NCBI GenBank assembly: GCA_017303875.1
Contig: JAFLBP010000002.1
Coordinates: forward strand, 124,001 to 188,000
Origin: Chitinophagales bacterium
Lineage (GTDB): Bacteria; Bacteroidota; Bacteroidia; Chitinophagales; Saprospiraceae
Length of the DNA stretch: 64,000 bases
Direction: 5' to 3'
How positions within the stretch are numbered: the first letter of the stretch is position 1; every line of letters starts with the position of its first letter. Under the pieces are notes generated by a model. It was not told where the DNA came from and made no database searches. It saw nothing but the letters and a program-made list of their open reading frames with translations. The position numbers and the translations under genes are program-made. Shown here piece by piece: positions 1-64,000 of the stretch.

Positions 1-312
1 AAATACCGCGTTCAATTAAATATATTCAGGGAACATAATGAAGGGTCGCATAACATGCGGACTTTTGAAGTTCCCGCAGTTGGTGGAGTTATGTTAGCAC
101 CAGAAAGTGAGGAACATCAATATTTTTTTCAGAAAGAAACAGAATGCTTTCTTTATTACAATCAACAAGACTTAATGAATCAAATTGAAAAGATTCTACA
201 GCTAAATAAAGTACAAAACATGAGAGATATTGCACGGAAAAAATCAATTAACTTTAACTATTCATATTACTATCGAGCATTAGATGTAATGAAGAGCTTT
301 AGAATAATATAA
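1..312 (+). CDS. CgeB-like glycosyltransferase, 3' end (partial)
   Basis: The frame is open from base 1, so this is the C-terminal 103 residues of a gene that starts before the window. The stretch HNMRTFEVPAVGG followed by EEHQYFF is the typical C-terminal region of CgeB/spore-maturation-type glycosyltransferases, where the Arg-Thr-Phe-Glu lies in the nucleotide-sugar pocket. It is AT-rich and precedes flippase and polymerase genes, so a glycan-assembly role fits. The ATG at base 55 is internal and is not the start. The donor and acceptor sugars cannot be told from the sequence. Confidence 0.75.
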   Translation, partial: KYRVQLNIFREHNEGSHNMRTFEVPAVGGVMLAPESEEHQYFFQKETECFLYYNQQDLMNQIEKILQLNKVQNMRDIARKKSINFNYSYYYRALDVMKSFRII

Positions 313-349
313 TATATACCAAAAATTTTAATTTTAAAACTTCAACTTC

Positions 350-1684
350 GTGATTACTGGAAACTTAAAAACAAGGGTAACTCAAGCTATCGGTTCTAAT
401 GTTATTGCACAATTAGTAAATGTAATAATTCAAATAGGAGGTGTGCCTATTTTAATTAAAGCTTGGGGAATTGAGAGATATGGAGAGTGGCTATTAATAT
501 TTTCGATTCCAGCATATCTTGGACTTGGTGACTTAGGAATTGGGACAGTAGCAGCAACTGAAATTACTAAATCTCTCGCAAAAGGGGCAGAAAAAGAAGC
601 AACAAAAATTTTTAATATTGGTATGGCAACATCCTTCTTTTCTGCGGCAACACTCTTGCTACTATCTTCAATAGCAATAATCAGTCTCCCTGTAAGTAAA
701 TACCTGAGTAATTCTATACCTGATCACGAGGTAAAAATCACCCTTGAATTACTTACTATTTATATAACTATTTCTATTCTTTTAAGTCTACCGCTGAGCA
801 TATACCGCTCCATTGGCAAATATTCCCGTGGCCAAATAGCATCATCTATCTTTAGATTAATTGAATTTTTCACCTTTATTATTCTTGTTCAAAATAATCA
901 AACATTTATATATCCTGCTGCTGGCTATTTAATAATTCGAATTATATATATTACCTGGATATCATTTGATCTAAGTAAACAAGCTGCCTGGATGAAGTTA
1001 TCATTAAATGAAGTTAATATAAAATCGATTATGAAGCTGCTTCCCAAATCAATTTCGATGATGTTTGTATACTTAGGCCAAACGCTTGTTAGTCAAGGAT
1101 TGATTACAGTAATTGGGATCACATTAGGATCTGTTGCATTAGCAACATTTTCGACTGTAAGAACTTTATGTAATTTTGCCAAACAGCTCATTGGAATTAT
1201 TAACTTGTCAGTCTTCTCCGAATTTTCAATCTGCATAAGCAGAGGAGACTTTCCTACAGCGCAGAAACTTCATACTCGATCTGTACAGGCTAACATAGGG
1301 TTGACCGTTTTGGCAACTCTTTTTTTGTTTCTAGTTGGAGATACACTCATTACTTTTTGGACAAAGGGTGCTATATCCATTATTCAGCCCTTTTTCTCCT
1401 TATACCTGGTTTACATTCTCATCAACAGTATTTGGATTGGAAGTTGGAATATGCTTTTAGGATGTAATGAACATTCTAGCCTGATAAAGCAATATATTGG
1501 TTTAAATATACTAACAATCACTCTGACGTATTTTAACCTTAACCATTGGGGACTATCCAATCTCCCCGTAACGCTCATCCTTACGGATGTTTTATTTGGA
1601 TCTTTAGTGATGATGAAAAGTCTTTCATTTTTAAGACAAAGTTATATGGAATTTATTAATAATATTTTTAATATTAAATATTAA
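350..1684 (+). CDS. Wzx-type polysaccharide flippase
   Basis: A 444-residue, highly hydrophobic protein with about 12 predicted membrane segments and a start region (GSNVIAQLVNVIIQIGGVPI) typical of the MVF/MATE-like polysaccharide transporter superfamily. Such proteins move undecaprenyl-linked oligosaccharide repeat units across the inner membrane. The start used is GTG at 350; no ATG fits the conserved N-terminus. The stop overlaps the ATG of the next gene by one base (TAATG), so flippase and polymerase are translated together. Length and membrane layout match Wzx proteins, which vary too much for a finer call. The gene is visibly AT-rich, as is usual for wzx/wzy. Confidence 0.85.
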   Translation: MITGNLKTRVTQAIGSNVIAQLVNVIIQIGGVPILIKAWGIERYGEWLLIFSIPAYLGLGDLGIGTVAATEITKSLAKGAEKEATKIFNIGMATSFFSAATLLLLSSIAIISLPVSKYLSNSIPDHEVKITLELLTIYITISILLSLPLSIYRSIGKYSRGQIASSIFRLIEFFTFIILVQNNQTFIYPAAGYLIIRIIYITWISFDLSKQAAWMKLSLNEVNIKSIMKLLPKSISMMFVYLGQTLVSQGLITVIGITLGSVALATFSTVRTLCNFAKQLIGIINLSVFSEFSICISRGDFPTAQKLHTRSVQANIGLTVLATLFLFLVGDTLITFWTKGAISIIQPFFSLYLVYILINSIWIGSWNMLLGCNEHSSLIKQYIGLNILTITLTYFNLNHWGLSNLPVTLILTDVLFGSLVMMKSLSFLRQSYMEFINNIFNIKY

Positions 1685-3057
1685 TGCATACTTCAACTAT
1701 CAGAAATACCTTTATAAGTATTATCATTTTCATAATGTCAATACAATATATTACATGGTATGAATCATTAGGAATGGCACTTACTGTTTTTAGCTTAATT
1801 GATTTTATTGAAAATATTGGAAAAAAGATACCTTTTCTTGAACTTATCACATTATACTTATTTCTTTCATGCATAGCTATGCCTGTTGTTGCCTATGAGA
1901 TATTCAACAAGCATAATGACTTAGCTAAACTCTGGGTAACTTATATGCCCGTTCCCTCACGCGAGTATTTTAGCTATGCCTTGCCAAGTTGCTTAGCATT
2001 CTTATGGGGCACAAAAACTAGCATAATAAAACATACTCCTAACATTCAAAATCAAATTGACAATATTAAAAATTATTTAAAAAGTAAAAGCAAGGTCGGA
2101 TTTTACCTTATTGGTATTGGAATAGTATCAGATATATTTGTAAGCTTCTCACCAATACTAATAAAAAATATAGTTCAAAATTTCGCATACCTAACATACA
2201 TTGGCATGTTTTATGTCATTTACTCTCCTTCAAAAAACAAAATTTTGGCAATTGTAATTTGTTTAGCATTAACAATTGGACAATCCATTAGCACTGGGAT
2301 GTATGGAGAGCTAGTATACTTATCTGCGATGTCTACCTTAATAATTCTTGGCGGAAAAAAAATTAACTTTTACACTAAGCTTATAATTTTTATTTTTGGA
2401 TTATCATTTTTATTTTTGATTCAGTCAATAAAATCAGAATACCGAGATAAAACTTGGTCAAGCAATTTTGAAAAAAAAGCAGATCCTGTTTATTTCATCA
2501 ATTTAGTATACGAAAGGCTACAAAATCCATCAACCATTTTTGAACCTAAAAGATTATTCAATGCATCGGTTCGAGCAAACCAAGGACAGATAATAGCAAG
2601 AGTACTTAACTATGTACCCAAGCATGAGCCATTTGCTTATGGAGAAACAATAGGTGTATCAGTTTTATCTGCTTTTGTACCTAGATTTTTGTGGCCAGAT
2701 AAACCCAAAACAGGAGGGGCTGATAATGTCTGCCGGTTTTTAGGCGACTGTGAATCATTCAGAAATGGATTTAGTTATAATATTAGTCCAGTTGGGGAGG
2801 CATATGTTAATTTTGGCAAAACTGGAGGTGTTATTTTTATGTTTTTTTATGGCTTTTTTTACAGTTTTATTTTTAACAAAGCTCATTACTTTAGTAAAAA
2901 CAATCCCACTATTATACTGTGGTTTCCACTAATTTTTTTCAGTTTCTTTACAATGGAGAATGACGTACTTTCTTTTATTAATGCTTTTGCAAAAAGCTCA
3001 TTTTTCTGTTGGCTTGTTTATAAAACATCAAAATTACTTTTCAAAACAAACATCTGA
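1684..3057 (+). CDS. Wzy-like oligosaccharide repeat unit polymerase
   Basis: A 457-residue multi-spanning membrane protein with about 11-12 hydrophobic segments. Near residues 333-345 it carries the motif VPRFLWPDKP followed by GEAYVNFG, which is characteristic of O-antigen/exopolysaccharide polymerase-like proteins (Wzy/EpsK type). Such enzymes join flipped repeat units at the periplasmic face. It overlaps the flippase by one base and is followed 11 bases later by a glycosyltransferase. It is AT-rich. An O-antigen ligase-like role is possible, but the motif and the Wzx neighbour favour polymerase. Confidence 0.8.
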   Translation: MHTSTIRNTFISIIIFIMSIQYITWYESLGMALTVFSLIDFIENIGKKIPFLELITLYLFLSCIAMPVVAYEIFNKHNDLAKLWVTYMPVPSREYFSYALPSCLAFLWGTKTSIIKHTPNIQNQIDNIKNYLKSKSKVGFYLIGIGIVSDIFVSFSPILIKNIVQNFAYLTYIGMFYVIYSPSKNKILAIVICLALTIGQSISTGMYGELVYLSAMSTLIILGGKKINFYTKLIIFIFGLSFLFLIQSIKSEYRDKTWSSNFEKKADPVYFINLVYERLQNPSTIFEPKRLFNASVRANQGQIIARVLNYVPKHEPFAYGETIGVSVLSAFVPRFLWPDKPKTGGADNVCRFLGDCESFRNGFSYNISPVGEAYVNFGKTGGVIFMFFYGFFYSFIFNKAHYFSKNNPTIILWFPLIFFSFFTMENDVLSFINAFAKSSFFCWLVYKTSKLLFKTNI

Positions 3058-3068
3058 TTCATTTTCGC

Positions 3069-4055
3069 ATGAATAAGAAAATCATTAATCTCATTTTTAG
3101 AGCAAGCGGTTACAGTATTGAAATGGTATTTAATACCTTGATTAGGGATATTGAGATAGATGGCACATTTGAAGTAGTTAAAATACATCTACCATATAAG
3201 AAAGCTAACATAGCATGTATAATTTTTAACATTATTTTTGTAATGCAAAAGAAGTACCCAATAAATCATATCACTGGCGACACCCACTATGTTGGCCTAG
3301 GTCTCAACTCGAATAATTCTATTTTAACCATACATGATTGTGTAATGATGTATCGAACTTCTGGAATAAAAAAATGGCTTTTCAAAAAACTCTGGCTTGA
3401 TATGCCTATAAAAAATGCTAAGTTTGTAACTACAATTTCAAATAAAACTAAAAACGATATTTTAAAATTTACAAACTGTCCTGAAGAAAAAATTATAGTT
3501 ATCCCTAATCCAGTTAACCCTATCTTTAAGTATACACCATCTACCTTTAATAAAAAAAAACCTAGAATTTTACACTTTGGGAATGCTGATCATAAAAACA
3601 CTGATCGTGTAATATCTGCCCTTAAAAATATGGACGTAGAACTTGTAATAATTGGAAAAAGCGCACTTCCAACATATGAAAGTTCAAGTTTTATATTTTT
3701 ATCGAATTTAAGTAATCAGGAAATCGTCGAACAATATATACTATGCGATATTGTATTATTCCCTTCGTGGTTCGAAGGTTTTGGTATGCCAATAATTGAA
3801 GGCCAGTCAGTTGGTCGTGTTGTAATTACGAGTAACATAGAGCCCATGACTGAAGTAGCAGGAAATGGAGCTCATTTTGTAGACCCCTTTGATATGGATT
3901 CAATTAGGAATGGAGTTAAAAAAGTAATTGATGATGCTGCATATCGAAATGTCCTAATAAGTTTAGGGCTAGAAAATATAAAAAAATATCAATCTGAGGT
4001 GATAGCCCAGCAATACTTAAATTTATATAAAAAAATAATTGCCAAAAATGTCTGA
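3069..4055 (+). CDS. GT4 family glycosyltransferase
   Basis: A 328-residue GT-B enzyme. The C-terminal half shows the retaining GT4 pattern FPSWFEGFGMPIIE at about residues 231-244, with the two glutamates seven residues apart that bind the nucleotide sugar. HFGNADHKNTDR near residue 170 is the start of the nucleotide-binding domain. The N-terminal half is short for GT4 but contains LTIHDCVMM, which is usual for mannosyltransferase-like members. It lies between the polymerase and a second GT4 and shares their AT-rich composition. Donor sugar unknown. Confidence 0.85.
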   Translation: MNKKIINLIFRASGYSIEMVFNTLIRDIEIDGTFEVVKIHLPYKKANIACIIFNIIFVMQKKYPINHITGDTHYVGLGLNSNNSILTIHDCVMMYRTSGIKKWLFKKLWLDMPIKNAKFVTTISNKTKNDILKFTNCPEEKIIVIPNPVNPIFKYTPSTFNKKKPRILHFGNADHKNTDRVISALKNMDVELVIIGKSALPTYESSSFIFLSNLSNQEIVEQYILCDIVLFPSWFEGFGMPIIEGQSVGRVVITSNIEPMTEVAGNGAHFVDPFDMDSIRNGVKKVIDDAAYRNVLISLGLENIKKYQSEVIAQQYLNLYKKIIAKNV

Positions 4056-5190
4056 CATCTTTACGGTTTGCTTCCCAATTGGCTTTTATTATCCTGCAGA
4101 GGGCGGACCCAATAATAGTATTTATTGGATCGCTAAGGCATTAACCCGCAAGGGAATACCCGTTCGATCTATTTCAATGGATAAAGATATTCCTAAAAGT
4201 ATCGCTAGAAATATTTGGCACAATACGAACTATGGGACTGCGATGTACGTACACTCATCAAATTATATATTAGGAATCCGATATGTTTTAAAAACACTAC
4301 ACTTCAAAAGAAAATCAAATATTATCCTGCACTTAACAAGTATTTTTGCCCCAACCTCCATCTTAATAGCGTTAATGTATACGACCATATATCCTAATGT
4401 TAAACTTATTTGGTCCGCACGAGGGGAATTAGACCCTGCCGCATTAATATATAGAAATAAGATTAAAAATCTACTGATATCCATTCACAAATTCCTTTTT
4501 TCCCAAAAAGTAACTTATCATGCAACCTGCATAGAAGAATTAAATTATATACAACAAGCAATTAAACCTCATAATAATTCTATTTTAATCCCTAACTTCA
4601 TCGACTTGCCGACATTGATAAGCACAACTAAAAAAGATTACATTTTGTATTTGGGTAGAATTCACCCTAAAAAAGCAATTGAAAATTTGATAAGCGCATT
4701 TGCAATGATGAAATATCGTAATTCAGGAATTACGCTACAAATTGCAGGTGAATATAACAATAACTATACAAAATTACTTTTAGAGTTAATAAGCAAATTA
4801 AATCTTAATGCTAAGGTTGAATTTGTAGGCCACATCGAAGGCCTCGAAAAGCAACGACTCATTGCCGGAGCAAAAGCCTTGATATTGCCATCGCATTCAG
4901 AAAACTTTGGCAATGTCGTTGTTGAAGCACTGGCACAAAAAACACCAGTGATTGCATCGAAAGGAACCCCCTGGGAGATTTTGGAGCAACATAACGCAGG
5001 CTTTTGGGTAGAAAACAGTCCCCTCGGCTTAGCTACTGCTATTGACAGGCTGTTAGACCTGGATGAGACAAGTTATCAAAATATGTGCGATAATGCACTG
5101 GAGTTGGTAAGTGCCGAGTTTGAGGTTAATCGAAATATTGATAAGTGGATTAATGCTTATCAGAAAGCAATCAATAATGAAGCAAATTGA
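4048..5190 (+). CDS. GT4 family glycosyltransferase
   Basis: A GT-B retaining glycosyltransferase of 380 residues. PIGFYYPAEGGPNNSIYWIAKAL is the usual N-terminal glycine-rich acceptor region (cited here as PAEGGPNNS), YLGRIHPKKAIENLISAF opens the donor domain (LGRIHPKKA), and ENFGNVVVE at about residues 283-292 is the E-x7-E motif. The ATG at 4048 overlaps the previous stop by 8 bases and is preferred over a TTG at 4039. It overlaps the next gene by 14 bases. Composition begins to shift from AT-rich to balanced toward its 3' end. Substrate unknown. Confidence 0.87.
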   Translation: MSDIFTVCFPIGFYYPAEGGPNNSIYWIAKALTRKGIPVRSISMDKDIPKSIARNIWHNTNYGTAMYVHSSNYILGIRYVLKTLHFKRKSNIILHLTSIFAPTSILIALMYTTIYPNVKLIWSARGELDPAALIYRNKIKNLLISIHKFLFSQKVTYHATCIEELNYIQQAIKPHNNSILIPNFIDLPTLISTTKKDYILYLGRIHPKKAIENLISAFAMMKYRNSGITLQIAGEYNNNYTKLLLELISKLNLNAKVEFVGHIEGLEKQRLIAGAKALILPSHSENFGNVVVEALAQKTPVIASKGTPWEILEQHNAGFWVENSPLGLATAIDRLLDLDETSYQNMCDNALELVSAEFEVNRNIDKWINAYQKAINNEAN

Positions 5191-6133
5191 GTTTGAGGGG
5201 ATACAATTATCCAGCCTTGGCTTTGGCTGTACGCAGTTAAGTGCTAATTTTTCTCGTAAGGCAGCTGTAGGGAATCTGGAAACTGCTTTTAACAATGGAA
5301 TTACCCATTTTGATACAGCACGCGCCTATGGTTTTGGCATGGCAGAGTCTATCATGGCACCATTTATCAAAGGGAAACGCGACAAAATCAGTATCACCAG
5401 TAAAATTGGCATTTTGCCAAAAGCAATTCCTGTAAAAAACCTTTTCATACTCAATATTTTAAGGGCAGGCCTAAACATTTCAAGTGCAGTTCGTCGCAGC
5501 GCGATCGCGCATACGGGAGGGGCTAATCAGGAAGTTTTATTTTCTGAGTCAACCGCTCGTCTAAGCTTAGAGGCAAGTCTTAAAGCGCTAAATACGGATT
5601 ATTTGGACATCCTATTGTTGCATGAAAGTAGTGTTGATTACGCCAACAAGGAGGAGACAATTGGCTTTTTACAACAATTGGTAAAGACAGGAAAAATCAG
5701 GGCATTCGGTATTGCAACACAATACAAGAAGTTACCACAAGATTTACGTCTACTGAATTCAGCGTATAAAATACTTCAGTTTGAATCCAATCCACTGGAT
5801 GTTTCAGCATTACAGCATTTGCAAGAGCGCTTTACCATTTTACACAGTGTATTCAGAAATCTTGAGGCTATATCACAGTTATTGGCTCAAAACAAAGCGC
5901 TTTCTGATACCCTCAGCGAGAGAGCCGGGGTGGACTTAAGCACTAAACAGGCGCTGAGTGAATGCTTTCTACGCTATGCTGCTTTTAAAAATCCTGACGG
6001 ATTAACCCTGATAACATCCAGACACAACCAACGTATCCGGGAGAATATACATACCTGGAACCATAGCCGAATTTCAACAGCACAAATCCCGGAGATTTTC
6101 AACATGATTCGGGAAGCGCTGCCAAAGCAATAA
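5177..6133 (+). CDS. Aldo/keto reductase
   Basis: A 318-residue (beta/alpha)8 oxidoreductase. The catalytic tetrad can be placed: D46 and Y51 in HFDTARAYG, K76 in ISITSKIG and H149 in DILLLHE. The C-terminal SRHNQRIREN fits the NADPH-binding end of the family. The start is the ATG at 5177, because LSSLGFGCTQL directly follows as in relatives; an upstream in-frame ATG at 5111 lies well inside the preceding gene. Members in glycan loci reduce sugar or aglycone carbonyls. Placed directly before FkbM and GMC genes, it may act on the same unusual sugar or lipid substrate; that is inference. Confidence 0.88.
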   Translation: MKQIEFEGIQLSSLGFGCTQLSANFSRKAAVGNLETAFNNGITHFDTARAYGFGMAESIMAPFIKGKRDKISITSKIGILPKAIPVKNLFILNILRAGLNISSAVRRSAIAHTGGANQEVLFSESTARLSLEASLKALNTDYLDILLLHESSVDYANKEETIGFLQQLVKTGKIRAFGIATQYKKLPQDLRLLNSAYKILQFESNPLDVSALQHLQERFTILHSVFRNLEAISQLLAQNKALSDTLSERAGVDLSTKQALSECFLRYAAFKNPDGLTLITSRHNQRIRENIHTWNHSRISTAQIPEIFNMIREALPKQ

Positions 6134-6171
6134 TATCGCATCAAAACAGTGGCACAACTAATCACAAGTTC

Positions 6172-6993
6172 ATGGACTACACAAAATTAAACGGTCTCCG
6201 CAATATTGCCCGGGCCCTTGGTATAAACAAATTACTGACCTACCCTGCTCGTCGCCGTGCGGCGGAGCGCATGCGTATATACGAACGAGATAAGCCTAAA
6301 GTAGCAGACTTTGAGCTTGAAGGAAAAAGCATCCGTATGCATGTAACGAATGCTTTTGAATGGATGCGGGTACAGTCCTTTTACGAGGATCAACATATTA
6401 TTAGCGCCATAAAGGCACACCTTCCAGAAAACGGTACCTTTTGGGATGTTGGCTCCAGTATCGGTTTGTATAGCAATTACCTGGCGAAAGTTGTTGGAAA
6501 CCAGGGAAAAGTAATCGCATTTGAGCCAGAAATTCGCTCGCGTGAAAAACTGATGGCAAATATCGCGCTGAATAACAATAACCAAATACGGATTTGCCCT
6601 GTAGGTTTAGGCAAAGAAACTGCTACTTTTAAAATGATACTTGCAGAAGATGCAAGTGCAGGAAATCACCGTCTGAGCGACCATGTTGAAAGCGGTGAAT
6701 TGACACAAGAGGTGCAGGTGTATGGTGCAGATGAGTACCGACAACAGGAAAATCTGCCTCAACCCAACGTTGTAAAGATTGATGTCGAAGGTTTTGAGGA
6801 AGGAGTGATTCTGGGAGCCAGGCATACCCTCAGTTCGCCGGAATGTCGCGCCGTTATTGTTGAAGTACACTTTGCAATTTTATCAGGCAAAGGAGATTCC
6901 GACGCTCCCAGACGGATTGTCGAACACCTTCGGACTTATGGCTTTAAAGAGACTAGTTGGATTGATTCCAGCCATTTAATTGCTGTAAAATGA
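6172..6993 (+). CDS. FkbM family methyltransferase
   Basis: A 273-residue SAM-dependent methyltransferase. The SAM loop is FWDVGSSIGLYSNYLAK near residues 90-106, the following acidic strand is VIAFEPE, and VVKIDVEGFEEG near residues 200-211 is the FkbM signature. FkbM enzymes O-methylate sugars or polyketide hydroxyls. It overlaps the GMC oxidoreductase by four bases (ATGA). The neighbours suggest that a sugar of the surface polymer is the target. Confidence 0.88.
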   Translation: MDYTKLNGLRNIARALGINKLLTYPARRRAAERMRIYERDKPKVADFELEGKSIRMHVTNAFEWMRVQSFYEDQHIISAIKAHLPENGTFWDVGSSIGLYSNYLAKVVGNQGKVIAFEPEIRSREKLMANIALNNNNQIRICPVGLGKETATFKMILAEDASAGNHRLSDHVESGELTQEVQVYGADEYRQQENLPQPNVVKIDVEGFEEGVILGARHTLSSPECRAVIVEVHFAILSGKGDSDAPRRIVEHLRTYGFKETSWIDSSHLIAVK

Positions 6994-8420
6994 TGACATC
7001 AAAGCGTTGCATCATTGGGTGTGGTACTTACGGATCATATCTTTTGCGGCGGCTGATTGAAGCGTTTCCCGACGACGAAATTATAGTACTTGAGTTGGGA
7101 GACCGTCGCTCCCAAAGTGAATCAGAAGCAGGTTTGTATTCTGAGTCTATGGAATCCCAAGCAGCGAGGGCTGGCAGATATTTCGGATTGGGAGGTACTT
7201 CTGCCCGGTGGGGAGGACAGGTTTTGTTTTTTGATGAAAGAGATAATCCGCTTCATGATCCTGTCTGGTCTCAGATTATTGCTATAAATAAACGATATAA
7301 AACACGTGTCATTGAAAATCTTTTTGGAGATCGGAGTATACAGCCACTACTTGAACTTAATGATAAAGGGAATTTAAAAACTGGTATCTGGCTTAAATAC
7401 AACAAACGTAATCTTTTCAAACAAGTCAATTTATACAAAAAGTCCGAAATACAATTACGCACCGGTTGCAGGGTTATTAGCATGAACTTCACACAAGATA
7501 AGCTGCAATCAGTTGAGATCATAAATGAGCAAAGAATACGGCAAATAATTGAAGCAGATATTTTCTATCTTACTGCCGGCGCTATAGAATCATGTAGGAT
7601 TATGTTAGAAATGCGTTCCAAAGGTAAGTTTACGGGCACATCAGACATAGGTAAGCACTTAGGTGATCATTTATCTGTTGAATTATTCAAAATCCAAAAT
7701 TCAACGCCTGCTATACAAGGCGTTAACCTGATTCCGATCTGGCATAAGGGGTCATTAGTTACCAAGCGACTTTTAGTGTATACATCGGATGGACGCGTGG
7801 GGTACATTCAGGGGGTTTTCAATAAACATATTCGCATTTTTACAATATTAAAACAACTTATGTTTGGGAAAAAACAGACAGAATTTAATATAAAAGAGTT
7901 GTTTACAGGTTTAGTTTTCTTATTAAAATTAGCGTGGAACTTACTGATTAAAAGGCAATTATATGCCGACCCGAAAGAGTGGTCGTTACAGCTTGACATA
8001 GAGCAACAATACCCAAATAAACACAAACTAGAGTTGAGTAAAACAAACGACAAGTTTGGAGTTCCCGGAATAAAACTGGACTGGTCTGCTGAACCTGAAG
8101 ATCGCAAATTCATTGAAGAAATCAGTTTGCAATTTCGGGAAATACTGCTCCAAGAGAAACTGCAATTTTCAGATTGCTTTAATAACGTTGTAAATGGCGC
8201 AACAAAGATTGAGGATGTATACCATCCGGTTGGTTTCATGCGTATGGGAACAGATGACAGTGCTGTTACTGATATGCATTGTAAAATAAGAGGTGCAGCA
8301 AATCTATTTCATTTTTCAACAGCCTTGTTTTCAAGTGCCCGGTCAATTAATCCAACCGGAGCAGTATTTTGTCTGATAGAAGCGCATTTAGAACAAGCGA
8401 TACAACAAAAAACAGCATGA
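6990..8420 (+). CDS. GMC family FAD-dependent oxidoreductase
   Basis: A 476-residue flavoprotein. The FAD-binding motif GCGTYG lies at residues 10-15, a second conserved stretch GLGGTSARWGGQ near 66-77, and the C-terminal catalytic His region HPVGFMRMGTDD near 410 with the SINPTGAV ending near 453-460. GMC enzymes oxidise alcohol groups of sugars or other small molecules. Start ATG overlaps the methyltransferase stop; the end overlaps the next glycosyltransferase start (ATGA). The middle is more AT-rich than its 3' neighbours. GMC enzymes are uncommon in O-antigen loci, so the substrate is of interest. Confidence 0.85.
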   Translation: MMTSKRCIIGCGTYGSYLLRRLIEAFPDDEIIVLELGDRRSQSESEAGLYSESMESQAARAGRYFGLGGTSARWGGQVLFFDERDNPLHDPVWSQIIAINKRYKTRVIENLFGDRSIQPLLELNDKGNLKTGIWLKYNKRNLFKQVNLYKKSEIQLRTGCRVISMNFTQDKLQSVEIINEQRIRQIIEADIFYLTAGAIESCRIMLEMRSKGKFTGTSDIGKHLGDHLSVELFKIQNSTPAIQGVNLIPIWHKGSLVTKRLLVYTSDGRVGYIQGVFNKHIRIFTILKQLMFGKKQTEFNIKELFTGLVFLLKLAWNLLIKRQLYADPKEWSLQLDIEQQYPNKHKLELSKTNDKFGVPGIKLDWSAEPEDRKFIEEISLQFREILLQEKLQFSDCFNNVVNGATKIEDVYHPVGFMRMGTDDSAVTDMHCKIRGAANLFHFSTALFSSARSINPTGAVFCLIEAHLEQAIQQKTA

Positions 8421-9247
8421 ATCCGGTGACCGTCGTCATATTAACCTTCAACGAATCCGTCAATATTCGTCAGGCAATCGGCAATACCGTTTCCTGGGCT
8501 CAAGCGGTTTTTGTGCTGGATTCCGGCTCGCAGGATGACACGGTTGAGATCGCCAAATCTATGGGAGCGCAGGTGTTTCACCGGGCTTTTGACAATTATG
8601 CAGCACAGCGAAACCATGCCATTAAAGAATTACCGTTTGCTACCGAATGGATGCTGTTCCTGGATGCAGATGAGTACCTGACGGAAGCACTTAAAGCAGA
8701 AATATCTGATTTATTGGCAGGGCAACCGGAACATCAGGGATACTACCTGAAACGTCGCTTTTACTTCATGGGCAAATGGATTCGTTATGGCGGCTATTAT
8801 CCAACCTGGTTATTGCGCTTGTTCCGCAGGGATGCAGCTTATTGTGAGCGGGAAATCAATGAGCATATCAGGGTTAAGGGTACAACCGGTAAATTATTGA
8901 ACGATTTTGCAGACAACAATCAAAAAGACTTTACAGACTGGTTAAACAAGCACAATAAGTATGCTACCTTTGAAGCAGAACAGCTGGCCTTGCCCTCTCA
9001 AAATCTGGGAAAACTAACGGGGTCTCAAGCCGAACGCAAACAATGGATAAGGGAGCGCATATGGAGTACGCTGCTACCTCCCCTAATAAGACCTTTCTTT
9101 TATTTTATATACCGCTATTTTATTCGCTTAGGTTTTTTAGATGGTAAAACAGGGTTTATCTTTCACTTTATGCATGCCTTAGCATATCAGTTTATTATTG
9201 ACGTGAAATATATTGAGATAAAATTAAAAAACAAACAAAAACAATGA
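8417..9247 (+). CDS. GT2 glycosyltransferase (WaaE/KdtX-like)
   Basis: A 276-residue GT-A enzyme with NPVTVVILTFNES at its N-terminus and the metal-binding LFLDADEYLT near residues 77-86. The layout, with a basic hydrophobic C-terminal tail, resembles the beta-1,4-glucosyltransferase branch of GT2 that acts on LPS core. The ATG at 8417 overlaps the GMC stop (ATGA); an upstream ATG at 8369 lies inside the GMC gene and lacks the family N-terminus. Substrate unproven. Confidence 0.87.
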   Translation: MNPVTVVILTFNESVNIRQAIGNTVSWAQAVFVLDSGSQDDTVEIAKSMGAQVFHRAFDNYAAQRNHAIKELPFATEWMLFLDADEYLTEALKAEISDLLAGQPEHQGYYLKRRFYFMGKWIRYGGYYPTWLLRLFRRDAAYCEREINEHIRVKGTTGKLLNDFADNNQKDFTDWLNKHNKYATFEAEQLALPSQNLGKLTGSQAERKQWIRERIWSTLLPPLIRPFFYFIYRYFIRLGFLDGKTGFIFHFMHALAYQFIIDVKYIEIKLKNKQKQ

Positions 9248-10074
9248 ACATGAACAATCCTGAACAGCTGAAAGAAAAAGTACATGACTTCTGGAATGAA
9301 GCATCCTGCGGAGAAGAATTATTTCTCAAAGGAGCCGATAGCCGGGAGCAATTTCAAAATCAGCAGAAAAGACGTTATGAACTGGAACCGTACATATTCG
9401 ATTTTGCTCAGTTTGGATTACACCACAATAAAAAAGTTTTAGAAATTGGTGTAGGGCTTGGTGCAGATCATCAACAATTTGCGGCTTCGGGCTGTGAATT
9501 ACATGGTTGTGATCTGACCGAACGCGCCATTGAAAATACAAGCAGGCGTTTGCATCTGTTTGGATTAAAATCCAACTTAATTGTTGCAGATGCAGAAAAT
9601 CTACCCTATGCGGATAAAAGTTTTGATCTCGTTTATTCATGGGGGGTAATACATCATTCGCCAGACACTCCTCGCGCCGTTGCCGAAATATACAGAATAC
9701 TAAAACCTGGTGGTGAAACAAGAATTATGATTTATCATACATACAGTATGGTAGGGTTTATGTTATGGTTTCGATATGCCTTACTTACAGGCAAACCTTT
9801 CAGGAGTTTATCATATATCTATGCGCACTATCTTGAAAGTCCGGGTACAAAAGCGTATCGTATAGATGAGGCAAAAAAGATGTTCAATGTGTTTTCTGAT
9901 GTTCATATCAGTATCGAGTACTCACATGGAGATCTTCTTTCAAAAGAAGCAGGTCAGCGGCATCGCGGACTGTTGCTAACCTTGGCGCAGCGTTTATACC
10001 CTGCCGGTTTGATCAGGAAAATATTTCCAAAATACGGGTTATTCATGTTGATCCGAGCTCAAAAAAACTCCTAA
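9244..10074 (+). CDS. Class I SAM-dependent methyltransferase
   Basis: A 276-residue Rossmann methyltransferase. VLEIGVGLGADHQQFA near residues 64-79 is motif I, GCDLTERAIE the acidic loop, ADAENLPYADKSFDLVYS motif II-III, and YRILKPGGE motif IV. It overlaps the GT2 stop (ATGA) and abuts the next gene with no gap. The target could be a sugar or a lipid carrier; the family alone does not say. Confidence 0.87.
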   Translation: MNMNNPEQLKEKVHDFWNEASCGEELFLKGADSREQFQNQQKRRYELEPYIFDFAQFGLHHNKKVLEIGVGLGADHQQFAASGCELHGCDLTERAIENTSRRLHLFGLKSNLIVADAENLPYADKSFDLVYSWGVIHHSPDTPRAVAEIYRILKPGGETRIMIYHTYSMVGFMLWFRYALLTGKPFRSLSYIYAHYLESPGTKAYRIDEAKKMFNVFSDVHISIEYSHGDLLSKEAGQRHRGLLLTLAQRLYPAGLIRKIFPKYGLFMLIRAQKNS

Positions 10075-11973
10075 ATGTGCGGATTAGCTGGCATAATCGC
10101 TCCTAAACCTGAGCTTTATATTGAAGCCATGACAGCGGCCATAGCGCATCGCGGCCCCGATGATTTTGGGCATTGGCACGACAGCCATTTGGCGCTTGGC
10201 CATCGACGTTTGTCTATTCAGGATTTGAGTGCCAACGGCCATCAACCCATGTGGAGTGCAGACAAGCGGTATGTACTCGTATACAATGGAGAAATATATA
10301 ACCATTGGGATATTCGCGAGGGTTTGCAGGGCAAATATGCATTCCAATCCAGCAGCGATACAGAAACGCTATTGTATGCCCTGATAGACGAGGGGCCAAT
10401 GGTGCTAAAACGGGTCAATGGCATTTTTGCCTTTGCCTTTTATGACACACAAACGAAGCAACTACTCCTTGCACGGGATCATTTTGGCATCAAACCCTTG
10501 TATCTGTATACAGATAAGGGGCATTTGCTCTTTGCTTCTGAAATAAAAGCCTTTTTGGCGTTTCCGGAATTTGAAAAACAGCTTGACCCTGAGGCACTGG
10601 CGCAATACCTGAGTTTTTTGTGGTCGCCAGGCGCCAAAACGCCCTTTGCAAAGGTCAAAAAGCTTGCGCCGGGGCATTATATGCAAATAGATGTCACCCG
10701 TCCGGAAACAGCGCGTACGGCCCGGTTTTATGAAATTCCATTTTCCGGGAAATATAGTGCCGATACCGAAGCCAGTCTGGTTAAATCCTTACAGGAGCAT
10801 TTATTGGCAGCCGTAGAGCGACAGTTGTTGTCGGATGTTCCGGTGGGCTTTTTTCTTTCCGGCGGATTAGATTCCAGCGCCGTTGTTGCGATGGCCCGTC
10901 AATTGCGCCCGAATGCGGAACTGCCTTGTTACACGATTGACACCGGCGAAAAAGCAACAACGGAAGATGGTTTTTCCAGCGATCTGCCTTATGCGCGTCG
11001 GGTTGCGGAGCATTTGAAGGTTCCGCTGCATGTTGTGTCGGCAGATGTGGATATTCTCCGGGATTTTGACCGAATGATCTGGCATCTCGATGAACCCCAG
11101 GCCGATCCGGCGCCTTTGCATGTACTGAATATTTGCAGGCAGGCGCGTCAGGACGGGATTGTCGTTTTGCTTGGCGGCGCCGGCGGCGATGATTTATTTT
11201 CCGGCTACCGGCGGCATCAGGCCATTACATTAAATCAGTACATAGATATATTGCCCGCTTTTTTAAGAAAATTGGCAGCCGGAGCCACCAAAGCCATTCC
11301 GGGCCATCATGCGGTAGTTCGCAGAATCAGGAAAGTGGGAGAAGCCATGAGCAAAGATACCTTGGAGCGCATGGCGGCGTATTTCACCTGGCTGGATACC
11401 AAAACCGTAAAAGGGCTTTTTGGCACTGCATATCGTCAAGAACTAAATACATATCAGCCCCTGCATATTCTGACCAAAGCACTTCAAAATATTCCTGAGG
11501 AGCATAATTTGCTCAATCAGATGTTGTATTGGGAGTTGAAATATTTCCTGAGCGACCACAACCTGAACTACACCGACAAAATGAGCATGGCGGTCGGCGT
11601 AGAGGTGCGCGTACCTTTTCTTGATCTGGAATTAGTGGAATTCAGTACTCGAATTCCGCCCCGGTTGAAAATGAAAGGGAATGTCACCAAGTATCTCTTC
11701 CGAAAGGCAATGGAGCCGTTTCTTCCGCATGATGTAATTTATCGGTCGAAAGCGGGTTTTGGCGCGCCGGTCCGGCATTGGATTCGCCATGAAATGCAGG
11801 ATCGGATTACGACAACACTATCCGCCGGCCAGATACAAGAGCAGGGCATTTTTGATGCATCTGCCGTAGGAAATTTGCTGCAAAACAATGCTTCCGGCAA
11901 GGTAGATGCGGCATATTCGATTCTTTGCTTATTGGCGATTGAGTCGTGGCGGCGGCAGTTTGAGCGCTTTTAG
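10075..11973 (+). CDS. asnB: Asparagine synthase (glutamine-hydrolysing) family
   Basis: A 632-residue two-domain amidotransferase. Cys2 after the initiator Met (MCGLAGIIA) is the glutaminase nucleophile, with RRLSIQDLS and NGEIYNH in the same domain. The synthetase domain carries the PP-loop SGGLDSSAVVAM near residues 261-272 and YTDKMSMAVGVEVRVPFLD. The start immediately follows the methyltransferase stop. In glycan loci such proteins (compare WbpS, AsnB-like) often amidate uronic acids or other carboxylates rather than make free asparagine; a second paralogue lies at 21392. Which role applies is not settled by sequence. Confidence 0.9.
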   Translation: MCGLAGIIAPKPELYIEAMTAAIAHRGPDDFGHWHDSHLALGHRRLSIQDLSANGHQPMWSADKRYVLVYNGEIYNHWDIREGLQGKYAFQSSSDTETLLYALIDEGPMVLKRVNGIFAFAFYDTQTKQLLLARDHFGIKPLYLYTDKGHLLFASEIKAFLAFPEFEKQLDPEALAQYLSFLWSPGAKTPFAKVKKLAPGHYMQIDVTRPETARTARFYEIPFSGKYSADTEASLVKSLQEHLLAAVERQLLSDVPVGFFLSGGLDSSAVVAMARQLRPNAELPCYTIDTGEKATTEDGFSSDLPYARRVAEHLKVPLHVVSADVDILRDFDRMIWHLDEPQADPAPLHVLNICRQARQDGIVVLLGGAGGDDLFSGYRRHQAITLNQYIDILPAFLRKLAAGATKAIPGHHAVVRRIRKVGEAMSKDTLERMAAYFTWLDTKTVKGLFGTAYRQELNTYQPLHILTKALQNIPEEHNLLNQMLYWELKYFLSDHNLNYTDKMSMAVGVEVRVPFLDLELVEFSTRIPPRLKMKGNVTKYLFRKAMEPFLPHDVIYRSKAGFGAPVRHWIRHEMQDRITTTLSAGQIQEQGIFDASAVGNLLQNNASGKVDAAYSILCLLAIESWRRQFERF

Positions 11974-12003
11974 TGCCCCCTCCCGGCCACCTATTCTTTC
12001 GCA

Positions 12004-12040
12004 AAGATGTTACACAGATTTTGTGCCTTCTGTGTGCAAT
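12004..12040. repeat. CACAG-word repeat fragment
   Basis: The gap after the first asnB contains GATGTTACACAGA and CTTCTGTGTG, the same words that form the long palindromes at 23266-23366 and 60150-60289. Here the two halves make only a short, imperfect inverted pair, so this may be a decayed copy. Confidence 0.5.
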
Positions 12041-12079
12041 ACCGCCCTCAATTCACCCCTAAAAACGCAATAAAATCCT

Positions 12080-12087
12080 TATATTTG
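12080..12087 (+). promoter_or_regulatory. Putative -7 element (TATATTTG)
   Basis: TATATTTG matches the Bacteroidota TAnnTTTG -7 box, 17 bases before the ATG of the Uma2 gene. No TTG -33 element is present at the expected distance. Confidence 0.5.
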
Positions 12088-12104
12088 CCTGAAAAAAGTT
12101 CGCC

Positions 12105-12710
12105 ATGCCAGAGCTTATCCATCAATTCAGCGAATTAGACATTAATCGGGAGTATTCGTATGCCGACTATTTACTTTGGCGCTTTAAAGAGCGGGTAGAG
12201 TTGATTCGTGGTAAAATCCGCAAGATGTCTGCCCCCGGCACCGAGCACCAGCAACTGTCCGGCAATTTATTTCGGGAGTTTTCGGTGTTTTTGAAGGGCA
12301 AGCCCTGCAAGGTATTTGCTGCGCCGTTTGATGTGCGTTTGAGTCCGTCGGTTCCGCTGCCCGACGGTAAGATATACAATGTGGTGCAGCCGGATTTGTG
12401 CGTCATTTGCGATCTTCAAAAATTGGATGCGCGGGGTTGTCTGGGAGCGCCTGATTTGGTGATTGAAATTTTGTCGCCGGGCAATAACCGCAAGGAGTTG
12501 AGGGATAAATACGAGTTGTATGAAAGCAATGGCGTGCAGGAATACTGGGTAATGATGCCGACGGAGCAGACCCTGGTGATTCATACCTTACAGGCGGGTG
12601 TGTATGTGCCCGGGCGGATTTTCACCAAGGGCGATGTGGTGGGCAGCACGGTACTACCCGGCTTTCAACTCGATCTCAACGAGGTCTTTGAGGAGCTTCC
12701 ATTTTCTTGA
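12105..12710 (+). CDS. Uma2 family endonuclease-fold protein (DUF820)
   Basis: A 201-residue protein with the restriction-endonuclease-like Uma2 fold. YNVVQPDLCVI supplies the first active-site Asp, APDLVIEILSPGN the acidic pair, and LRDKYELYESNGVQEYWVM the conserved Lys/Tyr helix. Uma2 proteins are abundant in cyanobacteria, Bacteroidota and other environmental phyla; their cellular role is largely unknown, with links to mobile DNA. It is a single gene with its own promoter-like box and is unlikely to belong to the glycan pathway. Confidence 0.88.
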   Translation: MPELIHQFSELDINREYSYADYLLWRFKERVELIRGKIRKMSAPGTEHQQLSGNLFREFSVFLKGKPCKVFAAPFDVRLSPSVPLPDGKIYNVVQPDLCVICDLQKLDARGCLGAPDLVIEILSPGNNRKELRDKYELYESNGVQEYWVMMPTEQTLVIHTLQAGVYVPGRIFTKGDVVGSTVLPGFQLDLNEVFEELPFS

Positions 12711-12718
12711 AAAAATCT

Positions 12719-12726
12719 TAACTTTG
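12719..12726 (+). promoter_or_regulatory. Putative -7 element (TAACTTTG)
   Basis: TAACTTTG matches TAnnTTTG and lies 17 bases before the ATG of the retropepsin-like gene, the same spacing as for the preceding Uma2 gene. A matching -33 TTG is not at the right distance. Confidence 0.5.
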
Positions 12727-12743
12727 TCGTAAATTCCGGCAAT

Positions 12744-13367
12744 ATGGCAGAACAAGCATCAGGTAAACCATCGCACAAAATCAGTAATTGGGTGAATGAA
12801 CACCGACAGGCATTGCGCGCCTATATCGGTTCCTGGATTGCCTACAATGAAACCGGCATTGTGGCACATGCAGAATCACTGGAGTTGTTGTGTCAGAAAG
12901 CGGATGAAAGCGGGCAGCAATATTGGGTATTTTTTGTCAATCCGGTATATTTTGAAGGTATTCGTTTTAGGGCGATTCATTTTAGAAGTATTACTTTTCA
13001 CGATTGGATGCCCTTTTATCCTATCAAGCTTCATTTTAAAGATAAGTCTATATCCCTTCCAATGATTATAGATTCCGGTGCAGATGGTAGTTTAATCTCC
13101 TATGATACAGGCATCAAATTAGGTTTACAAATCAATGAAGGTGAAACAGTCCAATCTGCTAAGGGAATTGGTGGTGGGGTGATCCGATATGTTTGGCGCG
13201 ATATTCAGGTTAGTATTGACCAGCATACCATTACTGTTCCAATGGCCTGGATTCTTGATGGTGAAAATCAGGAGGAAATTATAGGTCGCGCGGTAGTTTT
13301 TGATGCATTCGACATTGAATTCAAACAAAAAGACGAAATAATTATTTTTCGTCGAAGGATTGAGTAG
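12744..13367 (+). CDS. Retropepsin-like aspartic protease-fold protein
   Basis: A 207-residue protein. Its C-terminal half carries MIIDSGADGSLIS near residues 106-118, the D-[ST]-G-A active-site loop of retropepsin-like proteases, followed by the psi-loop-like EEIIGRAVVFDAFDIEF. The N-terminal 90 residues are not recognised. No signal peptide is seen, so it is likely cytoplasmic. It could be an active homodimeric protease or an inactive relative. It has its own promoter-like box and is not obviously linked to its neighbours. Confidence 0.65.
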   Translation: MAEQASGKPSHKISNWVNEHRQALRAYIGSWIAYNETGIVAHAESLELLCQKADESGQQYWVFFVNPVYFEGIRFRAIHFRSITFHDWMPFYPIKLHFKDKSISLPMIIDSGADGSLISYDTGIKLGLQINEGETVQSAKGIGGGVIRYVWRDIQVSIDQHTITVPMAWILDGENQEEIIGRAVVFDAFDIEFKQKDEIIIFRRRIE

Positions 13368-13419
13368 CAATAAACTCATTTGATAAATGTAAGCAAATAT
13401 TATATTAATCAGGGCGCTG

Positions 13420-13523
13420 ATGCTGTGCCTTCTGTGTAAACAATCTGTGCCTTTCTGTGCGAAATAATCCCCCAAGCTAACCCTCTTCGCTCATTCCGCA
13501 TTCCCCATTCCGCATTCCGCATT
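13420..13523. repeat. CTGTGC-word repeat and CATTCCGC heptamer array
   Basis: The gap before wecB holds two repeat types. From 13420 to 13470 are three spaced CTGTG words of the CACAG family. From 13492 to 13523 is CATTCCGC repeated at about 7-8 base period, the reverse complement of the array at 17046-17143. The wecB start follows 20 bases later. Confidence 0.65.
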
Positions 13524-13542
13524 TAAACTCATCGTTCCTCGT

Positions 13543-14634
13543 TTGAAAAAGATTGTTTCTGTTGTTGGCGCCCGGCCCAATTTTATGAAAGTGGCGCCCT
13601 TGCACCGCGCATTTGTCGCTTCGGGCCGTATTGATTCCAAAATTGTGCATACCGGACAGCACTACGACGCCAAAATGTCGGAGGTGTTTTTCCAGCAACT
13701 CGAACTGCCGCAGCCCGATTATTACCTCGGCGTGGGCGGCGGTTCGCATACGCAACAAACAGCTAAGATCATGCTGGCGTTTGAGGAGATTGTGGCGCAG
13801 GAGCGCCCCGATCTGGTGTTGGTGGTGGGCGATGTGAACTCCACCATTGCCTGCACGCTGGTGGCCACCAAAATGAATGTGCCCCTGGCGCACGTGGAGG
13901 CGGGTTTGCGCAGCGGCGACCGCAGTATGCCCGAAGAAGTGAACCGCATCCTGACCGATTCGGTATCCGACTACCTGTTTGTCACCGAGCATGCGGGCCT
14001 CGTCAACCTCGCCAAAGAGGGCGTGCCCGACGAAAAGATCTTTTTTGTGGGCAATTGTATGATTGACTCCTTAGCGCATTACCGCGAAAAAGCAAAAAAC
14101 TATTCGGTGGCAGCCCAACTGGGACTGAGTGCCGGTGGATATATCCTTGTGACGATGCATCGCCCGAGTAACGTGGACAGTCCGGACGGGCTGGAAAAAA
14201 TCCTGCGGATGCTGGAGCTGAGCGCGCCTTTATCGCCGGTGGTGTTTCCCATGCACCCGCGCACGCGCAAGAACTTTGAGACCTTTGGTCTGGAGGCGCG
14301 TTTGCAGGCGCTGCCGAACCTGCATTTGCTGGAGCCGCAGGGCTACTTAGAATTTCTGGGTTTGATGGAAAATGCGCGGGTGGTGCTCACCGATTCTGGG
14401 GGTATTCAGGAAGAAACGACGTATTTACAAACGCCTTGTCTGACCTTCCGGGCCAGCACGGAGCGGCCGATCACGGTCGAGTTGGGCAGCAATACGCTGC
14501 TGGCGGATCTGGATCCGGCGCGCGCATTTGCGCATGTGCAGGCGGTGTTTGAGGGCCGGGCGAAAAAGGGAGTTATCCCGCCCTTGTGGGATGGAAAGGC
14601 TGCGGAGCGGATTGCGGAGGTGTTGTGTCCATAG
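13543..14634 (+). CDS. wecB: UDP-N-acetylglucosamine 2-epimerase (non-hydrolysing)
   Basis: A 363-residue enzyme interconverting UDP-GlcNAc and UDP-ManNAc in the cytoplasm. GARPNFMKVAPLHRAF at residues 8-23, HTGQHYD near 36 and TDSGGIQEE near 283-291 are the family's conserved UDP and catalytic segments. The start is the TTG at 13543, because KKIVSVVGARPNF directly follows and no ATG exists upstream. It is isolated between two repeat-rich gaps and would supply ManNAc to the polymer. Confidence 0.93.
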   Translation: MKKIVSVVGARPNFMKVAPLHRAFVASGRIDSKIVHTGQHYDAKMSEVFFQQLELPQPDYYLGVGGGSHTQQTAKIMLAFEEIVAQERPDLVLVVGDVNSTIACTLVATKMNVPLAHVEAGLRSGDRSMPEEVNRILTDSVSDYLFVTEHAGLVNLAKEGVPDEKIFFVGNCMIDSLAHYREKAKNYSVAAQLGLSAGGYILVTMHRPSNVDSPDGLEKILRMLELSAPLSPVVFPMHPRTRKNFETFGLEARLQALPNLHLLEPQGYLEFLGLMENARVVLTDSGGIQEETTYLQTPCLTFRASTERPITVELGSNTLLADLDPARAFAHVQAVFEGRAKKGVIPPLWDGKAAERIAEVLCP

Positions 14635-14709
14635 CGAAATCTAACAGGTGCGCTTCGCTTCAAGTCAATACGCACTCAACCTGATACTTGGGTGCTCAGT
14701 AGCGCCCGG

Positions 14710-14846
14710 GTGCCCCCGACCCCTAAAGGGGGGTATATTCGTTAGGGGCTAACGCCCCTTTACAATTTTAACTAGCCTGACAGATATACATATATACGGG
14801 GCGTTAGCCCCATTCCAAGGTACTCCCCTTTAGGGGTCGGGGGCAC
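14710..14846. repeat. Long palindrome with CCCCGACCCCTAAAGG arms
   Basis: The 293-base gap after wecB holds an inverted repeat. Arms of about 25 bases (14710-14735 and 14821-14846) are nearly exact complements. A second inverted pair (GGGGCTAACGCCCC-type) lies inside, at 14744-14759 and 14798-14811. It would form a long hairpin. No coding potential seen. Confidence 0.75.
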
Positions 14847-14927
14847 AAAGGCGCGACCACAAAACCCAAAGGGCGTTAGCCCACCACCAAAGTACATTCT
14901 CCTCAAAATACCGCCACCATACACACA

Positions 14928-17045
14928 ATGAAACAAATCATACAAGACCTTAAAGACGGCAGCACCATACTCTCCGAAGTACCCGCCCCGCAGGTACAAC
15001 GCGGGCAGGTACTCATCCGCACCCATCGCAGCCTTGTTTCGCTGGGCACCGAGCGCATGCTCGTCGAGTTCGGCAAAGCGGGCTGGATAGAAAAAGCGCG
15101 GCAGCAACCTGAAAAGGTGAAGCAGGTGCTCGACAAAATCAAAACCGATGGCCTGCAACCCACTATGGAGGCCGTCTGGCGCAAGCTCAATGAGCCGCTG
15201 CCCCTCGGCTACTGCAATGCCGGCGAGGTGATCGCCGTGGGCGAAGGCGTGCAGGAATTCCAGATCGGCGACCGCGTTGTGTCGAATGGCCCGCACGCGG
15301 AGGTGGTTTGTATCCCGAAAAACTTAGTGGCGAAAATCCCCGAGGGCCTGAGCTACGACGAAGCAGCCTTTGCCGTCATCGGCGCCATTGCCCTGCAAGG
15401 CATCCGGCTCATCAATCCGAGCTTCGGCGAAACGGTGGTGGTAACCGGACTGGGCCTCATCGGCCTGATCGGCGCACAACTCCTGCAAGCCAACGGCTGC
15501 GAGGTAATCGGCTTAGATTTCGACGCGCAGAAGGTCGCGCTGGCCCAAAGCTGGGGTATCAAGGCCATCGCCGTCAATCCCGACACCGATGTGGTGGCCG
15601 CCGTAATGAGCCATACCCGACAGGTGGGCGCCGACGCGGTGCTGATTACGGCCTCCACCAAATCCAACGAGGTGATCGCGCAGGCGGCGCGCATGAGCCG
15701 GAAGCGCGGACGCATCGTACTGGTGGGCGTGATCGGATTAGAGCTGCAACGGGCCGATTTTTATGAAAAAGAGCTGAGTTTCCAGGTGTCCTGCTCCTAT
15801 GGGCCGGGGCGCTACGACGAGCAATACGAGCAAAAGGGCAACGACTACCCCATCGGTTTTGTACGCTGGACGGAAAAGCGCAATTTTGAAGCCATTTTGC
15901 AGGCCATTGCCAAGGGCAGTGTGCAGGTTAAATCGCTGATTACAGAAAATATTCCGCTGGAAAATTACCAGCAGATCTATGGCAATATGGGCGGCGGACA
16001 ATCCATCGCCTCCCTCCTGCAATACCCCGTCGACAAACCCTTGCCCGGGCGCAGCATTACCTTGCGCGAGGTCAATTTTGCGGCGCAGTCGGACGTACTG
16101 GGCATCATCGGCGCTGGCAATTTTACGGCTTCCACCATCTTGCCGAGCCTGCAAAAAACCGGCGCCCGTATCAAAAGTATTGCCAGCGCCAAGGGACTTT
16201 CGGGGGCTTTGATGGCCAAAAAATTCAATATTCCGCAGGCCACAACGGCTTTTGAAGATATTTTACAAGATGATGATATACAGGCAGTTATCATCAGCAC
16301 CCGACACAATCAGCACGCAGCGCAGTGCATTGCGGCCCTGGAAGCGGGCAAACATGTGTTTGTGGAAAAACCGCTTGCCCTCACGGATGAGGAATTGGAC
16401 GCCGTGGCGGCAGCCAAACAGGCTTCAGGCAAAAGCGTGATGGTGGGATTCAACCGCCGCTTTTCGCCGGTGGCGGAGGCGTTGAAAAAAGCGCTGGGCG
16501 ACAATCCCGGCCCGATGAACCTGATCGCCACTATGAATGCCGGTTTTATTCCGTCCGGCCACTGGACGCAGGACATGCACAGCGGCGGCGGTCGCATCAT
16601 CGGCGAGGCTTGTCACTATATTGATTTGCTGAGTTTTCTGGCGGGTAGTCCGGTGGAAGCCGTAATGCTCAACGCCATGGGGCCGCATCCACAGGAAAAC
16701 ACCGACAATGCAAGTATTTTGCTGCGTTTCCGCAATGGTTCGCAGGGGGTGATCAATTATTTCTCCAATGGCTCCAAGGCGTATGCCAAGGAGCGGGTTG
16801 AAGTGTACAGCCACAACCGCACGGCGGTGATTGATAATTTCCGGAAATTAGAGCTGCACGGCTTCAAAAGCAAGGGCCTGAGCGGCACGCAGGACAAAGG
16901 GCACAAGCGGCAGTTTGAGTTGTTTGTGTCGCGCCTGCGCCAGGGCGGCGCGCCCTTGATTCCCTTTGATTCCCTGATGAATACTTCGCGCGCGGCTATT
17001 GCGGCGGTAAGGTCTTTGAGAACGGGGAAATGGGAGGAGATTTAG
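14928..17045 (+). CDS. Bi-domain oxidoreductase: MDR dehydrogenase fused to Gfo/Idh/MocA
   Basis: A 705-residue fusion. Residues 1 to about 370 form a zinc-type alcohol dehydrogenase/MDR unit (GYCNAGEVIAVGEGV, nucleotide motif VVVTGLGLIGLIGAQLL). Residues about 390-705 form a Gfo/Idh/MocA dehydrogenase (LGIIGAGNFTAS, VEKPLALT near 477, GEACHYIDLLSF). This fusion is recurrent in bacterial exopolysaccharide loci next to heparinase-like genes, as here, and is thought to oxidise a nucleotide sugar. The exact substrate is unknown. The coding sequence ends where the TGCGGAR array begins. Confidence 0.9.
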   Translation: MKQIIQDLKDGSTILSEVPAPQVQRGQVLIRTHRSLVSLGTERMLVEFGKAGWIEKARQQPEKVKQVLDKIKTDGLQPTMEAVWRKLNEPLPLGYCNAGEVIAVGEGVQEFQIGDRVVSNGPHAEVVCIPKNLVAKIPEGLSYDEAAFAVIGAIALQGIRLINPSFGETVVVTGLGLIGLIGAQLLQANGCEVIGLDFDAQKVALAQSWGIKAIAVNPDTDVVAAVMSHTRQVGADAVLITASTKSNEVIAQAARMSRKRGRIVLVGVIGLELQRADFYEKELSFQVSCSYGPGRYDEQYEQKGNDYPIGFVRWTEKRNFEAILQAIAKGSVQVKSLITENIPLENYQQIYGNMGGGQSIASLLQYPVDKPLPGRSITLREVNFAAQSDVLGIIGAGNFTASTILPSLQKTGARIKSIASAKGLSGALMAKKFNIPQATTAFEDILQDDDIQAVIISTRHNQHAAQCIAALEAGKHVFVEKPLALTDEELDAVAAAKQASGKSVMVGFNRRFSPVAEALKKALGDNPGPMNLIATMNAGFIPSGHWTQDMHSGGGRIIGEACHYIDLLSFLAGSPVEAVMLNAMGPHPQENTDNASILLRFRNGSQGVINYFSNGSKAYAKERVEVYSHNRTAVIDNFRKLELHGFKSKGLSGTQDKGHKRQFELFVSRLRQGGAPLIPFDSLMNTSRAAIAAVRSLRTGKWEEI

Positions 17046-17143
17046 AATGCGGAATGTTTCAAATGCGGAGTGCGGAGTGCGGAATGCGGAGTGCGGAATG
17101 CGGAGTGCGGAGTGCGGAATGCGGAGTGCGGAGTGCGGAATGT
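17046..17143 (+). repeat. TGCGGAG/TGCGGAA heptanucleotide tandem array
   Basis: Directly after the oxidoreductase stop, about 98 bases consist of TGCGGAG and TGCGGAA units, period 7. The same words occur in reverse orientation at 13492-13523, 17375-17430 and 50664-50708. Confidence 0.9.
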
Positions 17144-17203
17144 TTTGGGAGATTGAGTATTTAATACTGGATTTTGTTACGTAAAATGTTCCTTAAAAAC
17201 TCC

Positions 17204-17346
17204 GTAACTGCTAGCCTTTGCGTGAATTCTCTGCGCCCTTTGCGTGAATTCTCTCCGCTCTTTGCGTGAAAGCGTGTTATTTTTCATGCAAAGAACGCAA
17301 AGAATTCACGCAAAGGACGCAAAGATCAGGGAACCTAAGCAGTTAC
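17204..17346. repeat. Palindromic element built of TTTGCGTGAA words
   Basis: CTTTGCGTGAATTCT words on the left (17216-17270) face GAATTCACGCAAAG words on the right (17285-17325). The ends GTAACTGCT (17204) and AGCAGTTAC (17338) also pair. This makes a 143-base imperfect hairpin in the 389-base gap between the oxidoreductase and the heparinase-like gene. No gene is visible in the gap. Confidence 0.8.
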
Positions 17347-17374
17347 AAAACTCCATTACTCGTCATTCCAATTT

Positions 17375-17430
17375 ATTCCGCATTCCGCACTCCGCATTCC
17401 GCATTCAAAACACTCCGCATTCAAAACATT
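17375..17430 (-). repeat. CATTCCGC array, reverse orientation
   Basis: Repeated CATTCCGC/CACTCCGC words separated by CAAAACA, the complement of the array at 17046. The two arrays enclose the palindrome at 17204-17346. The heparinase TTG start lies five bases after the array. Confidence 0.85.
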
Positions 17431-17434
17431 CTTT

Positions 17435-19045
17435 TTGACCACGAATAAGCTGCTCCTATACTTCCACACCCTCCGGCACCTGAAAAGCAAACAGGTATAC
17501 TGGCGCGTGTATTATATGCTGCGGCGCAGGTTTCGCCGCCTGAGCGGGCATCGCTATGTCCTGAGCAGCGTGCCGGAGCAGTCCGGCGGATTGTTTTTTG
17601 AAAAATCCATCCCTGCGGCCGCGCACTGGAACCCGGCCGACAACAGTTTTCAATTCCTCAACCGCTGGTATACTTTCGGGGAGCGGGTGGACTGGAAATT
17701 TGCCCATTACGGCAAACTCTGGACTTACAACCTGCACTATTTTGAATACCTGCTTGCGCCTGCTGTTACGGCGGCCGAGGGGGAACGCCTGATCCTGGAT
17801 TTTATCGCGGCCCTGCCCCGCAGGCCCGAGGCGCTGGAACCTTATCCGATTTCGCTGCGCTTGTTGTTCTGGACGCGTTTCCTGACCCAGCATAACATTC
17901 AAAACCCGGAGATTGACGCTTCGATGTATGCCCAGGCCTATATCCTGGCCGACAACATAGAATACCACCTGTTGGGCAATCATTACTTAGAAAATGGCTT
18001 TGGGTTGTTGTTTGCCGCGTATTATTTCCGAGATGTGGTTTTGTATAAAAAAGCGCGGGCGATTGTACAAAGTGAATTGTCGGAGCAGGTTTTGTCCGAT
18101 GGCGCGCATTACGAGCGTTCGCCGATGTACCATGCTATTTTGCTGTATCGTTTGCTGGATGTTTTGAATTTGACCCAACATAACCCGGGTTGCTTTGGGG
18201 CAGATTTATTGCCTTTGTTGCAGCAAAAAGCGGCGCTACAGTTGGGCTGGCTGTCGCAAATCAGCACGCCTGCCGGCGATTTACCGGCCTTTAATGATAC
18301 AGCGCCGGATATTGCGCCGGCCTCGGCAAATTTGCTGCACTACGGTGCTCGGCTGGGTATTCAGCCGGCGGAAATTTCTTTGGGAGAGAGCGGGTATCGG
18401 GTTTTACAAAATGCAGTATTTCAATGCATTATAGACGTAGGCGATATTGGACCCGACTATATTCCCGGTCATGCGCACTGCGACGCCTTGTCTTTTGAAC
18501 TCTACCATAACGGTATGCCACTTTTGGTGAACACAGGCATTTCCACTTATGATAAAAACGAGCGGCGGCAATACGAGCGCTCAACGGCGGCACACAATAC
18601 CGTGCAACTGAACGGCGTGGAGCAGTCGGAGGTTTGGGGCGGTTTTCGCGTGGCGCGCCGTGCGTATGCGCGGGTGCTGGAAGATTCGGCGGGTAGCGTA
18701 AAAGCCACGCATACGGGTTATGATCGCTTAGGTTTGCGGCATGTGCGTGCTGTGGAAATGAGCGAAAGCAGTTTGAAAATTTTAGATGAAATACAAACCC
18801 CGGTCGGGCAGCCGGCGATAGCGGATGCGACGGCTTTTTTTCACCTGGCGCCCAAGGTGGAAATTCTGGAAGAAGGGGCTGGTTTTATCCGCACCAATCG
18901 CGGGCGCATGGAATTTACGGGTTATGAATCTATAAAAATTGAGGCTTACCGCTATGCAGCGGGTTATAATTTGTTGTTGCCCGCACGCCGTGTGGTGGTG
19001 CGGTTTAGAGAACACCTTGAAATAGTGATGAGCGATGAGCGATGA
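17435..19045 (+). CDS. Heparinase II/III-like protein
   Basis: A 536-residue protein with the usual two parts: an N-terminal alpha/alpha toroid (NHYLENGFGLLFAAYYF near residues 182-198) and a beta-sandwich heparinase II/III domain containing GHAHCDALSFELY near 345 and STAAHNTVQLNG. Such proteins in biosynthetic loci are predicted uronate-polymer lyases or tailoring factors. No clear signal peptide is seen. Start TTG at 17435, the only start before the conserved N-terminus. The last codons and the stop lie within the downstream GATGAG array, so the C-terminus has been rewritten by repeat sequence. Confidence 0.85.
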   Translation: MTTNKLLLYFHTLRHLKSKQVYWRVYYMLRRRFRRLSGHRYVLSSVPEQSGGLFFEKSIPAAAHWNPADNSFQFLNRWYTFGERVDWKFAHYGKLWTYNLHYFEYLLAPAVTAAEGERLILDFIAALPRRPEALEPYPISLRLLFWTRFLTQHNIQNPEIDASMYAQAYILADNIEYHLLGNHYLENGFGLLFAAYYFRDVVLYKKARAIVQSELSEQVLSDGAHYERSPMYHAILLYRLLDVLNLTQHNPGCFGADLLPLLQQKAALQLGWLSQISTPAGDLPAFNDTAPDIAPASANLLHYGARLGIQPAEISLGESGYRVLQNAVFQCIIDVGDIGPDYIPGHAHCDALSFELYHNGMPLLVNTGISTYDKNERRQYERSTAAHNTVQLNGVEQSEVWGGFRVARRAYARVLEDSAGSVKATHTGYDRLGLRHVRAVEMSESSLKILDEIQTPVGQPAIADATAFFHLAPKVEILEEGAGFIRTNRGRMEFTGYESIKIEAYRYAAGYNLLLPARRVVVRFREHLEIVMSDER

Positions 19046-19083
19046 GTGATGAGCGATGAGTGATGAGCGATGAGCGATGAGTG
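19026..19083 (+). repeat. GATGAGC/GATGAGT heptanucleotide array, copy 1
   Basis: Eight or so tandem units of GATGAGY, period 7. They begin inside the last codons of the heparinase-like gene and end 36 bases before the four-helix-bundle gene. Confidence 0.9.
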
Positions 19084-19119
19084 CTTATTTGCTTACAATC
19101 AAGAACTTATAAAAATACT

Positions 19120-19491
19120 ATGATGACGCCATCAGGACCAATGAGAGAAAAATCACTGCTATTTGCAGTTAGAATTGTAAATCTGTGCCGATATCTTACT
19201 GAAGAAAAGGCAGAGTATATTTTAAGCAAACAAGTGCTTCGAAGTGGCACTAATCCTGGTGCAATGGTACGTGAAGCTGAAAACGCGGAAAGCGGCAGCG
19301 ATTTTATTCATAAGCTATCCATTGCGCAAAAAGAAATTGCAGAAACGCAATATTGGCTCGAACTACTTTTCAAATCGCAATACATCAAAGAAAACGAATT
19401 CAATTCCCTCTATGACGATAGCATGGTACTCTTGAAATTATTTAGAAGTGCCATACTTACACGTAAAAAAAACCTAAGAAACAAAGAATAA
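19120..19491 (+). CDS. Four-helix-bundle protein (S23 / IVP family)
   Basis: A 123-residue protein. VNLCRYLTEEKAEYILSKQ, RSGTNPGAMVREAENAES and HKLSIAQKEIAETQYWLEL are the conserved helices of the family first described from intervening sequences in 23S rRNA genes and related to the DGR accessory protein Avd. The role is unknown; a positively charged nucleic-acid-binding pentamer is known for relatives. Start ATG at 19120 is followed directly by the conserved region; a GTG at 19081 lies in the repeat. The gene sits between two GATGAGY arrays with nothing else, which suggests a small inserted cassette. Confidence 0.88.
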   Translation: MMTPSGPMREKSLLFAVRIVNLCRYLTEEKAEYILSKQVLRSGTNPGAMVREAENAESGSDFIHKLSIAQKEIAETQYWLELLFKSQYIKENEFNSLYDDSMVLLKLFRSAILTRKKNLRNKE

Positions 19492-19498
19492 GTAGGTA

Positions 19499-19560
19499 GT
19501 GATGAGCGATGAGTGATGAGTGATGAGCGATGAGCGGTGCGTGATGAGCGGAGCGTGATG
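19499..19560 (+). repeat. GATGAGC/GATGAGT heptanucleotide array, copy 2
   Basis: A second GATGAGY array in the same direction, degenerating toward GCGTGATG at its 3' end. It starts 8 bases after the stop of the four-helix-bundle gene. Confidence 0.9.
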
Positions 19561-19837
19561 CGTGCGGTTGTGATACCCGGCCATACACCAGATGCTTCAC
19601 TGAGTTATTGATGAGCCACAATTTCTAAATTTGATTAAAAATCTGATAATCAGCGAATTACTGTTAAATTCCGAATTGGAGGAATAACTTCAATACTATT
19701 GAGATGTAACTACGCCCGGCAGGTAGTCTACTAATGAACCACAATTTCAGTATTAATCTTAATGCCTAAAAATCAATTGATTGTTGTCGATGCCGACCAG
19801 CGAAATGGGATGTAAAATTTTGTCAGAATGATAAGCT
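19561..19837. other. Non-coding gap with one short direct repeat
   Basis: No convincing gene lies here. ATGARCCACAATTTC occurs twice, at 19611 and 19734, suggesting a decayed repeat. The rest is AT-rich and unremarkable. Confidence 0.4.
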
Positions 19838-19987
19838 CCAAAGATTAATTTCCCGCAGAATTCGCAGATTGACGCGCAGATCGCGCAGAACTTTTACGCT
19901 TGGCTACACCAGGTAGCATAAAAAAATCTGCGCGATCTGCGCGATCTGCGCGTCAATCTGCGAATTCTACGGGAAATTGATCTTTGG
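19838..19987. repeat. TCTGCGCGATC hairpin element, copy 1
   Basis: A 150-base inverted repeat. The left arm begins CCAAAGATTAATTTCCCG and continues with GCAGA words; the right arm ends CGGGAAATTGATCTTTGG. The loop contains TTACGCTTGG and GGTAGCATAAAAA. Related copies occur at 53992-54110 and 60371-60475, with the same arm words and a similar loop. Confidence 0.85.
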
Positions 19988-20054
19988 CGACACGCTCCGG
20001 GGGCATTGTCGGTTTGGTAGCCGAGCCAGCCAGTAGCCTCAACATAACAACCGC

Positions 20055-20100
20055 ACTCATTGCTCATCACTCATCGCTCATCACTCATCACTCATCGCTC
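20055..20100 (-). repeat. CTCATCR heptanucleotide array, inverted copy
   Basis: The reverse complement of the GATGAGY arrays, ending four bases before the ATG of the next gene. Together with copies 1 and 2 it brackets the four-helix-bundle gene and the hairpin at 19838. Confidence 0.9.
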
Positions 20101-20103
20101 AAA

Positions 20104-21303
20104 ATGCGTCTTCTTTTCCTGACCGATAACTTTCCGCCGGAGGTAAATGCGCCGGCCTCGCGCACATTCGAGCATTGCCGGGAGTGGGTGCAAGCGGGGC
20201 ATCAGGTAACGGTGATTACCTGTGCGCCGAATTTTCCGCAGGGAAAAGTTTATGCGGGCTACAAGAACAAGTTGTACCAGGTGGAGGAAATGTCGGGCAT
20301 TCGGGTGATTCGGGTGTGGAGTTACATTACGGCCAACGAGGGTTTTGTAAAGCGCATTTTAGATTACATCAGTTTTGCGGTGATGGCCGTATTTGTGGGC
20401 CTGTTCAGGCGCTGCGATTTGATTGTGGCCACCTCGCCACAATTTTTCACGGCCGTGGGCGGCTGCGTGCTGGCCTTCCTGAAGCGCAAGCCCTGGGTGA
20501 TGGAAGTGCGCGATTTGTGGCCCGAATCCATCAAAGCCGTAGGGGCTATGCGGGAAGGGCGTATGTATCATTTGCTGGAGCGCCTGGAGCTGTTTTTATA
20601 CCGTCATGCGCGGGCAGTGGTGGTGGTCACCGATGCGTTTAAGGAAAATTTGCGCACGCGCGGTATTCCGGAAGAAAAAATTTATGTGATCAAAAACGGT
20701 GTTTTGCTGGATCAGTTCAGTCCGCGCCCCAAGGATGCGGCCCTGGTAGCCGAGCTGGGGCTGGAGGGCAAATTTGTGCTGGCCTACCTCGGCACCCACG
20801 GCATGGCACATGCGCTGGATTTTGTGCTGCGCGCGTCGGCGGCTTTGCCGGAAGATGTTCGAATTTTATTAATCGGTGATGGCGCAGAGAAGGCTAAGTT
20901 ATTAAAAATCAAAGAAGAAGGGCGTTTTGATAAAGTATTTATGTTGCCTTCCGTTACCAAAACAGAGATTGCGCGTTACATTGCAGTAAGCGATGTGGCA
21001 TTGGTGAATTTACAAAAGTCGGATACCTTCAAAACCGTTATTCCGTCCAAAATTTTTGAAAATGCAGCCATGCAAAAACCCATTTTACTGGGAGTGGAGG
21101 GAGAGTCGAAAGCACTGATTGAGCAGTACGGCGCCGGGCTTTGTTTTGAGCCTGAAAATGAAATAGATTTTTTGGAAAAAACAATGCATCTTCGCGTTGT
21201 GGAAACCTATGGGAAATGTCAGGAAGGCTGTACCCGACTGGCACAGGATTTCAACCGGAAAACACTTGCAGTTCGTATGTTAGGTATTCTGGAAAAACTT
21301 TGA
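20104..21303 (+). CDS. GT4 glycosyltransferase, WbuB-like
   Basis: A 399-residue GT-B enzyme. MRLLFLTDNFPPEVNAPASR and VTVITCAPNFPQGKVY are the typical N-terminus of WbuB/WcaI-like transferases that add FucNAc or fucose; MEVRDLWPESI is also conserved. The start is the ATG at 20104, right after the CTCATC array; upstream in-frame codons translate the repeat and are not protein-like. Downstream Gmd and fucose synthase make GDP-fucose, a possible donor, but this is inference. Confidence 0.88.
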   Translation: MRLLFLTDNFPPEVNAPASRTFEHCREWVQAGHQVTVITCAPNFPQGKVYAGYKNKLYQVEEMSGIRVIRVWSYITANEGFVKRILDYISFAVMAVFVGLFRRCDLIVATSPQFFTAVGGCVLAFLKRKPWVMEVRDLWPESIKAVGAMREGRMYHLLERLELFLYRHARAVVVVTDAFKENLRTRGIPEEKIYVIKNGVLLDQFSPRPKDAALVAELGLEGKFVLAYLGTHGMAHALDFVLRASAALPEDVRILLIGDGAEKAKLLKIKEEGRFDKVFMLPSVTKTEIARYIAVSDVALVNLQKSDTFKTVIPSKIFENAAMQKPILLGVEGESKALIEQYGAGLCFEPENEIDFLEKTMHLRVVETYGKCQEGCTRLAQDFNRKTLAVRMLGILEKL

Positions 21304-21391
21304 TTTTAATCCATCTGTCTTATACGCTTACTGGTTTAGCATTGTACACAAGGGAATTACACAAAATTACAAAACAAACACAACTCCAGCC

Positions 21392-23248
21392 ATGTGCGGG
21401 TTCGCCGCTATTTATCACCAAAGAAAACTCGCTGCCCCGGATGTATGTATCCGAAGTATGGCGCAGCGAATGCAACACCGCGGCCCTGATGCCGACGGTT
21501 TTTACGAGGATTCGTTTGTTGCCCTCGGGCATCGGCGATTGGCCATTATGGACCTCTCCCCCGACGGGCTTCAGCCCATGTGGGACAGCTCGGGGCGTTA
21601 TGCCGTTGTTTACAATGGCGAAATTTACAACTTCCAGGATTTAAAAAACCAGCTGCCGGCTTACCCTTTCCGTTCCAAATCGGATACAGAGGTTTTGCTG
21701 GCTGGTTTTGCAGCCTGGGGAACAGATTTGTTCCGGCGCTTGAACGGCATTTTTGCTTTTGCCCTCTACGACAAACACGAAGGCCGGATGTACCTCGTGC
21801 GCGATCGCTTCGGCATTAAACCGCTTTATTATTTTGAAAAAGACGGTGTACTGGCAGCGGCTTCCGAGCAACGCGCGATTTTAGCCACCGGTCTGCCGGA
21901 AAAAAAGCTGAATCCCGATGCCCTTTCTGATTTCCTCTGGAACGGCTGTGTTACCGGCGAAAAACGCCTCACAGCGGGTATCCGGCAGTTGCAGGCAGGG
22001 CAATGGGCCTTGATGGATGCCCGGGGCTTTTCGGTGCATACGTATTTCCAACTCGGACAGACACAAGCGCCCTGGAACGACAAAGACCCGGCAACCCTCA
22101 AAAAAGAACTGCTCGATCTTTTACGGCAGGCCGTGTCGCGGCAACTGATGAGCGATGTGCCCCTGGGTGCATTTTTATCGGGTGGAATTGATTCCAGTGC
22201 CATTGTGGCCCTCATGTCGGAGGTGAGCAGCGGCAAACCCCTGACCTTTACCGTCGGCTTTGAGGAAAACCGCTTTGACGAGAGCGCGTATGCGCGCATG
22301 ATTGCTGATAAATTCGGCACGGAGCATACTGTACTCACTTTGCGGCCGCAGGACTTTTTGGATGCCCTGCCCGAAGCCCTGAATGCCATGGACACCGTTA
22401 CGATGGATGGTGTAAATACCTATTTAGTTTCAAAAATGACCCGCAATGCAGGGGTGACAGTGGCGCTTTCCGGTTTGGGCGGCGATGAATTATTTGCCGG
22501 ATACCAAACCTTCAAGCGTTACCTGCAATGGCGCGATAAATCCTGGTGGCGCCTGCCGCATGCCTTGCGGGCCGGCTTAAGTTATCCGCTGCGCCATTGG
22601 ATGATTACGCCTTACTACCGTCGTATCGGCGCATTTTTAAATGTTGAAAAATACGACATCGGGCACGTTTATCCGCAGTTCCGGGGTATTTTTGAGCGCA
22701 ATACCATCGAAAAAATATCCGGCGGAAAACCCCTGGCCAACCCGATGGCCGAATACCTGAAACAGGTAGCCGGCAAAATAGACGGGCTGCCCTTGTTAAG
22801 TCAGTACAGCATCGGCGAATTGTCGGGCTACACCCAGCACATGCTGCTCAAAGATACCGACCAGATGAGCATGGCCTCTTCGCTGGAGGTACGGGTACCT
22901 TTCTTCGACAACGACCTCGTTGATTATGTGTTGCAAATACCCGATGCACAAAAGTACCCACACACGCCCAAGCAACTGCTGGTAGATGCGCTGGCGCCCC
23001 GCCTGCCCGATGAAATTGTGCACCGGCCCAAAATGGGCTTTACCCTGCCCTGGGATCAGTGGCTGCGCGAGGAATTGCATGATTTTTGCCAAACCCATAT
23101 CGAAGCGCTTTGCAGCCGCGGGTTGCTTAATGCAGACTATATCCGGCAAATGTGGCGTTGGTTTCAGAAAGGGGAAAAACAAGTGCTCTGGTCGCATATC
23201 TGGATGTTTGTAGTGCTGGAATATTGGCTGCAAAAAAATCTGGATTAA
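21392..23248 (+). CDS. asnB: Asparagine synthase (glutamine-hydrolysing), second copy
   Basis: A 618-residue paralogue of the protein at 10075. Cys2 (MCGFAAIYHQ) is the glutaminase nucleophile; HRRLAIMDLS and NGEIYNF mark the N-terminal domain; SGGIDSSAIVAL near residues 263-274 is the PP-loop; DTDQMSMASSLEVRVPFFD is the C-terminal signature. It begins 88 bases after the GT4 and is separated from gmd by a palindrome. It may amidate a sugar carboxylate or make asparagine. Confidence 0.9.
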   Translation: MCGFAAIYHQRKLAAPDVCIRSMAQRMQHRGPDADGFYEDSFVALGHRRLAIMDLSPDGLQPMWDSSGRYAVVYNGEIYNFQDLKNQLPAYPFRSKSDTEVLLAGFAAWGTDLFRRLNGIFAFALYDKHEGRMYLVRDRFGIKPLYYFEKDGVLAAASEQRAILATGLPEKKLNPDALSDFLWNGCVTGEKRLTAGIRQLQAGQWALMDARGFSVHTYFQLGQTQAPWNDKDPATLKKELLDLLRQAVSRQLMSDVPLGAFLSGGIDSSAIVALMSEVSSGKPLTFTVGFEENRFDESAYARMIADKFGTEHTVLTLRPQDFLDALPEALNAMDTVTMDGVNTYLVSKMTRNAGVTVALSGLGGDELFAGYQTFKRYLQWRDKSWWRLPHALRAGLSYPLRHWMITPYYRRIGAFLNVEKYDIGHVYPQFRGIFERNTIEKISGGKPLANPMAEYLKQVAGKIDGLPLLSQYSIGELSGYTQHMLLKDTDQMSMASSLEVRVPFFDNDLVDYVLQIPDAQKYPHTPKQLLVDALAPRLPDEIVHRPKMGFTLPWDQWLREELHDFCQTHIEALCSRGLLNADYIRQMWRWFQKGEKQVLWSHIWMFVVLEYWLQKNLD

Positions 23249-23265
23249 GCGGGTGGTTTCTCTCA

Positions 23266-23366
23266 CAGATGTTACACAGAAGGTTTCGCACAGAATGACA
23301 CAGATCATTCCCACAGAAGGCACTGAATCTGTGTTTTCTGTGGGAATGATCTGTGTCGTTCTGTGC
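23266..23366. repeat. CACAGA palindrome between asnB and gmd
   Basis: 31-base arms at 23288-23318 and 23336-23366 are complementary except for one base, around a 17-base loop. A preceding CACAGATGTTACACAGA (23264-23280) belongs to the same word family as 60150-60289. It could act as a transcription barrier, but there is no T-run after the stem. Confidence 0.85.
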
Positions 23367-23389
23367 GCAATAAAACACGATAAATTTAC

Positions 23390-24496
23390 ATGAAAAAAGC
23401 TTTAATCACCGGGATAACCGGGCAAGACGGCGCGTATTTAGCCGAACTTTTACTCGCCAAAGGCTATGAAGTGCATGGCATCAAGCGCCGCAGTTCCTTG
23501 TTCAATACCGAGCGGATCGACCATTTATACGAAGACCCGCACGTCAATAACCGGCATTTTGTACTGCATTACGGCGACCTGACCGACAGCACCAACCTCA
23601 TCCGCATTGTACAGCAGGTACAGCCCGATGAAATTTACAACCTCGGTGCACAAAGCCACGTGCAGGTGAGCTTTGAAACACCCGAATACACTGCCAACGC
23701 CGATGCGGTAGGTACTTTGCGCCTGCTGGAAGCCATTCGCCTGCTGGGGATGACGGAAAAGACAAAATTCTACCAAGCCTCTACTTCCGAGTTGTATGGT
23801 TTGGTGCAGGAAGTGCCGCAATCCGAAACCACGCCTTTTTACCCGCGTTCACCCTATGGCGTAGCTAAATTATACGCTTACTGGATTACGGTAAACTACC
23901 GCGAATCTTACGGTATATTTGCCAGCAACGGCATCTTGTTCAACCACGAATCGCCCCTGCGCGGCGAAACATTTGTTACGCGAAAAATCACCCGTGCAGC
24001 AGCTAAAATTGCACTGGGTTTGCAGGACAAACTCTACCTTGGCAACTTAGATGCACAGCGCGACTGGGGCCATGCCCGCGACTATGTGGAGGGCATGTGG
24101 CGCATCATGCAACACGACAAAGCCGACGACTTTGTACTGGCAACGGGCAAAACCACCGAAGTGCGCGATTTTTGCCGCAAAGCATTTAGCGCCGCCGGCG
24201 TAGAACTCGAATTTGAAGGCGAAGGCGTGCAGGAAGTCGGTCGCGTACGTCGCTCGGAGTATTCGCATTTAAAACCGGGTCAGGTATTGCTGGAAGTCGA
24301 CCCGCGTTACTTCCGTCCGGCGGAAGTAGACCTGCTGATCGGGGATGCGAGCAAGGCCCGCACGCAATTAGGCTGGGCGCCGCAGCACACACTCGAACAA
24401 TTGGTGCAGGAAATGGTTATGAGCGATCTGGAATTATTCAAACGCGAGGAATACCTCAAACAGGGCGGTTTTGAGATCCGCAATCAGTACGAATAA
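23390..24496 (+). CDS. gmd: GDP-mannose 4,6-dehydratase
   Basis: A 368-residue short-chain dehydrogenase converting GDP-D-mannose to GDP-4-keto-6-deoxymannose. [15 protein letters not shown] is the NADP-binding motif; [10 protein letters not shown] and [12 protein letters not shown] (YxxxK, Tyr near 157) form the active site; [10 protein letters not shown] is Gmd-specific. The stop overlaps the next start by one base, making gmd-fcl a two-gene unit for GDP-L-fucose. Confidence 0.96.
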
Positions 24497-25425
24497 TGGA
24501 AAAAAACGCCAAAATTTATATTGCCGGGCATCGGGGTATGGTAGGTTCGGCCTTGCTGCGCAAATTGCAGGCTGAGGGTTATACCAATTTTGCCTTGCGC
24601 AGTTCCAAAGAATTAGATTTGCGCAATCAGGCAGCCGTTCAGGCATTTTTTGAAGCGGAAAAACCCCAATACGTGTTTCTGGCAGCCGCCAAAGTTGGCG
24701 GTATTGTGGCCAATAATACTTACCGCGCCGAGTTTTTGTACGACAACCTAATGATGGAGTCGAATGTCATTGAAGCGGCTTACCGCAATGGCGTGAAAAA
24801 ACTCATGTTCCTTGGTTCGTCGTGCATTTACCCTAAAATGGCGCCGCAACCCCTCACCGAAGACAGCCTGCTGACGGGCCTGCTGGAGCCGACCAATGAG
24901 CCGTATGCCATCGCCAAAATTGCCGGCATCAAGCTCTGCGATGCTTATCGCGCCCAATACGGCTGCGATTTTATTTCGGTCATGCCCACCAATCTCTACG
25001 GCCCCAACGACAACTATCACCCGGAAAACAGCCATGTGTTGCCGGCTATGTTGCGCAAATTTCACCTTGCAAAAGAAGCGCATGCGCCAGCCGTAACCCT
25101 CTGGGGCACTGGCAAACCCCTGCGCGAGTTTATGCACGTAGACGACCTGGCTGATGCCTGTTATTTTCTGATGCAGACATACAGCGCACCCGGGCACATC
25201 AATATCGGCGTGGGGCATGATATTTCCATCCTCGAACTGGCGCAGATGGTGCAGCGGGTAGTGGGCTACGAAGGCCGTATTGAACACGACCTGAGCAAAC
25301 CGGACGGCACCCCGCGCAAACTCATGGATGTGAGCAAGTTGCACGCCATGGGCTGGAAAGCAAAAATTGACCTTGAAACCGGCATTCAATCGGTTTATGA
25401 GGCATTGGATAAAAGCATTTTTTAG
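24496..25425 (+). CDS. fcl: GDP-L-fucose synthase (epimerase/reductase)
   Basis: A 309-residue enzyme that epimerises and reduces the Gmd product to GDP-L-fucose. [14 protein letters not shown] is the nucleotide motif; LGSSCIYPK carries the catalytic Cys near 109; [14 protein letters not shown] supplies Tyr136 and Lys140, matching the E. coli enzyme numbering. Also known as wcaG. It overlaps gmd by one base. Confidence 0.96.
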
Positions 25426-25426
25426 G

Positions 25427-25520
25427 GTGTTTTAGTGTTTTGGTATTTTAGTGTTTAAGTATCCTTACACAAACACTAAAACACTAAAATACCCAAACAC
25501 TAAAACACTAAAACACTTTA
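25427..25520. repeat. ACACTAAA palindromic repeat
   Basis: TTTTAGTGTTT words (25429-25456) face AAACACTAAAA words (25470-25516), with TGGTATTTTAG/CTAAAATACCC in the middle of each arm. The units recur at about 8 bases. The element separates fcl from the guanylyltransferase and ends six bases before its GTG start. Confidence 0.85.
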
Positions 25521-25525
25521 GTCAC

Positions 25526-26602
25526 GTGAAAAACACATACGTTGCCATTATGGCCGGTGGCGTGGGCAGCCGCTTTTGGCCGGGCAGCCGCGAGGCACGC
25601 CCCAAACAATTTTTAGACATGCTGGGCGTGGGCAAAAGCCTGTTGCAGCTCACTTTTGAGCGTTTTTTGCCCTTGGTGCCGGCGTCAAACATTTTTATTG
25701 TCACCAATGGGATGTACAAGGATTTGGTGAAGGAACAACTGCCGGAAATCAGCGACAACCAGATTTTGTGCGAGCCGAGCCGCAACAACACTGCGCCTTG
25801 TATTGCGTATACGGCGTTGAAGTTGCAGGCCCTCGATCCGGAGGCGAAATTTATTGTAGCCTCTTCCGATCACATTGTGCTCAAGCCGGAGGCATTTCTG
25901 GAAAAGATAAAAATTGCCCTTGATTTTGCCAACAACCATGACGCGCTGGTAACCCTTGGCATTCAGCCTTCGCGTCCAGATACGGGTTACGGGTATATTC
26001 ATTTTGGCGAGGCGGCGACCGACAGCGTGCGCAAGGTGCTGCGTTTTACAGAAAAACCCAGCTTACCCATTGCGCAGGAGTTTGTAGATTCGGGCGAATA
26101 CTTGTGGAACTCCGGTATCTTCGTTTGGCATGTGCGGCATTTGCTAGATGCGTTTCAGGCCTTTGCGCCACAGATTTATAATTTGCTCAGCGAAGGCAAT
26201 GCGGTGTACAATACACCGGGAGAACAGGCATTTATCGATCGGGTTTATCCGCAAACCACCAATATTTCCGTGGATTTTGCCATTATGGAAAAAGCGGATA
26301 ATGTGTATACCGTGCCTTCGGAGTTCGGCTGGTCGGATTTGGGTACCTGGGCGAGTTTGTATGAAGAATGCCCCAAGGACGAAAACCGCAATGTCGTACA
26401 GGGCGATGCGGTGATGGCCTTAGACAGCAGCGACTGTATCATACGGGCGCCTAAAGGCAAATTAGTGGTGGTAAAAGACCTGCAAGATTATATCGTGGTC
26501 GATGAAGGCGATGTACTCCTGATTGCTCCAAAATCCAAAGAACAGGAGATTAAACAGGTTACAGCCCTCGTCAAGGAACGTTCCGGAATGAAATTTCTGT
26601 AA
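25526..26602 (+). CDS. Mannose-1-phosphate guanylyltransferase
   Basis: A 358-residue enzyme making GDP-mannose from mannose-1-phosphate and GTP, the substrate of Gmd. MAGGVGSRFWPGSREARPKQ is the pyrophosphorylase loop; FTEKPS and GYGYIHFG are sugar-binding; SEFGWSDLGTW is typical of ManC/RfbM. It lacks the C-terminal isomerase domain of bifunctional ManC. The start is GTG at 25526. An upstream ATG at 25451 would add 25 residues encoded by the ACACTAAA repeat and is rejected. Confidence 0.93.
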   Translation: MKNTYVAIMAGGVGSRFWPGSREARPKQFLDMLGVGKSLLQLTFERFLPLVPASNIFIVTNGMYKDLVKEQLPEISDNQILCEPSRNNTAPCIAYTALKLQALDPEAKFIVASSDHIVLKPEAFLEKIKIALDFANNHDALVTLGIQPSRPDTGYGYIHFGEAATDSVRKVLRFTEKPSLPIAQEFVDSGEYLWNSGIFVWHVRHLLDAFQAFAPQIYNLLSEGNAVYNTPGEQAFIDRVYPQTTNISVDFAIMEKADNVYTVPSEFGWSDLGTWASLYEECPKDENRNVVQGDAVMALDSSDCIIRAPKGKLVVVKDLQDYIVVDEGDVLLIAPKSKEQEIKQVTALVKERSGMKFL

Positions 26603-26744
26603 TCGGGGAAAATTATTTGCGAAAAGTGCTTGTGGAATATAAATATGTACTACATTAGCGCCATTAACACTTCATTTAATCCCTCAGGCACAAAGTATTG
26701 TGACAGGAGAGCAGGTTTCGGAAACAAATTACACACACCGCTGG

Positions 26745-27029
26745 ATGAGACAGTTACAATCAATCGCAATTCACCCCGAAATCCAGGATGGCGCACCCGT
26801 ATTCTGTGGCACTTCGATACGCATTGAAACATTTTATGATTTCACGCGCATCGGCGTTTCGATTAGCGAATTTCTTCAGGAGTTTCCATCGCTTACCCGC
26901 GATCAGGTAAACGACGTATATGAGTTGATGCAATTGCAACTAACGCCCGATCATATCCGGGAGATTATGTTGGCCAGCATTGGTCGCTCACTTCCGCTTG
27001 AGGCGCGTCAAATTACCGCAGCTGCTTAG
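26745..27029 (+). CDS. DUF433 family protein
   Basis: A 94-residue protein with QSIAIHPEIQDGAPVFCGTS and the winged-helix part EFLQEFPSLTRDQVNDVYELM, both typical of DUF433. Family members are often antitoxins paired with PIN-like DUF5615 toxins. A GTG at 26700 would add 15 residues; the ATG at 26745 sits directly before the conserved region and is preferred. No full toxin follows, only a six-codon reading frame at 27039 that starts like DUF5615 (see findings). Confidence 0.8.
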   Translation: MRQLQSIAIHPEIQDGAPVFCGTSIRIETFYDFTRIGVSISEFLQEFPSLTRDQVNDVYELMQLQLTPDHIREIMLASIGRSLPLEARQITAAA

Positions 27030-27159
27030 CTCACCGCTATGCGACTGCTCGTCAATTAACGCCCTCAGGTAGTACCCCACGTCTTATTTGTTGTACTTCG
27101 AGGCAGTGCTTCGAGACACTTTATCCGTGCAACTCCAACAACCATTAGCACCACCACAC

Positions 27160-27203
27160 GAAATCTCTGCCGCGAGTAAATCTCCGGCAGAGATTTCTTT
27201 TTT
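27160..27203 (+). terminator. Intrinsic terminator
   Basis: A perfect 13-base stem (GAAATCTCTGCCG at 27160-27172 with its complement at 27185-27197), a 12-base loop and six T residues. It probably ends transcripts from the DUF433 module. It lies 20 bases before the AGGAGG-preceded TTG of the next gene. Confidence 0.8.
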
Positions 27204-27222
27204 CCCGCAGGAGGCCCGCATC

Positions 27223-28320
27223 TTGCTGGTAGCCAACTCTGCATGGAACCTTTGGAACTTCCGGCGCTCCCTGTTCCAGCAATTACAAATACTGGGTTGC
27301 CGGGTAATTACCGCAGCTCCTGCTGATGATTTCTCTGCGCATTTATCCCATTTCATCGCATTGCGGCACCTTTCCCGGAAGAGCTTGTCGCCCCTGAGCA
27401 ACTTGCGCACCCTCGGAGAATTGATTCGGGTATTGCGCAGTCAAAAGCCCGGACTGGCAGTTTTTTATACCATCAAGCCCAATATTTTCGGCGCTTGGGC
27501 GGCGCGTCTGAGTGGCGTGCCCAGTGTGGCGGTTATTGAAGGGCTTGGTTATACGGCGCGGGCGCATCCGCTTCTGCGCCGAATGATTTTCAGGCTCTAC
27601 CGCTCAGCCCTGAGCCATAGCCGAAAAGTCATTTTTCTAAATCACGACGACCAGGCTGAGTTCCTGTACCACCGAATGGTAACTCCAGGCAAAACACTGG
27701 TTATCAAAGGTGTAGGGGTTGATACCGAGTATTTCAAACCGGGAATTTTCCCGGCAGGCGCCAATGTCGGCGATACTTTTTTATTTATCGGCCGATTGTT
27801 GCACGACAAAGGAATCCGGGAGTTTGTTCGTGCCGCAAGCCTTATTAAACAGGTTTATCCAGCTGCCCGGTTCCAGATTCTTGGCGGATTGGATGAAGAT
27901 AATCCGGCGTCCATTGCTGCCGGAGAGCTGTCGGCTTGGCTGGATGAAGCCGTGGTGGAATACCTCGGTCAGACCGACGATGTACGCCCCTACATTGCCG
28001 CTGCCGATGCGGTGGTGCTGCCTTCTTACCGCGAGGGTATGCCCCGGGTGTTGCTGGAAGGCATGGCGATGGGCAAGCCGGTAATTACTACCGATTCAGT
28101 TGGTTGTCGCGACACGGTGGATGAGGGAGAAAATGGCTTTATAATACCTTCGGAAAACAGTGAAGCGCTTCGTCAGGCCCTCCTGCGATTTCTGCAATTA
28201 AACCCGGAGGATCGGGCTGAAATGGGCCGAAAAAGTCGGGAAAAAGCCTTGCGGGAGTTTAGCAATGAAGCGGTACTGCGCCAATATATACGGGTATTTT
28301 GGGAGTGTGGGCGTTTTTAA
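27223..28320 (+). CDS. GT4 glycosyltransferase (PglA/CapM-like)
   Basis: A GT-B enzyme with LVANSAWNLWNFRRSL at the N-terminus, FYTIKPNIFGAWAARLSGVP, VIEGLGYTARAHP, FIGRLLHDKGIREFVRAA and PSYREGMPRVLLE (E-x7-E). This pattern matches transferases acting on undecaprenyl-linked sugars such as PglA. The frame is open back to a TTG at 27088, but that leader crosses a strong terminator hairpin and is not family-like. The TTG at 27223 has AGGAGG eight bases upstream and is preferred, although it trims the first beta strand by about three residues. The start remains uncertain. Confidence 0.85.
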   Translation: MLVANSAWNLWNFRRSLFQQLQILGCRVITAAPADDFSAHLSHFIALRHLSRKSLSPLSNLRTLGELIRVLRSQKPGLAVFYTIKPNIFGAWAARLSGVPSVAVIEGLGYTARAHPLLRRMIFRLYRSALSHSRKVIFLNHDDQAEFLYHRMVTPGKTLVIKGVGVDTEYFKPGIFPAGANVGDTFLFIGRLLHDKGIREFVRAASLIKQVYPAARFQILGGLDEDNPASIAAGELSAWLDEAVVEYLGQTDDVRPYIAAADAVVLPSYREGMPRVLLEGMAMGKPVITTDSVGCRDTVDEGENGFIIPSENSEALRQALLRFLQLNPEDRAEMGRKSREKALREFSNEAVLRQYIRVFWECGRF

Positions 28321-28333
28321 AATATTGTTTAGC

Positions 28334-28489
28334 GCATGTTCGGGAATTCATGATCGCGCGAAAGCGAGCAAATTTAATGCTGAACAAGGCGGTTTTCACA
28401 GGCGTAGCCGGCAGCTACGACGAAGAAAACCAACGCAGTGCAGCAGGAAATTTGCCGCTTGCAGCCGATTGATGGATTCCCGAACATGC
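28334..28489. repeat. Long imperfect hairpin with GCATGTTCGGGAATYCAT arms
   Basis: Arms 28334-28351 and 28472-28489 match at 17 of 18 bases. Pairing continues inward through GCGAGCAAATTT and AAATTTGCCGCTTGC, then GGTTTTC and GAAAACC, to a centre containing GTAGCCGGCAGCTAC. The whole 206-base gap between the GT4 and GT2 genes is this element. Confidence 0.85.
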
Positions 28490-28526
28490 TCTTAGTCAAA
28501 TATACCCGAAAAAGAAAATCTGATTA

Positions 28527-29219
28527 ATGCGCGATACAGCAGCAGTTCTGGTAATTGTTCCCGCCTATAATGAAGCGCCGGAAACACTGAGTTCGGTGCT
28601 GCGGAGTCTGCGTGCGGCGGATTATCCGGTACTCTTGGTCGATGATGGTTCTGTACCATCCTGTGCAGATCTTGCTGCGCAATGCGGTTGCAGCTATCTG
28701 GCGCATCCCCGAAATCTGGGGCAAGGCGCGGCCCTGCGCACCGGTATGAACTATGCGGTGCATGCAGCGCAAGTGGAATATGTGGTGCATTTTGATGCCG
28801 ACGGGCAACATCAGGTTGCCGATCTGCCGGATTTACTCGCGCCCCTGCGCGCGGATGAAGCGGATGTGGTACTGGGATCGCGTTTTTTGTTGCCGGATCC
28901 GGAAACCCCTTTGCTGAAACGATACTTGCTCAAGGGCGGGCGTTTGTTTCACGGATTGTTGTTGGGCATGTGGCTCAGCGACGCGCATTGCGGCTTGCGG
29001 GCTTTAAACCGGCGGGCATTTGCGGCAATACAATTAGAGGAAAATCGGATGGCACACGCCAGTGAAATACTGATGGAAATACGGCGACATCAATTGCGCT
29101 GGATGGAAGTGCCGGTTCGCATTACTTACTCCGAATATGCGGTAAAAAAAGGGCAATCCGCCTGGAAAGCCCTGCCAATTGCCTGGCGGGTGTTGTGTAT
29201 GTGCATTGGGAGAAAATAA
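28527..29219 (+). CDS. GT2 glycosyltransferase (polyprenyl-phosphate sugar transferase-like)
   Basis: A 230-residue GT-A enzyme. VLVIVPAYNEAPETLSSVL, VLLVDDGSVPSC, NLGQGAALRTGMNYA and VHFDADGQHQVADLPDLL are the standard motifs of dolichyl/polyprenyl-phosphate mannose synthase-like proteins. It lacks the C-terminal membrane anchor of some relatives. It is followed 15 bases later by a multi-spanning protein, so it may charge a lipid carrier used by that protein; this is inference. Confidence 0.87.
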   Translation: MRDTAAVLVIVPAYNEAPETLSSVLRSLRAADYPVLLVDDGSVPSCADLAAQCGCSYLAHPRNLGQGAALRTGMNYAVHAAQVEYVVHFDADGQHQVADLPDLLAPLRADEADVVLGSRFLLPDPETPLLKRYLLKGGRLFHGLLLGMWLSDAHCGLRALNRRAFAAIQLEENRMAHASEILMEIRRHQLRWMEVPVRITYSEYAVKKGQSAWKALPIAWRVLCMCIGRK

Positions 29220-29234
29220 AATGCGGAAAAAATA

Positions 29235-30719
29235 TTGAATTTGAATCACTTGTTTGAAATAAAGCACGGAAAATGCCTGCGTGTGGGCGTTTGGGTAGGA
29301 GCTTTGGGTGCCTTGCTGCCTTTTTTGTGCTTATGTGCTTACAACCATCCGCTGGGCATCCATGAATGGGACTGGATCAGCAACCATGCCGGCGAGTTGG
29401 ATCATTTGTCGTTTTGGGAGCAACAGGCTTATTGGTATAACAGCACGATGGGGCGATTTGCCAGCACCGCCTTGTTGTCGCTCACACATTATTGGTATAG
29501 TTTACCGCGTTTTCAGGCGTTTTTCGCAGTTATGCTACTCTTATTCACGGGTTCTTTGCTGTTTTTTTTCAGAAAAATAGTGCCTGCCACTTCCGGGAGC
29601 TGGTCGGCGTTGCCGGCAATGGGCTTGCTTTGGGCCTATTTGTTCAACCTCAGTGACATCTATGATTCTATATATCGTTTTTCGGGCGTGCTGACTTATC
29701 AGATTGGGTTGATCGGAGCGCTGTTTTGTGTCGGGTGGCTGACGCAACTCTTGCGTGAGGGGTTTCGCCCTTTCGCTTTTATTGGACTGATTATCAGTGG
29801 TTTATTAGCTGTTGGCAGCAATGAAATCACCTTGATTTTGCTTGCGCTGGTATTTGCCTGTGTGTTGTTTTATCGGGTAATGGATCGGCAAAAGCTGCCG
29901 CTTTGGTTTTGGGCGGCGGGAAGTATCCTGGGGGCAGGCGCGGTGGCGGCCCTGTTGGCGCCGGGAAATTTTGCGCGCATGAATGAATACGGAGCGGTGC
30001 TTGGGATGGGTAAATTTATTTTCCTGACTGCGGCGAGTTCAGGTTTTTTATACGTGAAATGGCTGGGGCAGGGCCTGTTGCTGCCTTTATTGTTTTTGTA
30101 TTTGCCTTTGGGTATGTATTGGCGTGAAAAATGGGGCAAAACAGCGTTGTTTTCCTCGCCGGGGCGTTGGTTCTGGCCTACAATATGGAGTGTTCCGCTT
30201 TGTCTGGCGCCAATGATTTGGTCGGCGCGGGGCGCAACTTTTCCGGAGCGTGTGGTTGACTTGCTGTACGTGCCTTTTGCCATAGGAGCATTTGGATTTG
30301 TACAGGCATGCATAAATAAACGCCCTGATTATTTTCAGTGGGTAAAAAAAATGCCTGCTTTGGTGTTTGGTGTTTTGTTGCTGGTTCTGATTGGCAACAC
30401 TTTTTTGGGGGGCCTTGAAATTGACAGAAACCATAAAAATTACAGCAACTCTCTCGAACTCTTGCAGGTAGACGCCAAGCCCGGGCAAGCACTGAAATGT
30501 CTGCTTGACGGAACGGCAACGCGTTATGATGCCGAGGTGAAAATACAATATGAATTAGTGGAAAATACCGCGCGGGATACCTGTTGGGTTCCCAAACCTG
30601 CTGTTTTTCCGAAGCCCTTGTACGATAGCTTGTCGGATCGGCGGCATGAAATCGGGGAAATGTTTATGGGAAAAGTCTTGGGTAAAAAACAGGTGAAAAT
30701 CATATTCTATACAAGGTAA
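29235..30719 (+). CDS. Multi-spanning membrane protein (DUF6056-like)
   Basis: A 494-residue protein with about 10-11 membrane segments and a soluble C-terminal part. NHPLGIHEWDWISNH near residues 38-52 and WYNSTMGRFASTALLSL near 68-84 resemble the first periplasmic loop of DUF6056/GtrC-like polymer-modifying proteins, in which acidic residues would contact lipid-linked sugar. Start TTG at 29235, close to the preceding GT2 stop. It probably glycosylates or modifies surface glycan using a lipid-linked donor. A terminator follows, closing the locus. Confidence 0.6.
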   Translation: MNLNHLFEIKHGKCLRVGVWVGALGALLPFLCLCAYNHPLGIHEWDWISNHAGELDHLSFWEQQAYWYNSTMGRFASTALLSLTHYWYSLPRFQAFFAVMLLLFTGSLLFFFRKIVPATSGSWSALPAMGLLWAYLFNLSDIYDSIYRFSGVLTYQIGLIGALFCVGWLTQLLREGFRPFAFIGLIISGLLAVGSNEITLILLALVFACVLFYRVMDRQKLPLWFWAAGSILGAGAVAALLAPGNFARMNEYGAVLGMGKFIFLTAASSGFLYVKWLGQGLLLPLLFLYLPLGMYWREKWGKTALFSSPGRWFWPTIWSVPLCLAPMIWSARGATFPERVVDLLYVPFAIGAFGFVQACINKRPDYFQWVKKMPALVFGVLLLVLIGNTFLGGLEIDRNHKNYSNSLELLQVDAKPGQALKCLLDGTATRYDAEVKIQYELVENTARDTCWVPKPAVFPKPLYDSLSDRRHEIGEMFMGKVLGKKQVKIIFYTR

Positions 30720-30737
30720 ATACCTGTAAATCAGGGC

Positions 30738-30784
30738 AAAAAGCCATGATGCGCAATACAATCGCCTCATGGCTTTTTTATTTT
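30738..30784 (+). terminator. Intrinsic terminator closing the glycan locus
   Basis: A 12-base stem, AAAAAGCCATGA with TCATGGCTTTTT, an internal CGC pair and a T-rich tail, 18 bases after the membrane protein stop. Confidence 0.75.
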
Positions 30785-30806
30785 AAATAAAATTGTTTTA
30801 AATTGT

Positions 30807-30814
30807 TATATTTG
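30807..30814 (+). promoter_or_regulatory. Putative -7 element (TATATTTG)
   Basis: Matches TAnnTTTG, 43 bases before the ATG of the small 71-residue gene. No well-spaced -33 TTG. Confidence 0.45.
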
Positions 30815-30857
30815 CCTGACTTCTGCATCCAGTACCTTCAAACAAAAACTAAAGCAT

Positions 30858-31073
30858 ATGAACGCTGCCGAAATACAACAACATCCAGAAGTAAAGTCAA
30901 TTCTGGAAGAACTTTACGAACAAGGCATGGAAAAGGGTATGGAAAAGGGTATGGAAAAACTACTGAGCGCCTTTATCCGAAACAATCCGGCAATGAGCGA
31001 CAAACAAATCGCACAGGCGATGGAAGTCGAAGTGCATTTTGTTGCTTCGGTTCGTAAAAAACTAAAAGAATAA
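30858..31073 (+). CDS. Small protein with EKGM repeats and a putative HTH tail
   Basis: A 71-residue protein. QGMEKGMEKGMEKLL is a repeat of the GMEK unit, encoded by three tandem copies of GGYATGGAAAAG. The end, MSDKQIAQAMEVEVHFVASVRKKL, looks like a short helix-turn-helix and resembles the C-terminal tail of Rpn/PD-(D/E)XK transposase-like proteins such as the one at 61090 (compare DKDISDFTGLAEEEINQL). It may be the detached tail of such a gene or a small protein of its own. It has a plausible promoter. Confidence 0.55.
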   Translation: MNAAEIQQHPEVKSILEELYEQGMEKGMEKGMEKLLSAFIRNNPAMSDKQIAQAMEVEVHFVASVRKKLKE

Positions 31074-31083
31074 CACCAGCATT

Positions 31084-31149
31084 GTTATCAGTGAACAATT
31101 AACTGATAACTGTTCACTGATAACTGATAACTGATAACTGATAACTGAA
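31084..31149. repeat. TGATAAC heptanucleotide array with hairpin
   Basis: GTTATCAGTGAACA (31084-31097) pairs perfectly with TGTTCACTGATAAC (31111-31124); four more TGATAAC units follow at period 7. It fills the gap between two converging genes and could stop transcription from both. Confidence 0.85.
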
Positions 31150-31150
31150 C

Positions 31151-32086
31151 TCACGCGCCTGTAAACAGCGCAGCAATAGACTTGTGTTCTACCGTATTAC
31201 GAATGGCTTGCGAAAACAGTCCGGCAGTACTCAATACCTGTACTTTGGGCGACTCATGCATCAGCGGAATAGTGTCGCAAACGATCAACGACTCTAAACG
31301 TGAGTTGGCCAGGTTTTCATAGGCTTTTCCGGAAAGCACCGGATGCGTACAAAGGGCGCGTACAGAACGAGCGCCTTTTTCCATAATCACATCAGCGGCT
31401 TTACAAAGCGTTCCGGCTGTATCCACCAAGTCATCTACCAGAATAACATCGGCGCCTTTCACCTCGCCGATTACCGTCATGGAGGCCACTTCATTGGCAC
31501 GAGTGCGGTATTTATCGCAAATCACCAGATCGCGTTTGAAATGGTTGGAATACGCGCGGGTGCGTTTTACACCGCCTACGTCGGGACTTGCAAAAACCAC
31601 ATTCGACATATCCTGGGTTTTCAGGTAATCGAAGTAGATGGCTTCCGAGCGCAGGTGATCCACCGGAATATCAAAGAATCCCTGAATCTGATCGGCGTGA
31701 AAATCCATCGTCATGATGCGGTTGGCGCCGGCAGAAGTGAGGAGGTTGGCAATCAGCTTGGCACTGATCGGCACACGTGGTTTGTCTTTCCGATCCTGGC
31801 GCGCATAACCAAAATAGGGTATTACAGCAGTAATATAGCCTGCCGAGGCGCGTTTGGCGGTGTCAATCCAAAGCAACAGCTCCATGAGGTTATCATGTGG
31901 CTGACAAGTACTTTGAATAAAAAAGGTTGAGGTACCGCGTACACTTTCATTGATAATGGTTTGCATTTCACCATCAGAGAAACGAAAGAGCGAGGTGTCG
32001 CTAAGCGCGAGTTTGTATTCGGCAGCAATAGCAGAGGCCAGCGCTTTAGAAGCGGAGCAGGCAAAAAGTTTGACTTCGCGATCCAT
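31151..32086 (-). CDS. prs: Ribose-phosphate pyrophosphokinase
   Basis: A 311-residue enzyme making PRPP from ribose-5-phosphate and ATP. FSDGEMQTIINESVRG, YARQDRKDKPR, SPDVGGVKRTRAYS and the PRPP loop VDDLVDTAGTLCKAA are all present. Length matches class I enzymes. A housekeeping gene, transcribed toward the glycan locus and separated from it by the TGATAAC array. Confidence 0.96.
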   Translation of the reverse strand: MDREVKLFACSASKALASAIAAEYKLALSDTSLFRFSDGEMQTIINESVRGTSTFFIQSTCQPHDNLMELLLWIDTAKRASAGYITAVIPYFGYARQDRKDKPRVPISAKLIANLLTSAGANRIMTMDFHADQIQGFFDIPVDHLRSEAIYFDYLKTQDMSNVVFASPDVGGVKRTRAYSNHFKRDLVICDKYRTRANEVASMTVIGEVKGADVILVDDLVDTAGTLCKAADVIMEKGARSVRALCTHPVLSGKAYENLANSRLESLIVCDTIPLMHESPKVQVLSTAGLFSQAIRNTVEHKSIAALFTGA

Positions 32087-32125
32087 GGAATGATCTGGAA
32101 AAAAGTGAAAAGGTCAGGAAAGACA

Positions 32126-32133
32126 CAAAGGTA
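32126..32133 (-). promoter_or_regulatory. Putative -7 element of prs (TACCTTTG)
   Basis: Read on the minus strand, TACCTTTG lies 39 bases before the prs ATG and matches TAnnTTTG. No TTG at the ideal spacing. Confidence 0.5.
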
Positions 32134-32348
32134 CACAAGGCCGCCAAACCTGTTTGAATCAAATGTAATTTACCTGAAAAATTAACCTTAAAGCTTTTCC
32201 TGGTTTACGGCAATGACACCAAACACCGTTCGGAAATGCAAATTTTGTCAAATGTCACATTAAACCGATACAAACGTCCTGCTGTTTCTATCTTAGCGCC
32301 CCCAATCTTTCCTGCGTTTAACATTTCAAACTTATTTCTGCCACAAAC

Positions 32349-35300
32349 ATGATCCGAACTCCTTACTTTTTGAGGCTGGGCACGATGCTTTCCCTGCTTT
32401 TGATCGCATCCCTCGCTTTCAGCCAGGAAGCCCGTGACAAAGCGCTGCGTTTCCTGCGCGAAAATCCGGCCCGCTTTAATCTCAGTCCTGCCGATGTGGC
32501 AGATGTCAAAATCATCCGTGAGTATACTTCCGAGCATAATGGCATCACACACGTATGGTTTCAACAACAACACCTCGGTATTCCGCTGTATAATGGTCTG
32601 TTCGCCCTGTATGTCACCAAATCCGGTGAAGTATTACACCGCGGCCACCGTTTCCAGCCTGATCTCGGACGGAAAGTGAACACGACCATGCCTTCACTTT
32701 CGGCACGCCAGGCACTCGAAATTGCCGTCAATGAACTTGGGTTCTCCGGATTCAGCATTCCGGCCCTCAAAACTAAAACCAATGACCGCAACCTCATTTT
32801 TGAAGGCGGTGCTATCTCCAGAGGCGATATCCCTGTCTCCGCGACTTATGAAGCCACTGAAAAAGGTACAATCCGGCTCGCATGGAGTATGATGATCGAT
32901 CAGGCCAATACCTCCGACTACTGGATCCTTAATGTTGATGCCCAAACCGGCAAAATCATTGGCCGTCAAAACCTCACCGTTTATTGCCAGGCCGGTCACC
33001 CGCACCGCCTCGGCGAAGATGCCGACCAATGTGATGGCCTGAACCATGATAGCCCGGATCCGGCGCCACCGGCAGCACCGCCGGCAGCAGCAGAATCCTA
33101 CCGCGTATTCGCATGGCCCCTCGAAAGCCCCGCACACGGCGCGCGCACCTTAGAAGTTAATCCGGCCGACGCCGTGGCGTCTCCTTTTGGCTGGCACGAC
33201 GTAAACGGACAAGCAGGCGCCGAGTACACCTACAGCCGCGGTAACAATACCTGGGCTTTCGACGACTCTTCGAACGACAACACCCCCGCTGTTGGTGAAT
33301 CCATTGACGGTGGCCCTACCTATACTTTTGACTTCCCCTTTAACCCCGACGCCGAGCCGATCGACAACCTCCCGGCAGCCATTACTAACCTTTTTTATAC
33401 CACTAACAAAATGCACGATGTTACCTATCGCCTCGGATTCAATGAGGGTGCCGGTAATTTCCAAACGCGCAACTACAGTGGTCAGGGCGTAGGCAATGAT
33501 GCCGTACTGGCGCAAGCACTCGACGGCAGCGGCGAAAACAACGCCAACTTCGCCACCCCACCCGACGGCAGCCCCGGTCGTATGCAAATGTACACCTGGA
33601 CCCGCCAGGGCGGCAGAATCGTAACCGTTAACGCCCCCGGCGCCATCCTGGGTTCTTATAATGGCCGTACTACCGACAACTGGGGCAAACCCATTACAAC
33701 CACACCCGTTACAGGCGATGTAGTGCTCATCAATGACGGCAGTGCCGACCCTACACTCGGCTGTTTCGACGCAGTTGACGACCTTAGTGGTAAAATTGCA
33801 ATGATCGATCGCGGCGAATGTGAATTCGGTGCAAAAGCCCTCAAAGCCCAGCAGGCCGGCGCCATCGGTTGTATTATCTGCAACTTTGAAAACAGTACCA
33901 TCCTCATGGGCCCGGGAGCTGTCGGCGGACAAGTAACCATCCCCGTCGTTATGATGGAGAAAAAAGACTGCGACTTGCTGCGTCAATACGCCGGTGTCAA
34001 TCTCAATATCAGCCTCGTTACGCCGCCGGTATCCGGCCCGAATAACCTCGACGGCTCTTTTGATAACGGTATTATTAACCACGAATACGGCCACGGCGTG
34101 AGCAATCGCCTTACCGGAAACGGCTTCAGCTGCCTCGGCAATTTAGAGCAAATGGGCGAGGGCTGGTCAGATTGGTTTACACTTGTCAATGGTGTGCGCG
34201 CAGGCGACGTAGCGGCACAACGCCGCGGTGTCGGTACCTTTGTAATGCGCCAAAACAACGACGGCGTGGGTATCCGCCGTTACCCCTACTCTACCGACAT
34301 GAGCATTAACCCGCTCACTTACGGTTCCGTAGCTCAAACCCCCGACACCTCCCAAGTACACCCGCGTGGTGAAGTATGGGCCGCCGTTACCTGGGATCTC
34401 TACTGGGCCATGGTTGCCAAATATGGCTACGATGCCGACCTGAACAATACCAACAGCGGCAACTTCCGCGCCATGCGCTTAGTTGTTGACGGATTGAGCT
34501 TCCAACCCTGTTCTCCCGGCTTTATCGATGGCCGTGACGGTATTATGATGGCTGATATGGCCAACTACGCTGGCGTCGACACCTGCCTCATCATGGATGT
34601 ATTCGCCCGTCGCGGCATGGGCATTAACGCCGATCAAGGCTCCCCCCTGAATGCAGGCGATGGCATTGAGAACTTCGACCCGATTCCGACTTGCGTCAAA
34701 GAATTGAAAATTTCAAAAGTTTGCACGCCGACAATCAATCCGGGCGAAGAAGCAGAATTCACCATTACCATCACCAACCACAAAGACGAAACCGCAGCCT
34801 CTGTGGTACTGAGTGATATCATCCCCGACGATCTGACCTTTATTTCCGCCAGCAATGGCGGCACTTTTGCCAACAATCAGGTAAGCTGGAACCTCGGCAA
34901 CATGCCAACGCTCGACGTAAAAACCGTTACGTATAAAGTCCGCTTCGCTGCCGGCGCCGGCTCCACACGTATCTTCCGCGATTCGATGGACACCAACGAC
35001 AACTGGCTGGCACTCTTCACGGAAGGCGAATCTGCGTTTGATCTGCAATCTACTACTGTAAAAGTCGGACAAAAAGCCTGGTTTGCTCCGGCAGGAATTA
35101 CGGTCACCGACATGACCCTGGAATATTTCGTCGACCCGATCCAAGTGAGCGGTACGCAACCGGTGTTGCGCTTCTGGCATAACTATAACACCGAAAAATC
35201 AGCCGATGCCGGGTTCCTCGAAATCCGCATCGATGGGGAACAAGCCTGGCGTCGTCCTGCTGCCACTAAAGTTTTCCGCGGCGAATACACCGGCAATGTA

Positions 35301-35870
35301 CAATACGGCACCTTTGCCATTCCATTCCTGAGTGGCTACTCCGGCAACTCGGAAGGTTGGGTGCAATCTTACTTCGATCTGAGCGAATACAAGGACAAAA
35401 GCGTCTATATCCGCTTCCGTTTTGGCACCGACGACAATACCGCTGTTCCTAATGGCGGCTGGTACGTGGATGAAGTAGAAGTGATTGACATGCTCAACTA
35501 CAATACCACAGCAACGGTTACCGACGCCTCTGGCAGCATCGCTTCCACCGACGCGCCCGGCCGCGGCTTAGTCATCAACCCCGGCTTCTTCCTGAGCAGC
35601 AAAGATGCCCCGGCCCTGCAATTGCCCGTGACAGTACAGCCCAATCCGGCCGATGAATTCCTGCGCATCACCGCTCAGGAAACCCTCGTTGGTGCGGTAC
35701 AAGTCAGCCTCATCGGTTTGGATGGCCGCGTGGCCCTGCAACAGCAGAAAGAAGGTTTGTTTGCCGCACAGGCATTGCAACTGAATATTAGTGAGCTGCC
35801 TGCCGGTGTTTACACCCTGCACCTGCAAAATGCAGCCGGCACTTTTGTACAAAAAGTAGTGGTGAAGTAA
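32349..35870 (+). CDS. Secreted M36 (fungalysin) metallopeptidase with PA, DUF11 and T9SS domains
   Basis: A 1173-residue exported protease. Residues 1-25 form a signal peptide ending SLAFSQ; a FTP-like propeptide follows (to about 210); the M36 catalytic domain has the zinc motif HEYGHGVSN near 577-585 with EGWSDW about 25 residues later. A PA domain (DDLSGKIAMIDRGECEFGAKA) is inserted before the zinc site. Then come a DUF11 repeat (ISKVCTPTINPGEEAEFTIT), a jelly-roll-like domain and a C-terminal type A sorting domain (NPADEFLRITAQ to VQKVVVK). Exported through Sec and then the type IX system. A strong terminator follows. Confidence 0.95.
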   Translation: MIRTPYFLRLGTMLSLLLIASLAFSQEARDKALRFLRENPARFNLSPADVADVKIIREYTSEHNGITHVWFQQQHLGIPLYNGLFALYVTKSGEVLHRGHRFQPDLGRKVNTTMPSLSARQALEIAVNELGFSGFSIPALKTKTNDRNLIFEGGAISRGDIPVSATYEATEKGTIRLAWSMMIDQANTSDYWILNVDAQTGKIIGRQNLTVYCQAGHPHRLGEDADQCDGLNHDSPDPAPPAAPPAAAESYRVFAWPLESPAHGARTLEVNPADAVASPFGWHDVNGQAGAEYTYSRGNNTWAFDDSSNDNTPAVGESIDGGPTYTFDFPFNPDAEPIDNLPAAITNLFYTTNKMHDVTYRLGFNEGAGNFQTRNYSGQGVGNDAVLAQALDGSGENNANFATPPDGSPGRMQMYTWTRQGGRIVTVNAPGAILGSYNGRTTDNWGKPITTTPVTGDVVLINDGSADPTLGCFDAVDDLSGKIAMIDRGECEFGAKALKAQQAGAIGCIICNFENSTILMGPGAVGGQVTIPVVMMEKKDCDLLRQYAGVNLNISLVTPPVSGPNNLDGSFDNGIINHEYGHGVSNRLTGNGFSCLGNLEQMGEGWSDWFTLVNGVRAGDVAAQRRGVGTFVMRQNNDGVGIRRYPYSTDMSINPLTYGSVAQTPDTSQVHPRGEVWAAVTWDLYWAMVAKYGYDADLNNTNSGNFRAMRLVVDGLSFQPCSPGFIDGRDGIMMADMANYAGVDTCLIMDVFARRGMGINADQGSPLNAGDGIENFDPIPTCVKELKISKVCTPTINPGEEAEFTITITNHKDETAASVVLSDIIPDDLTFISASNGGTFANNQVSWNLGNMPTLDVKTVTYKVRFAAGAGSTRIFRDSMDTNDNWLALFTEGESAFDLQSTTVKVGQKAWFAPAGITVTDMTLEYFVDPIQVSGTQPVLRFWHNYNTEKSADAGFLEIRIDGEQAWRRPAATKVFRGEYTGNVQYGTFAIPFLSGYSGNSEGWVQSYFDLSEYKDKSVYIRFRFGTDDNTAVPNGGWYVDEVEVIDMLNYNTTATVTDASGSIASTDAPGRGLVINPGFFLSSKDAPALQLPVTVQPNPADEFLRITAQETLVGAVQVSLIGLDGRVALQQQKEGLFAAQALQLNISELPAGVYTLHLQNAAGTFVQKVVVK

Positions 35871-35894
35871 AATTCGCGACTTGGTAAAAATTTT

Positions 35895-35936
35895 AGAGGG
35901 CCGCTGCGAAACATCGCAGCGGCCCTCTGTTTTTTT
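35895..35936 (+). terminator. Strong intrinsic terminator, possibly bidirectional
   Basis: A perfect 15-base GC-rich stem (AGAGGGCCGCTGCGA with its complement), AACA loop and seven T residues after a G. On the other strand the stem is followed by a weaker A/T tract, so it may also end the converging gene. Confidence 0.93.
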
Positions 35937-35976
35937 ATTGGAAAAAGTATTACCAATAAACTCGCATACCAACCTG

Positions 35977-37020
35977 TTACGGCAAATTCAACAGAAAACC
36001 AATGGTGAAGTTGGCATCCCAGTCGAATACAAACTGTCGGCAGCCGGTAGCATCGGCCACAGCGCGGAGAATATTCAGGCCGGAGGCGGTTTTCTTATTA
36101 TCACCGGCGTTGTAATCGGCCGGAGCCTTCAGTACGGTGTAGCGCTCTTTGCCGTTGCGGTGTGTCTTGGCTAAGTCGTAGGGTACACCACCGATGATGA
36201 AACAGGTATTGCGCAAGTTGCCGGGCACTTGTTTGGCTTTGCCGAATACATCGTCATATACTTGCTGATCGGGGGTGTTGTTCTGGAAATATTTGGCGCC
36301 GGGCGCTTCGAGCGCTGCGCTGGGCAGCCAGGAAATTTTAGTATTACCCGAACCAATATCCACCACAAAGGAAGTACCGGAAAACGCCTGTGGCATAGCG
36401 GCTTTAAGGGCGAGTCGTCCTTCCTGTTCGGGTGTTACTTCATTGACGAAGTAGCCCATTCTTTTCAATTCTGCGCTGATTTTTTCAGTAACCGGCACCT
36501 TTTTAGCACCAGAACTGATCACGAAGTGAATTTCCTTGGGGCTGACGCCAAAGCTAAGCATATCGGCGATGTAGCGCTTGAGGCCCGCTTTTACATCGTC
36601 GTCGGTGGCGAGGCTTTCATACACAAGGCTGGCGCCGTATTCAGCGCGTTTGAGCGACCAGTTTTTCTGGGCGTCTACCTGAATGATAAAAGAGTTGAAG
36701 CCTTGTGCGCCGAGTTCCACCACGCCTTTAAGCTTGCCACCACTGGGCGCTGTCGGAGTGAAATTAAACGGTGTCGGGGTGTAAGAACCGGAGCCTTTCC
36801 CCCAGGAAGAGGAACTGGCGCCGGAATTACTGCCGCCGCCAACAACCGGGTTGGCACTCGGATCGGCTGTGCCGGAATTGTTGCCGTTGGTGGCCGTCAC
36901 CTCCGTATTGCCGGGATTACCAAAGCGCGGAATGATGAATTTTGTGGCGAGAAAATAAACACCCGCCAGAATGGCAAGGGTAATTAAAAGGCGCGAAAAA
37001 GTGGTTAATCGTGCAGCCAT
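35977..37020 (-). CDS. Membrane-anchored Ppx/GppA-like (actin-fold) protein
   Basis: A 347-residue protein. Residues about 9-28 are a single membrane anchor; residues 35-90 are a Gly/Ser/Asn/Thr-rich linker; the rest is an ASKHA-like domain. SFVVDIGSGNTKISW near 217-231 resembles the phosphate loop of exopolyphosphatase/GppA, and EVTPEQEGRLALKAAMP resembles their Glu-Glu-Ala-Arg-Leu segment. Only one such half-domain is fully recognisable, so enzyme activity is uncertain. It converges on the M36 gene and has its own promoter-like box. Confidence 0.55.
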   Translation of the reverse strand: MAARLTTFSRLLITLAILAGVYFLATKFIIPRFGNPGNTEVTATNGNNSGTADPSANPVVGGGSNSGASSSSWGKGSGSYTPTPFNFTPTAPSGGKLKGVVELGAQGFNSFIIQVDAQKNWSLKRAEYGASLVYESLATDDDVKAGLKRYIADMLSFGVSPKEIHFVISSGAKKVPVTEKISAELKRMGYFVNEVTPEQEGRLALKAAMPQAFSGTSFVVDIGSGNTKISWLPSAALEAPGAKYFQNNTPDQQVYDDVFGKAKQVPGNLRNTCFIIGGVPYDLAKTHRNGKERYTVLKAPADYNAGDNKKTASGLNILRAVADATGCRQFVFDWDANFTIGFLLNLP

Positions 37021-37107
37021 GGTGAAAAATGCGTTTGATTGGTAAAAGTGTGTGATGTTTTGGTAACTTATGCAACGCTCCGCGATGTATCGGCGCGTTT
37101 ACCTGTA

Positions 37108-37115
37108 CAAAGGTA
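37108..37115 (-). promoter_or_regulatory. Putative -7 element (TACCTTTG)
   Basis: On the minus strand, TACCTTTG lies about 87 bases before the Ppx-like ATG. The same octamer precedes prs. Confidence 0.4.
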
Positions 37116-37209
37116 CGTCTAAACCATAATAAAATTGCAGGGAGGAAAAAAGCCGACGACGAACACAAGCGAAGTTCGGACGAATGCCTTTTTATCCCCG
37201 CATTATTGC

Positions 37210-37217
37210 TAACTTTG
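37210..37217 (+). promoter_or_regulatory. Putative -7 element of aminotransferase (TAACTTTG)
   Basis: TAACTTTG matches TAnnTTTG, 31 bases before the aminotransferase ATG. No clear -33 TTG. Confidence 0.55.
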
Positions 37218-37248
37218 CACCACAAATTATCACCCGCATCGCTTTATC

Positions 37249-38457
37249 ATGGCAGTAAATACGACAACAATGCTCTCGGAGCGTGTTCTGGCGCTCGCAG
37301 AATCGGAAACCCTCAAAATGGCGCGTATGGCCCGCGAATTACGCGCACAAGGCCACGATGTCATCAGCCTCAGCTTAGGAGAACCCGATTTTGACACCCC
37401 GGAACACATCAAAGACGCAGCCTACCAAGCCCTTAAAGCCGGCTATACCAAATACACGCCCGTGGCCGGCCTCGCCGAATTGACCAAAGCGATCAGCGAA
37501 AAATTTAAACGCGACAACCAGCTCGACTATCGTCCCGACCAAATTGTAGTCAGCAATGGCGCCAAACAAACCATTTACAACCTCTGTCAGGCCCTGCTCA
37601 ACCCTGGCGACGAGGTGATCCTTTTCTCCCCCTACTGGGTTTCCTACATTGAAATCGTAAAACTTTCGGGAGGCGTGCCCGTAGAGTTGTATGCCGGTGT
37701 AGAACGCGACTTTAAACCCAGAGCCGAAGAACTGGCTGCCGCCATCACCGACCGAACCAAGTTCGTCATTTTTTCTTCGCCCTGCAACCCCACCGGAACG
37801 GTGTTCTCCCGCGAAGAATTAGAGGCCTACGCCAATGTAATTGCGCAGCACGAGCACCTGCTTATCGTGAGTGATGAAATTTATGAACACATCAATTTCA
37901 CCCACGAACACGTGAGCATCGGCGCCTTCCCGCAGGTAAAAGACCGCACCATCACGGTCAATGGATTTGCCAAAGGCTTCTCCATGACCGGCTGGCGACT
38001 CGGCTACATGGGCGCACCCAAGTACATCGCCGACGCCTGCGCAAAAATTCAGGGTCAGGTTACCAGCGGCGCTTCCTCCTTCGGACAAAAAGCCGCAGCT
38101 GATGCCCTCATGGGCGACATGAAGCCCACCGAGCAAATGCGCGAAGCTTTCCGCGAGCGCCGTGACATTGTACTGTCCATGCTGGAAGAAATTCCGGGAA
38201 TCAAGTGCAATCACCCCGATGGCGCCTTTTATGTATTTCCCGATGTGAGCGCTTATTTTGGCAAAAGCGACGGCAATACCGTGATCAAAAATGCCGACGA
38301 CTTCTGCGACTATATCATGAGCAACGCCTATGTGGGTCTGGTTTCCGGCTCCGCTTTTGGCGACCCGAACTGTTTCCGCCTGAGCTACGCCGCCTCCGAG
38401 GAGCAACTGCGCGAGGCCATCCGACGCATCAAAAATGTGTTGGCGGCGCTGAAATAA
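37249..38457 (+). CDS. Class I/II pyridoxal-phosphate aminotransferase (aspartate type)
   Basis: A 402-residue fold type I enzyme. SLGEPDFDTPEHI, YTKYTPVAGLAEL, SNGAKQTIYN, FSSPCNPTGTVF and the PLP-lysine stretch VNGFAKGFSMTGWRLGY near residue 242 match the Ib subgroup of aspartate aminotransferases. It probably moves amino groups between aspartate or glutamate and keto acids in the cytoplasm. The stop abuts the stop of the next, converging gene. Confidence 0.92.
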   Translation: MAVNTTTMLSERVLALAESETLKMARMARELRAQGHDVISLSLGEPDFDTPEHIKDAAYQALKAGYTKYTPVAGLAELTKAISEKFKRDNQLDYRPDQIVVSNGAKQTIYNLCQALLNPGDEVILFSPYWVSYIEIVKLSGGVPVELYAGVERDFKPRAEELAAAITDRTKFVIFSSPCNPTGTVFSREELEAYANVIAQHEHLLIVSDEIYEHINFTHEHVSIGAFPQVKDRTITVNGFAKGFSMTGWRLGYMGAPKYIADACAKIQGQVTSGASSFGQKAAADALMGDMKPTEQMREAFRERRDIVLSMLEEIPGIKCNHPDGAFYVFPDVSAYFGKSDGNTVIKNADDFCDYIMSNAYVGLVSGSAFGDPNCFRLSYAASEEQLREAIRRIKNVLAALK

Positions 38458-39183
38458 TTAGTCGGAAACCTGTACAGGAAAATCACGGGAGCGGAGCGGC
38501 TCACGACCGCTTTGCTCCCAGTTTCCGGAACGCCAGTCCAAACGCTCCAGGCCGTTGAAATTCCGTTTGTAATCAAACTGGGATGGAATATCGTAGCAGT
38601 AGCCGTGGTAATAGTATTTTTTGCCGGTGGCAATAGCATCGCTTAATTCCAGCAACATGGTATAGTTGCCAAGACTGAGGGCCGAATATTCCGGATCAAA
38701 AAAACAATAGGTCGCTGAAACAGCTTCTTCCCCGAAATGCACAAAACTGCAAGCCAGCAGACGACCTTCCGGATCAAAAATGTTGTATTCCTGGCCGCGC
38801 ACCGGCTCCTGATGGGCCTGGCGGCTGAGAAAGGAAATCAGCGACTCCGGGCGGCGCTCCAGAAAACGGTGCTGTGCGTGTTTGGCAAACAGCGTTTCCT
38901 TTTCGGGTGTCAGCAAAATCGGCCGGGATTCTACCCGCAAATGACGGTTGCGGCGCAATAAACGCTGCTGACTACGTGAAAAACGGAAATTATCGAGCCG
39001 CACGCGCAAAGGAATGGTTCGGCATAACTGCCCGAACGACATGGCAAAATTGTGCCGCACGATGGCACGCCCCAACAGGCGCCAGCCATCGGCCATCAGA
39101 TCATCAAAAAGCGCCGGATGCATGGTTTGCATCTCGATGCTCTCGTCAATCACATCATCCAGAAAAACGGCTTCGGAATCCAT
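38458..39183 (-). CDS. Arginyl/leucyl-tRNA-protein transferase-like (ATE/Bpt family)
   Basis: A 241-residue protein. DGWRLLGRAIVRHNF, CRTIPLRVRLDNFRFSRSQQRLLRRN, SYCFFDPE-like ATYCFFDPEYSALSLGNYTM and KYYYHGYCYDIPSQFDYKRNF follow the order of the ATE/Bpt C-terminal (GNAT-like) domain, which transfers an amino acid from aminoacyl-tRNA to protein N-termini. The usual N-terminal cysteine-rich motif is reduced to one Cys (GQLCRTIPL). It is 88 bases from, and divergent to, PEP carboxylase. Possibly an N-degron enzyme with altered specificity. Confidence 0.72.
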   Translation of the reverse strand: MDSEAVFLDDVIDESIEMQTMHPALFDDLMADGWRLLGRAIVRHNFAMSFGQLCRTIPLRVRLDNFRFSRSQQRLLRRNRHLRVESRPILLTPEKETLFAKHAQHRFLERRPESLISFLSRQAHQEPVRGQEYNIFDPEGRLLACSFVHFGEEAVSATYCFFDPEYSALSLGNYTMLLELSDAIATGKKYYYHGYCYDIPSQFDYKRNFNGLERLDWRSGNWEQSGREPLRSRDFPVQVSD

Positions 39184-39271
39184 TAAGCAAAGAATGTCTT
39201 TTCGCAGCTCAAAGTTCCGGTTTTCACGCGATTTTTTTATCCAGATACACCGGATTTTTACACCACCTGTT

Positions 39272-41887
39272 ATGCAACTTAAAAACGACGAATTCTTGTC
39301 ACCCGTAGCCCTGTTGTTTCACACCTACAACAGCCTTTTTCTTAGTTTGCCTTTTCAGGACATCGAGCTGGAAGGCAGCCGCCTGGCATTATTCAACGAC
39401 TATTGCCATAAAGCCTATGAAGCCGGAAAATCTCCGCGCGACATCGTGGAGGGATTCTGGGAAGAAGAAAACCTGAAAAGCACCGAACAGCGATTTGGCC
39501 TGCTCCAGTACTTCATCCGCTATGTGGAACGCCAGGTGGTACTGTTTGATTCCGTTGAAGATTCACTGTTTGAGGAAACACACGATATGAACGGCGCCGG
39601 TACGCTCCGGCATTTTCTTACCCGTTTCAATACGCCGCAACAAAAGGCCGCTTTGCGCGACTTTATCAGCAATTACAGCCTCCGCATGGTGCTGACCGCC
39701 CACCCGACGCAATTTTACCCCGGAAAAGTACTGGGTATTATTAATGATTTGGTAGGCAAAATCCGCGACAAAGACCTCGCCGATATTCGCCTGCTGCTCA
39801 TGCAATTAGGTAAAACTTCCTTCATCAATAAAACCCGCCCTACCCCCTACGACGAAGCTGTCAGCCTCGGCTGGTACCTTCAAAATGTTTTTTACGAAGT
39901 ATTGCCCGACATTCTGTTCCGCCTCATTGAATCCGTGGAAGATGCCGATTTCAATGTGCTGAACTTCCCGAATCCGCAGCTGCTTTCCCTCGGCTTCTGG
40001 CCCGGCGGCGACCGCGACGGCAACCCCAACGTACTGGCTGAAACCACCGAACAGGTGGCGCGCCGCCTGCACGAAACCGCCCTGCGCGGCTATTACCGCG
40101 ATGTGCGTGTGCTGCGGCGCCGACTCACGTTTTCCGGTGTGGAAGACCTCATCGCCGGCGTAGAACACCGCATTTACAATACCCTTTATCCTTCCGGCAA
40201 AGGGGAGCCGGTGTATCAGTCCTGCGAACAACTCATTGCCGATCTCGCCGCCGCAAGAACGGTGTTGCACGACAAACATCAGGGACTGTTCAGCGACGTG
40301 CTGGATCGTTTTATTCTTAAAGTTCGGGTATTCGGTTTTCATTTTGCTGCCCTTGATGTGCGGCAGGACAGCCGTAAACACGGTGAAGTTTGGCAATTTA
40401 TCCTGAAAACCTGGAAACAGAAATTCCCCTGGCAGGATCAGGTAGCTTTTGAACAACTCGACGAGTCGGTGCGCATGGAACGTCTGTTGAGCACCAATTA
40501 TCGCCTCAACCCTGCCGATTACGACGATCCGTTTGTACAGGAAACCCTGCAATCTTTTATCGCCATCCACAACATTCAGCAGCGCAACGGCGAAAAAGGC
40601 TGCCATCGCTATGTGATCTCCAATTGCCAGAGCGCCCTTAATGTAGCAGAAGTACTCTCGCTGGCGCGCCTGACCATGCCTGCAAACGACCCTGCACAAG
40701 ACCCCGGCAAGCCTTTGCAACAAGTGCCTTTGGATATTGTGCCGCTTTTTGAAACCATCGACGACCTCGCGGCCTGCGATGAAATTATGCGCACCCTGTA
40801 CACCAACCCGCATTATGCCGGGCACCTCGCCTCCCGCGGAAACGTTCAGACCATCATGCTGGGCTTTTCCGACGGCACCAAAGACGGCGGCTACCTGCGC
40901 GCCAACTGGAGTATTTACCGCGCCAAAGAAGCGCTGAGCAAAATAAGCCGCGAATTTGGCGTAACTGTCCTCTTCTTCGACGGGCGCGGCGGCCCTCCCG
41001 GACGCGGCGGCGGCAACAACGTCAGCTATTACGCAGCACACGGTGCCGCCATCGAAAACCGGGGCATTCAGGTGACCATTCAGGGGCAAACCGTGAGCAG
41101 CACCTACGGCACCATCAGTGCAGCGCAATACAATATCGAACGCCTGCTGACCGCCGGATTAGGCAACAGCCTGTTTATGGGTGAAAAAACCCGACTGCCC
41201 GATAGCACCCGCGACACCATGGAAGCCCTTGCAGATGCCGCCTACGAGGCTTATCTGAAGCTGAAAAACCATCCGCAATTCGTGCCTTATTTGGAAAAAA
41301 TGACCCCCTTGAAATGGTATGGCCAAAGCAATATTGCCAGTCGGCCCACCAAGCGCGGTTCGCAACAGGGCTTGCGGTTTGAAGACCTGCGCGCCATTCC
41401 TTTTGTGGGCGCCTGGGCACAAATGAAGCAAAATGTGCCGGGGTATTACGGCCTGGGCAGTGCCCTGGAAGCCCTGATGCAAAAAGACCCCAAAGGGTTA
41501 AAAACCCTGTATGAGCAATCGCTGTTTTTCCGCACCCTGCTGGAAAACTCCATGCAATCGCTTTCAAAATCGAATTTTCAGGTAAGTACCTATATCGCAC
41601 AGGATCCGGAGTTCGGGGCTTTCTGGCAGCTGCTGTCGGATGAGTACCAACGTACCCTCGATATGCTCCGCAAGCTCAGCAACAAGGAATTGCTGCATGA
41701 AAATCCGAATTCCAGGCTTAGCATTACGCTGCGCGAAAAAATTGTAATTCCGCTCATTACCATTCAGCAGTATGCCTTGCAACGCCTGCGCAGTGGCGAC
41801 CTGAGTGCTGAAGAGGCAGAAATTTGTCAGAAATTGGTGCTGCGCGCCATGTTTGGCATCATCAACGCGGCGCGCAACGCTGCCTGA
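39272..41887 (+). CDS. ppc: Phosphoenolpyruvate carboxylase
   Basis: An 871-residue enzyme converting PEP and bicarbonate to oxaloacetate. VLTAHPTQFYPGK holds the catalytic His; GFWPGGDRDGNPNV, FHFAALDVRQDSRKH, LGFSDGTKDGGYL and FFDGRGGPPGRGGGN are the other signature regions. Two usually constant positions differ: TAHPTE has Gln, and the His of HGRGG is Asp. Start ATG at 39272 gives the normal N-terminus; upstream in-frame codons overlap the divergent gene. It converges with the dioxygenase gene with no gap. Confidence 0.93.
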   Translation: MQLKNDEFLSPVALLFHTYNSLFLSLPFQDIELEGSRLALFNDYCHKAYEAGKSPRDIVEGFWEEENLKSTEQRFGLLQYFIRYVERQVVLFDSVEDSLFEETHDMNGAGTLRHFLTRFNTPQQKAALRDFISNYSLRMVLTAHPTQFYPGKVLGIINDLVGKIRDKDLADIRLLLMQLGKTSFINKTRPTPYDEAVSLGWYLQNVFYEVLPDILFRLIESVEDADFNVLNFPNPQLLSLGFWPGGDRDGNPNVLAETTEQVARRLHETALRGYYRDVRVLRRRLTFSGVEDLIAGVEHRIYNTLYPSGKGEPVYQSCEQLIADLAAARTVLHDKHQGLFSDVLDRFILKVRVFGFHFAALDVRQDSRKHGEVWQFILKTWKQKFPWQDQVAFEQLDESVRMERLLSTNYRLNPADYDDPFVQETLQSFIAIHNIQQRNGEKGCHRYVISNCQSALNVAEVLSLARLTMPANDPAQDPGKPLQQVPLDIVPLFETIDDLAACDEIMRTLYTNPHYAGHLASRGNVQTIMLGFSDGTKDGGYLRANWSIYRAKEALSKISREFGVTVLFFDGRGGPPGRGGGNNVSYYAAHGAAIENRGIQVTIQGQTVSSTYGTISAAQYNIERLLTAGLGNSLFMGEKTRLPDSTRDTMEALADAAYEAYLKLKNHPQFVPYLEKMTPLKWYGQSNIASRPTKRGSQQGLRFEDLRAIPFVGAWAQMKQNVPGYYGLGSALEALMQKDPKGLKTLYEQSLFFRTLLENSMQSLSKSNFQVSTYIAQDPEFGAFWQLLSDEYQRTLDMLRKLSNKELLHENPNSRLSITLREKIVIPLITIQQYALQRLRSGDLSAEEAEICQKLVLRAMFGIINAARNAA

Positions 41888-42778
41888 TTATCCGATTTTC
41901 ACCGAAGTCATCGTCAGGGAACCGGCGATGGCTTTGTCGTTAAAAAAAGAAACGCCTTCATTTTTGCCCTGAAGGCCAAGGGTGTACAGCAGCGGGTAGT
42001 AGTGGTCGGGCGTGGGCACGGCCAGGCGCATGTCTTTGTGCAGGCTTTGATAGTTAATGACGGCCTGATGATCCTGGTCGGTGATTTTCTTTTTGAGCAG
42101 CTCGTTGATTTCAAGCGTCCAATCGAAGCCGTACTCCTGATTGATGTTGTCGAAATTGCCACCGGGCAGGCGCATCATGCCGAGGTTGTGCACCATATTG
42201 CCGCTGCCGAGGATGAGCACGCCTTTTTTGCGCAGCGAAGCCAGTTCGCGGGCCAGGTCGTAGTGGTACTGCGGCGGGCGGTTGTAGTCGATACTCAGCT
42301 GGAGCATTGGAATATCGGCATTGGGGTACATTTGCTTGACAACCGACCAAGCGCCGTGGTCGAGGCCCCAGTCGTGGTCCAGCTCCACTTTAGTCGACTG
42401 GATGGTGTTCACTGTTTCCTGGGCCATCAATGGGCTGCCGGGCGCGGGGTATTGTGCTTTGAAGAGCGCTTCGGGGAAGCCGCCGAAATCGTGAATGGTT
42501 TTGGGTGCTTCCATGGCCGTTACGCGGGTGCCGCGGGTGAGCCAGTGGGCCGAGACGATCAGCACTGCCTTGGGCGTCGGGATGGACTGCGCCATTTCGC
42601 GCCAGCGGCGGCTGAATTCATTGTCTTCGATGGCATTCATGGGCGAGCCGTGGCCGACGAAGAGCACGGGCATTACCAGGTCTTGTTCGGGCAGGTTTTC
42701 GCCCATGCGTTTGAAGCAGGAAAGGGTGCTTAACATGGTGGAGCCGAGTATGATTTTGAGAAAGGTTTTGCGTTCCAT
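41888..42778 (-). CDS. DODA-type extradiol dioxygenase (YgiD-like)
   Basis: A 296-residue protein. VLFVGHGSPMNAIEDNEF, VSAHWLTRGTRV, WGLDHGAWSVVKQMYP, LQLSIDYN, GSGNMVHNLG and TPDHYYPLLYTLG match 4,5-DOPA dioxygenase-like class III extradiol enzymes; the histidines at about 43 and 80 are the metal ligands. The N-terminal 20 residues (KTFLKIILGSTMLSTLSC) form a hydrophobic export-like segment, unusual for YgiD, which is cytoplasmic. The ATG at 42778 starts this segment. Divergent from a Crp/Fnr regulator. Confidence 0.88.
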   Translation of the reverse strand: MERKTFLKIILGSTMLSTLSCFKRMGENLPEQDLVMPVLFVGHGSPMNAIEDNEFSRRWREMAQSIPTPKAVLIVSAHWLTRGTRVTAMEAPKTIHDFGGFPEALFKAQYPAPGSPLMAQETVNTIQSTKVELDHDWGLDHGAWSVVKQMYPNADIPMLQLSIDYNRPPQYHYDLARELASLRKKGVLILGSGNMVHNLGMMRLPGGNFDNINQEYGFDWTLEINELLKKKITDQDHQAVINYQSLHKDMRLAVPTPDHYYPLLYTLGLQGKNEGVSFFNDKAIAGSLTMTSVKIG

Positions 42779-42832
42779 AACAGCATTGTTTTTTTGCAGG
42801 GACAAAATTCGGGGGCTTGCACTACTTTTACC

Positions 42833-42846
42833 TTGAACTAGATCAA
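42833..42846. promoter_or_regulatory. FNR/CRP-like operator palindrome
   Basis: TTGAACTAGATCAA fits the FNR-type pattern TTGAT-N4-ATCAA with one change. It lies between the dioxygenase (55 bases from its start) and the Crp/Fnr-type regulator (18 bases from its start), so it could serve autoregulation and control of the dioxygenase. Confidence 0.55.
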
Positions 42847-42864
42847 GATTTTCGACTACCCGAC

Positions 42865-43380
42865 ATGTCAGATACCATTAAACAATATAAAAAAGGAAGC
42901 ATTTTGCTGAGTCCCGGCGAGGTATGCCGCTATGCCTACGAGGTACAGCAGGGTTGTTTGAAAAGTTATGTGCTGGATGCGCAGGGGCGTGAGCATATCC
43001 TGCATTTTGCGCCGGAGGGTTGGACAATTTCAGATCTGGAGAGTTATCTGGAAGAAAAACCGGGGCAAATTTACATTGAAACACTGGAGGACTGCACCAT
43101 CAAGTTAATCTCCCGCCTCGATTGGGATACCCGGCTTAGCGGTTCGGAGGAGCAACTACGTGAAATGAACCGACGTTTTCAGCGCAGTGTGATTGCGGCC
43201 AACCGGCGTATTCTGAATCTACTCGGCTCCTCAGCCGAAGACCGCTACCGGGATTTTATCGCCACCTACCCTACCCTGCTGCAACGCCTGCCGTTGAAGC
43301 TGATTGCGGCATATTTGGGCATTACGCCGGAGTTTTTGAGTCGGATACGGCGGAGATTGAAGGAGGGAGAGGGAACGTAG
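42865..43380 (+). CDS. Crp/Fnr family transcriptional regulator
   Basis: A 171-residue protein. Residues about 7-110 form the cyclic-nucleotide-type beta barrel (YKKGSILLSPGEVCRYAYEV, GCLKSYVLDAQGREHILHFAPEGW); RLPLKLIAAYLGITPEFLSRI near the end is the helix-turn-helix. No cysteine cluster for an Fe-S centre is seen, so it is not a classical FNR. Start ATG at 42865; an upstream ATG at 42817 would read through the putative operator. Divergent partner: the dioxygenase. Confidence 0.9.
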   Translation: MSDTIKQYKKGSILLSPGEVCRYAYEVQQGCLKSYVLDAQGREHILHFAPEGWTISDLESYLEEKPGQIYIETLEDCTIKLISRLDWDTRLSGSEEQLREMNRRFQRSVIAANRRILNLLGSSAEDRYRDFIATYPTLLQRLPLKLIAAYLGITPEFLSRIRRRLKEGEGT

Positions 43381-43381
43381 C

Positions 43382-43603
43382 TTACGTTTTTTTAAGACCC
43401 GCTTCAGGAGTAATTTCACTTGAGGAAACTTCAGAGGATTGAAGTCGCAGAAGCAGCGGTTGCCAGAGATCAAAGGGTAGCGCACTTTTATCCCACACAA
43501 TGCCCAAAGCATCCATACGTCGTTTGAGGGTTTTTGTGGAAATACCAAGCTCCTGTGCCAGTTCTTTTCTGTATTTAAATGGTTTTTGCATAAAGTGTTT
43601 CAT
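43382..43603 (-). CDS. Small HTH-like protein
   Basis: A 73-residue protein. FKYRKELAQELGISTKTLKRRMDALGI looks like a helix-turn-helix (RKELAQELGISTKTLKRRM). It was probably longer once: the frame is open upstream to 43813, but that part is rich in hydrophobic and aromatic residues without family likeness. The ATG at 43603 is chosen for the compact domain. The stop is one base from the Crp/Fnr gene end. Confidence 0.5.
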   Translation of the reverse strand: MKHFMQKPFKYRKELAQELGISTKTLKRRMDALGIVWDKSALPFDLWQPLLLRLQSSEVSSSEITPEAGLKKT

Positions 43604-43887
43604 TGAGGAAATGAGATGATAAAATACGGCCAAAAGGTAGATGAAAAGGATGCCAAATCGCTGTTGTAGCACAGCGTTTAAAAGGAACAATACAAAGTTA
43701 CAGGAACTTATCTGAATATCAAAATGGCAGGCAGTTTTTTTCCAGACGCAGACCTTCCAGGTTTTCATAACGTGTTGTGTTGCTTGGTAAAAAGTGATAA
43801 CACCAATCAGCACAAAGGGAAATGCGCCGCGTTGTGCTGATTGGTTTTGGGTTTATAAAAATGTTTATTGGGCTTTTATGAAAACCA

Positions 43888-44607
43888 TCACCTCGGTATT
43901 TTAAAATCCATAAACATATTGCCATCATGCAGTTTGAAAGACTTTACCGATTTCATAGTAACGTCATCAAAGCGAAAGTTGATCTGATAGCGAATGCTGT
44001 CAGCTTCGTAGGTTTTCAGGAATTGCGTACATTCCAAGATTCCGTTTTGTTCGGGTATGCTACTAAGGAATACTTTTGCCACGGCTTTTAGTTCGCAATC
44101 TCCCAGCCATAGTCCCAATTCAAAATTCTCTTCCACCACTTGTGTCGTATCCGGCGACAATCTTGTCTTATTCAACAGCAATGGGCCCACTTTGACAGAT
44201 GCATCGATCATCTCTTCTATAGAAAAAAATTTCTGTCGACTATATTTCTCCAATGTAAATTTGACTTCTCCTTCAACGCCTCCATTTCTATAAAAATCTC
44301 TGCTTCCAATTTCAAACACCAATTTATTAACAGGGAAATTACCATTAAGTACTAATTGTGGAGTGGTTGTGGCAATAGTTTGCGCAATTGCGACATAATT
44401 CGAGTCGTTTTTTTGCCCGGAAACTACTCTTAAAGGGCCAAGAATATTCGTTCGGGCATCAATATAACTAGTGCTTGCAGGAATAGACCCAATTGCAAAT
44501 GGAAGCGTGTAATTTTTGTAGCACTCATCATCTCCAAAAAAACTCACCTCCTCTTTTTGGCATCCAAAACACAAAAGTGCTATCAGTGGAAAAAGTAAAT
44601 TGCGCAT
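43888..44607 (-). CDS. Putative lipoprotein, paralogue A
   Basis: A 239-residue protein with signal peptide LLFPLIALLCFGC (lipobox CFGC) and thus likely outer-membrane or periplasmic. It aligns along its whole length with the next gene upstream: both contain LVLNGNFP or IVLNGDFP, an EEMIDASV/EEMIDSSI stretch, ILECTQF/LLECTKF and end in the same residues (FKLHDGNMFMDFKIPR). No known domain recognised; the pattern suggests beta-sandwich. Start ATG at 44607; the longer frame to 44754 overlaps the paralogue's end. Confidence 0.7.
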   Translation of the reverse strand: MRNLLFPLIALLCFGCQKEEVSFFGDDECYKNYTLPFAIGSIPASTSYIDARTNILGPLRVVSGQKNDSNYVAIAQTIATTTPQLVLNGNFPVNKLVFEIGSRDFYRNGGVEGEVKFTLEKYSRQKFFSIEEMIDASVKVGPLLLNKTRLSPDTTQVVEENFELGLWLGDCELKAVAKVFLSSIPEQNGILECTQFLKTYEADSIRYQINFRFDDVTMKSVKSFKLHDGNMFMDFKIPR

Positions 44608-44713
44608 AAGCTGTGTAAGTTTGGGCTTGTACCAACCAAGGCAATTCTTGGGTAGCAGGTTCAGTAAACAATTATTGGCTTGATCCCCCGTCACTTGCCG
44701 TAACGGGGAGCAC

Positions 44714-45448
44714 TCACCTCGGTATTTTAAAATCCATAAACATATTTCCATCATGCAGTTTGAAAGACTGACCAGTTTGCATCGTTACGTCATCAAAGCG
44801 AAAGTTGATTTGATAGCGGATGCTGTCATCTATATAATTTTTTTCAAACTTAGTGCATTCCAGCAGACCACTTTGCTCGGGTACGTTACTGATACATACA
44901 GTAGATGAAGGAGCACCGCATTCTCCAAGAAAGAAATTGAGTATAAAATCTTTCTGTTGCGCCTGTTCAGAGGTATCGGCTGTAAAGCCTTTTTTGCTTA
45001 AAGGTAAAATACCGATCTGAATACTTGAGTCAATCATTTCTTCTAATCCCTGATATCTTTGCGTAGTATGCTTTTCTAAGTAAAAAGCAAATGCTCCTGT
45101 AAGATTATTACTATTTCTATGATATCGTTTATCTATTATTCCGAATGTGAGTTTTCGGCCAGGAAAATCACCATTCAATACTATACTCGGCGTTGTAGTG
45201 TATGCTGTTTGCCATATTGCCGCTTCAAACAAGTAATCATTGCGGCCCGCAACCAAACGCATAGGCCCAAACTCATCCGTTTCAAAGCTAACCACTTGAA
45301 TATTTTGGGCCGGTACCCCTTCGAAGAAAGGCATTCGGAAGCCTTTGAAGCATTCAGCAGTGCCAGAGCCAAAAAAATCACCTAACTCTTTTTCTTTGTC
45401 GCAGCCAAAGAGCAGGATTGTTGTAAAAAGTAAGATGAACTTGCGCAT
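44714..45448 (-). CDS. Putative lipoprotein, paralogue B
   Basis: A 244-residue protein with signal peptide and lipobox LLFGC near residue 16. It is the tandem paralogue of the gene at 43888; the last 35 codons are almost identical at DNA level, which points to recent duplication or gene conversion. Function unknown. A 16-base hairpin lies just upstream. Confidence 0.72.
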   Translation of the reverse strand: MRKFILLFTTILLFGCDKEKELGDFFGSGTAECFKGFRMPFFEGVPAQNIQVVSFETDEFGPMRLVAGRNDYLFEAAIWQTAYTTTPSIVLNGDFPGRKLTFGIIDKRYHRNSNNLTGAFAFYLEKHTTQRYQGLEEMIDSSIQIGILPLSKKGFTADTSEQAQQKDFILNFFLGECGAPSSTVCISNVPEQSGLLECTKFEKNYIDDSIRYQINFRFDDVTMQTGQSFKLHDGNMFMDFKIPR

Positions 45449-45462
45449 AATATTTTAATTTT

Positions 45463-45501
45463 GATAGTGCTGCCTGGAATAATAATCCAGGCAGCACTAT
45501 C
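45463..45501. terminator. Perfect 16-base hairpin between lipoprotein genes
   Basis: GATAGTGCTGCCTGGA pairs perfectly with its complement around a 7-base loop, 13 bases after the stop of the 45514 gene (minus strand). There is no T-run on the minus strand, so it may be a terminator or an RNA-stabilising hairpin. Confidence 0.6.
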
Positions 45502-45513
45502 GGTTTTGAAAAC

Positions 45514-46974
45514 TTATTGAATCGTTATGCCTAACAGCCAACCAGATTGGAATTTATTGCTGCAAATATTCCGACTGGTTCCGTATACACTTGCCAGGGC
45601 ATAAGGAAAGGTTTGCAGATTCCATTTCACATCTACAAAATTGGAACCATCATTTGTCACTCCTGAACTTATTACAGTACCGTGAAAACTACAACCGGAT
45701 GATTCAAGCACGGTATTGATGTTTGCAAGGTAAGAACCATTGAAGTAGTAGCGGAAAATCGTCGGGTCGCCAAACGAGATCGAATTCGATCCCACAACAA
45801 GTACTTCTCCGGGGCTGTTGACTTCGTCAATGATATTTATATCTCTACTTATTGTTTTAGTACCAAAACATGTACCGTATTGTACGAAACAATTGATTTT
45901 CATCGGAATATTTGGATCGTTTTGTTTTACCCGCAACTCAGGAATTGTTGTCAGTATACCAGTGAGTACTCCTGGAAAATCAACTGCTATTCCATTTTGT
46001 ACAGACCAGAGATACCCTTGGGCTGATGTACCTTGTCCACTAACCTCAACCGTCTGTACCTCCCCACAATCGCCAATTGCCAGGCCCATTACTTTTGGGC
46101 CTGCACATGGGTCAAGAACTATTGGCGCTGAAGAATCGCACTTGCAGTCGCTGTCCGTGTAAATCTTGATGATCTCAATGACTGCTGCAATTCCTGCGGA
46201 TATTAAAAGTCCTTTGATGGCTAACTTTCTGTTCGTCTTGTCATCATCTGCACTCACATCGTCGTCCACAGAATTACCATCGTCGTCATCGTCAACGTTG
46301 CCGCCGCTGCCGGTGAAGAATGTTTTCTCTATATATGATTTAAGCGATGCAAACAATGCCGCTTCAAGCACCTTTTCCCAGCATTTTAGCTTTCGGCCAA
46401 GAAAACATCCATCGCCTCTTTCTTCAGTCAGAAGCCCGGTTTCATTGGCATAAGTCAGTTGGTTTCGGAGAATAGAGCTAACGTAAAGCGCCGGTGTGAT
46501 ATCATCTTCCGGCAGACCGCCCTCGATCAGCGAATCCTCGAACTGACGTATACCCGTCCAGGCTGCCTCAGGAGTAATGTCGTCGGGCATTGCATTGATT
46601 ACTGCCCTGAACTGCTGGATATACCCTACCGCTTGCGTACTCAATACTTCCTCATCAAGCAAAGGTTGTACCTGCTCTGAGAAAGGTTTGTCCTTAATTG
46701 CAAGATAGTTGGCGGAAACTAATGGCAAAACGCTACGGAAGCGTGGCGCCAAATACACTTCCGGATTACCCCCTACATTTACCGTGTTGTGCCTGTACCA
46801 AAGCCGCCCCATCGCATCAAATTTGTCTGTAACAAGGGCATTCTGGTGGATACTGGTCACCGGGCTTCGCTGTAAAGTCTGTAGTGGTGAGGTTGACTGA
46901 GCGGTGTCAATCTCTGGTTTTTGACATGAGGCTATCCAAAAAAGGAAGCCAAGGAGAAACACATGTTTTTTCAT
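45514..46974 (-). CDS. Large putative lipoprotein with acidic linker
   Basis: A 486-residue protein. Signal peptide FLLGFLFWIASC (lipobox). An N-terminal part of about 220 residues is unrecognised. VDDDDDGNSVDDDVSADDD near 228-246 is an acidic linker, followed by a hydrophobic segment IKGLLISAGIAAVIEIIKIY. The rest is Cys-containing and resembles PKD/Ig-like domains (LWSVQNGIAVDFPG). It may be a surface protein. Upstream of two paralogous lipoproteins, with its own promoter. Confidence 0.65.
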   Translation of the reverse strand: MKKHVFLLGFLFWIASCQKPEIDTAQSTSPLQTLQRSPVTSIHQNALVTDKFDAMGRLWYRHNTVNVGGNPEVYLAPRFRSVLPLVSANYLAIKDKPFSEQVQPLLDEEVLSTQAVGYIQQFRAVINAMPDDITPEAAWTGIRQFEDSLIEGGLPEDDITPALYVSSILRNQLTYANETGLLTEERGDGCFLGRKLKCWEKVLEAALFASLKSYIEKTFFTGSGGNVDDDDDGNSVDDDVSADDDKTNRKLAIKGLLISAGIAAVIEIIKIYTDSDCKCDSSAPIVLDPCAGPKVMGLAIGDCGEVQTVEVSGQGTSAQGYLWSVQNGIAVDFPGVLTGILTTIPELRVKQNDPNIPMKINCFVQYGTCFGTKTISRDINIIDEVNSPGEVLVVGSNSISFGDPTIFRYYFNGSYLANINTVLESSGCSFHGTVISSGVTNDGSNFVDVKWNLQTFPYALASVYGTSRNICSNKFQSGWLLGITIQ

Positions 46975-47029
46975 AAAGTACTAAAATTGGATGAAGAAAA
47001 GGATTACTCACCATGAATAATCTAATTTG

Positions 47030-47061
47030 CAAATATATTAGTCAAATTTTCACATTTCCAA
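47030..47061 (-). promoter_or_regulatory. Bacteroidota-type promoter of the large lipoprotein
   Basis: On the minus strand TTG (47059-47061), 21 bases, then TATATTTG (47030-47037). The ATG lies 55 bases downstream of the -7 box. Confidence 0.6.
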
Positions 47062-47192
47062 CACAAAATATCGGACAATATCGGACAGCACCATGACAAA
47101 AACTTGCCATATCGGCGCCAGCGCGTAAACCAAGCCGCCGCCCAGGCAGTTATAAAACGTATACTTATTGTAAACCCACCCAAATCCTGTTT

Positions 47193-48278
47193 ATGCTTCG
47201 ATATCTACTCATGCTCCTATGCCTGCCCGCACTTGCACACGCGCAACAAAGCGCAAAACCCGTTCAGGTGGGCGCCAGCCTGCACCGGGGTTTTATTATT
47301 CATCATTCCCGCGAACTCATAGACGTTTCCAGCTCCCTGCCAACCGGATTTGAATGCCAGATCAACTGGTTGCTGGCCGATGAAAAACATGTGCGCGAGG
47401 CCGGCCTCATCGCCCGGCGCGGCATATCGCTGTATTACATGAATTTCAATAACCCGGAAATACTGGGCCATAGCCTTGCCGTAGTGCCTTATGTGGAACC
47501 CCTTATACGCCCCGGGAAACGCCTGCACGGCAGTTTCCAGCTGGGCCTCGGTGTCGCCTACCTCAGTAAAGTCTACGATGCCGAAAGCAACCCCGACAAC
47601 CTGTTTTTCAGCTCACCCATCAGCTTTTGGGCCATGGTGAATGCCCGCGCCCACTACCGCATCAACCCGCAATGGCAGGCCTCACTCGGACTGAACTATA
47701 ACCATATCTCCAATGGCGGTATGAAAGAACCCAACAAAGGCATGAATTTCCCTACTTTCAACGCCGGGGTGCAATACCAGCTCCAGCCCGTCCACCTGCA
47801 AAAGCCGCTAAAAAACCAGGACTGGAAGCAGGAACCCCGCACCTTCCAATACCTGCTCGCGGTGGGTTCAGTTAAAAACATCCCTTCCTCGCAAGACTAC
47901 CCGGAGGTGGAAGCGACCCTACTCCTGGGCGGCCAATGGATGATCGGGCGGCGCGTCGGGCGGATGTCGGGCCTGAGCGTTGGCACAGAATGGCTGTACG
48001 AGGGCTATGCGGCCGTGCAAAATGAGCGCAACGGACGCGATCAGCGCGCCATCAAAGGCGCCCTGCTGTTGGGCCACGAATTATTGGTAGGGCGCGTGCG
48101 TTTCACCATTCACCTGGCGCCTTATGTGTACAATCCCTCCCGGGGCCAGGATGATCCCCTGTACCAGCGCTACGGCCTGTATTACCGCTTCGGCAAACAC
48201 CTGCTGTTGGGCAGCACCCTCAAAGCCCACCGGCATGTTGCCGATGTAGCGGATGTGCGTGTGGGTTGGTTGTTTTAG
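47193..48278 (+). CDS. Acyloxyacyl hydrolase / PagL-like lipid A deacylase
   Basis: A 361-residue outer-membrane protein with signal peptide (LLMLLCLPALAHAQ). YNHISNGGMKEPNKGMNFPT near residues 169-188 contains the His-x-Ser of PagL and its conserved Asn-Gly; GVQYQL follows. PagL removes the 3-O-acyl chain of lipid A. Bacteroidota homologues are longer than PagL, as here. It would tune the LPS made with the glycan locus. No regulator seen nearby. Confidence 0.85.
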   Translation: MLRYLLMLLCLPALAHAQQSAKPVQVGASLHRGFIIHHSRELIDVSSSLPTGFECQINWLLADEKHVREAGLIARRGISLYYMNFNNPEILGHSLAVVPYVEPLIRPGKRLHGSFQLGLGVAYLSKVYDAESNPDNLFFSSPISFWAMVNARAHYRINPQWQASLGLNYNHISNGGMKEPNKGMNFPTFNAGVQYQLQPVHLQKPLKNQDWKQEPRTFQYLLAVGSVKNIPSSQDYPEVEATLLLGGQWMIGRRVGRMSGLSVGTEWLYEGYAAVQNERNGRDQRAIKGALLLGHELLVGRVRFTIHLAPYVYNPSRGQDDPLYQRYGLYYRFGKHLLLGSTLKAHRHVADVADVRVGWLF

Positions 48279-48420
48279 GAGGGGGATGGATAGTTAATAT
48301 AGTAATGTTTCATTAGCAAGCAGCGCAGCGTTCATACGCGCAATGACCGCCTGCGGTTAAGCTGTTTACCTTCTGTGAGTTAGTAAAATGCTGGCTATAG
48401 ATTTATTGTGATGGCTAAAA

Positions 48421-50409
48421 TCAGGTCGCATTTACTATTTCCTCGATCAGGAGCTCTGAATCTTTTGGGATAAATGGATAGCATTTACCAATAATTTTTG
48501 TAAGTTCTCTCTGTAAGTGACCTTCGCTGGTAAATCCATTTAGCGCAGGGAATACTTCCTTAATGCGACTTTCCAAGTCATGCCCTTTAAATTCTAAATA
48601 CCATTTGGGTATATAAATTTCTCTTCCATTTAAATACTCAACCTTCTTTTTTTCAGAATCGTTTTTTTCCTCTGCCTTAAATTTATCATAATAACGAGCA
48701 AAAAACCAATTTGATATTTCCTGAAGGAATTCAGAACTCTTACTTCCGATCGTATATTGATCTATAGCATCCTCGATTATAAGTTCTTTATGGACATTAT
48801 GTGCGTTCTTTTCCATTAGAAAAATCACAATATATATTGGATCTAACAAATAATTTTCTATGCTATATCTGTTACTCTCACCGTGAATTTTCACAAATTC
48901 AGTTGATGAGTTTTTTAAATCCCAATCGATGATTCCATAAGCCGTTTTACTTCCTGATAACCTCAACTCATGAACGATACTCTTCACTTGATCACAATTC
49001 CCCTTGCCATATCCATTGGAAATAAAATATAAATTAAAAGGATAATTTCTTTCTTGATTTAATTTATTAAATATTAATTGGTAAAATTTGACATCTGTCG
49101 GACTTTCGACAAATACTTGCTTATGATTATTGTAATCAATAGATAACGTAGGAATAAAATCTGTAAGTAATTTCAGGGCGTCATTTTTTTCAATTTTTTG
49201 CAAAGTAGTTTCAGGTTCGTTTTTTAATTGGTAGATTGAATTATCTGGGCAAAGTGCAATGGTTGATGGAGAATGTGTTGTTATTATAACCTTTAATTTG
49301 AATTTTTCAACAAAAGTTTTTTGGAGTACATCAATAAGCAACTTTGACATCTCAGGATGAAGATGTGCGTCCGGCTCATCAAGAACAATGAGTTCAGGAA
49401 GCTCTAATTTGTCATTATAGTATTGACTTGTAAATAGTTTTACTATTAGTCCGATAATAATTTTTTCACCTGACGACAGATCTTGAAAGTTAATTTCTTT
49501 TTCAATTGTCGTCTTTATTAATCTGACTGAAAGCATTGCTTCTGGAGCAAAATTAGTCTGATCAATAGTCGTAAATTGAAACTTTAAATCATATTGATCT
49601 AAAATTTCATTTATAATTATCCACGGCGGTTTAAATTGTACAACAAAATCAGTATCAGAAATTGAGTCGTTTTCCCGACTATAATTCATTTTATCAAAAT
49701 AAAACCTTTGGTTTTGATCTCTTCTCTTCGCATAGTTATAAAAAACAAACTCTATTTGAGAGCCAAAAAGCTTTGGCTCATCTAATAGATATTCAGGAAA
49801 TGGCGTTAAATGAAAATCTACTTCTGTCAGGTCACTAATTGATTTCTTTCTAAAATTTGAAGCAAATTTTGCTACATATAAAGATTGTTTGATTGATTCT
49901 GAGAAAATGCTATTCTTAAATAAATGCCTTAATATTTGATTTAATGTTTTTCCGCTACCAAACCATATAGGATCAATTTCTCTTGACATCTCCATAATAA
50001 GCCCTTCCAATTCTGAAGCTGTAACTGTTTTAATTGCAGCAAATGAAAACTCTTCCGGAACAGAACTTGGCCAAGTATTATTTTCAATACAAATTTCTAA
50101 AAAAATTTTAGTGTTATGTTGTATTTTATTGAACATATTTAAATAAAAATCCAATTTTGACTTCCATGCTAAACTATTCAACGTCGACAAGTTAGAATTT
50201 TCGATTCCTTCAATCTGAATTTTTGATATAACTGGCTCGAAATCTAACTTTAATCCAGATAGTAACTGTTTGGTCGATTTTAATTTTATTAACGCTATAA
50301 GCTGACTTTTTCCACTGCCATTTTTTCCTGTAATTACAGAAAAATTTTCTAATATATCACTAGTGAATGTTGTTAGTGATTTGTATTCACCCTGAAATTT
50401 AATTACCAT
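48421..50409 (-). CDS. AAA ATPase-TOPRIM fusion (OLD/PARIS-like)
   Basis: A 662-residue AT-rich gene unlike its GC-richer neighbours. Walker A GKNGSGKS at 28-35, ABC-type signature LSSGEK near 309, Walker B LIVLDEPDAHLHPEM near 337-351 and the switch His in ITTHSPS near 372 form an AAA15/ABC-type ATPase. From about 430, VFVESPTDVKFY, GIIDWDL and RYSIENYLLDP form a TOPRIM-like domain of the DUF4435 kind. This order matches OLD nucleases and the single-chain form of PARIS (AriA-AriB). The likely role is anti-phage defence; that is inference. Confidence 0.8.
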   Translation of the reverse strand: MVIKFQGEYKSLTTFTSDILENFSVITGKNGSGKSQLIALIKLKSTKQLLSGLKLDFEPVISKIQIEGIENSNLSTLNSLAWKSKLDFYLNMFNKIQHNTKIFLEICIENNTWPSSVPEEFSFAAIKTVTASELEGLIMEMSREIDPIWFGSGKTLNQILRHLFKNSIFSESIKQSLYVAKFASNFRKKSISDLTEVDFHLTPFPEYLLDEPKLFGSQIEFVFYNYAKRRDQNQRFYFDKMNYSRENDSISDTDFVVQFKPPWIIINEILDQYDLKFQFTTIDQTNFAPEAMLSVRLIKTTIEKEINFQDLSSGEKIIIGLIVKLFTSQYYNDKLELPELIVLDEPDAHLHPEMSKLLIDVLQKTFVEKFKLKVIITTHSPSTIALCPDNSIYQLKNEPETTLQKIEKNDALKLLTDFIPTLSIDYNNHKQVFVESPTDVKFYQLIFNKLNQERNYPFNLYFISNGYGKGNCDQVKSIVHELRLSGSKTAYGIIDWDLKNSSTEFVKIHGESNRYSIENYLLDPIYIVIFLMEKNAHNVHKELIIEDAIDQYTIGSKSSEFLQEISNWFFARYYDKFKAEEKNDSEKKKVEYLNGREIYIPKWYLEFKGHDLESRIKEVFPALNGFTSEGHLQRELTKIIGKCYPFIPKDSELLIEEIVNAT

Positions 50410-50663
50410 AATGCGCTCAGCAATGTGTTTCTCATTAAAAACTTAAAAGTCAGTGTTAATATTACACTTAAACAATAACTTAAAAGTTAATAGTGAGAGA
50501 ATGATCAGAAAAATTATTCTATCCAGCTTCTCTACATTGAGAATTTGCACGTCGCAAAACTACAAAAAAATCATAATCGCTGAGATGCGGCAACTGAATT
50601 TTATGCTTAGACTACGCCCCAAAAAAGCACACAGTTCTGACAACTTTTAAAAAGTTGCCAAAA
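50410..50663. other. Upstream region of the ATPase-TOPRIM gene
   Basis: AT-rich. ACTTAAAAGT occurs twice in the same direction (50441 and 50478), a possible operator. A short inverted repeat CAACTTTTAAAAAGTTG lies at 50641-50657. A 65-residue reading frame on the plus strand has no support. Confidence 0.4.
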
Positions 50664-50708
50664 CTCATTCCTCATTCCGCATTCCGCATTCCGCACTCAA
50701 AACACTCC
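50664..50708 (-). repeat. CATTCCGC array, third site
   Basis: CATTCCGC repeated with the same CTCAAAACACTCC tail as at 17392-17420. The end of the esterase gene (stop at 50697) lies within it. Confidence 0.85.
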
Positions 50709-51572
50709 TCCCTCCTCCTTCATCGCTACAAAAAGCCAACGAAGGAACTCCGGCATCGCAACACCCCAGGTTTCGGGGTCATGCGTGCCGTCCTGAATTT
50801 CGCAGTACTGGCTCTGGGCTTCCGATACGCCGCGATGCCGGATGGCTTTAATCAGGTCCCAGGTGTCGTCGATGGAATCAATGATGCCGTTGCGGTTGCG
50901 GTCGTCGGTTTCGTCGCGGGTGCCGCACTGAAACCAGAAACGCTGCGGCGCGGGGCGCTCGTGGGCGCTGTTGTGCACAATGTCGTGCACGATGCGGTCG
51001 GCGTCGGGGTTGTTGTCGTCTACGGGCGACCAGCGCCACCACAGGGCGCCGGAGAAGACGCCGGCAGCGCCAAACACCTCCGGATTGCCCCAGGCGATGT
51101 CGAAGGCCGAGAGGCCGCCCAGCGAAAAGCCGGCGATGGCTGTGCGCGTGCGTTTTTTCTTGATGCGAAAACGGCTGCGCAGCATGGGCAGGAGTTCCTG
51201 CAGGATGAAATCGCGGTGCTGCGGCGCCCGGTCGCCGCGGCCCTTGTAGTCGGGCTGTCGGGCGGTGCCATACTCGCGGTGGCGGTCGTGGTTGGCATAA
51301 ATACCCACCACGATGATGCCTTTAATTTCCTGATTGTAATACATCCGCTCCAGGATGCGGGCGAAGAGCATGCGGGGCAGGTCCTGGCCGTCGTTGAAGA
51401 TCAGCAGGGGATATTTTTTCAGGCTGAGGTGATAATCGCAGGGCAGGTACACATCGAGGTCGACTTCCCGCTGGAGTTGGTCGGAGTAAAAATGCCGGAT
51501 CTGGCGCAGGTGGGGCGCCTTGCGTTGCAGGAGTTCCTGCAAGGTCTCTGCGGGTTTTTGCCAAAAATTCAT
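50697..51572 (-). CDS. Alpha/beta hydrolase, esterase D/enterochelin esterase-like
   Basis: A 291-residue protein. VDLDVYLPCDYHL, LLIFNDGQDLPRM, the nucleophile elbow GFSLGGLSAF (Ser150), FFQCGTRDE-like FWFQCGTRDETDD and DGTHDPETWGVAM follow the order of the esterase family PF00756. DDRNRNGIIDSIDD is a calcium-binding-like acidic loop. No signal peptide. The ATG overlaps the cmk stop by four bases, so it is co-translated with cmk. Substrate unknown. Confidence 0.87.
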   Translation of the reverse strand: MNFWQKPAETLQELLQRKAPHLRQIRHFYSDQLQREVDLDVYLPCDYHLSLKKYPLLIFNDGQDLPRMLFARILERMYYNQEIKGIIVVGIYANHDRHREYGTARQPDYKGRGDRAPQHRDFILQELLPMLRSRFRIKKKRTRTAIAGFSLGGLSAFDIAWGNPEVFGAAGVFSGALWWRWSPVDDNNPDADRIVHDIVHNSAHERPAPQRFWFQCGTRDETDDRNRNGIIDSIDDTWDLIKAIRHRGVSEAQSQYCEIQDGTHDPETWGVAMPEFLRWLFVAMKEEGGVF

Positions 51573-52276
51573 CGTCCGATTTGCGCTTGTGCGAGGCTGA
51601 GGGCTTTTTCGAGCTGCTCGGCTTCGGAGAGCAGGGTGTTGTCTATGACGATGGCATCTTCGGCCTGGCGCAGGGGACTGTCGGCGCGGGTGGAGTCGAT
51701 GTGGTCGCGCTCGCGGAGGTTGCGGCGGATCTCGTCCCACTCGGCGTCGATGCCTTTGGCGGCGAGTTCGAGGTGGCGGCGACTGGTGCGCACGTCGGTA
51801 TCGGCGGTGAGGAAGATTTTGAGTTCGGCGTCGGGGAAGACGACGGTGGCGATGTCGCGGCCGTCGGCAACGATGCCCCTGCGTTTGCCCATTGCTTTTT
51901 GCTGGGCGACCATGGCGCGGCGCACGGCGGAGATGGTGGAAACGGGGCTGACGTGCTCGCTGACGCGCATTTCGCGGATTTCGCGCTCTACATCCACGCC
52001 GTTGAGGAAGGTGTGGTTTTGGCCCTGTATGCGCTCAAAATGGATCTCGATATGCTCCAGCGCCTCGGCGACGGCGGCCGGGTCGTTGTAATCTATGCCT
52101 TTTTCCAGCATAAACAGCGTGACGGCGCGGTACATGGCGCCGGTGTCGAGGTAGGCGTAATGGAGGGTTTTGGCCAATGCCTTGGCTAAGGTGCTTTTGC
52201 CGCAGGACGAATACCCGTCGATGGCAACGATAATTTTATGGGGCTTGGGTTTAGGCTGGCCGTTTTCCTGAGTCAT
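51569..52276 (-). CDS. cmk: Cytidylate kinase
   Basis: A 235-residue enzyme phosphorylating CMP/dCMP. P-loop GYSSCGKST at 21-29, LDTGAMYRAVTLFML, VADGRDIATVVFPDAELKIFL and RREDR-type RERDHIDSTRADSPL are all present. Start ATG at 52276 fits the usual length; a further ATG at 52312 adds 12 residues. Four-base overlap with the downstream esterase. Confidence 0.95.
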   Translation of the reverse strand: MTQENGQPKPKPHKIIVAIDGYSSCGKSTLAKALAKTLHYAYLDTGAMYRAVTLFMLEKGIDYNDPAAVAEALEHIEIHFERIQGQNHTFLNGVDVEREIREMRVSEHVSPVSTISAVRRAMVAQQKAMGKRRGIVADGRDIATVVFPDAELKIFLTADTDVRTSRRHLELAAKGIDAEWDEIRRNLRERDHIDSTRADSPLRQAEDAIVIDNTLLSEAEQLEKALSLAQAQIGR

Positions 52277-52380
52277 GTTGTAGTTGTTACCGATCGTGCA
52301 AAAGTCTGACAATTCGGGTACTTTTGCCTGCTCTGTGGCGGATAAAATCTCAGGATTTTACGCCGGGCGCTGTTTGGGTT

Positions 52381-52463
52381 TCGCACAGCTGCTACACAGG
52401 TGGATGCACAGCGTTTACACAGAAATGTATATTTATTTGATAATCAAATTTCTGTGTAAGCGC
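52381..52463. repeat. CACAG palindrome upstream of cmk
   Basis: GCGTTTACACAGAAAT (52411-52426) pairs with ATTTCTGTGTAAGCGC (52448-52463), 15 of 16; flanking GCACAGCTGCTACACAGG carries the same words as the palindromes at 23266 and 60150. Confidence 0.75.
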
Positions 52464-52498
52464 TGCAAGCAAGCATCCGCCAAAATCGGTAAGCGTTT

Positions 52499-53881
52499 TT
52501 AGTAGGTATAATTCAGAATGAGGTTGTACAGCCCCATATCCACTTTGTTGATCACATAGCGATCATTGCCGTACACCTCGCCGAGGCGCCATTTGTGCAC
52601 ATACAAAAACTGCGCGCGCAGACCTTCGAGTTGTTTGCCGAAGGTGTAGCGCAGGTCTATATTCAGTTGTCGGAAAGCAGGAAAAGCGTATTTGTTCAGC
52701 GCTGCATTTTTTACATCGGGCAGGTAGTAGTGGCCGTAGGCGAGTTCCGTTTTGAATTTACCGCTTTTATGTTGCCAGTTCAGGCGCAGGTTGGCCGAAT
52801 GGCTGTCGCCGCTGCCTTCGATGCGTTCGCGGGGCATAAAGGTAAAGAAGGGTTCGCGTCCCCACTCGCGCGGGGAAAGGAAGCGCCCTTCGGCCGTCAC
52901 GCGGGTGTAGGCGGCCGCGAGTTGCCAGGGGCCGCGTTGCCAGCCCATTTGGGCGCTCAGCGCATTGGAATGCGCATTTTTCATAAAATAAGTCTTGGAC
53001 AACTCCGCGTTGCCGCCGTCGTTAAGGGCATCCTGATGGGTGAATTGCAGGGCAAAATTCAGGCGGCTTTTATTTTTAAGGGGCAGCGAATAATCCGCTT
53101 GAGCGAGGCTGCTGTGGAAAATGTTTTCAATATAATGTTCCCAAAGCTGGATTTTGGTGTTTTTGCCTATTTTATGGGTAATGCCCAATATGGCAACGCC
53201 CTTGCTGCGCAGGTTTTCCGGGTAGCCGCTGCTGGTGCCGTCAGGGTTCAGTCCCCTGGGGTAGAGGCCGATGGATTCGCCGATGTCGTACCAGCCCACG
53301 GTGCTGCGCGGTGAAATTTTCCAGATCCAGCCGCCTTGAATTTTGGTATTTTTTACCTCGTGCAGTTCCAGCCAAAGGCCCGCTTCAGCGGTGGGTCGCA
53401 TGCGGCCATCCTGATAATTGATAAATGGCGTTTGCAATTGCTGGCGTCCGAGGGTGATGCTGGATTTGCGCCATTGGTAGCGCATCCAAAAATCGCTCAT
53501 GCGGTCGAGGTCGTATTTATTGTTGGGATCTTCCACGTCGAAGAGGCCGATTTCGTAGCGATTGACGGCGCCGGTGGCGGAGTCTTTCGCTGCCAAATCG
53601 GAAGAAGCGAGGTTGTAATGAAAAACGCCGCCGATGCCAAAGCTCAGTCCATGCCATGCCGCCGATTCGAAGTGCAGGCCGCCGCCTGCCGCCAGGGCGT
53701 AGTAGTCGCTCAGGTGGCGCGCATTGTCGGTGACCATAAAAAAAGAGCGGAAATGCCCGGAAAATTTGCCTTTCCGGAATGCCTGGTGCAGGTTGGCTGC
53801 GGGCTCCGCAGCCGCCGGATCTTGTGCAAAAAGCGTGAAAGGGAGGATGCTTAACAGGAAAAGTATCGTTGCAAAGCGCAT
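52499..53881 (-). CDS. OprD-like outer-membrane porin
   Basis: A 460-residue protein with signal peptide (TILFLLSILPFTLFAQ). Residues show alternating beta strands ending in aromatic residues, with GHFRSFFMVTD, ITLGRQQLQTPFIN and a C-terminal aromatic LILNYTY, as in OprD-type porins. The segments TVGWYDI and AHSNALSAQMGW are strand-like. Substrate unknown. The start is the ATG at 53881; the longer frame to 53950 has no signal-like start. Confidence 0.7.
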   Translation of the reverse strand: MRFATILFLLSILPFTLFAQDPAAAEPAANLHQAFRKGKFSGHFRSFFMVTDNARHLSDYYALAAGGGLHFESAAWHGLSFGIGGVFHYNLASSDLAAKDSATGAVNRYEIGLFDVEDPNNKYDLDRMSDFWMRYQWRKSSITLGRQQLQTPFINYQDGRMRPTAEAGLWLELHEVKNTKIQGGWIWKISPRSTVGWYDIGESIGLYPRGLNPDGTSSGYPENLRSKGVAILGITHKIGKNTKIQLWEHYIENIFHSSLAQADYSLPLKNKSRLNFALQFTHQDALNDGGNAELSKTYFMKNAHSNALSAQMGWQRGPWQLAAAYTRVTAEGRFLSPREWGREPFFTFMPRERIEGSGDSHSANLRLNWQHKSGKFKTELAYGHYYLPDVKNAALNKYAFPAFRQLNIDLRYTFGKQLEGLRAQFLYVHKWRLGEVYGNDRYVINKVDMGLYNLILNYTY

Positions 53882-53991
53882 AGCAGGGAATAGTATTGGT
53901 TGCCACAAAGTTCCGGCGATGCGGTTTTTAAATATGGTGACAATTATCACCAGCTACTAAACTGATCCCGATGGCCCTGCTGCACCCTTTT

Positions 53992-54110
53992 ATTTCCCGC
54001 AGAATACGCAGATTTACGCGCAGAATACACAGAGCTGTTACGCTTGTATATACAGATAGCATTGAAAATCTGCGCGATCTGCGCGTAAATCTGCGAAATC
54101 TGCGGGAAAT
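53992..54110. repeat. TCTGCGCGATC hairpin element, copy 2
   Basis: Arms start ATTTCCCGCAGAA and end CTGCGGGAAAT. The loop contains TTACGCTTGTA and CAGATAGCATTGAAAA, closely like the loop of copy 1. TTGATCTTTGGC follows as in copy 1. Confidence 0.85.
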
Positions 54111-54156
54111 TGATCTTTGGCAAGTACCTACAAGCGCAGTAGCATTTTTGCCGGCG

Positions 54157-54909
54157 CTATATCACCCCACTCATTTTACACATTAGAATAAAGTTGCTGA
54201 CAATCAGCATGGTACGCTGGAAATAATGCCGGCCATTTATCCAGGCCAATCTAAATTCGACCATGCGCAGGGGCAAAAAGAAAAAGCCGAACATAAAAAG
54301 CAGCAGAAACCAGCCGGAAGTGTCCTGCCCCGAAAACCGCAGTTGCCTGCCAAAACCATGCGTGAACATATACATACTCAGGGCCAGCATGCACAATACC
54401 AGCAAGCGTGCAGGCCAGTACCATTTCGGATTGGAACGCGCCAGCTCCGGCGCATTCAGGAATACATACAGCTTCATTTCCAACCAGATCATATACAAAA
54501 AGAGCAGGATATGCCCCCACATCCAGACAGCCGTGGGCACTTGCGGAAAACTGCTTTTCAGGAGCCGGACTGCCGGGTCAATAATCAATACCATGCGAAT
54601 GACCGTGCGGATGAGCGCCGTCGAAATACCCCAGGCGACCCAAAATTTATTTTTGCTGTTTTCGGGCCAGGCTTTATCCGGAAAACGCTTTTGGAAAATC
54701 CGAAATTCCATGCCGATGACCTGTTGCAGGGCCGGCGCTTCCAGCAACAACAGTAGCAGCAGGGGCGCGAGCATCCAGCTTTGTACCTGCAAACGGGCAT
54801 CGGCGCTGATGCCCTGTCGGAACACCCATTCTGCGAGCAAGTAGAAGAGGGTCAGTAGCAGGTTTTCGATAACGGGCGCCCAATACCGCTTATCGGATAT
54901 TCCGGTCAT
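54157..54909 (-). CDS. Membrane protein of unknown function
   Basis: A 250-residue protein with about six hydrophobic segments (for example YWAPVIENLLLTLFYLLAEW, WMLAPLLLLLLLEAPA, LLVLCMLALSMYMF). No known domain recognised. The ATG at 54909 overlaps the small gene at 54890 by 20 bases, suggesting a two-gene unit. Confidence 0.6.
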   Translation of the reverse strand: MTGISDKRYWAPVIENLLLTLFYLLAEWVFRQGISADARLQVQSWMLAPLLLLLLLEAPALQQVIGMEFRIFQKRFPDKAWPENSKNKFWVAWGISTALIRTVIRMVLIIDPAVRLLKSSFPQVPTAVWMWGHILLFLYMIWLEMKLYVFLNAPELARSNPKWYWPARLLVLCMLALSMYMFTHGFGRQLRFSGQDTSGWFLLLFMFGFFFLPLRMVEFRLAWINGRHYFQRTMLIVSNFILMCKMSGVI

Positions 54910-55123
54910 AAAACCTGCTTGGGAAGGTGCGGATTTCATCGGCAAATGCTGCCAGAAAAGGCTCGCCCTCGGCTGCAAAGCGCAATTCCTCGGCTTCATT
55001 CAGGCGCAGGCGCAGGTCGTAAACGGCTACGGTGCCACACATGACTTCCAGAATATGCCCTTCCCCGTCGGTGTACAGCACATATTCCATTCCTTTATTG
55101 ATGAGTTCTTGTAAAGCAGCCAT
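54890..55123 (-). CDS. Small protein of unknown function
   Basis: A 77-residue protein. ALQELINKGMEYVLYTDGEGH and MCGTVAVYDLRLRLNEAEEL suggest alternating helices and strands. No domain recognised. Start ATG at 55123 (MAALQEL); upstream codons to 55144 add seven residues. It overlaps the following membrane protein gene by 20 bases. Confidence 0.55.
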   Translation of the reverse strand: MAALQELINKGMEYVLYTDGEGHILEVMCGTVAVYDLRLRLNEAEELRFAAEGEPFLAAFADEIRTFPSRFYDRNIR

Positions 55124-55328
55124 TTTTCGCTTGTTTTGATGCAAATATCTTGTAATACAAACGAACGCAGCCGCTGCAATGCAGTGAATGCGTCAAACTG
55201 AACAGTGAAACTCCCAATTTTTGGAGTGAAAAATTATTCCTGCGCTGCCAGATGGTGCTTTTTGCGCAATGTTTCAGCATTCAGCAAGGTCAATACCAGG
55301 GAATTATGATATTACCTATTTTTACGCC

Positions 55329-56486
55329 ATGAAACGCGTCCACTCCATTGATTTTTTGCGCGGCCTGGTGATGGTCATCATGGCGCTCGACCATACGCGC
55401 GACCTGCTGCACCTCACGGCCCAGACCCAGGATCCCACCAACCTGTCGAACACAACGACCGCTTTGTTTCTGACGCGCTGGATCACCCATCTTTGCGCGC
55501 CCACCTTTGTGTTTTTGTCGGGCGCTTCGGCGTATTTATCGCTTAAAAACCACGGCGATTTTGCGGCAAGTCGCCGTTTTCTCTTCAAAAGAGGTTTTTG
55601 GTTGGTGCTGCTGAATTTCACGCTGGTGAACTTCGGGATTTTCCTCGATGTGCATTTCAGCGTCCTGTTTTTGCAGGTAATTGCAGCCATTGGTTTTGGG
55701 TTTATCGGACTGGCGTTGTTACTGAAATTGTCTGCGCGCACCCTGGGTATTATCGGGTTGGTGCTCATTTTCGGGCATAATTTGTTCAGCGGCGTCAGTT
55801 TTCCGCAGGGCACGCCTTTAAATGTGCTGTGGTCGGTGCTGATGGGCGCTAATTTTTATCAGATTTCTCCCAAATTCGCCTTCCTGACCACCTACCCGAT
55901 CATTCCCTGGCTGGGTATTATGCTGGCTGGTTTTGGTTTCGGCGAATTGCTAGGCAGTCCGGCCCGCAAAACCCTGTTTTGGCGCATAGCTCTGGGCGCT
56001 CTGGCGCTTTTTGTGCTGCTCAGAACCTTCAATGTGTATGGCGATCCGGCGCATTGGGCCGTCCAAAAAGACGGCTGGTTTACGGCCCTGTCGTTCATCA
56101 ATGTGAGTAAATATCCGCCGTCCCTGCTGTTTACCTTACTGATGTTGGGCATTGCGTTCCTGATCCTGTATGCGTTTGAGGGCGTGCAGAACCGCTTTAC
56201 CAAAGTGGTGGAGGTGTACGGGAAAGTGCCGTTGTTTTACTACGTCCTGCACTGGTATGTGATTCATGCGGTGGCTGCGCTGGTGTTTTTGGCGCAGGGC
56301 TATTCCTGGTCGGACCTGCAATTTTCGGGCATGGGCTTTGGTCGGCCGCAGGCGGGCGGCGGCCTGGATTTGGCGGGGACTTATTTGGTCTGGCTTGGCG
56401 TGGTGGCGCTCCTGTATCCTTGTTGCCGGTGGTACGGGCGGTACAAAATGGCGCATCCGGAGAATTGGGTGTTGCGGTATTGGTGA
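55329..56486 (+). CDS. DUF1624 / heparan-alpha-glucosaminide N-acetyltransferase-like membrane protein
   Basis: A 385-residue protein with about 10 membrane segments. The N-terminal RVHSIDFLRGLVMVIMALDH holds the conserved catalytic-type stretch with FLRGL and the acidic/His pair, TRWITHLCAPTFVFLSGASAY is the next signature, and the C-terminal VPLFYYVLHWYVIHAVA follows. Family members move acyl groups across the membrane onto glycans. Start ATG at 55329; an in-frame codon at 55269 lies upstream of the conserved start. Confidence 0.88.
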   Translation: MKRVHSIDFLRGLVMVIMALDHTRDLLHLTAQTQDPTNLSNTTTALFLTRWITHLCAPTFVFLSGASAYLSLKNHGDFAASRRFLFKRGFWLVLLNFTLVNFGIFLDVHFSVLFLQVIAAIGFGFIGLALLLKLSARTLGIIGLVLIFGHNLFSGVSFPQGTPLNVLWSVLMGANFYQISPKFAFLTTYPIIPWLGIMLAGFGFGELLGSPARKTLFWRIALGALALFVLLRTFNVYGDPAHWAVQKDGWFTALSFINVSKYPPSLLFTLLMLGIAFLILYAFEGVQNRFTKVVEVYGKVPLFYYVLHWYVIHAVAALVFLAQGYSWSDLQFSGMGFGRPQAGGGLDLAGTYLVWLGVVALLYPCCRWYGRYKMAHPENWVLRYW

Positions 56487-56848
56487 GGGCTTTGTCGGCA
56501 CGCGATTTTTGTGAGCCTTCCGGCGAACCCTGGATATACTGGTATTTGGCGCGGTGGTGGAAGGCGCCCTGCTGGGTCAGATTATTGGGTATGCGTGGAA
56601 ATGGCCGCGGGTTGAGGCGTGAGGAACCTGTTTGCCCCTTAGAGTTAACGCATCAAACTAGCTATACAACAGGTGTTTTTTGAGGTGAATTTGAATATTT
56701 TACTACTTCCCGGATTTGTCCGGGGGGTAGTCGCTCTGCTATCGGGAGTTTAAACTTTTAACTTGATAATGCCACAAAAACATGCATAAAAATGCAAAAG
56801 ACTACATAAAATCCTTTAATTGCTGGATTTCCAATTAGTTGTAAGCCA
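56487..56848. other. Gap with a decayed reading frame and a short hairpin
   Basis: Codons ending at 56622 read TLDILVFGAVVEGALLGQ and IIGYAWKWPRV, a membrane-like tail without a start, perhaps a gene remnant. CCCGGATTTGTCCGGG near 56707 forms a short hairpin. No intact gene seen. Confidence 0.35.
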
Positions 56849-59656
56849 TTAGTCCGAAGTGTCATTTGTAGTTCTTTCTGTCAAAGGAACAAACAATTGC
56901 GGATGGCTAGCTCTAAGGTGAGTTTCTATCACAGGAGGGATTCCAGTACAGCCAAAAAGTGAACGGACGCTCATGAGTTGCTCTTTAGTAAGGCCTCCTG
57001 CGCCTTTGAGGTTTGCGCCTTTGAGGTTTGCGCCTTTGAGGTTTGCGCCTTCAAGATTTGCGCCTTTGAGATTTGCGCCTTCTAGATGTGCGCCTTCTAG
57101 ATGTGCGCCTTCTAGATTTGCGCCTTCTAGATTTGCGCCTTCTAGATTTGCGCCTTCTAGACGTACGCTTTCTAGACGCGCGCCTTTGAGATGTGTACCT
57201 ACGAGTTGTGTATTTACAAGATTACTATAAGTTAATTCAGAAAATATCAAGTTTGACAAAGAAAAATCTACACCATATAAATCTTTAATATGTAGAATAC
57301 TGCCCTTAATATCTAAATAATCGAATGATTCATAGGCAAGGCAATTCTGACCATACATTCGCTGGGGCTGTAACCGAACACACCATTCCCCAAATTTTAT
57401 TCTTGTAGCTAATTTTAAAGGAGAAGGTTTTTTCGTATTTCTTGCACAGGCACTGTGTATCACCATCAACGCCTCCGAACAGTTGCGTTCAATGATACGC
57501 TCTTCAGCATGAGTGCGGCGTAATTCTATATTGGGCATTCCATCGTTGATGATTTTACTCAGTAGCCTTGCCATCACTCTTTGGCAACGTTGTATTTCTG
57601 TTATTTTTTTACTTTTTATCTCATCTCTAATAAACTCCATCAAATATGTATCAATGGCTGTCATTCCGGTGATATTGCCCCATTTTTTTAACGCTTCATC
57701 ATCACTCCAGCCCTTATCATAGTTTTTTTGTTTATCCTCCACCTGAGTCGTAATACGAAATGCCATATTGACAATCCGGGCAGCTGTCAGGTATTCACCA
57801 AAACTCTTATGGGTAAATTCAAATGTCTTGTCTCCAGAACCACTGGTACCGTGTTCCCGGAAATAAAACGCCGTTAATAATCGGATGATCCCTTTTTGGG
57901 CCTCCTGTTCGAATTTATCCATCAATGGCTTGAGGTTATTTTCTTGAATATGCTTTGTGATTCTGTCAACGGTAGTTGTTCTTATATCCCCGCTGTGCCA
58001 GGCAGAAATCGCAATTTCTTCCAATATTCTTACGAAATCATCCAGACTAAGCCCTTCGATTGCCTTGTGTTTTTGTGCGTAAGCTCTTTCGTGAACGCCC
58101 TCAATGAGGTCTTTATAAATGATGTTCAGGTTCACCCCTTTGCTAAAATCTATTTTATTGCGCACTAAGCCAAGGGCGACTAAATAGTTGAGCAAAGGTT
58201 GGGCGGTAACTTCGTCTAGTTTTTCAATCCTTAATTCTGTGGGCAGTTGGGTGTATTGAAGTCCTTTGCACAACGAAAATTTACGCCACCATTCATGGCG
58301 CTGGTCTAATTGTAGCAATTCAAAGTATTTCTTTTTGAATTCTACTTTTATGTTTTCCTTTTCTAAGAAATACGGTAGTACATACGAGATATCCTGCTCT
58401 GCGCGAAAAAGATTAGTATTTAATTGTATAGATAATTCCCGTCCGGTAATTAAAAACAAGGCTTTTATATCCTTGTCTCGGTTAATCTGGCTAGAATACG
58501 CATTTAATGCGTGGATAAAATTACCAGCTACTTCTGTAGCAAATTTACCCTGCTGCGAGAGTTCATCCAAACCATCGAAGACCAAGAGGATTTTTTCACT
58601 TCTACCTCCTCCCAGTGGGTGAAATGAAAAATCCAGTTCCGGCATTCTGCGTACAAATCGGTCAACTGCATCGGGTATGTCACCTTGTACATCAAAGTAT
58701 TGGAGTGGAATCAGGATAGTTTTTATATCATTTTTTTTTGCGCGTTCGGCGCACCACATTTTGGCAAATGATGACTTACCCGAGCCCGGGCCGCCGCTGA
58801 TAAACCGAATACACTGGCGGGCATCCTGGGTTTTTAACCATGTATCTAATGCTTCACCTAGCCAAAAAGGTGTTTTTTCTAATTTGTTATTTTCTATGCT
58901 AAGGCTTGCGCTTTCCTTTTTATCCAATACCTTTTTGGTGTAGGCCCGAAGTGGAATATAAATCTGGCGGAGGCTGAATGTTTCGGCAAATACTGGTTCT
59001 TCTATTTGTTTTTGCAAAAAAGCACTGTAACGCGCCCATTCTAACTCCCGTTTGGCTGCGGGCGTAAAGGGGGTTTCTGTTTCCTTTAATATGGTATCAT
59101 AGGTGCCAGGATAGTCTTTCCACTCTTGGTTGAGCGCCAAAACGAAGTAGGCGGGCAACCGGTTAGAAATATTATCCGCGTCTTGCTCAGTAAGCCCGGC
59201 AAATCGAAGCCAACTTTTGAAAGATTGTTTAAAATCTTCCACTAAACTAATCTGCCCCGGATTTTTGAAAAAATCACGATCAATGGAAAGTTCCTTATCT
59301 TCTAAATGTTGGTTCAGGCCATCTAAAAAAGTTACGTAGTTGGTTGAATCATACAGACTTTCATTTTCCTGATGTGTTTCATCCATTAAAAGTCGGACAT
59401 CACAAGACAAATCATGGGCGGCGTTGACCATTGCCTTGAGAATCAACTGATAGGCTAAAATACCTGGATTTTCTTGTATTTTTACAGTGTCCACCAAATC
59501 AAACAGGTCTTTTATAGTATCCTGTATCCCATCAATTTTGGTAGATGAAACGACTGCTTTAGACAGCGTAAGAAAAATCTTTTTAAAATCGAATTTTATT
59601 TGCTGATTGTACCATTTTAATGGTTTTTGTACGGATAACTTAGTAGAGTCTTTCAT
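56849..59656 (-). CDS. NACHT-like STAND NTPase with pentapeptide repeats
   Basis: A 935-residue protein, somewhat AT-rich. Residues 1 to about 280 are an unrecognised helical N-terminal domain. FISGGPGSGKSSFAK near 285-299 is Walker A; KILLVFDGLDELSQQ near 355-369 is Walker B with the double acidic NACHT pattern; FEFTHKSFGEYLTAARI near 630-645 is the winged-helix-like region seen in NACHT defence proteins. Residues about 800-885 are pentapeptide repeats (LEGAN, LKGAN). Such proteins sense phage components and trigger cell death; the N-terminal effector here is not identified. Confidence 0.82.
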   Translation of the reverse strand: MKDSTKLSVQKPLKWYNQQIKFDFKKIFLTLSKAVVSSTKIDGIQDTIKDLFDLVDTVKIQENPGILAYQLILKAMVNAAHDLSCDVRLLMDETHQENESLYDSTNYVTFLDGLNQHLEDKELSIDRDFFKNPGQISLVEDFKQSFKSWLRFAGLTEQDADNISNRLPAYFVLALNQEWKDYPGTYDTILKETETPFTPAAKRELEWARYSAFLQKQIEEPVFAETFSLRQIYIPLRAYTKKVLDKKESASLSIENNKLEKTPFWLGEALDTWLKTQDARQCIRFISGGPGSGKSSFAKMWCAERAKKNDIKTILIPLQYFDVQGDIPDAVDRFVRRMPELDFSFHPLGGGRSEKILLVFDGLDELSQQGKFATEVAGNFIHALNAYSSQINRDKDIKALFLITGRELSIQLNTNLFRAEQDISYVLPYFLEKENIKVEFKKKYFELLQLDQRHEWWRKFSLCKGLQYTQLPTELRIEKLDEVTAQPLLNYLVALGLVRNKIDFSKGVNLNIIYKDLIEGVHERAYAQKHKAIEGLSLDDFVRILEEIAISAWHSGDIRTTTVDRITKHIQENNLKPLMDKFEQEAQKGIIRLLTAFYFREHGTSGSGDKTFEFTHKSFGEYLTAARIVNMAFRITTQVEDKQKNYDKGWSDDEALKKWGNITGMTAIDTYLMEFIRDEIKSKKITEIQRCQRVMARLLSKIINDGMPNIELRRTHAEERIIERNCSEALMVIHSACARNTKKPSPLKLATRIKFGEWCVRLQPQRMYGQNCLAYESFDYLDIKGSILHIKDLYGVDFSLSNLIFSELTYSNLVNTQLVGTHLKGARLESVRLEGANLEGANLEGANLEGAHLEGAHLEGANLKGANLEGANLKGANLKGANLKGAGGLTKEQLMSVRSLFGCTGIPPVIETHLRASHPQLFVPLTERTTNDTSD
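56999..57210 (-). repeat. 15-base tandem repeats coding pentapeptides
   Basis: About 14 nearly identical 15-base units (TTTGCGCCTTTGAGG or TTTGCGCCTTCTAGA on the plus strand), each coding one LxGAN/LxGAH pentapeptide. Near-identity at the DNA level suggests recent expansion. Confidence 0.9.
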
Positions 59657-59682
59657 ATTTTTAGTTTTGTAAAAATTTTAGG

Positions 59683-59713
59683 CAAATATATACATTTTAA
59701 ATAGATTTCTCAA
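59683..59713 (-). promoter_or_regulatory. Bacteroidota-type promoter of the NACHT gene
   Basis: On the minus strand TTTTG, 20 bases, then TATATTTG (59683-59690), an exact fit to the consensus, 26 bases before the ATG. Confidence 0.75.
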
Positions 59714-60113
59714 AATGCATAAAAAAGTCTTTTAAAAATCGAAATTAGTGATCTACTCGCAAGCCCCTCCAACACAACGCACGCATGTTCAAACCTTTGA
59801 CTTTATTGAGATAAAACGTACTAAGTAGTTGAAAAAGAATACATTGTAGCGATTGAGCGCTATCCTCAAAAGTACGACCACCCACTCCTCAAAACAAACC
59901 TATATGCATCCCTCATGGCTAACTTCTTAACTTAAGTGAACGCCCGCCTCCTGCCCGCCATCCTACTTTTGCAGCATCATTTAACAACAACAAATGGATA
60001 TGCGATACTGATACTATCCCCCAAAGTGTATCACTTGAAACTCTTCACATAGCAATCAAAATTGCACTTTCAGCGTATTTAGGCGTTTAGGGGGAGTATT
60101 TTTCAGGCGTTTA
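59714..60113. other. Gene-free region with scattered TATCCCCMAAAGTA words
   Basis: No open reading frame of note. Related words occur at 59869, 60009 and 60114 (GATACTATCCCCAAAAGTA type). GGCGTTTAG occurs twice, at 60081 and 60106. Confidence 0.4.
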
Positions 60114-60361
60114 GATACTATCCCCAAAAGTATGTTAGTAAGGTAGCCCGGCCACGTAAAGTTTCACACAGATGTTACACAGATTCCCACACAGATGTTA
60201 CACAGAACATTGATTATCAAACAAATGTACCATCTGTGTAACATCTGTGTGGGAATCTGTGTAACATCTGTGTGAAACTTTACGTGGCCAGATCCCCTCA
60301 CTTACACAGAAATCTGAACAGTACCTCTTTATTTCACAGGCATACTTTTGGAGACAGTATC
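60114..60361. repeat. Nested palindrome with perfect 57-base arms
   Basis: Inner arms 60150-60206 and 60233-60289 are exact complements, starting GGCCACGTAAAGTTTCACAC and made of CACAGATGTTACA words, around a 26-base loop. Outer arms 60114-60134 and 60341-60361 (GATACTATCCCCAAAAGTATG) match at 19 of 21 bases. Reading frames across it are shadows. Confidence 0.93.
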
Positions 60362-60370
60362 CGCCTCTCA

Positions 60371-60475
60371 GATTAATTTCCCACAAATCACGCAGACTGA
60401 TTACTTTTGACGACGCAGATAACATAAAAAAATCTGCGCGATCTGCGCGTCAATCTGCGAAATCTGCGGGAAATC
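60371..60475. repeat. TCTGCGCGATC hairpin element, copy 3
   Basis: Right arm AATCTGCGCGATCTGCGCG, then TCAATCTGCGAAATCTGCGG and GAAAT, is nearly the same as in copies 1 and 2; the left arm (GATTAATTTCCCACAAATCA) is more diverged. The loop has the AACATAAAAAAA feature of copy 1. Confidence 0.8.
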
Positions 60476-60496
60476 GATCGTGGGCGTTTGCCAAAC

Positions 60497-60919
60497 TCAC
60501 TTTGTATCATTCCAATAATCCACCACCACGGCTTTGTCTACATCTTTTTTGGCGTATTGCTCCACAAAGGCCTTGTGTATGGGGTGAATCAGATAGGCGT
60601 CGCGGTCTTTTTCAGAGGCAAAGGATAAGAGGAAACAATGCGTCAGTCCTTCGCTGAGCGCTTCGGGACTGTTATTGACGCCAAATTCAAAATCGCGGAT
60701 CAGCTCCGGCAGTTGCGTTTTGAGTCCGGCGAAAGCTGTTTCCAGCGCCCGAATTTGTTCGGGTGTGCTGCCATCTTTGAATTTTACCAAAACCACATGG
60801 CGCAGCAGGCGCTGCGGCTCCGTCGCGACGGACGGCGCAGCGCCTGCTGCAGGTGGTTTGGAGGCAGGCTCGCAGGCGCTGAGGGCGGCGAGCAGGACAA
60901 AAGTGCAGAGTAATCGCAT
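60497..60919 (-). CDS. Dabb family lipoprotein (stress-responsive alpha/beta barrel)
   Basis: A 140-residue protein with signal peptide LLCTFVLLAALSAC (lipobox LSAC). LLRHVVLVKFKDGSTPEQI, LKTQLPELIRDFEFG, THCFLLSFASEKDRDAYLIHP and VVVDYW follow the Dabb pattern. Dimeric beta-barrel proteins of unclear role. Single gene. Confidence 0.9.
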   Translation of the reverse strand: MRLLCTFVLLAALSACEPASKPPAAGAAPSVATEPQRLLRHVVLVKFKDGSTPEQIRALETAFAGLKTQLPELIRDFEFGVNNSPEALSEGLTHCFLLSFASEKDRDAYLIHPIHKAFVEQYAKKDVDKAVVVDYWNDTK

Positions 60920-61040
60920 GTTGCAATAGGTAAGAAGTGTGTAAGGAGCAGCAATGATAGGAAAAATCTGTACAATGATTTTTCATCGTTTTTCAATCCG
61001 GCCTTGCCTTTGGTTTTTAATAAAACTTTTTGTGTTTAAA

Positions 61041-61072
61041 TTTGCATTTTTGCTAAACAAGCAGTATTTTTG
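61041..61072 (+). promoter_or_regulatory. Bacteroidota-type promoter of the Rpn-like gene
   Basis: TTTG (61041-61044), 20 bases, then TATTTTTG (61065-61072). The ATG lies 18 bases after the -7 box. Confidence 0.8.
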
Positions 61073-61089
61073 CAGGAAAAAATATCCCC

Positions 61090-61911
61090 ATGCAATTCGT
61101 AGATATAAAAAATGATATAGCCTTCAGGAAGATTTTCGGCAATGAAACCAAGAAAATCATCCTCATTTCTTTCCTCAACGCAATTATGAAGTTGAAGGAT
61201 AGTCGTGCGATTGCGGATGTAGAAATTCTCAACCCGTATCAGCTACCGATTATCAAAAACCTGAAAGCTTCTATCATTGATATAAAAGCACGGGACAAAA
61301 AAGGCAAAACCTACATCATTGAAATGCAGGTGGCCGAACCTGATGGCCTGGACAAGCGACTGCTGTATTATGCCGGTAAAGAGTATTCGCAGCAAATTGA
61401 AAGCGGCGAATATTATTCTGAGCTAAAACCGGTTGTTTTTATCGGCATTTTCGATTTCAGGTTTACTCAAGGGGATAAATACCTTTCGCATCACGCGGTT
61501 TGTGATGTTGAAAACGGCGAACGGATCATCAAGGATATGGATTTTTATTTTATCGAATTGCCGAAGTTTACCAAACCCCTGGAAGTACTTACGGAAATTA
61601 CAGACAAGTGGCTGTTTTTTATTAAAGAGGCTGAAAACCTGACGCTCATTCCTGAAAATATTGATGATGAGGGGCTAAAAGCTGCCTATCAGGATGCCAA
61701 TAAATTTTATTGGGGAAAAGAAGAGTTGGCTGCTTATGATTATGCGGCCATGCGTGAACAAGATGAAAGAGGCAAAGTAAGTCTGGCCGAAAAACGGGCT
61801 GCCCAAAATGAAAAAATTGAAATCGCCAGAAAAATGAAACAAAAAGGACTTTCCGACAAGGACATATCGGATTTTACAGGTCTGGCGGAGGAAGAAATCA
61901 ATCAACTATAG
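61090..61911 (+). CDS. Rpn family nuclease / PD-(D/E)XK transposase-like
   Basis: A 273-residue protein. VDIKNDIAFRKIFGNETKKI is the family's opening; ASIIDIKARDKKGKTYIIEMQ gives the active-site D..E-x-Q of the PD-(D/E)XK fold. SEKRAAQN-type LAEKRAAQNEKIEIARKM and DKDISDFTGLAEEEIN form the C-terminal tail. Rpn proteins promote RecA-independent recombination and resemble transposases but have no known terminal repeats. It starts a run of three same-strand genes. Confidence 0.92.
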   Translation: MQFVDIKNDIAFRKIFGNETKKIILISFLNAIMKLKDSRAIADVEILNPYQLPIIKNLKASIIDIKARDKKGKTYIIEMQVAEPDGLDKRLLYYAGKEYSQQIESGEYYSELKPVVFIGIFDFRFTQGDKYLSHHAVCDVENGERIIKDMDFYFIELPKFTKPLEVLTEITDKWLFFIKEAENLTLIPENIDDEGLKAAYQDANKFYWGKEELAAYDYAAMREQDERGKVSLAEKRAAQNEKIEIARKMKQKGLSDKDISDFTGLAEEEINQL

Positions 61912-61914
61912 CTT

Positions 61915-62454
61915 ATGAAACCCGACTTCAAACAAGTCCTCTGGGAAAACTTTGCCGCATCCATTGATATGCTCAAAGATGTAATTCAGATTTGTCCGGA
62001 TGATTTATGGGAAAAGGACCGGCAATTCTTCTATATGGCTTATCACACGGTCATATTTATGGATTATTACCTGACTTACCCGGTAACCGATTTTGAGCCA
62101 CAACTGCCTTACACGCTGCTGCCCTTTGAAAACCTGCCGCCCGGCGCCATAGACGACGTGATCCCAAACCGGCATTACCAGCAGTCTGAAATGCTTGATT
62201 ACATCGCGCATATCCGAAATAAATGCGCGGCATTGATCGGGCCGGGTTCCACACAAAATCTGGAGGAACAGTGGATAGAACCCTCCGCCATTGAACTACA
62301 CGGCCTGTGCCCTTCCCTGGTAGAGGAGTATACCATTCTGGAAATCCTGTTTTATAATTTCAGGCATGTGCAACACCATGTCGGGCAATTGAACCTCCTC
62401 CTGAGAACCAAAGCCGGGAGGGCGGCAGATTGGATTGCGCGGGCGGGTGAGTGA
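61915..62454 (+). CDS. DinB family protein
   Basis: A 179-residue four-helix metal-binding protein. His in MAYHTVIFMDYYL and the pair in FRHVQHHVGQLN supply the usual triad; WIARAG ends it. The family includes damage-induced proteins and thiol-dependent enzymes. It starts 3 bases after the Rpn stop, so it shares a transcript. Confidence 0.87.
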   Translation: MKPDFKQVLWENFAASIDMLKDVIQICPDDLWEKDRQFFYMAYHTVIFMDYYLTYPVTDFEPQLPYTLLPFENLPPGAIDDVIPNRHYQQSEMLDYIAHIRNKCAALIGPGSTQNLEEQWIEPSAIELHGLCPSLVEEYTILEILFYNFRHVQHHVGQLNLLLRTKAGRAADWIARAGE

Positions 62455-62550
62455 GGTGGTTTTGTATAACATTTACAAGGGATGTATGATCAAATTCAAT
62501 GATAATACCTGCCAAGTTGGGAATTTTCTTCATTTTCAGGCAAATAAACA

Positions 62551-62579
62551 TTGAGGTATCTTGTAAAAGCATAACTTTG
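62551..62579 (+). promoter_or_regulatory. Bacteroidota-type promoter of the ATPase gene
   Basis: TTG (62551-62553), 18 bases, then TAACTTTG (62572-62579), 35 bases before the ATG. Confidence 0.65.
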
Positions 62580-62614
62580 CAAATCGGGAATTGAAATCCC
62601 GATCTGCAAAAAAA

Positions 62615-63772
62615 ATGATTCCACGACAAGCATCAGGTAAGTTGCTCCAATTAGCACAGCAATTCAGGGCTGTGGCCATTTTAGGCCCACGACAAAGCGG
62701 TAAAACAACGCTTGCCAAGGCCTGTTTTCCCGAAAAACCTTATGTTTCCTTAGAGACACCCACGATGCGGCGTTTTGCGTTGGAGGATCCCGTCCAATTT
62801 CTCCGGCAATATCCGGATGGGGCAATATTCGACGAAATTCAACGTGCCCCGGAGTTGCTTTCGTGGTTGCAACAAGATTTGGACGAAACCCCCTCGGTAA
62901 GGGGAAAGTTTGTACTCACGGGATCCAACAACCTGCTTTTGCTCGAAAACATTACGCAGACCCTGGCCGGTCGGATCGCCCATATTGAATTGTTGCCCTT
63001 CTCCGTAGCTGAGTTACAGGCTTTGCCTGAAGCGTTGTCCGATATAAACACCTTACTTTGGAAAGGCGGCTACCCTCCGGTTCAGGCCGATGGGATAGGG
63101 CCAGAGGATTGGTTTTCAATGTACATCCGTACTTATGTCGAGCGCGATGTCAGACAAATCAAGAATATTGAAAACTTACTTTTATTTGAGCGTTTTTTAT
63201 CCCTCTGTGCGGGCCGTGTGGGGCAGGAAATCAACTACTCTGCACTGAGCAATGAACTGGGTGTTGATCGTAAAACCATCCAATCCTGGCTGGGTATTTT
63301 ACAGGCCAGTTACCTGGTTTACCTCTTACCACCTTTCTACAACAACTTTCAAAAGCGCGTACTCAAAACACCCAAGCTGTACTTTTTTGATACGGGGTTA
63401 GTTTGCGCGTTGTTGCAAATCAGTCAGCCAAACATGTTATCGCTCCACCCGTTTCGGGGAGCCTTGTTTGAGAATTTTATCGTCACGGAACTCATCAAAA
63501 ATCGCTTCAATCAGGGTAAGCGCTCCAATTTGTATTTCTGGCGTGAATCATCCGGCAATGAGTTAGATGTCATCCTGGATGAGGGCTTGCGCCAGTTTCC
63601 CATTGAAATCAAAAGCGGTCAGACCATTCAATCCGCGTGGACGAAGGGCATTTTATATTGGCAACAGCTGAGCGGTCAATCCGGCGGGCTTATCCTGCAC
63701 GGTGGCAACGAGAACCAGCGCCGCAGCGGTGGGATTGATTTCCTTTCCTGGGAAAAAGTGGCTGGACTGTAG
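62615..63772 (+). CDS. AAA_14/DUF4143 ATPase
   Basis: A 385-residue protein. Walker A GPRQSGKTT at 24-32, Walker B GAIFDEIQRAPEL near 74-86, FVLTGSNNLLLL sensor, then a DUF4143 domain (winged helix EINYSALSNELGVDRKTIQSWL and nuclease-like FWRESSGNELDVILDEG with PIEIKSG). Such two-domain ATPases are common accessory genes of unknown role. The ATG at 62615 is preferred over a TTG at 62591. Confidence 0.92.
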   Translation: MIPRQASGKLLQLAQQFRAVAILGPRQSGKTTLAKACFPEKPYVSLETPTMRRFALEDPVQFLRQYPDGAIFDEIQRAPELLSWLQQDLDETPSVRGKFVLTGSNNLLLLENITQTLAGRIAHIELLPFSVAELQALPEALSDINTLLWKGGYPPVQADGIGPEDWFSMYIRTYVERDVRQIKNIENLLLFERFLSLCAGRVGQEINYSALSNELGVDRKTIQSWLGILQASYLVYLLPPFYNNFQKRVLKTPKLYFFDTGLVCALLQISQPNMLSLHPFRGALFENFIVTELIKNRFNQGKRSNLYFWRESSGNELDVILDEGLRQFPIEIKSGQTIQSAWTKGILYWQQLSGQSGGLILHGGNENQRRSGGIDFLSWEKVAGL

Positions 63773-63869
63773 GCGATGACAAACTTTTGAGCGCACTAAT
63801 CCCTTTTCCTTAGCGCCAAAGCCAATACCGCGGCGGATTGGCTAACGCGGGCGGGTGGGTAATATGGCA

Positions 63870-63877
63870 TATCTTTG
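63870..63877 (+). promoter_or_regulatory. Putative -7 element (TATCTTTG)
   Basis: TATCTTTG, 22 bases before the ATG at 63900. No TTG at the usual distance. Confidence 0.5.
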
Positions 63878-63899
63878 CCGCAACTATTCAAGCAAGCGC

Positions 63900-64000
63900 A
63901 TGGAACCCAGCAACAGCATCCAGGAAATCGTGTTCAGGTTTATGAACCGATTCACTTTCGACCCTGAAGATTTAGACTATTCCCTGGTAGAAAAACACGC
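63900..64000 (+). CDS. Start of an unidentified gene (partial)
   Basis: ATG at 63900 opens a frame running off the window: NSIQEIVFRFMNRFTFDPED and LDYSLVEKH. Too short to identify. The promoter-like box just upstream supports a real gene. Confidence 0.45.
   Translation, partial: MEPSNSIQEIVFRFMNRFTFDPEDLDYSLVEKH

What the first reader, a model, noticed from the sequence alone, without database searches (positions are those of the whole stretch)
48421..50409. Candidate single-chain PARIS/OLD-like anti-phage protein
The sequence shows an ABC/AAA15-type ATPase (Walker A at 28-35, SSGEK signature, DEPDAHLHPE, THSPS) fused to a TOPRIM-like domain with VESPTDVKFY, IIDWDL and YSIENYLLD. Known: PARIS couples the ATPase AriA with the TOPRIM nuclease AriB (DUF4435), as two genes or one fusion; OLD proteins share the layout. 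The gene is AT-rich among GC-richer housekeeping genes and stands alone, which suits a transferred defence gene. The DUF4435 assignment is my reading of short motifs.
Basis: partly seen in the sequence, partly recalled or inferred. Interest (0 to 1): 0.75.

Follow-up and report, generated by a model that had tools for sequence, protein, structure and literature searches.

The report
Divergent single-protein PARIS-type phage-defence gene
A lone, AT-rich bacterial gene encodes one protein that joins an ATP-powered sensor to a nuclease domain shaped like the tRNA-cutting enzyme of the known PARIS anti-phage system, so it is most likely a distant one-piece version of that system rather than something new in kind.

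Summary
One intact 662-codon ORF lies on the minus strand at 48421-50409, with every motif named. It is 30% GC beside 50-60% GC neighbours and has no operon partner. The C-terminal domain (residues 418-662) is AriB-like. Its AlphaFold2 model (pLDDT 91) matches AriB of the PARIS complex best in the PDB (Z 12.5, 194 residues, 14% identity), ahead of OLD (8.1) and Gabija/retron TOPRIMs (5-6). A profile of 31 homologues matches 11 AriB proteins of the same phylum (97-98%) but not OLD TOPRIM domains. Sequence evidence is weaker: the Pfam DUF4435 score (22.3 bits) is below the cut-off of 27. The ATPase half does not separate AriA from OLD, PtuA or SMC heads. Walker A/B, signature, H-loop and TOPRIM E435/D495/D497 are present in all 31 homologues, most of them from viral or prophage contigs. 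The gene was not found in 36 congeners. No retron reverse transcriptase was seen. One-gene ariA-ariB fusions are already published, so this is a divergent member of a known kind. The most likely action is ATPase-gated, trigger-activated RNA (probably tRNA) cleavage that aborts infection. The trigger and substrate are inferred.

The parts
48421..50409 (-). Whole gene: single-chain ABC ATPase-TOPRIM protein, 662 aa
   Evidence: homologues
49195..50409 (-). N-terminal ABC/SMC-type ATPase head, residues 1-405 (helical insert about residues 80-290)
   Evidence: Pfam AAA_21/AAA_15 above cut-off; AlphaFold2 model and VIA-align
50305..50328 (-). Walker A GKNGSGKS, residues 28-35 (K34 in 31/31)
49465..49476 (-). 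ABC signature SSGE, residues 312-315
49375..49392 (-). Walker B LIVLDE, residues 340-345, followed by D-loop PDAHLHPE
49267..49281 (-). H-loop TTHSP, residues 377-381
48424..49158 (-). C-terminal AriB-like TOPRIM plus helical extension, residues 418-662
49105..49107 (-). TOPRIM glutamate E435 (aligns with E26 of E. coli AriB through AriB profiles)
   Evidence: 31/31
48919..48927 (-). TOPRIM D495-W-D497 metal-site motif
   Evidence: 31/31 for both aspartates
48850..48858 (-). ENY motif, residues 518-520 (IENYLLDP; E. coli AriB has LENYFFNP)
48577..48585 (-). GHD, residues 609-611, matching the G(K/H) motif near the AriB C-terminus

Best explanation
A stand-alone abortive-infection gene of the PARIS (AriA-AriB, OLD class 4) type in which sensor and effector are one chain. 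Residues 1-405 form an ABC ATPase head (shown by profiles and model) that probably assembles with ATP and holds the nuclease inactive (inferred from PARIS). A phage protein made during infection is sensed by the ATPase or its helical insert (inferred). The AriB-like TOPRIM (fold and catalytic residues shown) is then switched on as a two-metal-ion nuclease that cuts RNA, most likely tRNA, stopping translation before the phage matures (inferred from AriB). Because the effector is covalently tied to the ATPase, activation would have to be rearrangement or pairing of TOPRIM domains, not release of a free AriB dimer (inference).
For: PADLOC AriAB is the best of 5027 models (85.8 bits, E 7e-25). C-terminus alone: AriAB E 1.1e-7 and AriB E 7.8e-7. 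C-terminal model pLDDT 91; AriB is the only Foldseek hit under 1e-3; VIA Z 12.5, rmsd 3.8, 194 aligned residues, against 8.1 for OLD and 5-6 for Gabija and retron TOPRIMs. hhalign to 11 AriB proteins: probability 98.4 and 97.2; OLD TOPRIM set 0.1. Full-length match to compact ATPase-DUF4435 fusions, 99.7%, 383 columns. Catalytic residues in 31/31 homologues. Homologues lie on phage/prophage contigs beside integrase, terminase, tail and DNA methyltransferase genes, next to a type I restriction locus and between TIR-domain genes. Patchy: 2 of 395 genomes of the phylum, none of 36 congeners. AriB tRNase activity and fused ariAB are published (PMC12409363, PMC9122126).
Against: Pfam DUF4435 is below its cut-off (22.3 against 27 bits), and only 16 of 31 homologues show even a weak DUF4435 match. 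The ATPase half is not specifically AriA-like. The AriB lysines K60/K64 needed for tRNA contact are not clearly conserved (my reading), so the substrate may differ. No activity was tested. Hexamer assembly, triggers and tRNA cleavage are carried over from E. coli PARIS.
Confidence: 0.72

Rival explanations
1. A class 1 OLD-type nuclease: same ATPase-TOPRIM layout, but a DNA nickase/exonuclease that attacks phage or damaged DNA.
For: Same domain order; PADLOC Old E 4e-12; OLD TOPRIM is the third-ranked fold, Z 8.1; the ATPase profile matches OLD at 98.9%; stand-alone gene, as in class 1.
Against: The Old hit's best stretch is the ATPase (266-412). OLD TOPRIM profile match 0.1% against 97-98% for AriB. 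The fold is clearly closer to AriB.
Confidence: 0.13
2. Effector of a type I-B retron (ATPase-TOPRIM, class 3 OLD) with a reverse transcriptase and msDNA encoded elsewhere or lost.
For: PADLOC ATPase-Toprim_I-B is a close second (84.3 bits) and hits 31/31 homologues.
Against: That match rests on the ATPase: only 1 of 31 C-termini hits it. No retron protein reached E 1e-10 among 78 neighbouring proteins of homologues. No retron RNA in the flanks. The gene is monocistronic across loci.
Confidence: 0.04
3. A non-defence housekeeping ATPase-nuclease, as found for the archaeal OLD-family protein Cran1 (PMC12796447), or an AT-rich gene drifting without function.
For: No phenotype is known; one relative sits alone between housekeeping genes.
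Against: Intact ORF with all catalytic residues; patchy and not found in congeners; homologues on phage contigs and plasmids, some beside restriction and TIR genes. A housekeeping gene would be broadly kept in the genus.
Confidence: 0.07

Closest known systems
PARIS, fused form (single-gene ariA-ariB; PADLOC AriAB PDLC02981)
   Same: One chain, ABC ATPase then AriB-like TOPRIM; best PADLOC model; full-length profile match to ATPase-DUF4435 fusions
   Different: Longer and very divergent lineage; DUF4435 score under Pfam's cut-off; set apart by a long branch from the two compact fusions in the tree
Two-gene PARIS of E. coli B185 (AriA + AriB, PDB 8ux9, 8v46)
   Same: AriB fold over 194 residues, acidic residues of the metal site, ENY and GH motifs
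   Different: 14% identity; TOPRIM cannot be released; D-x-D instead of D-x-E at the second motif; lysines K60/K64 not evidently kept
OLD class 1 (P2 Old)
   Same: ABC ATPase plus TOPRIM in one stand-alone gene
   Different: C-terminal profile does not match; lower structural score
Retron type I-B ATPase-TOPRIM and retron Eco8 effector
   Same: ATPase-TOPRIM in one chain
   Different: No RT or msDNA; C-terminus does not match the model
IbfA / HEC-04 (ATPase-TOPRIM abortive-infection protein of plasmid pUA1135, PMC12111858)
   Same: Single-gene two-domain ATPase-TOPRIM that reduces phage yield
   Different: 518 aa, enterobacterial; not compared by sequence here

Membership tests
PARIS (AriAB fusion) | AAA_15/AAA_21 ATPase domain above Pfam cut-off | tested here: met
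   AAA_21 63.3 bits (cut-off 27), AAA_15 48.1 (32.1)
PARIS (AriAB fusion) | Match to a fused AriAB profile (Rousset 2022, PMC9122126: thresholds 80 and 20 bits for their two fusion models) | tested here: met
   PADLOC AriAB 85.8 bits, E 7e-25; that PADLOC's model equals either Rousset model was not checked
PARIS (two-gene form, and Pfam DUF4435) | DUF4435 above Pfam's gathering score (27), the rule for the two-gene form | tested here: not met
   22.3 bits, E 1.2e-4. So it is not filed as a Pfam DUF4435 member or as classical two-gene PARIS, only as a divergent PARIS-type fusion
PARIS (AriAB fusion) | C-terminal domain with the AriB fold | tested here: met
   8ux9_A Z 12.5, rmsd 3.8, 194 aligned, 14% identity, well above OLD at 8.1
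PARIS (AriAB fusion) | TOPRIM catalytic acids (AriB E26 and aspartates) | tested here: met
   E435, D495, D497 in 31/31; aligned with AriB motifs
PARIS (AriAB fusion) | AriA-type ATPase half | tested here: inconclusive
   AriA Z 13.4, among SMC, PtuA and retron heads of equal or higher Z; profile match to OLD is as strong
PARIS (AriAB fusion) | tRNA-contacting lysines K60/K64 of AriB | tested here: inconclusive
   Region alignable only loosely
PARIS (AriAB fusion) | AriA hexamer, trigger such as Ocr, tRNA cleavage, abortive infection | not testable with these tools
   needs experiment
OLD class 1 | OLD-type TOPRIM domain by sequence profile | tested here: not met
   hhalign probability 0.1 against a set of OLD C-termini
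Retron type I-B | Adjacent reverse transcriptase and msr-msd | tested here: not met
   none in the window neighbourhood or among 78 neighbours of homologues
Gabija (OLD class 2) | Adjacent GajB helicase | tested here: not met
   neighbours are PagL-like, esterase and cytidylate kinase genes

The most novel reading that the evidence does not exclude
This lineage is a separate clade of ATPase-AriB proteins, common in prophages, that works without releasing its effector: sensor and nuclease act as one assembly, possibly on an RNA other than the tRNAs cut by E. coli AriB.
Probability: 0.3. Interest if true: 0.55.

Novelty: new member of a known kind. Interest (0 to 1): 0.35.

Why it matters
Fused ariAB genes were noted when PARIS was described, but I found no experimental study of one in the papers I could read. 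In two-gene PARIS the AriA hexamer is thought to let go of three AriB copies, which then pair up. A single chain cannot do that, so this protein would test whether release is needed at all. Its prophage homologues also add candidates for phage-against-phage competition.

Tried and rejected
Two scans of public collections with the single protein found no relatives; they needed the six-sequence alignment. Full-length fold search was dominated by the ATPase head and said nothing about the C-terminus, so the C-terminus was folded alone. PDB sequence search with the C-terminal profile gave only chance hits; a profile of the two-gene AriB proteins themselves barely reaches E. coli AriB (E 0.07), so that absence means little. 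A clean empty site could not be shown: the esterase-cytidylate kinase pair is kept in the genus without this gene, but the gene on the other side lies elsewhere in relatives. Flanking repeats were sought; the best, 21 nt at 86% (48410-48430 and 50841-50861), is within reach of chance. Rfam gave only sub-threshold chance matches. An attempt to compare with a set of compact-fusion C-termini failed for lack of the motif used to cut them. The two primary PARIS structure papers are not held.

Full report
OBSERVATION. The interval holds one intact ORF on the minus strand, 48421-50409, ATG to TGA, 662 aa; the plus strand is closed by stops. The gene has 30.4% GC (GC3 24.7%) beside mostly 50-64% GC neighbours. 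Genes at the left end of the window (Wzy-like polymerase, glycosyltransferase) are as AT-rich, so composition hints at transfer but does not prove it.

DOMAINS. Pfam puts AAA_21 and AAA_15 on the N-terminal part, above their cut-offs. Among 5027 defence models of PADLOC the fused AriAB model is first (85.8 bits, E 7e-25), with the retron I-B ATPase-Toprim model close behind (84.3 bits). Most of both scores comes from the ATPase, so the C-terminus was tested alone. It hits AriAB (1.1e-7) and AriB (7.8e-7) and nothing else in PADLOC, and DUF4435 in Pfam below the gathering score (22.3 against 27 bits). PADLOC's AriA and AriB models have almost the lengths of the Pfam AAA_21/AAA_15 and DUF4435 models, so I do not count them as independent evidence.

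RELATIVES. A 39% identical protein stands alone between unrelated genes in another genome of the phylum. The four closest plasmid relatives are at 26-31% identity: one next to a type I restriction locus, one between TIR-domain genes. An alignment of these found about 30 complete or nearly complete homologues on viral contigs of IMG/VR. Their neighbours include integrase, terminase, tail and DNA methyltransferase genes, with no retron component at the cut-off used. The gene is nearly always a single transcription unit without a fixed partner. In 31 aligned homologues the Walker A lysine, signature glutamate, Walker B pair, H-loop histidine and TOPRIM E435, D495 and D497 never change. All 31 match PADLOC's AriAB and I-B models as whole proteins. 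Of the C-termini alone, 14 match AriB, 13 AriAB and 1 the I-B model.

STRUCTURE. The full model (pLDDT 80, pTM 0.47) has an ABC head that resembles SMC, PtuA, retron and AriA heads about equally well (AriA 8ux9_B Z 13.4 in a list topped by 15.4), so the head does not decide the family. The C-terminal domain alone is predicted with high confidence (pLDDT 91, pTM 0.88). Its only Foldseek match under 1e-3 is AriB of the PARIS complex. VIA-align gives AriB Z 12.5 (rmsd 3.8, 194 residues, 14% identity), then OLD 8.1-7.2, Gabija and retron TOPRIMs 5-6. In Foldseek's own alignment the TM-scores are low (about 0.3), so the ranking and the VIA alignment carry the argument.

PROFILE COMPARISON. AriB proteins of the same phylum (most beside an ATPase gene) were aligned. 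The C-terminal profile matches them at 98.4% (in the Python box) and 97.2%, aligning the TOPRIM glutamate, the D-x-D, the ENY motif and the later G(K/H) motif. A set of OLD C-termini gave 0.1%. The full-length profile matches compact ATPase-DUF4435 fusions at 99.7% over 383 columns. The N-terminal profile matches AriA (98.1%) and OLD (98.9%) alike. hhalign was run pair by pair, so its E-values should be read only against each other.

SITE AND SPREAD. The gene was found in none of 36 congeners and in 2 of 395 genomes of the phylum, its own included. The esterase-cytidylate kinase pair beside it recurs in the genus without it; the PagL-like gene on the other side lies elsewhere in relatives. So the gene sits at a break in gene order, but an exact empty site was not shown. 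In a FastTree tree the window protein pairs with the 39% relative (support 1.0), within a group that mixes viral-contig and plasmid proteins.

MECHANISM. Shown: domains, catalytic residues, AriB-like fold, mobile distribution. From literature: AriA is an ABC hexamer that holds three AriB and reacts to phage proteins such as Ocr; [quoted passage not shown] one-gene fusions exist (PMC9122126); PARIS has been called OLD class 4, and several OLD-family clades remain uncharacterised (PMC12796447). Inferred: that this protein senses a phage protein, and that it cuts RNA. Because sensor and nuclease are one chain, activation must occur inside the assembly.

VERDICT. The protein is a divergent single-chain PARIS-type member; it fails the strict DUF4435 cut-off but passes the fusion profile and the fold test. 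Interest is moderate: the kind is known, the one-chain activation question is open.

Noticed in passing
window 56849-59656 (-): A 935-aa protein with a NACHT N-terminal helical domain (NNH3) and pentapeptide repeats, a possible second defence-type (NACHT NTPase) gene about 6.4 kb from this one.
   Followed up: no
window 61090-61911 (+) and 62591-63772 (+): A PD-(D/E)XK transposase-family protein and an AAA_14/DUF4143 ATPase near the right end: mobile-type genes close to both defence-like genes.
   Followed up: no
window 43888-45448 (-): Two tandem lipoprotein-like ORFs (288 and 244 aa) with nearly identical C-terminal tails and no Pfam match: a likely tandem duplication with a diverged front part.
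   Followed up: no
window 350-10074 (+): AT-rich polysaccharide-type gene cluster (Wzy-like polymerase, glycosyltransferase, methyltransferases), its first genes as AT-rich as the defence gene.
   Followed up: partly
window 48410-48430 and 50841-50861: Imperfect 21-nt direct repeat (86%) spanning the gene, one copy at its 3' end and one inside the neighbouring esterase gene; could be a trace of insertion or chance.
   Followed up: no
L095:1177-3690 (-): An 838-aa or longer relative with extra N-terminal sequence before the ATPase and a weak match to the C-terminal profile: another ATPase-AriB-like architecture.
   Followed up: no
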